From: Hexactinellida sp. DTS-2022
Taxonomy: Eukaryota > Porifera > Hexactinellida
DNA length: 64,000 bases
NCBI GenBank assembly: GCA_028753945.1
Contig: JAPNXP010000003.1
Span: 2,108,001-2,172,000 of the forward strand
Direction of reading: 5' to 3'
Of the stretch, positions 1-64,000 are shown one piece after another (position 1 is the first letter of the stretch; each line of letters opens with the position of its first letter). A model generated the notes under the pieces. The model searched no databases. It was not told where the DNA came from and saw only the letters and a list, made by a program, of their open reading frames with translations. Made by a program: the position numbers and the translations under genes.

Positions 1-17
1 TTAATTTGCCTATCTAG

Positions 18-386
18 AATGGCCATTGCAATTATGACAGCAGCAAGGGTGTAGTGGGAGACTCAGGCTACAAAGATATTGCCACAAAGGACTGTGATGC
101 TCTGAAGGAAGCCTGTGCTACAGTTGGGACTATCTCAGTTGCAATGGACGCTTCCCATACTTCATTCCAGTTATATATGAGTGGAATATACGATCCGTTA
201 TTCTGCAGTTCTACCAGGCTGGATCATGGCGTGTTGATTGTAGGATATGACGTAGAGGATTCTAAAGATTTCTTTTGGGTTAAGAATAGCTGGAGTGAAA
301 AGTGGGGAGAAAAAGGCTACTTCAAAATGATCAATAGGGATAACAAGTGTGGGCTTTGCACCAGTCCTAGCTATCCTACTTTGTAA
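18..386 (+). CDS. Cathepsin L-like cysteine protease, terminal exon (partial gene)
   Basis: This is the last exon of a papain-family (C1A) protease; earlier exons lie left of the window. An AG acceptor at 16-17 follows an in-frame TAG, and the frame is open from 18 to the TAA at 384-386 (122 residues). The catalytic His is in LDHGVLIVGYD and the catalytic Asn in VKNSWSEKWG; the end CGLCTSPSYP is typical of cathepsin L. The exon starts at the same place as exon 4 of the next gene (N-x-x-C...), so the two are tandem paralogues. Oddity: the usual NSWG is NSWS here. The catalytic Cys would be in a missing exon, so activity cannot be judged. Expected role by family: lysosomal or secreted endopeptidase. 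Confidence 0.93.
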   Translation, partial: NGHCNYDSSKGVVGDSGYKDIATKDCDALKEACATVGTISVAMDASHTSFQLYMSGIYDPLFCSSTRLDHGVLIVGYDVEDSKDFFWVKNSWSEKWGEKGYFKMINRDNKCGLCTSPSYPTL

Positions 387-2239
387 AATCAGAGATTCTG
401 CCTGAACAAGTACTAAATAACTGTGTATAGTTTTATTATATTATTATTTCTTAGTAACTAACTTCTTAGAACTAGTAGTCTGAACTGTGTAGTCTTATTT
501 TATATTGAAGTTTGTATTTTATGGTAGTACTTCATCGTATAAGAAATACCAATAATTTCATGCCACAAATTTATTTGGCACATATTTATTTTCAATATTA
601 AATATATACTGAATATAAAATCGAAACATGTAGACAGTTTTCTTTTCCAAGCATATTAATTCATGTTCTACAGGAGCAGTCGCAGGATTTGATAAAAGGG
701 GGGTCTAATTTACAAAACTCCAGAAATAATTTCTGAAGAGGCATTTCTGACAGGCATAATTTCATTAGTCCAGAAAAAAGTGGGGGTCCGGACCCCCTGG
801 ATCCCCCCTGGGACCGCCTCTGTTCTATATCAACCTAACTATGAATTTCATGCTACAATCTCTTGCATTAATTAACACACCAATATATTTTTAGAATTGT
901 AAATAATAATAACATATTCAAAGAATTACACGTGCACTTTGAACTGTTTCTCTTCAATCAAATGTTTAAAATTTTGCACAGGAGGTTGCTATACAGTTTT
1001 GAGTCTATGGTTAATCCCCCTAAATTCGCCACTGAAATATATCCAACCTTAGTTAACCAACAGAATTATCCAATTCGTTTAACATAGCCGAAACACTCAT
1101 TTTAATAAAGAGATCACCTAAGTATGTTTTACCTCTCTAGTGCAGTTATTAATAGAGAAACGCTCACACTCACTCACTCATTCATTTCAGTACTTAAATC
1201 CATCACTTATAAACGGTATGTGCCTTCGACATTATTACTAGTCTATAGCATTGGAGTCTATTCTGGAGGGTCAGGAAGGTTGTTGACCGCCAATCTCAAT
1301 TGAGGGGCGAGATTTTTTCTCATTTAATGGTCTAGAGAATATATACGGCGTTTATACAGACCATGAAATGAATATTAAGTCAGTACTTACTAGGAATATA
1401 TATATATATATTAATATTACTAAGTTGACACTCTTAAAAAATTCAATCTTCCACAGAATGTTTTATTGTACGTATAAAGTATAACATCAATTTCCATTAT
1501 TTTTCAATACCCAGTTAAACAAACCTAAAACACCCCCAATATTTTTTGACAAACTGACACCCCTTGACTGTAGCAATAGTTAATTGATATATTTAATAAT
1601 TGGAATTCTATACAATTCTTTAGAAGCCATAAAGTGAATCGTTTGGTAAGTTTAGTAACTCTAATTAGGACAAATGATTGTACTGATATGCCTTTAGCCT
1701 AGAGTTTTAATAATCATTGTAACACGAGGTAAAAGTCTATTCATGTGATCCTCATCGCTTCCACTACACGAGTTTGTATATTACATATCTTGAACTGATA
1801 CCAATGGTATCATGTGTATATTAGTTACTCCTTAATTACAGTCTTATGATTAAACTGGTAATATGAGTCTGTCTATTATCTGTACCATATACGTAATTAC
1901 TCAAAATTCCAGGTCTTCTATTGTGAACATCATTGAAGGGATCAAAATTGTGTTGCCTTAGTAATAAGCGAACTCAACCTAATGTAAGTTGCTATATTGG
2001 AACTATTCATAATACAAGAACATTATTTTAATCATACTTGACTGTAGTTATTCGCTAGTTAAGTAGTATCTAGTCATATTAATTTACATGTAACAAATGT
2101 CTCTTTAAACAAGGAAAGGAAGTTTTACTGCATTAGCAACTCAGAACATATTCTTCATAATTAGGATGATATCGAAATTCACTTTACTGTTCTGGTCAAT
2201 TGATAAATTTATTCTATTTGTTAAAAAATTAGCATTAGC
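387..2239. other. Intergenic spacer between the two cathepsin genes
   Basis: No coding exon was recognised. Positions about 665-830 hold a degraded short element ('cgcaggatttgataaaagg' to 'ccctgggaccgcctctg'), related to the G-rich 'ggatcc' elements near 21.4 kb and 61.9 kb. A short (TA)n run lies near 1400. The promoter and 5' UTR of the next gene must lie at the right end, but no clear TATA box was identified. Confidence 0.6.
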
Positions 2240-9702
<7,463 letters not shown>

Positions 9703-10850
9703 CCAGTGAGTGTCTTGTTTGCAACGATAAAAGTACATTAGTTTTTCAACAATATATACTGGATTTTTATATTTTTTCTACTAATGCTAGTTTTTAATGT
9801 GTTTGAATTTTATTTGATAACTAATTTTTATTGTGTATAGAAACACAATTTCGTTTCATTAAATTACTATAAAGAATGCTAATTTTAACAGCTGTTATTT
9901 TGTAACGAATTTACAAGATAAGAAGGTTTCAATCAGAACTAACGATCCGAGCATTAATCGCTCCACATTTATTGAAGCGCACTCCACTTCAAACTCTTAT
10001 AGAGCGTACTTCCATTATCGGTATCAATTTGAAAAGGAGCGCCCTCCTACACCTCAGAAATTGAATTCGCTCCATTGTGTATCATAGAATATGTCAGATG
10101 GGACTTGCAAGAATTTATTTGGCTTTCATAATTTTGTGGATTTTCATTTAGATTTTATGTTTCCTAGATGCATTGGAGTTAATATACAAACACAAAAATT
10201 CGAATTCCCATCAATGTAAAAAACCGGTAATTGAACAGTAAGTAGTGGGTGAGAGTTTGTTCAGATTGTACTATTAAAGAAATGGGGTAATAGAAATAGT
10301 ATTTATAATTGATATAGAGACAAAATTCCTACGTACAAATTGGTAAACAAGTATGTTGAACAATAATTTAGCATTAACCAATTTCCAATATGAATAATTA
10401 TCAAGGTTTCATAAAAATCACCTACACAACGAAGTTTTAATTTATGCCCCCCTTAAGAATCTACATATCCCAGATTTCCTCCCTTGCATGCAAATCTTGT
10501 ATGAAACACTGACTATAGATGTTGTTTATAATTACTACAAATAAGATCGCGCAAGAGTTGAATGATCTGTCGCAAAGCGACTGATACCGAATTGCTTGTT
10601 ATTATTCAAAAACGATTATACTGCTTGTGTGTTTGCATATTCGTCGAGATTATAGAGCAGATAGGAGAATAGAAATTGCATTCATAATTGAGAAAGAGAC
10701 AAACTTTCTAAGTGTATTATGACTAAAAAGTATGCTGAATACGAATTTCCATGTATAAACTTCCAGTATGAAGAATTATTGTTGTTTACAATTATGTAAA
10801 GAAAATTTAATAAAATTCAAAAAATAAATTAAATAGAATTGCAATGAAAT
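9703..10850. other. Spacer without recognised genes
   Basis: AT-rich sequence after the cathepsin stop codon. No exon, RNA gene or clear terminal repeat was recognised. A weak internal repeat is visible: 'ttgttcagattgtactatt' near 10258 and 'gagcagataggagaatagaa' near 10655 lead similar stretches. Confidence 0.5.
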
Positions 10851-10854
10851 CTAT

Positions 10855-11459
10855 CTATCTATATATAAAAAGATGAATTGTTGTTTGTTTGTGTGTTTGT
10901 TTGTTTGTGTGTTTGTGTGTTTGTGTGTTTGTTTGTTTGTTTGTTTGTCCAGAATTAATTGAAAAGACTACGAGTCCCAGAAAGCTGAAAATTTGTATAC
11001 AGGGGTAATTTTGTACTGCGACAACGATCTATTGGTTTTTGAAGAGAAATATTCACATTTGAAGGTGACAAAATATGTTAGCCAATTAAATTCGAGGGTT
11101 TGTTAGTATGGATTAGCAGATTTCATCAATTAGTATAAATAGATTGTGCATAATAGAAATATTTTCTGAGGCTGCAATCTGATTGATTGAAAATAAATTC
11201 GTTTAACCAATCAATCATTTGTCTATTCTATTGCCTGTTTTTCTTTTAGTATTATTTTGATTCGAGCTTTCTTATTGTGCAACTGAAATTTATTGAGCTA
11301 TTAGAACTCATTATTAATGTGATTGCTTTTGGGGAGGGAAAGGCCGCGAAGCGGCCGTTAATTGTATTGCGTAGTGTCTAACACGAACGAACAAAAGTCG
11401 CGAAGCGACTTTTGTGAGAGAGTGATCAGTCGCGAAGCGACCGAGACCGAAGGGCTCGT
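10855..11459 (+). mobile_element. Helitron-like family C unit, plus orientation
   Basis: Begins 'atctatctatatataaaaag' followed by a (TTTGTTTG)n leader and 'ccagaattaattgaaaagac'. It ends with the hairpins 'ggccgcgaagcggcc' and 'gtcgcgaagcgac', then 'gaccgaagggctcgta'. Near-identical to 7967-9270 read on the other strand. No coding capacity. Confidence 0.7.
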
Positions 11460-11980
11460 ACTATTAAAACACAAACCTCTATGTGTGTATATAGTACTAT
11501 ATACGTATACCGGTATATATATTTGTTTGTATGTTCCGAGTTGATTGGAGAAAGTGGACGGTTTCCAGATGTGATTTTTTGCATATAGGGGTAACTTTTG
11601 GTACCCGCCAACAAGTTGAGGTTTCCACTCAAAATTTATCACACCTCGACAAGTTATGACGTCATTGTCACATTTCGATTACCCTGAAAAGTCACATAAT
11701 CGCACATAATTCGCGCCCTCTAGGAGATAAATATCTGAAAATTTAATAGAACATGTACATTAATGTTGCGGACAAGTTGGTCACACTAGATTACCAATAT
11801 GCTTACTCATTATTGCATGATTACGTGAACACTAAATTTCATATTCTTAAATTTGACTATTTATTCCTATTTACTCTTTATAATCAATGTTAGAAGTGTA
11901 TAAACCACACACCAACCGCGAAGCAGTTGATGTGTGGTTGTATTCTGCCGCGAAGCGACATAGCAAGCGAAGCGCGCTAG
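11460..11980 (+). mobile_element. Helitron-like family D, ending in CTAG
   Basis: Starts with 'ctattaaaacac' directly after a family C end and carries 'ccgagttgattgg' and 'cacctcgacaagttatgacg'. It ends in a 'gcgaagcgcgctag' hairpin-CTAG terminus before T at 11981. CTAG after a short hairpin with insertion next to T is the classic Helitron 3' end. The first bases of the 5' TC end seem lost at the junction. Related copies: 53241-53896 and, inverted, 53897-54286. Confidence 0.7.
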
Positions 11981-12199
11981 TGTTAGATAATGTGAATAAC
12001 CAGGAGCGTATTTGACGGGGGATCCATGGAGCCCCCAGTCGGTGTTCCACTGGATTTCGTCGGAGGAATAGAGTAATAAGGAAGGAAGGAAAATAATAGT
12101 TAAGTTTAGGGGGGAAATTTAGAATGATCAATTTGATCTTTTGGATAAATAGTTTAAACACTGCAATTCTAAATATTGAAAGGAATATCACTGAATTCA

Positions 12200-13915
12200 T
12201 CATTGAAATCCAAAATTGCAGCTGTGCCGACACATGCTCCTTTGGTGGTGGTTTATTGATAGTGCCTCCAAAGGAACATGCTGTCGGCACACTGCAATTT
12301 TGGATTTTTTCGCCATGTCATCAACGCCTCATGGTGTGAAGAACCATTTGTTAATTGGTCCGAGCCACAAGGAACGGTAGATAAATTTGAAGTTTGTTTC
12401 TATAATAAACCATCTTGAGTTTAATGCCATTCATTCATTATGTATAGATAATAAATTATATTATTAGTTATTTATTTTAACAATGATCCACGGTTGGTTG
12501 ACTTGAGTCAACAAATTCCTTATATTATATTATTTAATTTAATCCATTGTATTGTAATACTACAATTAAATAGAAGCCAGCTGGAATATCTAAGTTAAAT
12601 CAATATAATTATCGCAAGTTGAATCACTAGAGTAGGATTTAACAAGTTAAATCAATATAATAATTACAAGTTGAAACAATGGAATTAGATTTCACAGTTT
12701 TATTGAAATTGAAGTGTGAGTAAACAAAGAAATTTCAACCCCTATTTATGGCAGAAATTAAACCCTTTATTGAAAATTTTCTTCACCCATCAGACGCAGA
12801 ATTTTATGGTGAATCCAAATATGAAATAAAATTTGGGGTTTATAAAAACATATTTTGAGTTATGGACCAGACAAATTTTGAAAGGTGTTAAAGATGTGTC
12901 CAAAATTTGTTAATCAAAAATTGTAACCCCAGGTGCAAATTAGACGTCGACTCCGAACCTACATGCCAAGTTTCAGCCCATCAACTATAAAGCTCTGGCC
13001 AGGGCACCGTCTACGGAGAAAAAAAAAAATCCAAAATTGCAGCCTGTGCCGACGCATGTTCCTTTGGTGGCACTATATTTTGTTGGTGGTTTATTGATTG
13101 TGCCTCCAAAGGAACATAATGTCGGCGCAGGCTGCAATTTTGGATTTTTTTTCGCCAAGTCATCAACGCCCAAGGTGTGAAGAACCATTTGTTAAGTGGT
13201 CGGAGTCACAAGGAACGATTGTTGAATTTGAAGTTTGTTTCTATCATAAACTATCTAGAGTTTAATGCCATTCATTCATTATGTATTGATAATAAGTTAT
13301 ATTATTAGTTATTTATTTTAGCAGTTATCCACGGTGAGTTGAGTAAAGTCAACAAATTCCTTATATTATATTATTTTATTTAATCAATTGTATAGTAATA
13401 CTAGAATCAAATAGAAGCCAGCTGGAATTTATAAGTTAAATCAATATAATTATCGCAAGTTGAATCACTAGAGTAGGATTTAACAAGTTAAATCAATATA
13501 ATTATTACAAGTTGAAACAATAGAATTAGATTTAACAGTTTACTGAAATTGAAGTGTGAGTAAACAAAGAAATTCAATCCCCATTTATGGCAGAAATTAA
13601 GCCCATTAAAAAATCTTTCTTCCCCCATCAGACGCAGAATTCTAAGATGAATCCAATGGTGAAATAAAAATTGGGGTTTAGTAAAACATTTTTTGAGTTA
13701 TGGACCAGACAAATTTTGAAAGGTGTTAAAAATGTGTCCAAAACGTGTTAATCAAAAATCGTAACCCCAGGTGCAAATTAGACGGTCCATTTCAGCCGAT
13801 CAACTATAAAGCTCTGGTCAGGGGACCGTCTACGGAGAAAAAATATAAAATAAAGGCAGTGAGTTAGAACTGGGCCACTATAGTATAGTATAGTATAGTC
13901 GGCACAGTTTAAATC
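12200..13915. repeat. Composite repeat A, two further tandem copies with hairpins
   Basis: Hairpins at 12206-12308 and 13027-13150 alternate with the same AT-rich and 'ccccaggtgcaaattagacg' modules seen at 3840-7380. A MITE B copy closes the block (13853-13915). Open frames through this region are repeat-derived. Confidence 0.8.
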
Positions 13916-14278
13916 TAAGTTGTTTAATACGTCTTTTATTGTCTACGTATTACGTATAATACGTATAATGTAATACGTATTATACGTATACCTTACTTAT
14001 AATATCGAGCTCATGGAATTTGATTTGAATAACTTTTGGTTTAATCGTTATTCTTTTATTGTTAATCGACTCGTAGTATAGTTTGTATAGTACAAATATG
14101 ATTATTTGTTAGATGTTGTTTTTACAACAAGAATTAGAAATATTCTATTGAATTTACTTCAAAAATATCCCTGGTTGATCATAGATTTAACGTATAATAC
14201 GTACTGGTGGATAGCGTATCACGTATAATACGTATTATACGTATTATACGCAATACTCGTATTAAACAACTTAGGTTA
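13914..14278. mobile_element. Foldback MITE rich in TACGTATAATACGTA
   Basis: The terminal inverted repeats are 'ctaagttgtttaatacg' (from about 13915) and 'cgtattaaacaacttag' (to about 14275). Inside each end are reiterated 'tacgtataatacgta' palindromes. The middle is unique AT-rich DNA without an open frame. It sits directly against a MITE B copy. Confidence 0.75.
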
Positions 14279-14729
14279 AAATCGAATAGATGACCTCATC
14301 AACTCATTTTCTCATCATAAAAACCAGAAAATATCTTAATGTAGGAAACATTTATATCATTTGAAATGTGTATATTTTTGAGTTTTTTTGACAAAATATA
14401 TTTTGAGTGTTTTGGTGAGTAAAACTCGTCGGAGCTGAATTGGTGGAGCCCCCACCTAGACTTTGGACCCTACGCCCCTGTGAATAACTAAGGTGACTAT
14501 ATATTTCAAATTAATGATATATTTATATTTATGTGATTTATAATTGAAAAGAGCGCGATTGTGTGACATTTGAATTATCCGTCACGAAGCGTACGAGACC
14601 GAATCTCTCGTATGTTCAAACATTTGTGAGGGGCCGAAATCCCAAATCCCATTTTAAAGGTATCTACCACGCTGGACTTTGAGTGATACATTTTTTATGT
14701 ACTTAATGTATCAAATATAATCAACTACA

Positions 14730-14900
14730 TCTATCTATATATTAAAAGCGCAATTGTTGTTTGTGTTTGTGTATTTTCCATAATTAATAGGAAAGATCAC
14801 AAGCTGTAGAGATCTGAAAATTTGCATGCAGGGGTAATTTTCTACGCTGACAAAGATCTATTGGTTTTTCTAAACGAAATAACAGGATTATGAAGTAATA
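14730..14900 (+). repeat. Helitron-like family C, 5' fragment
   Basis: Starts 'atctatctatatattaaaag' then 'caattgttgtttgtgtttgt' and 'gcaggggtaattttctacg', matching the leader of family C with diverged bases. The body and hairpin end are missing. A similar 5' fragment lies at about 23990-24080. Confidence 0.6.
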
Positions 14901-14989
14901 AAGGCAAATATTTGGGAACAACTCTCAGTTATAATCCGATTCGCCCACAATTTCAGATGATAACACAACATGCAATGCGACAAAGTATA

Positions 14990-16045
14990 CCGATTTAGGG
15001 GATTGTGGCTTCACTTAGGAACTAATTTGGATTCAGCTAATACAATTTTGATTCAATCGACAAACGATTATGTCACATTCTCAAATATATTGTATTGCAT
15101 GTGTCTACAAATTTTAAAAATTTCGCATCTAATCTTCGCCAGGCAATAACAAAAAATCCCAAATTGCAGCCTTTGATCAAAAATCGTAACCCCAGGTGTA
15201 AATTATACGGTTATCCAGCACCTACATCACAACTTCCAGCCCTTAAACTATTAAACTCTGGCCAGGCAGTACCGGATTTAGGGTGTTGTGGGCCTAGGGC
15301 TTTTATTATTTTTGGGTCTATTTTTATATCCTTTATTTTTTCCAATGATAGTCCCTATTTTACATATTTAAGCAGAAACAATGAAATAACACTTTTTCTT
15401 CAATAATTACCATTAATATAAACCAGTTCTTCGGTCTAGGTCGCATCGTGTCTTTTTCGTTCGTGTTAGACTACAAAATAAACTTATTTATTATCACTCA
15501 TAATAAATAAGTTAAGCCTGTGAATTGTAAATACACGTACTTAATTTAATACAGATTAGTTTGTCGCAATTTGGGAGTCAATGTAATTCAACTGATTAAT
15601 TAAAATGCTATTTACTACCAAGATTTTCCTCCTGACAATAAATTGTTGGATCATTATGTCATTTACAATGCAGAAGATATAGGCGGGTAAATCGTTGAAT
15701 ATCTTTGATAGTAATATCATGCATAATTATGTGATTGACGTAAGCAAAAATAAATCACCAATAGAAGTAAACTGATGGAAGCCAAACTGGATTAATCAAA
15801 GTATGCAATCTCGGAAAAATGTAGGTAAAGATTAAATCTCCAAAACACAATTTGAGCAATGAGGAAGCAGTTGGAGGTACGTTTTTGATAATACCTGGCG
15901 CTTATTATAAGTGGAAATTGTAAAATTTTGAAGAGAAATACATTACAATATATAGTATAATATGACAAATTTGTGTCGACTGAATCAAATAGTAGGAGTA
16001 AAATCCAAATTAGTTCCTACGTGAGGCTATAATTCCATAAATCGT
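14990..16045. repeat. Foldback with diverged arms
   Basis: The left arm (14996-15085) has 'aggaactaatttggatt' followed by 'gattcaatcgaca'. The right arm (15960-16045) has 'tcgactgaatcaaat' followed by 'aatccaaattagttcct', its inverted complement. Part of composite repeat A ('aaccccaggtg' at 15186) and a family C remnant ('tcttcggtctaggtcgc' at 15425) are nested inside. Confidence 0.55.
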
Positions 16046-16139
16046 AACGTGTGCTTCATTTTATGCTGCCTTGTCATCTAAAGAATGAAGTGGGCCTAGG
16101 GCTTTAGCCCGAGCATCCCTATGGTAAATCCGCCACTGT

Positions 16140-16850
16140 GGCTAGGGCACCGTCTACGGAGAAAAAAATCCAAAATTGGAGCAGTGCCGACGCATGATCC
16201 TTTTGAGGCGCTATCCTTTGGTGGCTAGTTGCTAGTTAATTGATAGTGCCTCCAAAGGAACATGCTGTCAACACAGCTCCAATTTTGGATTTTTTTCGAC
16301 ATGTCAGCATCGCGTCAAGGTGTTAGGACATCTATTCAAAGTGCTAACGAGCCACAAGGAACGATGTATGAAATTAATGAGATCTATTAAATATGTATAA
16401 ATCAACAATTATTTAGGAGTATAATTAGTTAATTATTTCGGAAATATTATCCACAGTTAATATTAAAAGTCTAAACAATTTGCTTTAGTTAATTTAATGT
16501 AATTTAATTCATTGTATATAAATACTACAATTAAATAGAAGCCAGCTGAATTAAAAGTTAATAAAGTTAAATGAATATACGTATAGTTATCGCAAGTTGA
16601 AACAATAGAGTATGATTTACCAAGTTAAATCAATATAATTATTACAAGTTTAAACAATAGAATTAGATATAACACTTTTACGGAAACTGAAGTGTGAGTA
16701 AACAAAGAATTTCAACCCCCATTTATGGCATGTATTAAACTCAAAATAAAAATTTGTCTTCTCCATCAGACGCAGAATTTTATAAATTAAGATTATATAT
16801 TCCATAACAACGACAAATTATGTGATTTTATTTCCTTCTGTAAGAATACT
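16140..16850. repeat. Composite repeat A with diverged hairpin
   Basis: The hairpin at 16166-16294 uses 'ccaaaattggagc' and 'gctccaattttgg' in place of the usual 'gcagc' variant, a compensated change in both arms. It is followed by the usual AT-rich module ('tagaagccagctg', 'agttgaaacaatag'). Confidence 0.75.
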
Positions 16851-16854
16851 CTTT

Positions 16855-17162
16855 AACATTAACTCTGCAAAACAATTCCTGTAGGTAAACTCCCCAAACC
16901 CCTCATTAGGTCGCTCGCTACGCTCGCTGCTTGTACCTTTGATCTCGCAGAGACTTTCTCCTAGCTACGCCCTTGAGAGAGGGTATATCATTATACCTTT
17001 AAAATACATCAAAATTGAAATGTTATAAAATACAATGGAAATGTACTTTAGTACCATATGCGTAGTTTTCAGGGTTGTATTCAAATATCGATCAATATGG
17101 TGGTACACGGAGACCCTAATATTAGATGAAGTGGTACGCGTGTGAAAAGTTTGAGAACCACT
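16855..17162. mobile_element. 3' portion of an hAT-like element
   Basis: Near-identical to the right half of the complete element at 24460-25017, ending in 'agtttgagaaccactg'. The left end is missing. Its right end joins a family C sequence at 17163, apparently an insertion or recombination point. Confidence 0.75.
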
Positions 17163-17443
17163 GGAATAGACAAATGATTGATTGGTCAAATTTATTTATT
17201 TTCAATCAATCAGATTGCAGCCTCAGAAAATATTTCTATTATGCACAATCTAATTATACTAATTGATGAAATCTGCTAATCCATACTAACAAACCCTCGA
17301 ATTTAATTGGCTAACATATTTTGTCACCTTCAAATGTGAATATTTCTCTTCAAAAACAATAGATCGTTGTCGCAGAACAAAATTACCCCTGTATACAAAT
17401 TTTCAGCTTTCTAGGACTCGTAGTCTTTCCAATTAATTCTGGA

Positions 17444-17479
<36 letters not shown>

Positions 17480-18230
17480 ACAATTCCTCTTTTAATATAC
17501 GAGCCCTTCGGTCTCGGTCGCTTCGCGACGGGTCATCTCCCACAAAAGTCGCTTCGCGACTTTTGTTCGTTCGTGTTAGGCACTACGCTATACAATTAAC
17601 GGCCGCTTCGCGGCCTTTCCCTCCCCAAATGCAATCACATTAATAATGAGTTTTAATAGCTCAATAAATTTCAGTTGCACGATAAGAAAGCCTCGAATCA
17701 AAATAATACTCAAGAAAAACAGGCAATAGAATTAGACAAATTATTGATTGGTCAAATGAATTTATTTTCAATCAATCAAATTGGAGCCTCAGAAATTATT
17801 TCTATTATGCACGATCTAATTATACTAATTGATGAAATCTGCTAATCCATACTAACAAACCCTCGAATTTAATTGGCTAAAACTGGATTATTACACTTGC
17901 ACTTTGCTATACCTGTGTTGGTACGATACACTATTTATGGTTGATTAGTGTAGGGACTAATTAATTAACTGTGTAACAATCAGTGTACGTCTAATGCTTT
18001 GAATTTTCTACAGATCGGAACAAAATTGGGAAGCTAGTAAAAAATATCTGTTTTTCGCAACTGTGACGTCATAATCCCGTTTTTTTGTTTCAAAAACCAA
18101 TAAATCGTTGTCGCAGTACAAAATTTCCTCTGTATACAAATTTTCAGCTTTCTGGGACTCGTAGTCTTTCCAATTAATTCTGGACAAACACAGAAACATT
18201 CCTCTTTTAAAATATAGATAGATAGATTAA
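17163..18230 (-). mobile_element. Two Helitron-like family C units, inverted, damaged
   Basis: Unit leaders with (CA)n runs lie at 17445-17475 and 18170-18195, and an 'acgagcccttcggtctcggt' end at 17498. The second unit is interrupted near 17880 by unrelated sequence up to about 18040. Organisation is head-to-tail, as at 7967-9270. Confidence 0.6.
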
Positions 18231-18239
18231 TAAATATTT

Positions 18240-20470
18240 ATACTAATTAGCTAAATTTCATTAATCTCAGAAATGATATAAGACAGAAACAAACTTTCAA
18301 TTTATCAATTGCTCCTTATGCACGTACCACCTATACAAGTGTGTCTTGACACCTTGAAGTTATGATGACATCGTTAAAAAATGTGTTTTTAGAATTTCGT
18401 GAATTAAATATTTCAAATGGGTTGGTTGGTGTTGAGTGATCACCCAACACAGACATAAATAATGCTGAGTTATCACCTATTATAATATACTCAAACTTGA
18501 ATATCTCTAAAATGAAGTGAACTAAATGGAAACTTCCACCACTCTAAGGGTCGATACCTTTCTGAAATAATTTAACACCTTCATAGTGATGATGACATGG
18601 CGAATAAAATCAAAAATTGCAGCCTGTGCCGACAGCATGTTCCTTTTTCCAAATTCAACAATCGTTCATTTGTCCCATAACAACTTGTTAAATGAGTCTA
18701 AACACCATGAGGCGTTCATGACATGGCGAAAAAAATCCAAAATTGCAGCCTGTGTCGACAGCATGTTCCATTGGAGGCACTATCAATAAACCACCAACAA
18801 AATATAGTGCCACCGAAGGAGCATGCGTCGGCACAGGCTGCAATTTTGGATAAAATTTCGTTTGATAAATTTCGTAACACCAGGTGCAAATTAGACGGTT
18901 CATACGCACCTACATGCCAAGTTCAGCCCATTAACTATAAAGCTCTGGCCAGGGCACCGTCTACGGAGAAAACAAAAATATTAATAATATTAAAGGCAGT
19001 GATTTTAGAACTGGGCCACTATTCTATAGTATAGTGGCCCAGTTCTAATCTTACTGCCTTTATTATTATAATATTATTTCTCCGTAGACCGTAGACGGTG
19101 CCCTGGCCAGAGTCTTATACATTGAGGGCTGAAACTTGGCATGTTGGCGCGGAGTGAACGTATAATTTGTACTTGGGAATACGATTTTTGATCAAATAAA
19201 TTTAACACCTATTAACTAACTATGGCTCATTACATTAAATCATACCTTGTGAACTTGATAACATTTTATTATTTAGATGGCTAATTTAATTCTACACCTT
19301 TTGGAAAATCACAAATATTCAACTGTGTGTTGTTTATGCCATAATTGGGGTGCCAATTTCCTGTGTTTCCTCACAGTTCAGATTCAATAAAACTGTTAAA
19401 TCAATTTCCATTGTTTGAACTTGTAATAAATATATTGATTAAACTTGTTAAATCTTACACTATTGTTTAAACTTGCGATAATCATATTGATTCCAGTTGT
19501 GAAATCGAGTAGGCTTCTATTTCATAATTGAAAACTAAGATTCTACATTCCATAACAACAACAGATTATGTGATTATATTTAATTCTGCGAGAATATTCT
19601 TGCACAATGGATACACTGACATAATTAATTCGCTCTCTGTTTAACTTATAGAGACGGTTCCAATTAGATTATTGGGGTTATCGAGTGCGCTGAATTAAAA
19701 TATTATAGTGAAATTCAATTTAAATTAATAATTATTGCAAATAATTGAACTTAATTTAATTTGCTGTAAATTATTAATAATTTGAACAATTATTTATACT
19801 AATTTCTAAATTTCATTAATCTCACAAATGTAATTAGATAGAAACAAACTTTCAATTTATCAATTGATCCTTATGAAACGGACCACCTATGCAAGAGGGT
19901 ATTGACACCTTGAGGTGATGATGACATCGTCAAAAAAAGTGTTTTTACAATTTTGTGAATTCTATATTTCGAATGGGTTGGTTGGTGTTGGGTGATCACC
20001 CAACACGCACATAAAAAAAACAACTCATAGTGATGATGACATAAGGAAAAAAATCCAAAATTGAAGCTGTGCCGACAGCATGTTCCTTTGGAGGCACTAT
20101 CAATAAACAACCACAAAAATATAGTGCCACCAAAGGAATATGCGTCGGCACATGCTGCAATTATGGATTTTATTTTCTCCGTAGACGGTGCACTGGCCTG
20201 AGCTTTGTAGTTGAATTTGCACCTGGGGTTACGATTTTTGATTAACAAATTTTGGACACATCTTTAACACCTTTCAAATTTTGTCTGGTCTATAACTCAA
20301 AAAATGTTTTACTAAACCCCCAATTTTTATTTTACCATTGGATTCATCATAAAATTCTGCGTCTGATGGGATAAGAAATTTTTTAATAATGGGTTTAATT
20401 TGAAATTCCCTTTGTTTACTCACACTTCAGTTCAATTGAAAGTGTTAAATCTAATTCTATTTGTTTCAAC
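18240..20470. repeat. Inverted composite repeat A copies
   Basis: Modules of repeat A in opposite orientation to those at 3840-7380. Hairpins lie at 18732-18852 and 20050-20172, with a partial one at 18608-18650. At 18990-19080 a MITE B palindrome joins a plus and a minus copy of the 'gccagggcaccgtctacgg' module, so this region is a large imperfect inverted repeat. No gene. Confidence 0.75.
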
Positions 20471-22538
20471 TTGCGATGGTTGATTAACTAGCAGTTAATC
20501 AACTATTTACTACCTATATCTTCTGCATAATAAATGATATATTGATGATGCAACGAATTAATAATAATCAAACAATATACTAAGCAATAGCAATAATTTA
20601 TTTATTAATTAGTTGACTTGGATCCCAAATAGCAGCATACTGAATTGAATACTACGTGTAATTTACAAGTCACAAGTTTAACATACGTATTTAAAAAGAG
20701 TGATAATTGAGGAGAGCAAGGCAGCGAAGCGGCCGATAATTAATTGTGTTGGGTAGTGTCTAAGACGAATGAACAAAATGTGAGAGTGATCCGTCGCGAA
20801 GCGACCGAGACCGAAGGGCTCGTATACTTTAAATTTCAAAACCATTTCTGATATTCTAACAATAGATTAATGAGATCGAATATCTGTTATATTATTCACG
20901 ATAGTTATTTGTCTGTGTTTGTTTGCTTGCCCGCATTATATTAGAGTGCTAGAGGGATTAAACTCATATATAATGGGGATACATATTAAATTCCAAATGT
21001 TATTATAGGTAAACAAGTATGCTGAATTAAAATTTCGCATTTCCAAATTTTATTATGATTATTTATTGCAATCGTTTATGAATTGATAAACAAATTGGTT
21101 CAAATTTATAATGAACTAGATTAACTTCCAATTGTTAAATGGATAAACTCTGATTACTAATTCAATGTTTCAAATTTTATGATGTGAAATTTATTGTTCT
21201 TGTTTGGAATAGGTAACGAATCAATTAATTTTGAAATGTACATACAGTATATGCCAAGTATTATAGGTAAATGCATATACAGGTATAAAACCAAAGCGGC
21301 ACCCATCGGGAGAATGATTTTGTGCCGCTTCTCGGAGGTTGCCGCTACTCGGAGGTGCCGCTTTGGGAGGTTTACCTGTACTGAATAGACCTGGCAATTA
21401 ATTCATGTTTATTTGTGTCAAGCTGAAAAAATCACGAATAATACCAGGGGCGCATCCAGGATTTGTTAAAAGGGGGGCTGTCATTTTATGATAAGAAAAC
21501 ACATCACCAGCTGGGGTCGGGCGCTGTAACCCCCCAGTAGGATTCCAGGAGCTTTATCCCTTGAAACCAGATACGATAGAGTGCTATTTTCCCAATTTCC
21601 AATAACTAACAAGTCCAATACTTTGTATATTTTTCTGGACATTTCGAATTCACGAGACCATATGCCACACTGTGCCCAAGGAGTGAAAATTGAGGCGATG
21701 TAAGATCCCCAATTTGAGTCTTGGAGGGATAAATTAATTAAAAGCAATATATAATCCTGAGATCAAATAACTATAAAGCTCCATACTAGATTATGGAAGA
21801 AAAGCTTATATACTCCAACTCCCTTACCCGGGCACTATGGTCAGAGGGTACGCGTAACTCAAATTTTCCCGGAGCTGAGAAATACAATGGCTGGAACACA
21901 AGGAATTCCAAAGTGTATAATCCATATTTTCTAAATTCATTCAAAATTTAAAACTGATGTTTTTAACGGGCAGTGGATAATATAAGATATGTATCTGGTT
22001 TTTAATTTTTTCATTATACTTCATTATTGTTTAAATGAATACATTTTTATTTGTCATTACATCAAAATGGTACCCGGTTGAGGGAGGTCCGGATGACGGA
22101 GGTTTGAGTGTATTCGAGTGGTAATCTTGGATATAAAGGAGTGGTTCCCAAACTTAACTACTTCGCGGCCCGTATTTACTTCTCCAACAAACTCGCGACC
22201 CCCTTTCTAACAAATATAACTATATTTCATACCTTAAGTGAGATGATGTGTGATATGTTCCATACACCATTCATAATATTTTAGTTATTTTTATTCAGTT
22301 AACACGAGGTAGTTTGATATCTTTCTTCTTTTCACCGTGTCCATTCATAATACTTATCACCACACTATATTTTCAGAAATTTAATACAATATAGGACCCC
22401 AGTGGCATAGCCATGGCCAGCCGTGGCCAGGTCCCGCTTGTCGCAACCAGTGTGGACAGTGGACCCCACCTAGAGCAGTATCCAGGGTGCGGCACTTGGG
22501 GCACAGGTTGCACCCAAAAGTCTATCATAATGCCCACT
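20470..22538. other. Spacer with repeat fragments
   Basis: Holds a family C end remnant at about 20700-20825 ('ccgtcgcgaagcgaccgaga') and a 'gtgccgctt...ggaggtgccgctttg' motif at 21300-21370. Positions 21444-21790 are an inverted partial copy of the element at 61844-62442. From 22135 there is an hAT-like end ('gtggttcccaaacttaacta'). No coding exon was recognised. Confidence 0.55.
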
Positions 22539-23601
22539 CAGAGTTGCAAATGGGTCACGAGCAGTGACCCATGACCCATTAGACCCATCGAAGGAGTGAC
22601 CCATGACCCACTGACCGATGGGTCAATGACCCATTCATGTTATTATGTGACCAATTATATATTCAATATTTGAACTTAGAAGTAACTATAATGTAAATAG
22701 AATTTAGTCTCACGCAATCATGATATCAAGTTGTTATTATAACCTTCTAGCACTACAGATACGGCTTCGATGGTATCTGGTAACATTGAATTACGATGAG
22801 ACGTTATTATACTATGTAGAGCATTAAAGGCATTATAATGCCTCTTGCTCTCTGATGATCTCTTATTACAAGTCTAATGATCTCTCTTGCTCTCTGATGA
22901 TCTCTTATTACAAGTCTAATGATCTCTCTTACATCTAGATAATTAATTAATCAAAGTATTGATGGGTCATGACCCATGGCTTGTGACCCATGACCCATTG
23001 ACCCATCCCAAAAACGTGACCCATATGACCAGGCTTGTCAAAAGGTCCCGCATTGTCAGGTCATGTCAGGTCAGGTCAGGTCAGATCTTATATACAATAT
23101 TTACGGTCAGGTCAGGTCAGGTCTTGGTGGAAAAAAATTGATACAGGTCAGGTCAGGTCAGGTCTTTCACATTATCAGGTCATTTCATGTCAATTTCAGG
23201 TCAATTTCAGGTCAATTCCAGGTCATTTCAGGTCGATTTCAGGTACTAGTACTAGTCTACTATATTATATTTATATACTACTAGTAAGTAGTGAGGTTTA
23301 TACGATATAGACATCAATTTATTAATTGGTGTGGCGTTGATCAGCATTTCCCTACGACTTTTTAAATGTCATGGCGCGTTTAACGCGCTTTGTGGGAAAG
23401 AGTGGCGTTGATATATCTGAAAAATAAATCCAACCGAGATGACCCTTATAGACTAGGTTAGGTCAGGTCAAGGCGTTCAGAAAATAGGTTCAGGTCACTC
23501 AAAGGTCAGGTCAGGTCAGGTCATGACCTGACCTTTTGACAAGCCTGCATAATATGCATATGACCCATGACCCATGGGTCACTGACCCATTTGCAGCTCT
23601 G
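22539..23601. mobile_element. 1.06-kb hAT-like non-autonomous element with tandem GGTCA arrays
   Basis: Termini 'cagagttgcaaatgggtca' and 'tgacccatttgcagctctg' are inverted repeats, flanked by the 8-bp direct repeat 'tgcccact' (22531-22538, 23602-23609), as in hAT elements. Subterminal arrays of 'tgacccat' lie at both ends. The centre is a second element (about 23031-23547) with its own inverted ends and arrays of 'ggtca'. Open frames across the arrays are translations of simple repeats, not genes. Confidence 0.85.
23031..23547. mobile_element. Nested element with 'caggcttgtcaaaaggtc' ends
   Basis: Inverted termini 'caggcttgtcaaaaggtc' and 'gaccttttgacaagcctg' enclose blocks of repeated 'aggtc', with spaced variants 'aatttcaggtc'. 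A clean target duplication was not seen. An internal piece with 'gtggcgttgat' repeated (23330 and 23401) is of unknown origin. Confidence 0.7.
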
Positions 23602-24459
23602 TGCCCACTATAGTGCGGCAATGTCACACCCAAAATTTAGCAGTGCCGAATCTTCATGCAGGCCTAGCCATGCCGCTAACCCCACCATATTTGGATTTCA
23701 GCAATGCGGGGCCCAGCTTAAATAGTTAGGGCCTGCTGCAAGGACGGATGCGCCCAAGGAGGTGGGTACAAAATCTCAGTTCTTTATATTTTAAATAAGT
23801 GCTATCTCGATGTACCTGACAGTTGGAAGCCCAAAAGGTTCGGAAATCGAAGTATCGCGGTACATAGACCACAATGTAATGGGATATAAACTTGGGAGGA
23901 GTGGACATGTTCGGCTATTCGAAGTTCGGATAATCAACATTCCTAGAAGAGAACGCCGAAAAGTTTTAATTCTTTTCGGTGTTCATCTCTATTAAAAACA
24001 CAATTGTTCTTTGTTGAGTGTTTGTGTGTGTGTTTGTCCAGAATAAATAGGAAAGACCATATGCTCTAGAAACCCAATGTCAACACCTGTTTAATACTGT
24101 GGTTGTATGACGTCACTAATTTACAATTAAGTCATATCTCTAACAGTTTTCACTCAATCGCTCCCAAAATATATCAACTTATAGAACTAACTTTGTCAAA
24201 CCTCAGCCAATTTTGTATTTATCACTGTAATTTCGCTTCTGGAATTAATAAAAATTTAAACCCTGATTTTAATTAACACATCGCGTGAGGTCTGTCAATT
24301 CAATTCTAGGAATAAAGGAATTCTATTTCTCATATAATTCTAATTTAGGGCTCGACCCCGACTCTTTTATTACTGTGCCGACTATAATATAGTAAAGTGG
24401 CCTATTGAAATGAATGCCTTAGTGAATTATTACTGTGCCGAATATACTATAGTATAGAG

Positions 24460-25017
24460 CAGTGGTTCTCAAACTGTGGTACGCGTACCACTGGTGGTAC
24501 GCGAGCTCCTTCTAGTGGTACGCGGAGCTATAGGCGGAGGAAGGAGGAGTCAGGGGAAGGGGGGGCACTTGCTCCGTTTATTGTTGATATTATTCAACAC
24601 AGTCAATACCTTCAATTATCTAATGTGCTAGATTACACATTATAAATCAATTGTATTTTGACTTTGTTAGCAAATTATGCTTCCTGCAGGTAGATTAGTG
24701 GTTAACATTAACTCTGCAAAACAATTCCTGTAGGTAAACTCCCCAAACCCCTCATTAGGTCGCTCGCTACGCTCGCTGCTTGTACCTTTGATCTCGCAGA
24801 GACTTTCTCCTAGCTACGCCCTTGAGAGAGGGTATATCATTATACCTTAAAATACATCAAAATTGAAATGTTATAAAATACAATGGAAATGTACTTTAGT
24901 ACCATATGCTGTACGTAGTTTTCAGGGTTGTATTCAAATATCGATCAATATGGTGGTACACGGAGACCCTAATATTAGATGAAGTGGTACGCGCTGTGAA
25001 AAGTTTGAGAACCACTG
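24460..25017. mobile_element. Complete 558-bp hAT-like non-autonomous element
   Basis: Termini 'cagtggttctcaaact' and 'agtttgagaaccactg' are perfect inverted repeats, flanked by the 8-bp direct repeat 'gtatagag' (24452-24459, 25018-25025). It landed inside a MITE B copy: the halves 'tactatagtatag' and 'ggcccagtattg' resume on each side. The interior has no transposase. A partial copy lies at 16855-17162. Confidence 0.92.
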
Positions 25018-25025
25018 GTATAGAG

Positions 25026-25610
25026 GCCCAGTATTGAAATGACAGCCTTGGTATATCTATCTATACCAGGGGTACTTATACTGGGGGGCGTAAAGGTATT
25101 GTAGGAGCGGCGTAATACCCTCAGAAAATGCAAACTCATCAACCAAGGGGGGTATGGGATGAAAAAGCTTAAGAACACCTGATCTATACCATATACTCCT
25201 TTAGATAAGGACTGGAACGTCGCGATCTCGGGGTTTTTAACTTGAGAGGCTCCAATTTTAAAAATTGAAAAAGCATTAGGTTTCCGGTTTCCAAATGTGA
25301 TTTTTGGCATACAGGGGTACCTATTGGTACCCGCCAACAAAATGAGGTATCCACTCAAAATTTCTCACACCTCGACAAGTTATGACGTCGTCACATTTCG
25401 AGAACCTCGAAAATTCACTTAATTGCACATAATTCCCGCCCTCTAAGAGATAAAAATCTCAAAATTAATAGAAAATTGTATTGATTTAACTAGTTAAATC
25501 TTACTCTATTATTTCAACTTAAGATAATTATGTTGATTTGACTTGTGAATTCGAGCTGGGTTCTATTAAATTGTAGTATTACTTACCATACAATGGATTA
25601 AAGGAAATTA
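25026..25610. other. Repeat-derived spacer
   Basis: Contains a piece of Helitron-like family D at about 25280-25470 ('cacctcgacaagttatgacg') and a short AT-rich module of repeat A. A 'ctataccaggggtac' element end is seen near 25065. No gene recognised. Confidence 0.5.
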
Positions 25611-25612
25611 TA

Positions 25613-25893
25613 GTCAACTCCCGTTATAACGAAGTGCTCGGTACCGTAGTTTCATTTCGTTATAAGCGGAGTTTGTTATAACCGGAGTTCGTTATAAGCG
25701 GAGTTCGATCTTAAAAGAGTTCATTACAAGCTGAATTTCGTTGAAACCTGGAGTTCATAATTTATGGATTTCGTTATAACCGGAGTTCGTTATAACCGGA
25801 ATAAAATCAATAGCTTAGAGGCTATATGGGATTTAAATGACTTCGTTATAAGCGGAATTTAGTTATATCCATTTCGTTGTAACCGAAGTGCGA
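25613..25893. mobile_element. Pogo/Tigger-like MITE E, right end lost
   Basis: Begins 'agtcaactcccgttataacg' and is built of repeated 'cgttataaccggagtt' motifs. Complete relatives lie at 45951-46251 and 61217-61592. The right terminus is missing here. Confidence 0.75.
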
Positions 25894-26148
25894 CAGGGTG
25901 TCAACGATGATAGGCAAGTTGGCCCGAGTACTGTGGCATGCAGCATGTTGACAGACCCATCTGGTGTCAGAGAGTCGTTGCATCTCCAAATAGTCTTTAA
26001 ATGTATAAGTGATGAAATTATATAACATGAATTGTATCTACACGTGTGAAAATAAATCGAAGAACTAAAGTAATGAGGATTCTTAAAAGTGAGAATTGTG
26101 GTGACAACAATGGAAAAACTATTCTGACTTGTGACAACAGTCCAAAAA

Positions 26149-26570
26149 TATCCAAAATTGCAGCCTGTGCCGACGCATGTTCCTTTGGTGGTACTATATT
26201 CTAGTGGTGGTTTATTGATAGTGCCTCCAAAGGAACATGCTGTCGGCACAGCTGCAATTTTGGATTTCTTTTCGCCATGTCATCATCACTATGAAGGTGT
26301 TAAACTATTTCAGAAAGGTGTTTCAAAAGGCTACGACTCTTAGTGAGTTGGAAGTTTCGTTTTAGCTCATTTCATTTCAAAGATATTCAAGTTTCAGTAG
26401 AATATAATAAGTGATGAGTCAGCATTTTTTATGTGCGTGTTGGGTGATCACCCAACACCAACCAACCCATTCGAAATATAGAATTCACAAGCTTGTAAAA
26501 ACAATTTTTTTTGACGATGTCATCATCACCTCAAGGTGTCAACACCCATTTATAGATGTGCTACGTCAGA
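26149..26570. repeat. Composite repeat A copy with hairpin
   Basis: A hairpin at 26149-26268, then the 'ttgggtgatcacccaacacc' palindrome and 'gtcatcatcacctcaaggtg' module. It ends just before MULE 1. Confidence 0.8.
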
Positions 26571-26713
26571 GGTGTAGCAATAGGCGGTTCATTGAACCAG
26601 GGCCCCCGATGTCTCGGGGCCCCCCAAAATAATACCAGCCAACCTATTTGAGTGAGGTGCATGCATTTGTCAGAATTTTGGAGTTGGCATTTGTCAGAAT
26701 TATCATGACCTGC

Positions 26714-26980
26714 ACTTGTCCGAATCAATATTTGATCGACTGTCACTTGTCCGAATCAATATTTGATAGACTGTCACTTGTCCGAATCAATATTTGTTCG
26801 ACTGTCACTTGTCCGAATCAATATTTGTTCGACTGTCACTTGTCCGAATCAATATTTGTTCGACTGTCACTTGTCCGAATCAATATTTAGATCGACTGTC
26901 ACTTGTCCGAATCAATATTTGATCGACTGTAACTTGTCCGAATCAATATTTAGATCGACTGTCATTTGTCCGAGTCAATA
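26714..26980. repeat. 31-bp tandem repeat, nine copies (left end of MULE 1)
   Basis: The unit contains 'cacttgtccgaatcaatatt' followed by 'tgatcgactgt'. Units differ by single changes (gatcg/gatag/gttcg/agatcg). The inverted counterpart is at 28885-29000. Such arrays are candidate transposase-binding sites (inference). Confidence 0.95.
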
Positions 26981-27108
26981 ATTAGTTTGAATATGAAGTT
27001 ACTTATCAGACCTGTAAAATTATCAACTGTTACTTGCTTGAGCACAAGGATCATAAATAGGAGTTATTTATTAAATTACTTTAATAGAATGTGAATATAA
27101 TAATATAA

Positions 27109-28692
27109 TTAATCTGTGAAAATCTGAAACCTAGACTCTATAAAGGAACGACACACGGGACAGAGTTGCCCAAGGTCAGCGATTCTTTGGACACATAGAT
27201 TGCAGCAGTTTGCATGCCGACATGGCATAAATACCCATGTCTCAGTACGGGGTCCAAGACAAACAACACATTGATTTCCTGATGCATAATTTTCATCAAT
27301 CTCATCTTCGGAATCGCTTGAAGAGGTGTTATCATTCGCTATGTTTCCGATTGAATTGCTTATTGATTTCAAAAATTTCCACGGATTGTAAATTCCATCT
27401 TGGAGTTTTTGTTTGCATGCCAACCTATAATCATCATTTTTAAGGTCTTTCTTCTTTCTGGGTCTGGATATTTCTCGCCCCTGGCGTAAGCGTCCAATAT
27501 CATTCTCCGTATCTGCAATTACCTCATTTAGTATCGACATAAAAGTCCAAATTCATGGGTGGCAAGTTTTACTATCGACTTTAACTTTGAATGGTAGCTT
27601 TCGGCCGCGTTGTTAGTAGAAATATTCAGTTCATGAATTGATAGTTCTTCGGGTGTTATTCGGGTTAGCCATCTCTTTTTAAAATATTGTTTTAATTTTT
27701 CCAATTTTTGCATCTCAGAATGTTCGATACTAGGTATTTGAATTAAGTTTGCAGTGGGAGTAATCAGAGGTCCTGGCAAAAAAGGGATAGCCATCAATTG
27801 TTTGATGAAAGATCTTGTGTCTGCGTTGTTCCTGAATGCATGAGCCAGTCCTAGTTTCTGTGTTTTTGCCCATAAACGTTGTGTATAGTGGAACCAGCAG
27901 CCATATAACTTCACCTGTGGGTAAACTTCTTTTAGTGCATTTCTAGCTGCAGGTTCCCAATCTGACATGGAGGCTGAAGGCTGGAATTGAGGGACATAGA
28001 CGGTAATATTTTCCAACACCGCTTTATATATCTCCTTACTCTTTGCCGTCATTAAGCAGTGAATTGCTGGTAAAGTATGACGTCCTACCGAAACAAAAAT
28101 ACTAGTCCACAATTGAGCGAATTGGATAGGAACTGTATAAAACGTTCCATCAAATTGAATATTTGTAACTTCACTTAGCAATTTGGCCATTTGTTCAGAA
28201 AAGAAAATCACTCCAGTCTGTTCACCACAAGTCACCTGAATTTTGAAATATTGGCCATAAGGTGTTGTTGGCAACATCTTACAAAATTCATCAGCTGTCA
28301 GGGGAATCTTTGGTTGAATCTTCCTTCTAGCCCGGTACATGGATGACTCACATTCCGGAAAGGAAATATCGCAAGAATGAGGATCAGTTCAAGTCGTATC
28401 ATCGAACACTTTCCTGAGGTTTGGTTGTGATGATTTAGCAGTGGATTTGCATTTGGATTTAAGTTAAAAATTTCCGACATATAATCATTCACAGTATGGT
28501 TGTGATCTCGCAAAGGGGTAATTAAATTAGTTTCACGATTAATCCTCCTAGTCTCCTTGCAGCCAGTACGAAAGATAGCACATTTAAGGAAATATATTTG
28601 TCCGTAGGTTTTGACTGAATGTATTTATTTCCATCACAACTTGTAAAGACTTTTCCAAAGCTGCGTTTATATTCTTCAATAGTATATTCCAT
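27109..28692 (-). pseudogene. FLYWCH-MULE-RING transposase of MULE 1, decayed
   Basis: Read on the minus strand from a likely ATG at 28692. (a) A FLYWCH-type zinc finger (DGNKY...GCK...HNH, about 28640-28490), frame-shifted near 28580. (b) A TGA codon near 28385 within the linker. (c) The MULE transposase domain (28340-27540), with the candidate DDE residues in IQFDGTF, SDWEPAARNA and NNAAESYHSK, plus the GCWFHYTQRLW motif typical of the family. (d) A frameshift near 27540. (e) A C-terminal RING finger: QCVVCLGPR, PCRHANCCNLC and LCPVCRS, ending FQIFTD before the stop at 27109. The RING is the IAP/MDM2-like C-terminal type by pattern. The transposase would cut and paste the element; in this copy it should be inactive. 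Confidence 0.88.
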
Positions 28693-28884
28693 TGTATTTT
28701 GGACAAAAAAATTATTTCGTAGTATTTATGCATTCTATAAGAGATTAGATTGGTGCCTGGAATAAATAAGAAGCCGAAGTATTTTGGATTAACACCGTTA
28801 CATCAATTGAAAAATGATGGTGTGAACTCAAAAACTAAGTATACCTTTGGCTTCATATTCAAACTAATTATTGATTCAGATCTA

Positions 28885-29000
28885 AATATGTATTCGGACA
28901 AGTGACAGTCGAACAAATATTGATTCGGACAAGTGACAGTCGATCAAATATTGATTCGGACAAGTGACAGTCGATCAAATATTGATTCGGACAAGTGAAG
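28885..29000. repeat. 31-bp tandem repeat, four inverted copies (right end of MULE 1)
   Basis: 'aatattgattcggacaagtg' recurs four times with 'acagtcgatca' between, the exact complement of the left array. Confidence 0.93.
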
Positions 29001-29064
29001 GTCATGATAATTCTGACAAATGTCAACTCCAAAATTCTGACAAATGCAGCGCCCCCATTTGAGT

Positions 29065-29548
29065 CATATCCCCGTATATTGGCCAAATCCCTGTACAAGG
29101 TCCCAAAAGTTTTCCTCGCTCGCTGCGCTCGCTCGTCCAGAGAATTACTATACTTGAAATTACTATAGACAGTGATATAGAAAAAATATCAATTTGAAAA
29201 GGAAAAAGCATTAAATTATATACTGTACACTGTACAGGGAATCCTGTACGCTTTAATAAATATATAAACTAGTTGTGCCTTTATGTGGTCAATGCAGAAT
29301 GCATAGCAGAATATACTATCATCACTGTAGACATTTTTAGGCATTATTTGACTCATAATTAGTAAATTAGAAAATCTGTACGAATGGAATAAATGGGGGG
29401 GGGGGGGGGGCGGCACATACTTTTGAACCGGGGCCCCCGAAACCTTAGCTACGCCACTGTGTTACGTAGCTAAGGATCAATTGATCCATTGGAAGTTTGT
29501 TTCTATCTTGTATCATCTCTGACTCAGAGATTAATGCTATTTACCAAA
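29065..29548. other. Spacer between MULE 1 and foldback I
   Basis: Contains a short palindromic 'gctcgctgcgctcgctcg' (about 29117), a 'gtacagggaatcctgtac' palindrome (29232-29249) and a run of about 14 G with 'cggcacatac' (29396-29415). Then follows part of composite repeat A. No gene. Confidence 0.55.
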
Positions 29549-31029
29549 TAGTGGGGGCACAACCTAAGATTCCGTGACCGACCTCTGGCAAGTTAAGTTT
29601 TATGTCTGATTCTGATACTTTAGGCCCTTAGGGTATATCTCGCGATTTAAGCTCCCAGGTCGGGCTCGAAAATTTGGGCAAACTTTTTTATAGCGACAAA
29701 TTCAAAGGGCCTCCGGCAATCATTTTGAAAAATTAAGGCCCCTCTCTGAACATTTCATAAATTGAGATTAGAGTGTCTTTGAACAGTATACAATAAGTAC
29801 TAGCTGCACTGAAAATTCAACTCAATCGGGACTATACTTTTAATGTAATAACCTTTTGTAGATTCTAACGTCATTTGTCACCATGGGAGGCCATTCTTTA
29901 AACTATTTTTTAAGGGATTTGTAGCATATCTTATCCTATATATGTACATGAAATAACCTTTTAACTCGCTATGTAGTATGTCTCCATGCAAATCTCGGTA
30001 ATAGAGCTGTTGTATGACAGTTTAACTGCCATGACAGTTTAACTACCTTGTATTATTGTAACCATGGATATTCCAGCCATGACAGTTTAACTAGCATGAC
30101 ATTTCTACAACTTCTTTCTATTACTTCCTCAACTTGTAGTTCCTATTGCATGATGACGCATTCTTTATAATAGTATTCTTGCAATCAAAGCTATACCTCA
30201 TACATACTATAAATCGCTGAGAAACAAATCATAATGTAACTAACACAATCATGAGCCTATTAAATTTTATATGCCATGTGAAAAAGAATGCGTCATCACG
30301 CAATAGGAACTACAAGTTGAGGAAGTCATAGAAAGAAGTTGTAGAATTGTCATTGGTAGTTAAACTGTCATGGCTGGAATATCCATGGTTATACTAATAC
30401 AAGGTAGTTAAACTGTCATGGTAGTTAAACTGTCATACAACAGACCTAAATTTAGCACTTTTATTCTTCTGAGAATCTCACATGAGGGTGAGGAAGGAAA
30501 AGAAATTGACCCATAGACCTTCTATTCGCCCACTTGGTATATATAATTATCATAATTTTGACGTCAATTGACTGGATTTTTTTATTTTTGTATAGTCAAA
30601 GTGCTAAATTTAGGTCTATTACCGAGATTTACATGGAGACATACTACATAGCGAGTTAAAGGTTATTTCATGTACATATATAGGATAAGATATGCTACAA
30701 ATCCCATGACGTAGGAATCTTCAAAAGGTTATTACATTAAAAGTATAGTCCCGATTGAATTGAATTTTCAGTGCAGCTAGTACTTATTGTATACTGTTCA
30801 AAAATACTCTAATCTCAATTTATGAAATGTTCAGAGAGGGGCCTTAATTTTTCAGAATGATTGCCGGAGGCCCTTTGAAATTGTCGCTAAAAAAAAGTTT
30901 GCCCAAACTTTCCAGAGCGGCATGGGAGCTTAAATCGCGAGTTATACCCTAAGGGCCTAAAGTATCAGAATCAGACAAAACTTAACTTGCCAGAGGTTGG
31001 TCACGGAATCTTAGATTTTGACCCCACTA
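29549..31029. mobile_element. Foldback I, 1.48-kb near-complete inverted repeat
   Basis: Both ends read inward as 'tagtgggg...ctaagattccgtgacc'. The arms, roughly 700 bp each, stay complementary through 'ccggcaatcattttgaaaa', 'gtactagctgcactgaaaat' and 'acaagttgaggaagt', leaving a small loop near 30190-30280. It sits in composite repeat A, whose 'attagtataaataattatt' resumes at 31033. No transposase. A shorter relative is at 44864-45519. Confidence 0.88.
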
Positions 31030-31800
31030 AAATTAGTATAAATAATTATTAATTAAATTATTAATAATTTAGTACCAATTTCAATGTCAACTTGAATATA
31101 TAAAGTTCAATTATTTGTCATAAAAAGTAATTTAATTTATTTGGAACCAAATTACAATTCCGCACACTCGATGACCCCTAATAAACAAATTGGAAGCATA
31201 TATATAATATGTCAAATTAATAGACTGAGTTAATTATAATTAATTACGTCACGTCAGTATATTAAAATAGTTTAAGAATATTCACGTAGAAGTAAATATA
31301 ATCACATAATCTGTTGTTGTTATGGAATGTAAAATCTTAGTTTTCAATTGGAAAATAGAGGCCTACTTGATTTCACAAGTTAAATCAATATAATTATCGC
31401 AAGTGGAAACAATTGAATTAGTTTTAACAGTTTTATTGAAATTGTAGTGTGAGTAAACAAAGAAATTTCAACCCCCATTTATGGCAGAAATTAAACCCAT
31501 TATTAAAAATTTTCTTATCCCATCAAATGCAGAATTTTATGATAAATCCAATGGTGAAATAAAAAATGCGGGTTTAGTATAACATTTTTTAATTATGGAC
31601 CAGACAAACTTTCAAAGGTGTCAAAGTCTTAAAAAAATGGTTTTCAAAGATTTGGCTCGAGATGCACATCTGTAACATATGGGACACCGATGTTACAAAT
31701 TTTAGCTCCGGGGAAATCTAACTCTGGCCTGTAGAGCGGACACGGACTAAATAAAAACCAAAAAAAAACCAAGGCATTGATTTAAATACCGGGCCACTAT
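31030..31800. repeat. Composite repeat A, variant end
   Basis: AT-rich module as elsewhere, but ending in a variant tail with 'gatgcacatctgtaacatat' and 'ctctggcctgtagagcgga'. The same tail is at 41222-41320 and 56070-56160. It holds the undisturbed 'ttggctcgagatgcac' target (about 31650) that is interrupted at 40716. Confidence 0.75.
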
Positions 31801-32144
31801 ACCATGGGCGCAAAGTTTGACAAGTATGAGGTTGAAGTTGGGGGGGCGCGGAGCGAGTGTAGAGAGCGACCTTATGGGGGTTCAGGGGACTCTGCGCCCC
31901 TGAAAAAAAATTGATTGCGAGATACCCAGATACGATTTGTAACCATTCATGGAACCAATGGAGTAACAAGTCCATACTAAATAATGTAAATTTCCTAATA
32001 TATTTTTTATCCAGAGGGCACGGTAACACTCGCACCATTAATGTTGCCCCCTTCAACTTTTTACGGGGGTGCGCGCGTTACTTAACTTTATACATAAGAA
32101 AATCAGGGTAAATCAATGTGATCTACTGAGTCCCTAAATATGAA
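31801..32144. other. Spacer with G-rich element
   Basis: Contains 'atgggcgcaaagtttgacaa' and 'gggggggcgcggagcgagtg', a low-complexity element resembling those near 21.5 kb. No gene recognised. Confidence 0.45.
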
Positions 32145-32480
32145 TTCCCATTTCCCATTCACCAATAATAAATTTCATATGTATAAAACTAACTAATCTC
32201 GAGATTTTAACAAAATTACCATATATAGAAAGGTGTAAGAATCGCATAACAAATATTTTCGATAAACCAATATGACTGTTGGACTCCCAAAATATGATTT
32301 CCTGTACGAAAATGATACATTTCATATGTATAAAGTTAAGTAATCTCGAGATTTTAACAATATTACCATATATGGAAGGGTGTGAAAATTGCATAACTTA
32401 CATTCCACAAATATTTTCGATAAACCAATATGACCGTTGGACTCCCAAAATATGACTTCCTATACGACAATAATACATTT
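32145..32480. repeat. Tandem duplication of a ~165-bp unit
   Basis: Two copies share 'ctcgagattttaaca', 'attaccatatat' and 'ttttcgataaaccaatatga' followed by 'gttggactcccaaaatatg', with point changes. No coding potential. Confidence 0.85.
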
Positions 32481-32589
32481 CCTGTGTCTAGCATATGCGG
32501 ATTACGGGATATCAATAAGTAGCAATACTGTTTTAGGCCTACGCTAATTTTACCGTAAAACGAAGTTTACAGTCCCTATATTAAAGAAG

Positions 32590-33000
32590 TCCCTGACTAT
32601 AGTAAAGTCGGCACAGTAATAATTGGCAACCAAAGCACTGAGATTAGAACTTGTCCCATAGGCGTCGATATTTTTGATATCCTTTCAAAATCTGGGGGGC
32701 CAAAAAAGTTTATCTCTAATAGAGATAAACTTTTTCTCTATACCTCATTATTAATATTCATTACAAAATTAACAATAAATTAACAAATTGTTTTTGTAAC
32801 ACCTTGCGAATGAATCTGTAGAATGTATAGTCGCATTCAATGTAACAAACAATCAATCTATGAAACATCGAGGTTTAATAAACTGGGGGGGCCTGGGATA
32901 CTCGGCCCCCCCAGCTTTAAAAACTAGTGGGGCCTGCCCCCCCATTGATGACGCCTATGACTGGGCCACTATACTATACTGTAGTCGGCACAGTAACAAC
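32590..33000. mobile_element. MITE B copy split by a 303-bp insertion
   Basis: MITE B halves ('ctatagtaaagtcggcacag' near 32596, 'gggccactatactatac' near 32963) flank an inserted element at 32657-32959. The insertion has ends 'cataggcgtcg' and 'cgacgcctatg'-like, the same termini as the 156-bp MITE at 8154. Flanks 'acttgtcc' and 'actgggcc' may be a diverged 8-bp duplication. Confidence 0.7.
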
Positions 33001-33532
33001 AATTAAATAGTACGTGTAAGAATGAAAAGGAAGAGCTTGAATTATCTTAAAGAACTCAATAATAGCCTCTAATTACCATATAAACAATAAATAGCATATA
33101 ATAATTTAATATCTAATAATAGACACCTGTGATGATTATATAAAAATGGAAACGCATTTGGCCTACAACAGAGTTATTAGTCTGAATTGTCCAACGTAGA
33201 GCCAAAAATTAATGTCAATTCTCAGTTCTAACGTTACGTAAGGATTCCAATAACGGTATATCCAATATGTACCATACCATCCCTTTTGTATAACAAAATG
33301 ATAAAAAACTGACAAAGGGAGAGGTAACTAATTATTTGGGAATTTTGTTTCCGTATGTTTCAAACGGAAACTATCAGAGATACACCCATGATTGTCCTGT
33401 TAATTACTGACTATTGAAAACTAAGATTAATATTTACAGATCACAATGCATACTAAATAAAACTTGTATTGTTAATCAATAACACGAATACTATAATTAT
33501 CTTTACTTTGGGAAATCCTAAATAAATTCATG
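33001..33532. other. 3' flank of the UNC13-like gene
   Basis: AT-rich sequence without repeats that could be recognised; it should hold the 3' UTR of the minus-strand gene. No canonical AATAAA was found on the minus strand close to the stop. Confidence 0.4.
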
Positions 33533-34317
33533 TTAACTTTTCTTTTTATCCTTTTTCTTAGATTCTTTTTCTTTTTTTCCCCCCACAGCGCTAAGATCAC
33601 TTTCCTCTTCGATGTATTTTTTTATTTTTTTTGAGAATTTGCTCGCTTCTTTATCAGTACGATCATTAATGGCGCTTAAAATTTGTGTATGGATAGGAAA
33701 CATTAGGTTTAGAGTAATATCTGTAACATCGCTGCAGCTCTTTACAAATTCATCCAACGCAAGGTAAACTGATCCACCATAATCATTCTTATTAAACATA
33801 TCATAGTCATAGAGTGATAGCTGTAGACAAGCACCTTTCATCTTTGAAGGTTTGTCATTCATTTTGAACTCAAAATCAAGATTCCAAGTTGGGTTTTGAG
33901 TGTTACTTTGATGTTTAGTTTTTACTTTTTCAAATAAATCATTTGGAAGAGTTTTAAATTTTATATATGGATCACAACTGCCAATTTTATCCATTTTTGG
34001 AAGATTTTCACCCCGAATTAGCTTCAATTTTAACACATTTTCTGATTCCAAATGATATACAGAGAAGGTTATAGATCCATATTTCTTCTTAACAATTTTA
34101 TTTTCGTCACACAGCTGACTACAATATATGGCAATGAGATCTTCTGTGTTATCTCCATAGAGACTTAAAGCAGATTCAAACATTTTATATTCTTCTGTTT
34201 CTAATTCCTCTTTCTTTAAACCGTTACCATCTACATGTACAAAGTTATAAATGATATCTATTGAGGTATGCATTTTACTGCAATAGTTCAGTTGTTTTGA
34301 TTTGCTTCTCTGCAACT
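33533..34317 (-). CDS. UNC13-like gene, last exon (MHD2 end, C2 domain, Lys-rich tail)
   Basis: Acceptor TTCACAG ends at 34318; 785 nt to the stop TAA at 33533-33535. Reads LQRSKSKQL..., then YGSITFSVYHLES opening the C2 domain and GACLQLSLYDYD near its end. The last 25 residues are mostly Lys/Glu/Ser. One possible poor-complexity extension of the C-terminus relative to human Munc13-4. Confidence 0.92.
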
Positions 34318-37300
34318 CTGTGAAGAATAAACAAATAATAAATAGAGGGAAGCCAATATTAATCTATACTATTAAAACATTACTAATCTGTACGTATATG
34401 TAAATTTAGTTTTGCATGTCAAGAATTGACTGAAGAAACTGGAAGACACCCAATGCAGAATTTTTGACAATCAGGCGTATTTGAAAAGTGTGCTAGTTCA
34501 TGGTAAATTTAATTTTTATGCTACTACAAAATACACTAGCATGCACATTAAACAAAAAATTTATTTCCAGCAATGGTGAACATCACTATACCTATTATCC
34601 TTTCTCTGTTAATAGAGAAGATCTTTAGCTAGAAGGTATATGGTAAGTTATATAGCAAACAGATGATTGGTAAAGCGATTATTACTGTAAGATATCAATT
34701 TTCTTATAAAAATTTCATCAATGCTACTGTGAGGACTTTTAATTAATTAATTAAACCTATATAATCTAACCTGCACATATTTTCACAATCTCATTCCATT
34801 TGCACTGTAACAGAAATTTAAAATCATCCTGCACCAAAGTATTCCAGGATGCTTCTAAATTAGTGGCCAACCAACTCATTAACACATCAATTGAATCATC
34901 GATAGCCTCTTCTGCTGGCTTTTTCATGAAATCGTTAAAGTATATCTTGAACTGTTTACTGAAAGCTGAAACTATCAGAATCAACATCTTACTCTTGTTA
35001 CTCTCAATTGATTCCACTGCTGCATTTAAGATTTTCCTCCACTCCTCTACCACTTTTTTATTCTCTTCTGACTGCTCTACCAGCTCATTCCATTCTAATC
35101 GCATTGGAATCTCCCTCATATACTCCAATACAACCTAAGATAAACAATCAAAACAGAAGACTTCACAAATTCGCATCTAATGCGAAATTAGTCTAAAAAC
35201 CATCTGGTGCATTGTAGGTGCTAAACAATTAATTGCAACTGTGTCCACAGCATTTCCCTTTGGAGGCACTATATTTTGATGGTTGGTTAATTGATAGTGG
35301 CTCTAAAGGGAAATGCTGTCGGCACAGCATCAATTTGGGATATTTTTCGACATGTCAAGAACGCCTAAATGTGATAGACCCATTTATCAAGTTGTTAATG
35401 GACAAAGGACCGATTGATAAATTTGAATTAAGTTTAGATCTTAAACATCAAGAGTTTAATGTCATTAATGAATTATGTAGATATAATAAGTTATATAAAT
35501 AGGTAATTATTTTAGCAATGTTATCCGCGGTGAGTTGAGTTAAGTCAAAAAATTCCTTATATTATTTTATTGTATTTTATCCATTGTATAGTAATACCAC
35601 CATTAAAAAGAAGTCAGGAGGAATTTATTAGTTAAATTAATATATTTATCGCAAGTTGAAACAAAAGTGAAAGATTTAACAAGTTAAATTAATATAATTA
35701 TGGTAAATTGAAACAATAGAATTATATTTCACAGTGGGCTATTATTGCCAATTTCTAGTATTAGGGTTTTACGCGTTAATCTTAATAGATAGGACTTTAA
35801 AATGTCTTATTACTGTATAGTAAGTCAACCATTGCGGTTCTTCTCACCTAATAATTTTTTAAATTTAGCATCAGGTTTCCATGATATGATGACTAATCAT
35901 ATTTACCATATATGGTAATTATGATGTATAGACACAGTACAGTCGACTCCGCTTAATAGAGCCACCTCGGGACCAGGTTGTTTTGACCCGATTAAGCGGA
36001 GAAACCGATTAACCGAAAATATTGTAAGCCAAACTGTAATTCTGTCAAATAAATCCTGTGAAATTTTGACCCGATTAAGTAGAGAAACCGATTAACTGGT
36101 GGCTCTATTAAGCGGAGTTGACTGTATATTACTTTAATTGGATTTTTTCTATGTACAGTCAACTCCGCTTTATAGAGCCACCGGTTAATCAAATAATCGG
36201 TTTCTCCGCTTAATCGGGTCAAAATTTCACAGGAATTATAGTTTGGCTTACAATATTTTCGGCTAATCGGTTTCTCCGCTTAAACGGGTCAAAACAACCT
36301 GTTCCCAAGGTGGCTCTATTAAGCGGAGTCGACTGTACATGTATATATACTATTAATTAAAACACATATAGTCTGTATAGATATGTCAGTATATATATAT
36401 ATGTACAAAGGTGAGGTTGGTTGACCATTTTGAGACTATATATGTAATTTGCATTATTAGTTTAAATGAATATTATAAGAGTTATTGATCAATTACTGTT
36501 AAATAAACTACAATATCATCAATGGAATTTTGAAGTATTGAATCTTTATTTGCATTAACAGTCATGTTTTCTTCTTCCAGCCTATTTTTGGACAATTCTT
36601 TTGATGACCTATTTCGCCGCAAAATGAACAAATTATGATTTTCATTAATTTCTCATTAAGAACTGGACAACCATAGATATACAACCTCATTGCAACATCG
36701 CTTAACCCGTGGAATAAATTTGATTTTCTACATAGATGGATTGAGAATTCTCGAATTAACTTGTGTCCTTGCTCTAATCCCTCTTCAGAGAGATTACATA
36801 ATCCCACGTTATTATTTCTCTCAATGAATTGGTGGACATGAGCCAAAAACTTGTGGAGTGTATTACTAACAGAAGCCCAAGGAAATCTATTCAAAATTAG
36901 CAAGTATGTATTGTTTCTTGACTCAATGCACGAAGTCTTTCTACATTAACAGACTCACAACTATTTGCAACCCTGAGCAATGCAGATAAATTTATATGAA
37001 TATCGGTTAGAAATTCTTTATGGACACTTGGTACAATTCTAAAAAACGGCTTTTTGTAAGAGAAAAATGTTCTTGCCATATTACCTGTGCTTGTGTTACC
37101 ACTTCCCCCAGGTTGGTCGAATAGTAGGTTTGTCAGTTCATGAATACGGTTACAGACCAAAGATCGATAATCTCGCACCGTTTGATCCTCTGTCCATTTG
37201 GATTTTCCTGCTGCAAGCCGATACATCAAATTCAAAAACCAATCTAAAATCCTTAGATAGGAATGTAAAGGTGATGCGGGAACAACATCAATGTCACTAG

Positions 37301-40300
37301 CAGGTTCGTGTATAATTCCAAATCGCTGGGTCGTTTTGTAGTTTAAAAGTTCTTTACCATCGGAAGTTAATTGAAGGATTGTCTCTTTGATATCCTCTAT
37401 CGAGCAATCTAAAGGGAAACCGCAAACAACTCTCGCGATGTTATTTATATCACTACGGGTTGCTTTGCAGGCAATGCAGGGTGCCCCTCCTTTTCTTGTC
37501 ATGACAGCTAAGGTTTTTCCGTCAAACATTGAGGCTTTGATTAATACATTGACATGGCCATTAAGGTAGTCAATACCACTTTCACTGAGTAATACAATTT
37601 CAGGGTTGATCAACTTGCTTAGTTCCATAACCGTGTCAATAGTCTCCTTCTGACAAATAAGTGCAACGGGCTGATTTGAAAAACAGGAGTTAGGATGACG
37701 ATTTTAGCCACAGAACATTTCCGAAACGATCTAATATCTGAAGGGGTGACACCATAAAAACAATATAATTTGATCGGTCCATATTAACTTCTGACATTAG
37801 ATGAGGAGAGGAATGAGATCCAGATCCATCTAGTCCATATTTGATTATGAAATTTAAGGGATAAAAGTGTGGTGCAGGAAAATTCAGCGGACATTCTCTT
37901 AATAACCGGTCAAAAAGATTGATTACATGAGAGAAATAAGAAATATATACACCAATTGGGTTAGAGACATTTGGATACCAATTGAAAGTTGGTACAATCG
38001 AGCTTCTGATTTCCCTGATTTTTTCCCAAGTTGATAAAACAAGTCCTTCAGATTGGAGATAATATTTAAGTTCTCTCCATTTTCCTTTACCAAGTTTAAG
38101 GTGATATGCTAAGAAAGTTGACTTTTCTGGAGACACTATGTTAGTAACAGATTGTAATGTTTCACCGTTATAGATTTTCCAAGCAATGTTTGCGACGCGT
38201 TTAAAACCAATTTCTTCTGTGGCTACTATATACAAGAGTAAGCAACATAGCGTATTACAGATATCTTCTCAAGGTTTGTTAATTGTCGGATTGAGCTCAA
38301 AATTCCAGTCTGATCAAGTCTGATCTTCTTTGAACGCAATTCAATTACATCGACATGTTTTCTCCTCTCTATGTTAGGATCTAGTTGAAATTGCAATCTA
38401 TAGAGGATGTAGCTCCCCGAAGAGAAGATTGGTCGTTGGTTACAATAACTGAATTCCAAGGAATCTCGACTTCCCACCAGTCACTATTGAGGTTATATAC
38501 CGATTTCTTACTCTTCTTGATATTTGTAAATATTTTGCCTAATAAAGATAATACAGAATGTCTTTTATCATCTTTAAGGTTAAAAGCTCGCAGAATTTGA
38601 TCTACAGATAGATTGACGTCAAAGTTATTTCCACTCAATATTTTAGCCAAGTCCAGACGTGTTTTAGGATTAAATAACTTAGCAGCCATTATCAGAAGAT
38701 AATCTACAAATTTTAAAGATCACAAGCAACAATATATCAAATAAATATATTAGTTAATAATCTATATATTAAATATACCTTATATCGTGACCTTCGTTAT
38801 ATAAGGCCTTACTACTACTCCGAAACATGGATTACTTAAAGGCCATTGATTATTAGCTGACATATCTTTATCTCAATAGCTAGTAATGATAGACCTGAGA
38901 AATGAATTATATTTGTTTAGGAAGTTATGAACATGATATCAAGGCATACATAACACACTTTAGAATTGTGATATATCACCATTTGATTACGTAATCGCTA
39001 TTTTTCGTGGGAATTATCGTGTTTTATAGCCTGCTTTTAACATAGTTAAACGCGTTATAAATGTTCAAAATTGGAACATGAGGATGTCCATAACTAGTTG
39101 AATGAAATATATCGAAATTATAAATGGAATGTTGACACATTCCTCGGTTGCCAGGGAAATGCAATTTTCTTAAAATGAGACATAACTCAAAAAATATCTA
39201 TTTTATGTAAACTATGCTAATACTGATCTATCCGCAACTGGTAACTTCCTATTCGTTGATAATACATTTTCTAGGCCTAACTTCAAGATTTTTTGAGATA
39301 TAATGAGTGTAATGCCATATAAAGAATTAAGTGCTAATAATCTCATTGTCCAAAGATTATTGAAGTTAGACATAAAAAATGCATTATCAATGAATAGGAA
39401 GTTACCAGTTGCGGATAGATCAGTACTAGCTTAGTTTACATAAAATAGATAGATTTTGAGTTATGGCTCATTTTAGGAAATATACATTTCCCTGCAACCG
39501 AGGAATGTGTCAACATTCCATTTATAATTTCGATATATTTCATTCAACTAGTTTATGGACATCCTCATGTTCCAATTTTGAACATTTATAACGCGTTTAA
39601 CTATGTTAAAAGCAGGCTATAAAAACACCATAATTCCCACGAAAAATAGCGATTACGTAATCAAATGGTGATATATCACAATTCTAAAGTGTGTTATGTA
39701 TGCCTTGATATCATGTTCCTAACTTCCTATATAATTATAATGCATTTCTCAGGTCTGTCACACTAGCTAATGAGATAAAGATATGTTAGCCAATAATCAA
39801 TGGCCTTTAAGTATTCCATGGTCCAGCAAAATCTACTCAGTAGTAAGGCCTTATATAACGAAGGTCACGCTTATATGTATTGTAATTACTAGATTCATAT
39901 GGGTCTACACCATAGCAACCAAATGGTCATTATGGAATTTTAGGAAATTCTTCAGGTTGCGCAACGAAGCGGAGGTTGTGCATTTAATATGGGTTTAGCA
40001 ACGTTTCATAGGCAAACATATTAAAAATTGGACTGCAAGGTAGTGGAAGAATATTTTGCGGTGAGTCGTAATCATTTTATTACTTCTCAATTTTTCAGCT
40101 AGTTTACCCCAAGAATTTTATCAATTATTTAATAAAACAAGTTAAATAGAATAAACTAGTCATACGAAATGAATTCATAACAGTTCATTCATTAATAAGA
40201 ATGAATATCATTGTTACATTGTATCACCTTCGGCGAATATTCAACGTAATGGAATGCTACATCAAAACTAATTAACAAAATGCAATTTTGACCGAAAATA

Positions 40301-43300
40301 TATTCTGGTCAACAGTAGGCAGCATTAGAAATTTATTAGATCAACCAAGTTAAATTTTGTAATATATCATATTTAAGATGTATGCATTAGAAATCCAATT
40401 TGAAAGTGTAGTATTTTTGATAAATAATTTTACCTAATGCACTATAGTAGCCCACTGTGAGATTTAACAGTTTTACTGAAACTGAAGTGTGAATAAACAA
40501 AGAAATTTCAACACCCATGTATGGCATTAATTAAACGTTTTATTAAATTTATTCTCCTGCAATCAGAAGCAGAACTCTATGGTGAATCCAATGGTGAAAT
40601 AAAAAATGCGGGTTTAGTATAACATTTTTTGAATTATGGACTAGACAAATTTTCAAATGTGTCAAAGATTCAAAGTGGTATAAAAAACAGGTTTTTCAAA
40701 GATTTGGCTCTAGATCAGTGCTGCCAAGTGAGTTCAGATAAATTCCTGGAGATTGACCATAAATTTACGGAGAAACAAAAGTTTTTACGGAGCATGCTAA
40801 AATTCCCTCTGCGACCCAAAAGTTCTTAATTTGCTTTTTCAAATCATATAAACTAACTATTTTGTATGAATAATCATTTATAAAGGCACTTGTAAACAAT
40901 AAGATATACTCACTAATAGTATGTATCAAACTATCAAAGTAAGATTTATATTAAATAATTTTTAATTGTGCAACTGTTTTGAATCAAGAGTATTCTGCGA
41001 TTGGAATAATTCATCACTATGATATTATTTAACATATTATAAAACATAAATAATGATATGGTGGTTCACTAGTAAAAACCAAACGCAGCTATATGTTAAA
41101 CAAGAAGTCTTAAATATATTTCGCTAGAAATACGTAGAAATAAGTCTTCATACGCAGACACGTAGATAGGGGTATATTTACGTAGTCTACGTAAATTTAC
41201 GGAGACTTGGCAGCACTGCTCGAGATGCACATCTGTAACATATGGGACACCGATGTTAAAATTTTTAGCTCCGGATAAATCTAATTCTGGCCTGTAGAGC
41301 GAATACGGACTAAAAAAAAAACCAAGGCAGTGATTTCAATACTGGGCCACTATACTATAATATAGTCGGTACAGTCATGGAAAGATTTTTGTGGCCATTA
41401 TTTTGATGAGTCATTACAATAAAGTGATCGAAAGCTCAATCTATCTTTATTCAAAGTTATTGTAGAAATTTGGGGGGCCCAGGTATAATTTTTGGGGGCC
41501 AGGCCCCCCCAGGCCCCCATGTCTAAGCCCATGGGCACAGTATTAACTCCATTTTTATTAACACCATGCTTGTTTCCAACTGGGGTCCACAAGCATGGGC
41601 GTAGGAAGGGGGGTCAGGGGGCTTAGTCCCCCCTGGCGGGACAAAGTTTGATTATTTATTCACCAAATTATAATATGATTTGGCAAACATTTTACTTGTT
41701 TAGAAACATCTACAATTGTACCTACGTAGTTGGCCCGCTGAGAGGGGAGTGGCATCGGAGTTCATTTGCATTTCTAAAACCTCAAAATTAGAAGAATCAG
41801 TGTAAATTATGATACAAATGTTGTCAATGCCCACAATGTATGCAAATTTGTATTACGGGCAATGGTAGGAGATCCACAGATGTTTGGTACAGTTGAAACA
41901 GGGTTTTTAACACCAGGTTATTCTAACTATATGTTTTTTCTAACTAATTCATACTCTTATTATTTAACCCATTATTATAATGAATTAGTATACCGGTTTT
42001 TTAACTCGGGTTATTCTAACAATTAGTATAGTAATAAATTCCAATTTTGACTAGTATTTCCATTGGTCTATTCTAAAATCAGTGTATTCTAGCTATTCTT
42101 AACTGAAAAGAAATAGTCAAAAATCCGGTTTTCACTGAATTTGCTATAAGAGGTCTACGGTCGAAAATGGTGGTAATCGCTGCACTAATTCATTTAGTTA
42201 GCTACATTATTTTTTGCATATGTTCCAATATCCAATATGAATAATAGACATATAAATTATTGGACAAATCGCACTCTTTTAATCTGGTAGGATCAGGAGT
42301 TTATCTAGGATTTTCGTGGCTGGCACTTTATTATGGAGGTAGAAATTTTCCGGCACCCTAGATTAGCCATAATTCATAATCAGTATAATTCAATGATGCG
42401 GCATTATTTAAGGAGGTAAATTGCTACGGTGCACAAACAGTTATTTATCCAAGCATTTCTGGACCAGAAAATCTGGCCATATACCCGGCACCTAATTAAG
42501 TGCCAACCCGGCACCTAAATCGAATCGCAATTCACGCACTTTTTCACCACAACTGATGCCTGGCCGGCACCTAAAGTGCCGGCCAGGCACCTAGATAAAC
42601 CCCTGGGTAGGATTGTACTTACACAAGCGTCTAACGCAAAATTACAGTTAGCTAAACACAATACTATGTGCTAAATCAACTTACTTGTGTGTTATTAATG
42701 CCAACACAGTGTTTCTCATTTAGTTCGAAGGCAGTCGGCTTCTTGTCCTTTTTCTCCAATTCTAAACTTAATATCTTGTGCATTTGATTGCTGTAAAATG
42801 TTCCAATATCGCATATCATTTTCACAATCTTGGCTAGAGTTAAACAATATAACTATATTTCTAATGAAAATATTTGGCAGAGGCACTAGTGCTTCACAAT
42901 TATACAATTATGAATTATGTGAGAAGAATATAAATTGCAAATAATTGGGAGTACTATTAGCGTTTTTTTCGCGACTGGCTGTAAACTTTTGAATTTATTT
43001 TCTTTTAAGTGCATGTCGCGCCTATATGCCTACCTCAAGTTAGAAAAGTTAGCAAATACGTCTAAAAGTTATGAAATATTAACTCCGAAAATGCAGACAT
43101 AATAATAATAATAATAATAATATTAGCCAAAAAGATGGATTCTTGTCTGATTTCGCAAGTAAGAAAATCAAACTTAAATAATACAAGCCAAATGCTGATC
43201 AATTGGCTATATATTAATTTGGAGAAATATAAATCACTTACCAATTATGAGTGCACCATCTTGTTCGTGTGACCAACTCAATTGTCTATGGAACTGATAA

Positions 43301-46300
43301 CACTGTTCGAAGCATATTGTGATATCAATAGCTGATGATGTGACCTTAATCTTGTTTTCTTGGATAATATCCTTTGTGTCTATTTCAATAGCTCGCTTAA
43401 CGGTCCCTATATTTTAATAGATCGTAATAAACGTCGAATAAAAATATTAGATCATACTATATAATATATTTTATCCATCAAAATATATTTTGCATGATAA
43501 ATGTTCTCTCAGAAATTTGTTCGATAAGAGGAGAACCTTTTCATAAAACAATAATGGCATTTCATAATTAAATTGAGACATGCTTGATACGAACACGAAT
43601 ATGGGAAAATATCTGTTAAGGAATACAAGGTTAAATTCCCCTATAGCTTATACAAATTCATACAAGTGACTCCGGTTAATAAGAATTTCTGGATAACACG
43701 AACAAATTTCGAAGGTTCACTTCGTTCGTATTAATGAGAGAATTAGGTAAACAGATTTTGAAAATAAGACCCAAAAAATCTGAATTTACAGCTGTGCTGA
43801 CTCCATTTTAATTTGGAGGCACCATATTTGGTTGTTCAATGAATAATAGTGCCTCCACAAGATAATTCTGTCTGTACAGCTATAATTTCAGAATTTTTCT
43901 GCCAAAGGTAGGGATGAATACGTATAAATGTAACCAGTCCTTTAGCTTTCGGTCTCGTCCGCTTCGCGATGGATCACTTAGCTGTTACGCGGTCTAGATA
44001 TATTCGTTAAATATCTATACAATTAAACACAATTAATCTAAAAAATATTTGTTTGTACGTGCAGAATCGATTGAAGAAACTACAATACTCACAGGGCTGA
44101 TTTTTGGCATGCAGGGGTATTTTGTATCTGGCTCGTATAAATTCGAGTCTTGAACGAAAATTCACACCTACCATGGAATTATGACGTCATTGTAAGATTT
44201 TTGAAAGTGTGAAAATCCACCTAATTGCTTATAACTGACACTCCATGAGAGATAGAAACGTTAAAAATAAATATAATATGTATATTAATAGTGCCAACAT
44301 TTCCTTCAACAAATCACAAATATACTCACTCATTGTCAAAATATGACGTCATTATGATTATACAAAACAGAAACAAAAATAAAAAATTGCAGCTGTGCCT
44401 ACAGCATGCAGGCAGGCACTATCTTTTGGTGGCTAGTTAATTGAAATTTTTTGGATTTATTTCGTCAAGAATCTGGGCCTCAAGACCTATTTGTCAAGTG
44501 GTCAAATTATCCCTTAATTGCAGTATTATTATACAATGAATTAAACAAAGGAGAATAAAATAAATAATTTGTTGGACTTAACTTAACTAACGTAGATAAT
44601 AATTATCCTATTTATAAATAATTGATAATTAATGTATATTAAAAAATATCGAATTAATTTCAAAGATGTCTAAAGATAATTGCAAACTTCAAATATAACA
44701 ATCGTTCCTTGTGGCTCGTGACCACTTGACAAATAGGTCTTGAAGCCTAGATGACTTGGCGAAATAAATCCAAAAGTTTCATGGGATAATTTATATTGAG
44801 CTAAGCTCTACTAGAGCACAGTTTTGACAAATAATTAATAGAGATTCTATCAAAGTCTCATTAGTAGGGTCAATATCTAAGATTCCGTGACCATTGCCAC
44901 TGACCAACCCGGCAAGTTAAATTTTATGCCTGATTCTGATATTTTAGGGTATATCTCGCGATTTAAGCTCCCATGCCGGTCTCGAACATTGGGCAAACTT
45001 TTTTATAGCGACAAATTCGAAAGGGCCTCCGGCAATCATTTTGAAAAATTAAGGCCCCTCTCTGAACATTTCATAAATTGAGATTAGAGTGTCTTTGAAC
45101 AGTATACAATAAGTACTAGCTGCACTGAAAATTTCAACTCAATCGGGACTATACTTTTAATGTAATAACCTTTTGAAGATTCCTACGTCATTTGTCACCA
45201 TGGCATGGGAGGTCCATTCTTAAAAAGTTTTTTTACGGGATTTGAAGCATATCTTATCCTATATACATGCAATGACCTTCTAGTACTTATTGTATACTGT
45301 TAAAAAACACCTAATCTCAATTTATGAAATGTTCAGAGAGAGGCCTTAATTTTTAAAAATGATTGCCGGAGGCCCTTTTGATTTGTCGCTATAAAAAAGT
45401 TTGCCCAAATTTTCGATACCGGCATGGGAGCTTAAATCGCGAGATATATCCTAAAGTATCAGATCAGAATCAGGCATAAACTTAACTTGCCAGAGGTTGG
45501 TCACGGAATCTTAGATTTTCTTAGATACATAGTAATCCACAAACCACTATTACTATATGATATTATAGGATACTGGATTATGGTTGGGTAATATTGTGTG
45601 TTTATAACTTAGGAACTCAAAGGCTTCTAATATGTGATGGAATGTTTTCCTTCATAAATGTGCAAGTAATGTTACATTAGATTGTTCTGTTGAACTCTTG
45701 GAAATCACTTATTGGTTTATTAATTTAATTGTAAAATAGTATATTTCTTCTTCGTTGGCTTGCACCAAATTGATAGCTTGTTAGCCGTTAACTGGCTATG
45801 AGGCACTTGTGTAAGAAGGATAGAAATATACAGTAGAATATCGTTAGTACGAACATCAAGGTATCGTCAAAATTCGTTCGCTTTATCCGGAATTTGTATT
45901 GACATCATTTGTATTGAATACGCTATCACATATTAGAAGCCTTTGATTTACAGTCAACTCCCGTTATAACTAAGTCGGATGTAACGAAGTACCTACATAT
46001 AACGAAGTCAGTCAATGGTCCGGAAATTCATCTATCTTATTACATTATTAAAACTTCGGTTACACGCTTATAACGAACTCTGGCTATAACGAAATCCGTT
46101 TATAATGAACTCCGGTTACAATGAAATTCAACTTGTAATGAACTCTTTTAAGATCGAACTCCGCTTATGACGAACTCCGGTTATAACAAACTCCGCTTAT
46201 AACGAAATGAAACTACGGTACCGAGCACTTCGTTATAACGGGAGTTGACTGTATTAAAGAAACCCCTCACAGACGGGACGGGAATGTGCTTCTTCTGGTT

Positions 46301-49300
46301 GCACAGGCGGCACCCAATGTTTAATTTAACTAGAATTTAAATTTTTAAATTACATTTAATATAATTTAATTAATGTTTGAATTGTGAAGACTTCAAATGT
46401 CTAATTAATTAAAGATTAATTACAGTCTACTCCGCTTAATTGGGACACGTTTGTTCCAGGCCTCTCTCTAAGCGGAGTTTCCAAAAAACCGAAAATTTTA
46501 TGGTAAAGTAGGGATCTACTAGCGAATTACAACAATTTCAATTTTGAACCTGTTACAACAATTCCTTCTACCTGCGACCCCTTGACGCTACTCACACGCA
46601 TAGTATGAGCCTTAATATTCTGTGGACCGTTTGGAATTATCCCTGAACCACAAAGTCATATTCTCGGGTACATTTCGATTTACGGAAAGCAATAATTCTA
46701 ATTATATACAGTATGAACTATTATCGTGATAGGTTAAGCGGCGGAAACCTTAATATCATTCGTTGACCCATTTGGGTTGCGGTCCCAGGTTGAGAACCAC
46801 TGAATTATAGTATATTCAAACAAATTTAAGTGTACTGTAAATACATACCTGAAGCACCCAGTCACTTAAGTTACCGACCGCCTTTAGGCTAAAACGGTAA
46901 GTTCGTTAAGTACGGTTAAAACAAAGTTTATAGTACACCAGAAGAACAGAGAGACTGAATATCCACTGAGTACATGACTTACTAAAAACATTATACAATC
47001 AAATTATATATTCAAATGAATTTTCTATTGTTTTGGTAATTAATAATTACTAAACACTAACTATTTAACATTGTGGTTCATTTAGAAATTACGGCTACAA
47101 CCGCATCCTTGGTCCAAATTTCCCTTAAAAAGTGAAGTCTTATGTTTGGTAGACCATGATTGACCAAATTTTACAATCGGAAGAATAAATCGTCATTTTC
47201 ATAATCGATCGGCGACCTCATCCCTGGTCCAAATTTCAATTGTTACTGTGAGGCCTTATGTATAGTAGGCTATGGTTCAGGCATGGCCTACTATATTATA
47301 CGGCTAGATAAGTCAAGTATTTGCCATTTTATTTTCAGGCCAGTGTTTACTTTCTAATTGCTCGTAAAATAAATTACCTATTGTAATGGAATAAACTAAA
47401 CTTATGTTTTCAAATACGCTGGAAACATCTAAAATACTTTTGAGAGTGATTTCAAGTTGGATTTAACCACAATGACGTAATCAAATATACATACCCATAT
47501 ATTTTAGTTTATTCCATGACAATAGGTAATTTATTTTACGAGCAATTAGAAAGTAAACACTGGCCTGGAAATAAAATGGCAAATACTTGACTTATCTAGC
47601 CGTATAATATAGTAGGCCATGGTTCAGGTGTCACAAGTTTGGCCCAAAGCAACTAATCTCCCAAAGCCAAATTAGTGCGATAAGTATTATACATACATCA
47701 GTATACTCCCGTTATAACCAAGTCGTATATAACGAAGTACCTGCTTATTACAAACTCCGCTCGCTTATAACGAAATGAAACTACGGTCCCGAGCACTTCG
47801 TTATAACGGGAGTTGACTACTATATATTTTCCATTTAGTACAATGTGTCAAACGTGTTTTGTGGTGAAACACAGTGACCTGCAACATGAATATTGATTCA
47901 GCTCCACACGAAGTCTCCCTGAAAATGCGTAGGCGGCATCTCTTTATCATTATCTCATTAATATTGTTTACTTGTTCTACCTTAGCTTTTAGTTTGTTTA
48001 ATTTTCAGAAATGCCTAATTGCTGCTCGGCTATTGGCTGCAAAAACAACTACAAATCTTCTTCAGAAATTCTACCAGTTTTCAAATTACCACAAAATCCA
48101 CCTGAACTCAGACACTCCTGGTTTAGGGCTCTTCGGAGGGATGATTTAGATGAATTGAAGGCTGTTTATGTTTGCGTGAAACATTTCCGCGACGAAGATA
48201 TAGAATACAGCCACAAAGTTCCAAATGGAGATGGAACTTTCCGTGAAATCCCTCGAGTCAGCCCAAAGCTGAAAGATGGCGCTGTACCAGTTTATCTACC
48301 CAGTTGTCCATCATACTATCAATCTAGTGCTAAGCGCAGGCGTCTCCTCGACTTAAGAGAATATGAACTATTCAACCAAACTTTAACACTTAGCTTGAAT
48401 TCAGAAGCTGAAGCTGAAGAGGTAGAGAAGTTCAAGATTAACAGTTTACATGATATTCCAGACAAGTTATCTTTGCTTCCCTTGCCAAAAACATGGTCAT
48501 TATGGTATCCTGACGAAAACAGTATAATTTTTATGCGCCCTAGTCTAATAAATAGCGATATCCTACTAAATAAGTACTTGATAGTACATTCTGATCTATC
48601 TGTTAGAGCCAATTGTAATGGAGAACCTTGTTCGCTTTCGCTAAACTCAATAAGTGATATACGACAACTTGAAACGATTCTTGGTGAAATTTCTAAATCA
48701 ACACATCCCTGTGAATCTTTTGTTTCTGCGACGACTGGTTCACATATCTCTTTAGCGAAAGACCATATCCAACAAGCCATCAATACTTTGCAAACTAATG
48801 AATCCGATTTAGAATCAACTGATTATCCAGAACTTTCAAGACTGCAGTTCATACAATGCCAATTAGAAAACAGCCTCGTCCCTCAAAACAGGCGTAGATA
48901 TAATGTACTAACACAAGTTTTGGCTCTTAAAACACATTTAATTTCTCCAGCCTGTTGTAAATATCTCCAGCAGATGCTTTGTCTAACTCTTCCTCATGTC
49001 AATACTCTACTCAAGTTATATTCTTCATCTGGCCTTGAAAGTGACTATTTTCCCTTCCTCAAACAAGCGACTCATTCTTTCTCTGATCCTGAAAAACATG
49101 TAATTGTCCAAATGGACGAAATTCATGTCAAATCGGATATTTCATATATTGGTGGTAAGATATATGGTGCTAGTTTAAGACCAGAAGATCCGGTCAAAAC
49201 TGTATTCGCTATCATGGTCTCTAGTCTTCAGAAAAAATGGTCCTGTATTGTTCGTTTGTTACCCTGTGCTTCTCTTTCAGCGGAAACGATATTCGCTATA

Positions 49301-52300
49301 GTGGTATTATGTATTCAAGATATAGAGCTTTGTGGTTTAGTTGTAGATATTATCTCTACCGACAACTATCCTCTCAATGTAAAATTATTCAAACTCTTCT
49401 CTAAAAATGGTAAGCTGGAAACTCAAGTACCGCATCCTTCTGATCCAAATCGGATTCTATTTCTCACCTTTGATTTTGTGCACATATTGAAGACAATACG
49501 AAATAACTGGTTGAATCTAAAGTCAGAGAGTAAGAGTTTTATTTACCCTAATTTAGAAGATATACAACCAATTATTGTTCCTATCCTTTGAGACTGTGCA
49601 CAGCTTCTTTCCGCGATGTCCGTACCTTATATCTTTCTGAGAAAGAAAGCTTGGCAAAACTAGCTCCAAGGTTAACATTTAAAGCATGTTTTCCTTCTTG
49701 TTTAGAACGTCAGAATGTGAAATTAGTTTTAAAGGTCATACATGAATCCACAATATCTGCTTTAACCATTCAAAATGACCAACGTTGTGTTGCATGCATA
49801 TAAATCTAATACTTCAGATTTTCTTGACATTATCTTATCTTTATGGAAAATGTTCAATGTAAATGCTCCATACAAGCATGTTCGTTTAAACGATCCACCC
49901 TCTCAACCATTCACATTTAATGACGACCGCTTTGCCTTTTTAGATCGTATAGTTTGTTGGTTAGCCGCTTGGGATTCACTTCCTGGGAAAGATGGGAAAT
50001 TAAGCAAACAAACTTTCACAAGCTTAATTAAGACATGCCTGCCTTGTTTTACCACAAATAACTAACTGTCTTTGATTCTTCGCAAAGTTGTATTATTGAA
50101 GTAAATTGTTTAATAGCTAATAAAGTGAAAAATTACAATTCTAAGGTAATTTCTAAAGGATTAGAGAAATGAAAATTGAAAAAGTTTAATTCTTAGTTCT
50201 TTCATTGGCAGTACAGATCCTACATTTCTACGTTTTTCTTACTTAAGTTCACGTTCAAGGAAGATTAAGCATTTTGTTACTATTTGTAATAATTAGATTA
50301 ATTATTTTAACATCCTCCACTGTGTAATTCTAATAGTATTTGTTTATTTTATTAACAATTAAAGTGCTAATTGTTCATATTCCTTAAGAATTTCCCTTTC
50401 TGATTCACTGAATTTGGCAATTAAATGGGAGCGCTGCATTAGCTCGAATTGTTATGTTGTCGATAGCTCGAATTTAGCATGTTGTCGATAGCTCGACTCA
50501 GTTTTTGACTATGTTGTCGATAGCTCGACTCAGTTTTTGACTATGTTGTCGATAGCTCGACTCAGTTTACATATGTTGTCGATAGCTCGACTCAGTTTTA
50601 CATATGTAGTCGATAGCTCGACTCAGTTTTACATATGTAGTCGATAGCTCGACTCATTTTTACATAAGTTGTCGATAGCTCGACTCACTTTTTGACTATG
50701 TTGTCGATAGCTCGACTCACTTTTTGACTATGTTGTCGATAGCTCGACTCAGTTTTACACATGTTGTCGATAGCTCGACTCATTCATTTGTATGGCTGTT
50801 GTCAATGGGAAATAATTGCTGAATAGGTTTGTTTTGGGAAATCACATTTTATGTGAATTCCAAACAACTTGCTTCTCTGGTATAAAAAGATTTTTGGCCC
50901 CTTGATACTATTGTAATATTTACATCTTCAACTATGGGATACATATCAGACACTATAAGCGTAGTAATGGAAAAAGTTCTTTCAACAACCGATGGGTTTA
51001 AGTATTCTAAATATAAAATGAAAGAAAATACAACACACCTCAGATGTGTTTTATCAAAAATTGGGTGTAAAGTGACAGCTAAATTAAAGTTAGAAACTAA
51101 TTTGATATATCCCAATTAAATTCATAACCATGGCATTGATGAGTACAGATCAGGAGTTTATGAATTGAAGACAAAATGTAAGAAAATGGCTCAAACTACT
51201 CAAGATAATTTAAGGAAGATTTTCGATGACGAAACAAGAACTAGTCAGTTTGCAACTGAAATTTCTTTCAATGAGTGTGAGTCTTCTATGTACCGTTCTA
51301 GGAGAAGATTGCAACCTAAGATCCCCCTTACAGCTATAGAATTCTCAGTTATGTTACCCGAATCTACTTTTGCGACTCACTACAAATTTACTGTCACGAC
51401 TAATAACCATACTGCTGTTGTCTTTTATTCTCAACACATGAAAAATTACTTATCAGAAATTTCCAAAATTCAGTCTGATGGGACATTTTATACAGTGCCA
51501 ACCCAATTCTCCCAATTATAGACAGTATTCGTGGTAATTGATCGACATGCACTCCCAGGCATACATTGTTTAATGACCTCTAAAGATCAAGAACTCTATA
51601 CTGCAATAATAGCTAAGATCCATTCTCTCATTCCAGATTTCATACCGAAAATCTCTATTTCTGACTGGGAACCAGCACCGCGAAATTCTATGAAAGAAAT
51701 TTATCCCGCCATTAAAAATCAGGGATGTTGGTTCCACTTTACCCAACGTATCTGGGCCAAAACTCAGAAGCTCGGGCTTGTTCAGAATTTTCATGGTAAT
51801 CCTGAAACTGCCAAGTTCATAAGAAATCTCATGGCAATACCATTTCTCCCAGCAAGTTTAATTCGTCCAACCTATGCATTCCTCCAAGTACCGGATCCTA
51901 CAAATCTAGAATCAGGCAAATTGGAGCAACTTCGTAAATACTATAGAAGAGGTGGATTACTCAAATAGATCCAGAGGAACTTTCTATCTTGAAGCTGAAA
52001 TTACCACCTATAATGCTGCGGAAAGCTATCACGCAAAGCTCAAATCCATCATTAAAACTCCTCATCCAAGAGTATGGAATTTTCTAACAACTCTAAACAA
52101 TATGATAGATTACATAGATAATGAATTAGGGAGATTGAGACTAGGTCATAGCATTTCTAGGGCGAGGAAATCAAAGCATGTTCTAAAGGATCAACAACGC
52201 GAGGTTATTAAGGAAAAGTTCAGATCTGGCGAGTTCACTCCTTGGCAGTATTTAAATGCAATGAGCAACACTATTGGTGGTACCTTCACTTTAGAAGCAG

Positions 52301-55300
52301 GAAATGAATTATCTGATACTGATGAGTCAGACACTTCAGACAATGAAAGCGAGAATCCAGTACTGGAGAATATTTGTGTTGTATGTCTGAGGCCAAGGAC
52401 AACAACTTGGGTATTTCTACCTACCTTAAGCACGCTAAGCACGCTAAACACGCTAATTGTTGTGCAGCATGCAGCGAGAGAATAGAGGAATGGAATCAGA
52501 CTTACCGGTGTGCCGTGCTCCAGTAATAATTATCAGTCGATTCCAAATTTATATTTAGTAGTCATGCACTTATATTTATCACTTTTTCATTCATTTACAC
52601 AGTATTTTAATATCTTAGTAGTAATTAAATATTTCTCACTAGTACAATATACGTATTCAATAAAAAGTGAGTCGAGCTATCGACAACATAGTCAGAAGAT
52701 GAGTCGAGCTATCGACAACATGGTAAATTCGAGCTATCGACAACATAACAATTCGAGCTAAATTATGCGCCCCAATTAAATAGAATAAATCAATTTCGTA
52801 TTTCATCAACTATTGCATACTTGGTCCACATTTCTCTCAAAAAAGTGAAGTCTTATGTTTGGTAGACCATGATTGACCAAATTTGACAATCGGAAGAATA
52901 AATCGTCATTTTCATAATCGATCGGCGACCTCATCCCTGGTCCAAATTTCAATTGTTACTGTGAGGCCTTATGTATAGTAGGCTATGGTCTAATATTTAC
53001 TATAAGGGGTCCACGGTTGGAAAAGGTTGGAAATCGCTGATCTAGGGTATTATACAGGAGTAGAATTGAACACTCTTAACTGCCTAAGGTCACTAGAATA
53101 TGAATTTTGTACGCCTAAAAGGTTAGTTTTGTATTACTCTATGGGGACTTTCGGAAGTTTTCGCGCTCCTAAACGCAAACATATCCCAATTTATACGCCT
53201 CTAGGCGTATGGCGCGCTCCTGGATAAACCCCTGCGCTGATCTATAATATTAAAACACAAGGGTGGGTGGGTGTGTGTATATATATATTTGTTTCTATGT
53301 TCCGAGTTGATTCAAGAAACTGGACGGTTTCCAATTCTGATTTTTGGCATATAAGGATAACTTTTGGCACCCGTCAACAAGTTGATGTTTCCACTCAAAA
53401 TTTCTCACACCTCGCCAAGTTATTACGTCATTGTCACATTTCGAGAACCCTAAAAAGTCATTTAATCGCACATAATTCGATCCATTTAAACCACGAATTT
53501 ATCAATTTGGGAGTTTTTGATAGTCATTACACCAAAAAAGGTTTTTCTCGATTTAAACATGATAAATTAATGTTAATTAATGAAGTGCTATTGTAGGGGT
53601 ACTGTCAGACACTTTTACCAAATATAATTTTTTCATGAAAATAAACAGCGGGAAAGTCCTTAAACCACGAATTTATCAATTTGGTTTTTTGACAGTCATT
53701 GCACCAAAAAAATGTTTCTCTTGATTTAAAGCTCATAAATGAATGTAATTAATGAAGTGGAATTGCAGGGTACTGTCAGTACACTTTTGACTAAATATAA
53801 TTTTATTAGGAGTATATAAACCACACACCAAACGCGAAGCGGTTGGTGTGTGTTTGTGTTCTGGCGCGAAGCGACCTAGCAAGCGAAGCGCGCTAGTACT
53901 TATAACATTGATTAGAAAACGAAATAGGCCTAAAATAGCCAAATTTAACAATGCGAAATTTTAATGATTACGTCATCATGTGATGAGTAAGCATATTGGC
54001 ATTATAGTGTGATCCACGTGACCGCATCAATAATGTGCATGTTATATTAAATTTTCAGAATTATCTCTTAGAGGGTGCGAATTATGTGCGATTAAGTGAA
54101 TTTTCAAGCTTCTCGAAATGTGACAATGACATCATAACTTGGCGAGGTGTGAGAAATTTCGGGTGAAAACCTAAACTTGTTGTCAAGCGGCAAAACTTAC
54201 CCCCATTTGCCAAAAATCAGACTTGGAAACCGTCCAGTTTCTTCAATCAACTATATACACTCACCGTTGTATTTTAATAGTATAGATGATCGAAAGTGGA
54301 AACAATAGAATAAGGTCTAACAAGTTGAGTTAAATTATTTTCTGCTGAATGGGGATTGATAGTTCCTCCGAAAGAACATGCTGTCGACACAGGTGTAATT
54401 TTAGTTTTTTTCGAAACGTCATCGTCACTATGAAGGTGTTAAAACAATTCAGAATAGTGTTTCGGAAGGCAAAGACCCTTAAAGTGGTGGAAGTTTCCTT
54501 TTAGCTCACTTCATTTCAGAGATATTCAAGTTTCAGTAGAATTTAATAGGTGATGAGTCATCATTTTTATGTGCGTGTTGTGTGTTCACATTTCACCCAC
54601 TCCAACCAACCCAATCGAAATACATAATCCACACAATTGTAAAAACACATGTTTTTGACGAAGTCATCATCACCTCAAGGTGTCAAGACCAATTTGCAGA
54701 GGTGTTACGTGGCATAAGGATCAATTGATTTCTATCTTGTATCATCACTGAGATTAATGCTATTTTGCAAATTAGTATAAATAATTATTCAAAATTACTA
54801 ATAATTTAGCACCAATTTCAATGTCAATTAATATGTATTAAGTTCAGTTATTCAAAATAAATAGCAATATAAATCAATTTTGGCTATCATACTAGAGGAC
54901 ATTCGACACCCCTATAAACAATTTGGAAGCATGGCTATTTGTTAAATACAGACTGAATTAATTAAATTCAATACGTCAATATATTTAATAGTGCAAGAGT
55001 ATTCTTGCAGAAGGAAATATACAGTCTGTTCTCTCTAATAGTCAACTTTTCTAATAGTCCACTTATTTACTTGTCCAAATAAACTATTTATATATATATA
55101 TATGTAACAGTCCACTTTGGGCCAATTGCCCACTGTTGGACTATTAGAGAGAACAGTGTGTAATCACATAATTTGTCGTTGTTATGGAATTTAAAATCTT
55201 AGTTTTAAATTGGAAAATAGAAGCCTACTCGATCTCACAAGTTGTATTACTATAATTATTCCAAGTTGAACAATATAATCAGATTTAACACTTTCAATTG

Positions 55301-58300
55301 AACAGACGTGTTAGTAAACAACGGAAATTTGCAACTCAATTGTGGGCACAAATTAAGCCCAATTTGAAAATTCGTGCACTGTGAAAAGGTGTAGAATTTA
55401 ATTCACTATCGAATGCATATAAATTGAATATTCGGGCACTTTTTATTGATCCTATTGTACATTAAACAGGTGTAAAAACAACATTTCAAAGTTCTTTCGA
55501 TCTTAAACCATCTTGAGTTTAATGTCATTCATTCATTATGTATTGATAATAGATTTAAATATATAAATAGTTAAATATTTAGCAATGTTATCCACGGTGA
55601 GTTGAGTTAAGTTAACAAATTTCTTTTTTAAATTTAATTTGTTTTAATCCATTGTCTAGTAATACTGCTAGTGAATAGAAGCCAGTTCGAATTCAAAAGT
55701 AGAATCAATTTAATTATCGTAAGTTGAAATAATAGGTATTATTTAACAAGTTGAATCAATATAATTCTTACAAGTTGAAATATCAGAATTAGATTCAATA
55801 TAATTCTTAGTTGAAACAATAGAATAAGATTAAACACTAGTAGTAAAACTGAAGTTAAATAAACAAAGGAAGTTAGCACCTAAATTGTGGCAGGTTCTGA
55901 GCCCAAATTAAAAATTAGTATACACCAATCCGACGTAAAATTTTATGGTGAATCCAATGGTATAAAAAAATACGATTTGGTATAACCACTTTTGAGTTAT
56001 GGCCCAGACAAATTGTAAAAGGTGTCAAAGTGGTATTAAAAAATGGTTTATCAAAAGTTTCGCCCGAGATGCACATCTGTACCATATGCGACACCGATGG
56101 TAAAGATTTGAGTTCCGGAACAATCAAACTCTGGCCTGTAGAGCGGATACGGACTAAAAAAATCAAGGCAGTCATTTCAATACTGGGCCACGATACTCTA
56201 CTATAGTTGGCACAGGAATAATTTATTTAATAATACTAGTTTAATGTTTACCTATAGAAATGTTTCTTGCTAAATCCATCCAACTGAGTACGCATGGCTT
56301 GAACCAAACTTGATAATCTTCGAAATTGAACTTTTTCTCTTTCAACTCTTCGCTGATGATGTGTTCTTTGAAATGACAGATGTCTTTGACATATTCGTAT
56401 AACTAAATTGATAATTGATTAGTAATCTGGCTAAAATATGATAATTGTATAATATGTTTCAGGACAGACATGGCCAGACCACTTTTATCAATTGTTCAGG
56501 CGTTGCTTTTACCTATCTGACCAATCGATTGGGCCAAAGTCAATACAAATATGCAACGTGTCTAGGCCTGACCACCTAGTAATAAAATATTTCATGAAAA
56601 TATATTACTGCAGATAAGTATGGCTTGCTATAACACTATACTACTATAATTACGTATTGCTAACTTAACTATGAAGAATAAAGCATATACACTCAACTCC
56701 GCTTAATAGAGCCACCTCGGGACCAGGTTGTTTTGACCCGATTAAGCGAAGAAACCGATTAACCGAAAATATTGTAAGCCAAAATGTAATTCTGTCCTAT
56801 AAATCTTGAGAAATTTTGACCCGATTAAGCGGAGAAACCGATTAACCGGTGGCTCTATTAAGCGGAGTTGACCGTAACCAACTTTTAAAATTAAAATTGC
56901 GAATGAGAATTGTTCCCTCTTAGTTTCATCAGTTCCCTTCTTATCTTCCTTGGAAATGTGATCGAAATAGCCTTTGAAAGCTGGAGAGCTGAGTAGACTA
57001 GCCACTTCTTGGGATAGTATCTCATCCAAGGCCTGGTAGGCTATATCGAAATAGCTTACGCCTGTCTTTTCAAATGTCTATAAATACAGTTAGTATTACA
57101 AACATAATTAGGCATATCACCTGTGGAACTATCCGAGTTATTTTTAGAGATATTATATATGTACAAATTGTTTGGCTATATACAGTAGAATTTCCTTAAT
57201 GAAACATGAATAGTATGAAATTTCGGTTATTACGAACACTATTTCAGTCCCCTGCAAAGGATTTTCAATATAAATTACACCTGTTAAATTGTTAATACGA
57301 ATTCTGGATATGAGGAAGATATTTTGATGGTCCCCTGGTGTTTCTATCAACGTGGTTATACTGAATAGACCGTTGAAACTTTGAAAAAATCAAAAAGCAC
57401 TTAGGGAGGATGGATCTAATTTTGGGGATTTTGAGTCATGTCATGTTTAAATGGCCCTAAATATTTCGCACTTGTATTCAGGGGCATAGACAACATTTTT
57501 TGTTTGGAAATATACACAATTTTTACTGACACTCAAATATAAACTAGCTCTTTCCTAAACTAATCAAGTTTTATAGTGGCCCAATGATAAATTGCTAATC
57601 TTACTGCCTTGGTTAGTTATTACAGTGCCGACTATAGTATAGTATAGTGGCCCAGTACTGATCTTACTGGCTTGGTTAGTTAAGATTCTTCCGTAGCTCA
57701 TCCACAGAACAGAGTTTAATTAACTAAGAGCCCAAATTTTCAGGATAGGTGTCTCATGGGTTACAGATGTGCACCTGGGGTCACGATTTTCGATTAAATT
57801 TTTTGGACACATTTTTACACCTGTTTAACGTTAGAAAAAGAACAATAAATAGTGCGCCACTATTCAAATTTGGCTTCGTTTGGCTACAAACGACTTGCAA
57901 ATTTCCTTTCAGTTTAATTCAGTTTAATCCTTCAGTTTAATTAAAGTGTTAAATCTAATTATATTGATTCAACTTGTGAGATCGAGTAGCTTCTATTTAC
58001 TGATTGAAAACGAAGATTTTACATTCCATAACAACGACAGATTAAGTGAATATATTTTATTCTGCAAGAATGCACTTGTACTAATAATATACTGACGCGT
58101 GACCTTCGTTATATAAGGCCTTACTACTGAGTAGAATTTGCTGGGCCATGGATTACTTAAAGGCCTTTGATTATTAGCTAACATATCTTTATCTCAATAG
58201 CTAGTAATGATAGACCTGAGAAATGCATTATAATTGTATAGGAAGTTAGGAACATGATATCAAGGCATACATAAACCCTTTAGAATTGTGATATATCACC

Positions 58301-61300
58301 ATTTGATTACGTAATCGCTATTTTTCGTGGAATTATCGTGTTTTATAGCCTGCTTTTAACATAGTTAAACGGATTATAAATGTATTATAAATCACCTAAC
58401 TGCACTCGATTCCCTCTTAACCTACAAACAGCTTATTTGGATGATATTCGAAAGATTTATAAGTTGGAACAAAACAGCATCTCGAAACTTGCACCGCGTC
58501 TTACAGCAAAAGCATGTTGGCCTTCCAAACTAGAACGGCAGAATGTTAAATTGGCTCTCCGCATTTTTGATGACTCTACTAGTGCAGCTCTAAGGATTTC
58601 TAATGAACCCCGACTCGAAAGCTTTAAACACCAGACTGCAGAATTCATTGATATAATTGTTATGGGTGGAAGATTTTTAATATCAACAGGCCGAACAAAG
58701 ACATTCGTTTGAATGACGAATTTTCTAAACAACTAGTACTAAATGATCCTAGATTTGGGTTGATTACTCGCATTGTTAACTGGCTATATACTTGGAGATC
58801 CTTACCAGGAAAACAAGGTAAATTAACACCCCAGACTTTTACAAGCTTCAAACATACTTGTGAAGCGCTGCCCATTTTAGTCAATCACTTAACTTCTCAA
58901 TACGGATTTTCATATGTACTCACCTATTTCTCCAGACAGATCCACTAGAACACCACTTCGGGTTGTATAGAATGATGTCTGGATCAAACTATCACGTCTC
59001 ATATGGCCAAATACTAGAAACTGAACGACGGCTCAAGATCTCTAGTATATTGAAACTGTTTTCCCAGGAACCCTCTTCAAAGGAAAATAATCTGGGTTCG
59101 TTTATCAAATCTTTCCCACCGAAAGAAGACGTCTATGATTCTCCTATCATAGATTTAGCACCATTTCTCTCAAAGCTACAAGATATTTCTACTATAATCA
59201 TTGGTTGCGAAACTCTTCAATCTTTGACATTTATTACAGGGTATTGCGCGCATCAATACTTGAAGAACAAGAAATTAACGCATTGTTGTGTCTGCCAAGA
59301 TTTATTAATTATTGATAAGTACTTATTGTTTGATCCAGAAGAAGCTAAAATATATAAGCTCATTGAAATCTTGGACAGAGGATCATTGAAGTGGCCTTCA
59401 GATACTGTCTTAGAATCGATCATTATTGTTTGAGAATTCTAATAACTCTAAGACAAGATATTGATGTCTAGACAAGATTTGTCACTGAAAAACCTCGGAA
59501 AATATTAATTGATCTGTCTATTAGAATCCTTGAGAATTACTCTAGTGAACCCTGGCGCAACAGATGCTCAATTTGTAATACTGATGGTTGGGAGATCATA
59601 CGTAAATTGTTTTTTGTAGCCTCAAACTGTCTTATCTCCAACATGGTTAAAAATTACAATTCACATGTATCCTCAAGAGGAGAAGATAATCGTAAATTAA
59701 GAAACTAAGAGTTCAGTAATCAAGTACTTCGCAAGCAATACTTTATTGTAGCATTTTAATTGTTATATGAATAATTAATTAACAATAGTGTTAGTGTATA
59801 GTGAAAAACACTAATAAAACACTAATAAACCTCATTTTAACAAAAAATGAATACTATTTCTTTATTGTAAACCATTGGCTAGGCCATTGTCTGATGTAAA
59901 ATTATTGTAGCCCAACTAGCGCATACATATGATTCTATTTTCAATTAATGATTTATGCCTTCGTTTTTATCCATGGTGTTTTACTGTCAAGCCTGAGTAA
60001 AGTAGGCTATGGTACAAACAAGTTCAATATCTAAAAAATATTCACATCTTCCATCACAAAAGTGTCAAAAAATTTATCCAATTAAATTCCAGGGTTGTTC
60101 CAGTATGGATTAGCAGCTAGAATTCAATAGTATAAATGAATGCTTTAGTGTCTGTCAAATGTTAAGTGTGTATTATAGAATACTGAGACAGTAATCTAAT
60201 TGGTCGAGAGGAAGTCCGGTATCTAATCAGTTATTTGTGTACTGTCTGCCTAGTAATACATTTAAAACATTTTATGGTGTTATTTGATACATGGCCTACT
60301 ATATTATACGGCTAGATAAGTCAAGTATTTGCTCATTTCATTTCCAGGCCGTGTTTACTTTCTAATTGTCGTAAAATGAATTACCTATTGTCATGGAATA
60401 AACTAAACTAGGTTTTCAAATACGTTAGAAACATTTAAAATTCTTTTGAGAATAATTTGCATATATGGGTATGTATATTTGATTACATTATTGTGGTTAA
60501 ATCCGATGTGAAATCATTCTCAAAAGTATTTTAGATGTTTCTAGCGTATTTGAAAACCTAAGTTTAGTTTATTCCATGACAATAGGGAATTAATTTTACG
60601 AGCAATTATAAAGTAAACAAGGCCTGGAAATGAAATGAGCAAATACTTGACTTATCTAGCCGTATATTATAGTAGGCCATGTTTGATATCAAATTATTAC
60701 CAATCAATACAATAACTTCTCCACATCCCAAAAGTTAGGGGTCCACTGGTACAGTTTCTTAGTGATATTTAATTTTATATTTGGAGTTGGTATATTAATA
60801 TACACAGACAAGCTTTAATATCTAGAAAATTATCTGTTCAAGTTAGCATAAATTTCAAAAATATTTACTCTGTCCTTATATAAACCTATAGCTAGCCTAG
60901 GATCCACGGATATAAATAGACAGCTAGGGACCACTCATCAAGAACGACATTTAATTTGAAAAGGAACATGCTTGAAATACAAGCGAGGGCCGCAGGCCCG
61001 AGTACAAGTTTTAAGGACGCCCGTAGAGCAGACGAGCAGTTTGTACTAATAATTATTTGTGGTTGGAGCACCATACTAGTTTCAATAATCCATTAAAACT
61101 TGAGTATATTAGCAATAATCCTATAAAACTTGAGTATATTTGCAATAATCCAATAAAACAGTATATTGGAAAAAACTTGAGTATATCTACAAATTAGTTG
61201 AGTATTGTTGAGTATACAGTCAACTCCCGTTATAACGAAGTGCTCGGGGCCGTAGTTCATTTCGTTATAAGCGAGTTTGTTACAACCGGAGTTCGAGATT

Positions 61301-62862
61301 AAAAGAGTTCATTACAAGTTGAACTTCGTTGTAACCGGAGTTCATTATAAACGGAATTCGTTATGCCCGGAGTTCGAATAAGCAGAATTAGTTATAACCA
61401 GAGTAAAATCAATAGCTTAGAGGCTATATGGGATTTAAATGACTTAGTTATAAGCGGAATTTCGTTATATCCAATTCGTTGTAACCGAAGTTTTAATAAT
61501 GTGATAAGATAGAAGGATTTCCGGACCAGTAATGACTTCGTTATAAGCAGGTACTTCGTTATATCCGACTTGGTTATAACGGGAGTTGACTGTATTTTGA
61601 AATTTTCAAAAGTTGAGCATTTTTGGAATTTTCCCCTTTAAATTATGACCGAAGTATAAATCAGTATGATCAATTAGGAAACGATGCCATAGTCATATTT
61701 TTGCAACTTTCTTTTGCTTTTTAGGTTTAATTCACAATGAGAATACATCTAGTATAGTGTATACAAATATTAGTCTAATGAATTCGAAGCTCATAAATTT
61801 CTGTTCTGGCATTTATCTACTTATCTAGTATTGAATATGGTTGGAATGGCGGATCCAGAGGGGGTTTTGGGGTTGCAACCCCCTTTGATTTTAAATGACC
61901 TTGATTTTCACTATACTCTGTCTTAATTAGTATGCAGTTGTGTCAGATGCTGTAATTACCTCAATTAGTAACCCTAACCTCTAATACTATTTGATTATTT
62001 TGCAAATTGCTATTAACTGCATTAAATTATTATTTATAGTTTCTAATAATATAGTATGGATCTATATAGTTATTTGATCTCAGGACTACATATTGCCTTT
62101 AATTAACAAATCCCTGCTCGAACCAAATGAGGGAATCTTAAATCGCCATCCAGATCCCTGCTGAGATTTGGGCCATCCTAAGAAAGATGTCCTCTCCTTG
62201 AGGCACAGTGTGGCATATGGTCTCGTTAATTTTCGAAATGTCCAGAATAATCGATTAAGTATCACATTTGTTAGGCATTGAAAATTGGGAAAAACAGCAT
62301 TATATCGTTTCTGACTCCAGGAGATTCGCCCCTGGACCCCAACTGGAGGGCTAACAGCGCCTTCCAGAACCCCAGCTGGTGGTGTTTTTGTTTTTTCTAA
62401 GATGACAACCCCCCCTTTGAATAAATCTTGGATCCGCCCCTGCCGGTTTAAAAAAAGTTATTATTATAATATTATAAAAATAATAATTTCATAATTATGT
62501 TTTCATGATTTTCCGAAAGGGATGAGGCACGATTTGGGTGGCTTAAGCCCCCCTTCCCTTGTATACGGCTATGTAAGTAATATGAGGATTAAATTGAATG
62601 ATTATTTCTTCTTATGAAGTTCAAACAAATAATTAATAAGCAACCTCCTGGTATAACAAGTGTACTGTTATCAAATCCTGGGCCACTTCTGAACATAGAT
62701 TAGTTAATGTAGTGACTCTAATTGTCTGTGTAGAAGTTGTAGGGGAGTTGGTGAGCTGTAGAGGCTGAGAATTTGCATTCATGACTTGATACCAACTATG
62801 AATATCTTCCTTAATATTAGGCTGGATTTCTAAGTTAAGTTCTGTATCTGTGCCCACTCTTT
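33533..62862 (-). CDS. UNC13D-like: UNC13D (Munc13-4)/BAIAP3-like vesicle-priming protein, 3' part of gene
   Basis: Munc13-family proteins prime vesicles for SNARE-mediated exocytosis; the Munc13-4/BAIAP3 branch serves lysosome-related and dense-core vesicles. Seven minus-strand exons (62862-62645, 57077-56883, 56402-56252, 43406-43242, 42833-42685, 35134-34771, 34317-33533) join in compatible phases into an open frame of 674 codons plus stop. The first six are helical MHD-type sequence. The last holds a C2 domain with two loop-1 Asp (PKMDKIGSCDPY) and three loop-3 Asp (LYDYDMFNKNDY), so Ca2+ binding looks intact. After the C2 domain comes the short Munc13-4-like tail (PIHTQILSAIN...), then a Lys-rich end. 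Human UNC13D is ~1090 residues, so the N-terminal ~400, with the first C2, should lie right of the window. Introns of ~7.6, 12.8 and 5.6 kb are full of transposons. BAIAP3 is the alternative name. Confidence 0.9.
34771..35134 (-). CDS. UNC13-like gene, internal exon (MHD2)
   Basis: Acceptor TTAG ends at 35135; donor GTTAGA begins at 34770. 364 nt reading VVLEYMREIP...KWNEIVKICA plus one base that joins the next exon as a Glu codon. Helical, with LEASWNTLVQDDFKFLL resembling the Munc13 MHD2 'N..LVQ.NF..LL' stretch. Confidence 0.9.
35225..35740. repeat. Composite repeat A copy with hairpin
   Basis: Diverged hairpin at about 35228-35343 ('ccctttggaggcactatatt' and 'gtggctctaaagggaa') followed by the AT-rich module. 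It lies in the intron between 34771-35134 and 42685-42833. Confidence 0.7.
35940..36335. mobile_element. Two pogo/Tigger-like MITE F copies, inverted to each other
   Basis: 35940-36124 (185 bp) and 36156-36335 (180 bp), each flanked by TA. Termini are 'cagtcgactccgctta' and 'cggagttgactg'; the interior repeats 'gattaagcggagaaaccgat'. The second is in reverse orientation 31 bp downstream. TA flanks and this terminus type fit the Tc1/mariner-pogo group. Third copy: 56690-56874. Confidence 0.85.
36562..38689 (-). pseudogene. RAG1/Transib-superfamily transposase relic
   Basis: Read on the minus strand in four overlapping frame blocks (38689-38381, 38477-38226, 38235-37690, 37628-36897, 36903-36562; the first two overlap). 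Family features seen: a DGSG motif with a candidate first catalytic Asp (about 37830); FDGKTL with the second (about 37523); then a zinc CxxC in PCIACKATRS, as in vertebrate RAG1 CxLC; HKFLAHV supplying the two zinc His; and EEGLEQGHKL with the candidate catalytic Glu (about 36774). A C-terminal knuckle CSFCGEIGHQKNC follows. Frame changes near 38390, 38230, 37680 and 36900 fall inside conserved stretches, so this is a decayed copy. No RAG2-like kelch gene was seen nearby. Transib and true RAG1-like elements cannot be told apart here. Confidence 0.85.
38786..39869. mobile_element. Foldback J, 1.08 kb, with 7-bp target duplication
   Basis: Ends 'cgtgaccttcgttatataag' and its complement, flanked by 'cttatat' (38779-38785, 39870-39876). 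The arms, about 500 bp each, are near-perfect complements through 'atttgattacgtaatcgcta' and 'tgttgacacattcctcgg'; the loop is about 39290-39365. No open frame. It starts about 100 bp from the RAG1-like relic. A single arm lies at 58095-58378 against a P-like transposase relic. Confidence 0.88.
39877..40450. other. Intronic spacer, no recognised element
   Basis: AT-rich with nothing I can assign: no exon in the phase needed by the UNC13-like gene and no terminal repeats were seen. Confidence 0.4.
40455..41375. repeat. Composite repeat A with an inserted element
   Basis: The AT-rich module with 'tgaagtgtgaataaacaaag' and the variant tail ('gatgcacatctgtaacatat') are split by a 503-bp element (40716-41218). 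A MITE B copy follows at 41325-41375. Confidence 0.75.
40716..41218. mobile_element. 503-bp hAT-like element with 8-bp target duplication
   Basis: Termini 'cagtgctgccaagt' and 'acttggcagcactg' are perfect inverted repeats. The flanks are 'ctctagat' (40708-40715) and 'ctcgagat' (41219-41226), an 8-bp duplication with one change. The intact target is present at about 31650 in another copy of the same repeat. Subterminal 'aaatttacggaga' motifs occur at both ends. No transposase. Confidence 0.9.
41376..42684. other. Intronic spacer with degraded elements
   Basis: Includes a G/C-rich patch ('tttgggggccaggcccccc', about 41490) and an element at about 42290-42608 with ends 'caggagtttatctagg' and 'cctagataaacccctg', whose interior repeats 'ggcacct'. 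No exon apart from the one that starts at 42685. Confidence 0.55.
42685..42833 (-). CDS. UNC13-like gene, internal exon (149 nt)
   Basis: Acceptor CTCTAG ends at 42834; donor GTAAGT begins at 42684. Read in the phase set by its neighbours it gives KIVKMICDIGTFYSNQ...HCVGINNTQ, matching the Munc13-4 segment before 'CVVVND'. The longest open frame here is in a different phase and is not the coding one. Confidence 0.87.
43242..43406 (-). CDS. UNC13-like gene, internal exon (165 nt)
   Basis: Acceptor TATAG ends at 43407; donor GTAAGT begins at 43241. Reads TVKRAIEIDTKDIIQ...SSAIDITICFEQCYQF...SWSHEQDGALII. The Munc13 family has the equivalent 'S..A.D...CF' motif here. Confidence 0.88.
43407..44863. 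other. Intronic repeats (start of the 12.8-kb intron)
   Basis: A diverged repeat A hairpin at about 43776-43896, a partial one at 44375-44465, and a Helitron-like piece at about 43940-44250 ('ctttcggtctcgtccgcttc', 'gcaggggtattttgtatctg'). At 44450-44800 two inverted 'gacctatttgtcaagtggtc' stretches form a further imperfect foldback. No gene. Confidence 0.6.
44864..45519. mobile_element. Foldback I, shorter copy
   Basis: Same ends as 29549-31029 ('ctaagattccgtgacc' and 'ggtcacggaatcttag') and same arm sequence, but the inner ~800 bp is missing, so the arms are roughly 300 bp. It shows that this family varies by internal deletion. Confidence 0.85.
45951..46251. mobile_element. Pogo/Tigger-like MITE E, complete
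   Basis: Ends 'cagtcaactcccgttataac' and 'gttataacgggagttgactg', flanked by TA (45949-45950, 46252-46253). The interior is reiterated 'ggttataacgaactccg'. Related: 25613-25893, 47697-47817 (partial), 61217-61592. Confidence 0.9.
46254..48010. repeat. Intronic repeats upstream of the P-like relic
   Basis: Contains a partial pogo-like end at 46423 ('cagtctactccgcttaat'), an hAT-like end at about 46785 ('aggttgagaaccactg') and a ~180-bp repeat at 47095-47275. The latter ('cggcgacctcatccctggtc') is duplicated at 52810-52990. Foldback K lies at 47285-47618 ('ggcctactatattatacggc' and complement), and a partial MITE E at 47697-47817. Confidence 0.7.
48011..50172 (+). pseudogene. THAP/P-element-like transposase relic 1
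   Basis: N-terminal THAP zinc-coordinating domain: MPNCCSAIGCKNN at the start, CVKHFRDEDI about 50 residues later, then KLKDGAVPVYLP. A P-element-type RNase H-like core follows: VQMDEIHVK (candidate first Asp), DIISTDNYPLN (second) and LTFDFVHILKTIRNNW. The first 526 codons (48011-49591) are uninterrupted. Frame changes follow near 49580 and 49785, where the FRDVRTLY...KLAPRLT and KHVRLNDP parts continue in other frames. Next to 50062 the sequence jumps to CLIANKVKNYNS, the family's C-terminus, so an internal deletion removed the segment with the last catalytic residue. Inactive. It lies in the 12.8-kb intron, opposite to the host gene. Confidence 0.88.
50454..50785. repeat. ~31-bp tandem repeat, eleven copies (left end of MULE 2)
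   Basis: Core 'gttgtcgatagctcgactca' with variable linkers ('gtttttgactat' or 'gttttacatat'). Two alternating linker types suggest recent unit duplications. Inverted copies lie at 52669-52760. Confidence 0.95.
50934..52526 (+). pseudogene. FLYWCH-MULE-RING transposase of MULE 2, decayed
   Basis: Homologous along its length to the MULE 1 transposase. From ATG 50934: FLYWCH-like finger (DGFKYSKY...LRC...GCKVTAKL, then HNH in another frame near 51125), linker and the MULE domain from 51290. Candidate DDE residues are in IQSDGTF, SDWEPAPRN and YNAAESYHAK. Breaks: frameshift near 51120; TAG at 51520-51522 where MULE 1 has Trp (QLW); frameshift near 51950; frameshift near 52415 in the RING. The RING keeps ICVVCLRPR and HANCCAACSERI. 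A 10-bp-scale expansion ('cacgctaag' three times, 52428-52456) sits at its centre and the last Cys pair is lost. Inactive copy. Confidence 0.86.
52669..52760. repeat. Three inverted copies of the MULE 2 terminal repeat
   Basis: 'tcgagctatcgacaaca' three times, the complement of the 50454-50785 array. Confidence 0.92.
53241..54286. mobile_element. Helitron-like D element fused head-to-head with an inverted partial copy
   Basis: The plus-strand copy runs from TC at 53241 ('tctataatattaaaacaca', after A 53240) to 'gcgaagcgcgctag' at 53896 (before T 53897), a canonical Helitron A|T insertion. From 53897 to 54286 a minus-strand copy follows, ending at its own 5' 'tctatactattaaaa' (read on the minus strand) but lacking its hairpin end. 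Both share 'gaaactggacggtttcca'. The plus copy has an internal near-duplicate ('cacgaatttatcaatttgg' at about 53493 and 53667). Confidence 0.75.
54345..56220. repeat. Composite repeat A block with MITE insertion
   Basis: Partial hairpin (54350-54412), then 'gatattcaagtttcagtaga', 'tcatcatcacctcaaggtg', AT-rich modules and the variant tail with 'gatgcacatctgtaccatat' (56068). A MITE B copy ends the block (56165-56215). Interrupted by the MITE at 55022-55160. Confidence 0.75.
55022..55160. mobile_element. 139-bp MITE G flanked by TA
   Basis: Termini carry 'ctgttctctctaatagtc' and its complement 'gactattagagagaacag' within the outer bases; TA at 55020-55021 and 55161-55162. The interrupted 'gaaatataatcacataat' is intact in other repeat A copies (for example near 6898), which confirms the insertion. 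Tc1/mariner-pogo type by TA duplication. Confidence 0.85.
56252..56402 (-). CDS. UNC13-like gene, internal exon (151 nt)
   Basis: Acceptor TTTAG ends at 56403; donor GTAAAC begins at 56251. Reads LYEYVKDICHFKEH...FKPCVLSWMDLARNISI plus one base joining the next exon as Gly. Matches the MHD1 'W...W...A' region of Munc13 proteins. Confidence 0.88.
56690..56874. mobile_element. Pogo/Tigger-like MITE F next to an exon
   Basis: Same family as 35940-36335, flanked by TA (56688-56689, 56875-56876). Its right edge is eight bases from the 3' border of the UNC13-like exon 56883-57077, so it sits immediately after the splice donor on the minus strand. Confidence 0.85.
56883..57077 (-). CDS. UNC13-like gene, internal exon (195 nt) beside a MITE
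   Basis: Acceptor TATAG ends at 57078. Reads TFEKTGVSYFDIAYQALDEI...QFSFAILILK. The phase needed by the next exon places the donor at 56882 (GTTGGT), a weak consensus. A pogo-like MITE (56690-56874) begins six bases beyond it. The exact 3' border is therefore the least certain of this gene. Confidence 0.75.
57078..58090. other. Intronic spacer with short repeats
   Basis: A 'cagtagaatttccttaatga' element end at 57181 (compare 45833), two MITE B copies at about 57590-57680, and an inverted repeat A module at 57690-58080 ('cacctggggtcacgattttc', 'tctgcaagaatgcac'). No exon recognised. Confidence 0.55.
58095..58378. mobile_element. Single arm of foldback J
   Basis: Matches the left arm of 38786-39869 from 'cgtgaccttcgttatataag' to 'aaacggattataaatg', where it stops and the P-like relic begins. 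No matching right arm was found up to 60.3 kb. Confidence 0.8.
58380..59708 (+). pseudogene. THAP/P-element-like transposase relic 2 (C-terminal half)
   Basis: Aligns with the second half of relic 1. In order: YLDDIRKIYKLEQNSISKLAP, KACWPSKLERQNVKL, then after a frameshift near 58670 KDIRLNDEFSKQ and IVNWLYTWRSLPGKQGKLT. After another near 58935 comes LEHHFGLYRMMSGSNYHVSYG, the family's conserved late motif with a candidate catalytic Glu. More frame breaks follow near 59430; CLISNMVKNYNSHVSSRG leads to the stop at 59706-59708. The THAP domain and first half of the core are missing. About 25-30% different from relic 1 by eye, so the two are different subfamily members. Confidence 0.85.
59709..61216. 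repeat. Intronic spacer with foldback K
   Basis: Foldback K second copy at 60293-60678 ('ggcctactatattatacggc' and complement, arms about 170 bp). Positions 60960-61050 hold a GC-rich 'gagggccgcaggccc' hairpin. A short tandem repeat with 'aaaacttgagtatatt' lies at 61090-61200. No gene. Confidence 0.65.
61217..61592. mobile_element. Pogo/Tigger-like MITE E, complete, 376 bp
   Basis: Ends 'cagtcaactcccgttataac' and complement, flanked by TA (61215-61216, 61593-61594). The interior is 'cgttataaccggagtt' repeats. Confidence 0.9.
61844..62442. mobile_element. ~0.6-kb element with 'ggcggatcca' ends
   Basis: The left end 'ggcggatccagaggggg' and right end 'cttggatccgcccctg' are inverted. The interior shares 'tatttgatctcagga' and 'ccctcgagac'-like stretches with an inverted copy at 21444-21790. 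No coding capacity; superfamily unknown. Confidence 0.65.
62645..62862 (-). CDS. UNC13-like gene, most 5' exon seen (218 nt)
   Basis: Acceptor CTTTAG ends at 62863; donor GTTGCT begins at 62644. Reads RVGTDTELNLEIQPNIK...TLTNLCSEVAQDLITVHLLYQE, ending in phase 0 as the next exon requires. The LCSEVAQDL..V...YQ pattern fits the Munc13 region before MHD1. Earlier exons were not found to the right. Confidence 0.78.
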
Positions 62863-64000
62863 CTAAAGAAAGTTAAATAAACACATTAAAAACTTGTATC
62901 TCATTTGATCATCCTAGACAATTATCAGGGGGTGGAGTGGGAACATTTTCTCATAGTATACGAGGGACTATTTTGACGAATCATATTCTCAGTATTTATC
63001 TCCATCAGCGTGGATAAGATATTTGCATGTATTTTATATAATAAGTGTATTAAGCAAAAGTGCATACCTGCCAACCGTACAGGGATTCCCTGTACAGTCA
63101 GGGATTTGACCATTTTTTGTTCTGTACAGGGAATTATTACATTTGTACACAGGAGCGTGCTGGCCAGGGGGGGCCCATCGGGGGATTTTCATTGCTTTTG
63201 TACAGCTAGAATAGGCCCTTATCAAACTAGGAGCCCAAATTAGGACCCCCCAAGGGGGGCCCAGCGGGGATTCCCCGCTGGCTTGTATAGTCAGGACGCC
63301 CCTGTTTGTACAGGGATTTTAAGTCGGGACAAAATTAATGATTGTAAGTCAAATACACCTAAAAAATGTCTCTACTCTCAAAATGTAGCATTTTGTTAAA
63401 GAACAATTCCTAATCAAGCGTATAGTGTTTCCCTACATGAGCGAGACAAAATAATTTCGGGTGTACAGGGATTTTACCAATGTACAGGGGGAAAATTGGA
63501 GCTCCGTGCAGGGACATAGGCGTCAACCATGCCGAGGCAGACGGGGCGTGCCCCGGCATGAAAAATCATTCCGGGGCGGCCAATGTTTCGCCCCGGCATA
63601 AATCTGCCGAAATTCTGTGATTTTTGTGATCTTTCGCGATAATTTGGATGTATCTATCATGGATTGCTATTTTTTATTGTTTCTAAATGCGAGTGGAACC
63701 CAACCAGTGGCATAGCCAGCTTTAGACTTGTGGTGGTGCGTCGGTGGTGCACGGGGTTGTATCATTCTGCCCTCCCTTCCCCCTATTTCCCAAACAAACT
63801 TTGGTCCATCGTGTAATTATTTCAACAATCCAAGCTGAAGTATCATTACATAGTTGACAATATAAATAACGGATCCTAACTTGAATAGATCACATTAATT
63901 AACCTTTCAACTTCGTCATAAATTTTACATTCATGTCATTTCAAGTGGTGACTTAGGAATTAATGCTCACTACTTAAGATGTATAAAAATGAGCACCACT
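62863..64000. other. Right edge, intron or 5' side of the UNC13-like gene
   Basis: Upstream exons were looked for and not recognised. Repeated 'tgtacagggatt' motifs (63076, 63122, 63306, 63470, 63480) and GC-rich patches ('gccccggcatg', 63550) suggest another degraded element. A 'cataggcgtc' end at 63517 matches the 8154 MITE terminus. Confidence 0.45.

Follow-up and report, generated by a model that had tools for sequence, protein, structure and literature searches.

A decayed RAG2-less transposon in a sponge genome is very probably a Subgroup I-type Transib with intact sister families bearing V(D)J-like ends

How V(D)J recombination arose hinges on the ends of the ancestral transposon before RAG2 joined. 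A sequence relevant to this question lies in a 64,000-nucleotide stretch of the glass sponge Hexactinellida sp. DTS-2022 (contig JAPNXP010000003.1, positions 2,108,001 to 2,172,000; hereafter the window), in which an initial annotation had proposed a decayed transposase of the RAG1/Transib superfamily, possibly RAG1-like rather than Transib.

The transposase relic at 36562..38689 on the minus strand runs from an ATG at 38689 to a stop codon at 36562-36564 (~709 codons including the stop), with four frameshifts near 38420, 38240, 37700 and 36920 along a path that is otherwise stop-free. The six annotated motifs were located on the minus strand in the order originally given, spread over three overlapping open frames, with the N-terminus in two further frames. 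In a 15-protein alignment, eight window residues aligned with mouse D600, D708, C727, C730, H795, H937, H942 and E962, placing the three predicted catalytic residues where the initial annotation had put them, with minus-strand codons at 37828..37830 (D600 equivalent, DGSG), 37521..37523 (D708 equivalent, FDGKTL) and 36772..36774 (E962 equivalent, EEGLEQGHKL). The same alignment upheld the putative zinc ligands, namely CxxC at 37467..37478 (CIAC, C727/C730 equivalents) and both histidines of HxxxxH at 36838..36855 (HKFLAHV, H937/H942 equivalents), again on the minus strand. The C-terminal CCHC knuckle that had also been claimed is present in the window protein as a CTT1-type tail of the form Cx2Cx3GHx3C (CSFCGEIGHQKNC; 36592..36630, minus strand). 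The C-terminal piece of the relic matched PF12940 (RAG1) at 6.2e-7, above the Pfam cut-off, a match absent from the other four relic pieces searched singly, while the frame-joined read, in which the pieces are linked with X at each frameshift, gave matches to HzTransib (3.7e-22), to lancelet RAG1L (6.3e-12) and to mouse RAG1 (2.5e-6). Judged from these alignments and profile matches, the resemblance to the RAG1/Transib superfamily, as initially annotated, is not due to chance.

The annotated interval covers the open reading frame but falls short of the whole transposon copy, which spans 4730 bp at 35730..40459, two nested insertions counted, with the transposase on the minus strand. These limits were set by a host repeat that runs unbroken through its other copies in the window but is split exactly at 35730..40459. 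As predicted by the initial annotation, the terminal inverted repeats are of the CAC type, with CACAGTGGGCTAYTAT in inverted orientation at each junction; the 12-mer CACAGTGGGCTA is likewise inverted there and has only two exact occurrences within the window. The 5′ terminal inverted repeat CACAGTGGGCTACTAT lies at 40444..40459 on the minus strand and the 3′ repeat CACAGTGGGCTATTAT at 35730..35745 on the plus strand. The flanking target-site duplication, ATATTT at 35724..35729 on the left and AGATTT at 40460..40465 on the right, is an imperfect 6-bp one (5/6 identical), where a 5-bp duplication, as seen in the sister families described below, had been expected. Ten uninterrupted copies of the host repeat carry a single AGATTT at the target site (5/10) or differ from it by one base (5/10), and these empty sites prove the insertion of the window element. 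Among ten copies of the window's subfamily, a 6-bp duplication was exact in two and matched at 5/6 in three, one of which is a G run; the other five had no 6-bp duplication or a better 8-bp fit, with two exact if the flanks were swapped. A 6-bp target duplication is probable in this subfamily.

The decay originally read from the sequence is evident in the four frameshifts and the two nested insertions. A palindromic (fold-back) insertion between the 5′ end and the ORF, at approximately 38731..39964, is missing from the sister copy L049 and recurs as a half copy at 58097-58383. The other lies in the 3′ untranslated part at 35916..36359; it is palindromic and self-complementary, contains TTAAGCGGAG repeats and is related to 56666-56876 with 91% identity. 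A second degenerate copy of the transposon, C16, is 90-96% identical over four aligned blocks and carries stops. No Rfam match was found in the window.

About 60 related places occur in the 112-Mb genome, and some are intact, almost identical copies of 3.0-3.3 kb; a search for intact copies with CAC-type ends had been suggested by the initial annotation. Each of the 13 sister elements that could be delimited begins with CACAGTGG, which includes the exact sequence CACAGTG, the V(D)J heptamer, and nine of the 13 complete elements contain a single ORF of 616-740 aa. No second gene was found in the six intact sisters measured, in which the largest other ATG-started ORF was 97 aa. Copies within a family are 98.1-99.5% identical over 2.7-3.1 kb, and the sister families were therefore recently active. 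Their target duplications were 5/5 bp in 15 of 15 sisters, of which eight had been taken through a filter requiring a 4/5 duplication, five through a filter requiring that or strong ends, and two by end sequence alone. One end search returned no terminal inverted repeat pair for L009, L019, L022 and L032, the L019 pair coming from another search, and a candidate pair for L037 was dropped as weak (ends 9/12, duplication 4/5).

Could the relic derive from a true RAG-like (RAGL) transposon, minus its RAG2L gene? The CCHC tail and the α11-α12 length are shared with RAG1L, lancelet RAG1L is the best match of the C-terminal piece when this is searched by itself (1.8e-11), and the sister families have the end geometry given for the pelagophyte RAGL in PMC9435367. 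However, full-length and profile scores favour Transib, the profile scores being 183 bits for Transib against 97 bits for lancelet RAG1L, and HzTransib outscores every RAG1 and RAG1L both with the joined window protein and with a profile built from its relatives. In the 15-protein alignment the window protein is 21.7% identical to lancelet RAG1L, near the 22% limit, and 17.6% to mouse RAG1, both values lying within the Transib range of <22% to the RAG1/RAG1L core (Martin et al. 2020). With lancelet RAG1L as the query, long matches in the genome reached only 22-29% identity, with a best E of 1.8e-18 (L009), and short C-terminal ones up to 42%. In an unrooted tree whose references were one Transib and two RAG1-type proteins, the window protein groups with 10 of the 11 families from this genome, and the clade of RAG1 and RAG1L falls outside that group. 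Searches with short peptide patterns confirmed no relatives in viral contigs or in bacterial and archaeal genomes, tblastn found none in plasmids and phages, and none of these collections yielded a published Subgroup I sequence; with no relatives confirmed outside this genome, there was no bacterial outgroup and the tree was left unrooted. Judged by stretch lengths in the alignment, the RAG1L PreRNH β1-β3 loop was not found in the window protein, in which the PreRNH stretch has 54 aa, close to the 50-53 of the families and the 49 of HzTransib, against 72 in lancelet RAG1L and 64 in mouse RAG1, the lengths on the RAG1 side being alignment-dependent. An N-terminal zinc-finger/RING region is also absent, as the ATG at 38689 is followed by ~110 residues free of cysteine and the two N-terminal pieces contain no Pfam domain, although the RING is missing from some RAG1Ls as well (PMC7204232). 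The kelch (RAG2-like) partner raised by the initial annotation did not turn up, either in the six-frame translation of 29001-44000 around the element or as a second gene in the measured sisters; the genome gave no match to PF03089 (RAG2), which is weak evidence since the controls were silent too and RAG2L genes easily escape detection. Taking these observations together, we rejected a RAG1L identity, the RAG1-like alternative of the initial annotation, and regard a RAGL origin as unlikely.

Domestication offers a different explanation for the same ORF, namely that a host gene derived from a Transib appears broken through assembly indels alone, as the zero nonsense codons along a ~709-codon path with four frameshifts might suggest. 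We find this very improbable, given the full transposon ends and imperfect target duplication that flank the ORF, the two nested insertions, the many mobile sisters and the stops in C16. It might also be argued that the relic belongs to another DDE superfamily (hAT, Kolobok or Chapaev) and resembles RAG1 by chance motifs, as CCHC tails and CAC/CAG-type ends are known from other superfamilies too and one of ten family proteins matches PF06918 (DUF1280, 2e-4). That reading, the least credible of all, is already refuted at the sequence level, as all ten family proteins match PF12940 and the only PDB chains matched at E 0.01 by the joined read and the family profile were those of HzTransib, RAG1L and RAG1.

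We conclude that the window element is very probably a defunct copy of a RAG2-less Transib transposon, autonomous and of the cut-and-paste type, that belongs to the Subgroup I kind and sits in a sponge genome, the subgroup being assigned by features given in the text of Tao et al. 2022 (PMC9435367) and not by a joint tree. According to that paper, Subgroup I Transibs are marked by the α11-α12 stretch, a CCHC tail and asymmetric ends. From C730 to H795 the window protein has 68 aa, the family proteins have 66-70 and RAG1L/RAG1 have 61-65, compared with 31 in HzTransib; judged by this length, the α11-α12 stretch in ZnB is predicted to be kept in the window protein. A CCHC tail similar to the window's occurs in nine of 13 related ORFs fetched (at least 600 aa), and a recognisable one is missing in four (L009, L035, L037 and L019, of which L019 may be truncated). 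Because Subgroup I Transibs have such a tail too (Tao et al. 2022), the tail of the relic does not discriminate between Transib and RAG1L.

The sister ends extend the resemblance to V(D)J signals beyond the heptamer. A second block, GGGAAATAG, stands in them at either of two spacings, ~10 or ~19 bp, and lies at about nt 18-26 or 27-35. Among the 198 genome end sites listed, 98 were of 24-28 nt, 98 of 34-36 nt and two of 33 nt. Convergent end pairs within 7 kb combined a short and a long end in 22 of 22 cases, and neighbours at the same distance comprised two divergent and five same-strand pairs, these counts including related copies that are not independent. Asymmetric ends were clear in six of eight terminal inverted repeat families tested, and the geometry of the sister ends resembles the 12/23 arrangement, in elements that lack RAG2. 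No match to the GGGAAATAG block is seen in the window subfamily; instead an ATTAG repeat ends there at nt 26 and 35, the same positions as in the sisters, although a match of that quality is expected by chance, and the subfamily fits the short/long geometry weakly. In the window element alone the signal is at the right position and not significant, consistent with possibly asymmetric ends.

Observed in these families are the ends, target duplications, single ORF, diagnostic residues, near-identical intact sisters, and the spacer classes and their pairing. By analogy with RAG/Transib biochemistry, a DDE transposase dimer would synapse a short-spaced 5′ end with a long-spaced 3′ end, with the second block serving as a transposase contact. 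The dimer would then nick the CACAGTG heptamer at its CAC border and produce a double-strand break of the hairpin type, as RAG does, after which the element would be joined to a staggered target, giving 5-bp duplications in the sisters and probably 6-bp ones in the window's subfamily.

The window copy is the relic of one subfamily only and very probably not a true RAG-like transposon, no partner gene having been found. The intact sister ends, built like antibody-recombination signals, are informative on the origin of that system, and relatives in which RAG2 was not found are numerous in the genome, among them intact copies that hardly differ from each other. It is possible, though less likely than not, that the CACAGTG heptamer, the second block at two spacings and the rule of one short and one long end predate RAG2 in Transibs of early-branching animals, with the 12/23 logic inherited and not invented by RAG2 recruitment and domestication. 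As the relatives combine an exact RSS heptamer with strict short/long pairing, the idea that the 12/23 logic arose before RAG2 is directly testable, and if it were true, the living copies of this genome would lend themselves to assays of that logic. Among the open-licence papers listed in literature searches, no title or opening of an abstract described a Transib family of this kind in sponges. The pairing of 'sponge' with Transib in PMC4298943 refers to a transposon named Spongebob.

Compared with known systems, HzTransib (PDB 6pqn) is the best-scoring solved relative and likewise a RAG2-less single gene, and we take it as Subgroup II-type because it is without the α11-α12 length, its C730-to-H795 stretch being less than half that of the window protein. 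Subgroup I Transibs, as described in the text of PMC9435367, share with the sponge elements the single transposase gene, the α11-α12 length, the CTT1-type CCHC tail, the absence of a PreRNH loop and the asymmetric ends, clear here in sister families; what differs here from that text description is the sponge host, the exact CACAGTG in 13/13 sisters and the apparent 6-bp duplications in the window subfamily. In the same source, the pelagophyte AanRAGL ends consist of a 13-bp first element, a 4- or 13-bp spacer and a second element of ~10 bp, a geometry like that of the sister families, whereas here there is no RAG2L, the second block is GGGAAATAG instead of CCTCAAYAYG, and the ends start with CACAGTG instead of CACACCC. 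Lancelet ProtoRAG/RAG1L (PDB 6b40; PMC8289069) resembles the sponge elements in its catalytic and zinc residues, CCHC tail and asymmetric bipartite ends; its partner gene RAG2L was not found here, nor were its PreRNH loop and N-terminal zinc region, and its ends start with CACTATG and have spacers of 27/31 bp. Vertebrate RAG1 with its 12/23 signals differs in being domesticated, in working with RAG2, in a nonamer unlike the second block and in spacers of 12/23 instead of ~10/19, yet has in common with the sponge elements the catalytic residues, the CACAGTG heptamer and one short plus one long spacer in each pair.

The minus strand at 36562-38689 carries the motifs of the initial annotation in the order listed there. 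A reading path of ~709 codons, opened by an ATG at 38689 and closed by a stop at 36562-36564, passes through five overlapping open frames, requiring four frame changes and containing no further stop. The Pfam RAG1 profile PF12940 matched the last ORF piece (6.2e-7), with no RAG1 match in the other four pieces, each searched alone. When the ORF pieces were linked with an X at each frameshift, the joined read matched HzTransib (3.7e-22), lancelet RAG1L (6.3e-12) and mouse RAG1 (2.5e-6), and eight landmark residues aligned to mouse D600, D708, C727, C730, H795, H937, H942 and E962, among them the catalytic D600, D708 and E962. The RAG1/Transib-superfamily relic is real.

The further suggestion that the relic might be RAG1-like rather than Transib was rejected. 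A profile built from ten family proteins gave 183 bits to HzTransib versus 97 to lancelet RAG1L and 64-72 to vertebrate RAG1, and over 504 columns the window protein shared 25.7% of residues with HzTransib, 21.7% with lancelet RAG1L and 17.6% with mouse RAG1. In an unrooted tree, the window protein grouped with 10 of the 11 family proteins (split 95/96, aLRT/bootstrap), leaving RAG1 plus RAG1L (100/100), HzTransib and the divergent locus L009 outside. The stretch from C730 to H795 measures 68 aa, a RAG1L-like length (31 aa in HzTransib), and the PreRNH stretch of 54 aa is Transib-like. Tao et al. 2022 (PMC9435367) describe these two features together for Subgroup I Transibs, which also have a CTT1 tail and asymmetric ends. 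We conclude that the relic belongs to the RAG1/Transib superfamily and is not RAG1-like. With lancelet RAG1L as the query, long matches in the genome reached 22-29% identity and short C-terminal matches at most 42%, the best by E-value (1.8e-18) being L009 (C2:3228051-3229859), a divergent family member of 698 aa in which the CCHC tail is absent and TIRs were not detected.

The relic lies in a transposon copy (35730-40459, minus strand) that interrupts a host repeat at 35729/40460; several other copies of this repeat family in the window are unbroken. Alignment of the flanks against ten uninterrupted repeat copies defined an insertion of 4730 bp with ends CACAGTGGGCTATTAT and CACAGTGGGCTACTAT, and the 12-mer CACAGTGGGCTA matches exactly at these two ends only within the 64 kb. 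The flanks read ATATTT and AGATTT; at the target site, uninterrupted copies carry AGATTT once in 5 of 10 and a one-base difference in the other five. Two palindromic insertions lie inside the element, and its length without them, ~3 kb, is similar to that of intact sisters. The larger (~38731-39964), a fold-back element of ~1.1-1.2 kb with a half copy at 58097-58383, is absent from the sister copy L049 on contig C16, which is 90-96% identical to the window element across four aligned blocks. Near 3626 the L049 alignment ends where a new CACAGTGTTTTC start appears, as would be expected if a second element from this superfamily had inserted there.

Besides the window element, the CACAGTGGGCTA subfamily includes a single sister relic and a number of short elements, most of them spanning 1.06-1.24 kb from end to end, and it appears to leave 6-bp, not 5-bp, target duplications. 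The 6-bp duplication is exact in two copies (L050, L051) and matches at 5/6 positions in the window (35724-35729/40460-40465), L062/63 and L064/65, the last being a G run; in five further copies no 6-bp match is seen, and for two of these 8 bp is the better fit. Two same-orientation short copies of ~1.06-1.08 kb lie 49 kb apart (G000 C16:3179604-3180681 and C16:3229946-3231004, flanks L054-L057) with their target duplications exchanged, TGATCC on both outer and CGCCAA on both inner flanks, which looks like a circle with one copy recombined into another copy, or composite transposition.

Across the 18 contigs (112,398,167 bp), PF12940 had 33 matches, the window's included, and a search with the window protein (672 first-look candidates, 62 scored) gave 68 matching stretches in ~60 separate places, its own among them; 32 places were retrieved. 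A convincing TIR pair was found in 8 of 13 places with a related ORF of at least 600 aa, and these eight plus five more, one of which (L019) is also among the 13 ORF places, made 13 delimited sister elements. All 13 start with CACAGTGG and carry exact 5-bp duplications, the filter having demanded 4/5 duplicated bases for the eight and either that or strongly matching ends for the five; two extra end pairs, picked on end sequence alone, were duplicated at 5/5. Because within-family copies are 98.1-99.5% identical across 2.7-3.1 kb, the sister lineage was active recently. A further block near AATGTATTATT, common to families with ~46-75% protein identity, lies ~60-75 nt inside the 3′ ends of L011, L016, L019, L028, L033, L035 and L036, possibly a putative transposase site or a polyadenylation signal.

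No RAG2 partner gene was found. Six-frame Pfam scans of 29001-44000 returned only RAG1, a zinc finger below threshold and a C2 domain, with no RAG2 domain. A genome-wide search with PF03089 (RAG2) was likewise negative, as were its controls, and Martin et al. 2020 (PMC7204232) caution that RAG2L easily escapes detection. Apart from the transposase, the six intact sister elements measured hold no ATG-started ORF longer than 97 aa.

Elsewhere, the window carries two MULE transposase relics, at 27109-28388, followed by a RING finger (PF13920, 3.3e-11), and at 51120-52485, with CVVCL-type residues visible, together with pieces of THAP-domain and TNP-like (P-element-type) transposase (48002-49591 and 58380-58712) and papain-family (cathepsin L-like) protease exons (18-386 and 9331-9702), which are among a small genome set. 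Two matches each were found in the genome for the fibrillar-collagen C-propeptide and the nuclear-receptor DNA-binding domain, which points to an animal host; two nuclear receptors is a sponge pattern. Innexin and Wnt had no match in the genome, with silent controls, and none of the 8 loci read, out of 24, held a serine-type cathepsin; glass sponges are reported to have lost Wnt and to lack silicatein (PMC10280926, PMC10282587). The host is probably a sponge and may be a hexactinellid.

The main interest lies in RAG2-less Transibs, in a probable sponge, whose ends carry the RSS heptamer and pair strictly short with long. In 6 of 8 TIR families tested, a second block resembling GGGAAATAG has its last base at nt 25-26 in the 5′ end and at nt 35-36 in the 3′ end. 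Searching the genome for CACAGTGG...RGRAAWTAG with a free spacer gave 100 sites versus 0 for the reversed pattern at match lengths of 23-33 nt, and 133 (100 listed) versus 1 at 31-51 nt. The 198 distinct sites listed were of 24-28 nt (98), 34-36 nt (98) or 33 nt (two), with no other length among them. Among these listed matches, all 22 convergent pairs within 7 kb joined a short and a long end, and two divergent and five same-strand pairs lay within the same distance. The 22 pairs are not independent tests, since the copies are related by descent, falling into about nine size classes with a few families supplying many of the pairs, and since the families counted were also those used to define the second block; the spacer, however, was left free. 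The window element's own block, ATTAG, ends at nt 26 and 35, a fitting position that is weak taken alone. The sister-family ends resemble 12/23 RSSs, whose heptamer is CACAGTG (PMC8289069), and their geometry, 7 + 10 or 19 + 9, is the same as the 13 + 4/13 + 10 of pelagophyte RAGL (Tao et al. 2022, PMC9435367). This result adds to what has been published on asymmetric ends in Subgroup I and does not overturn it.
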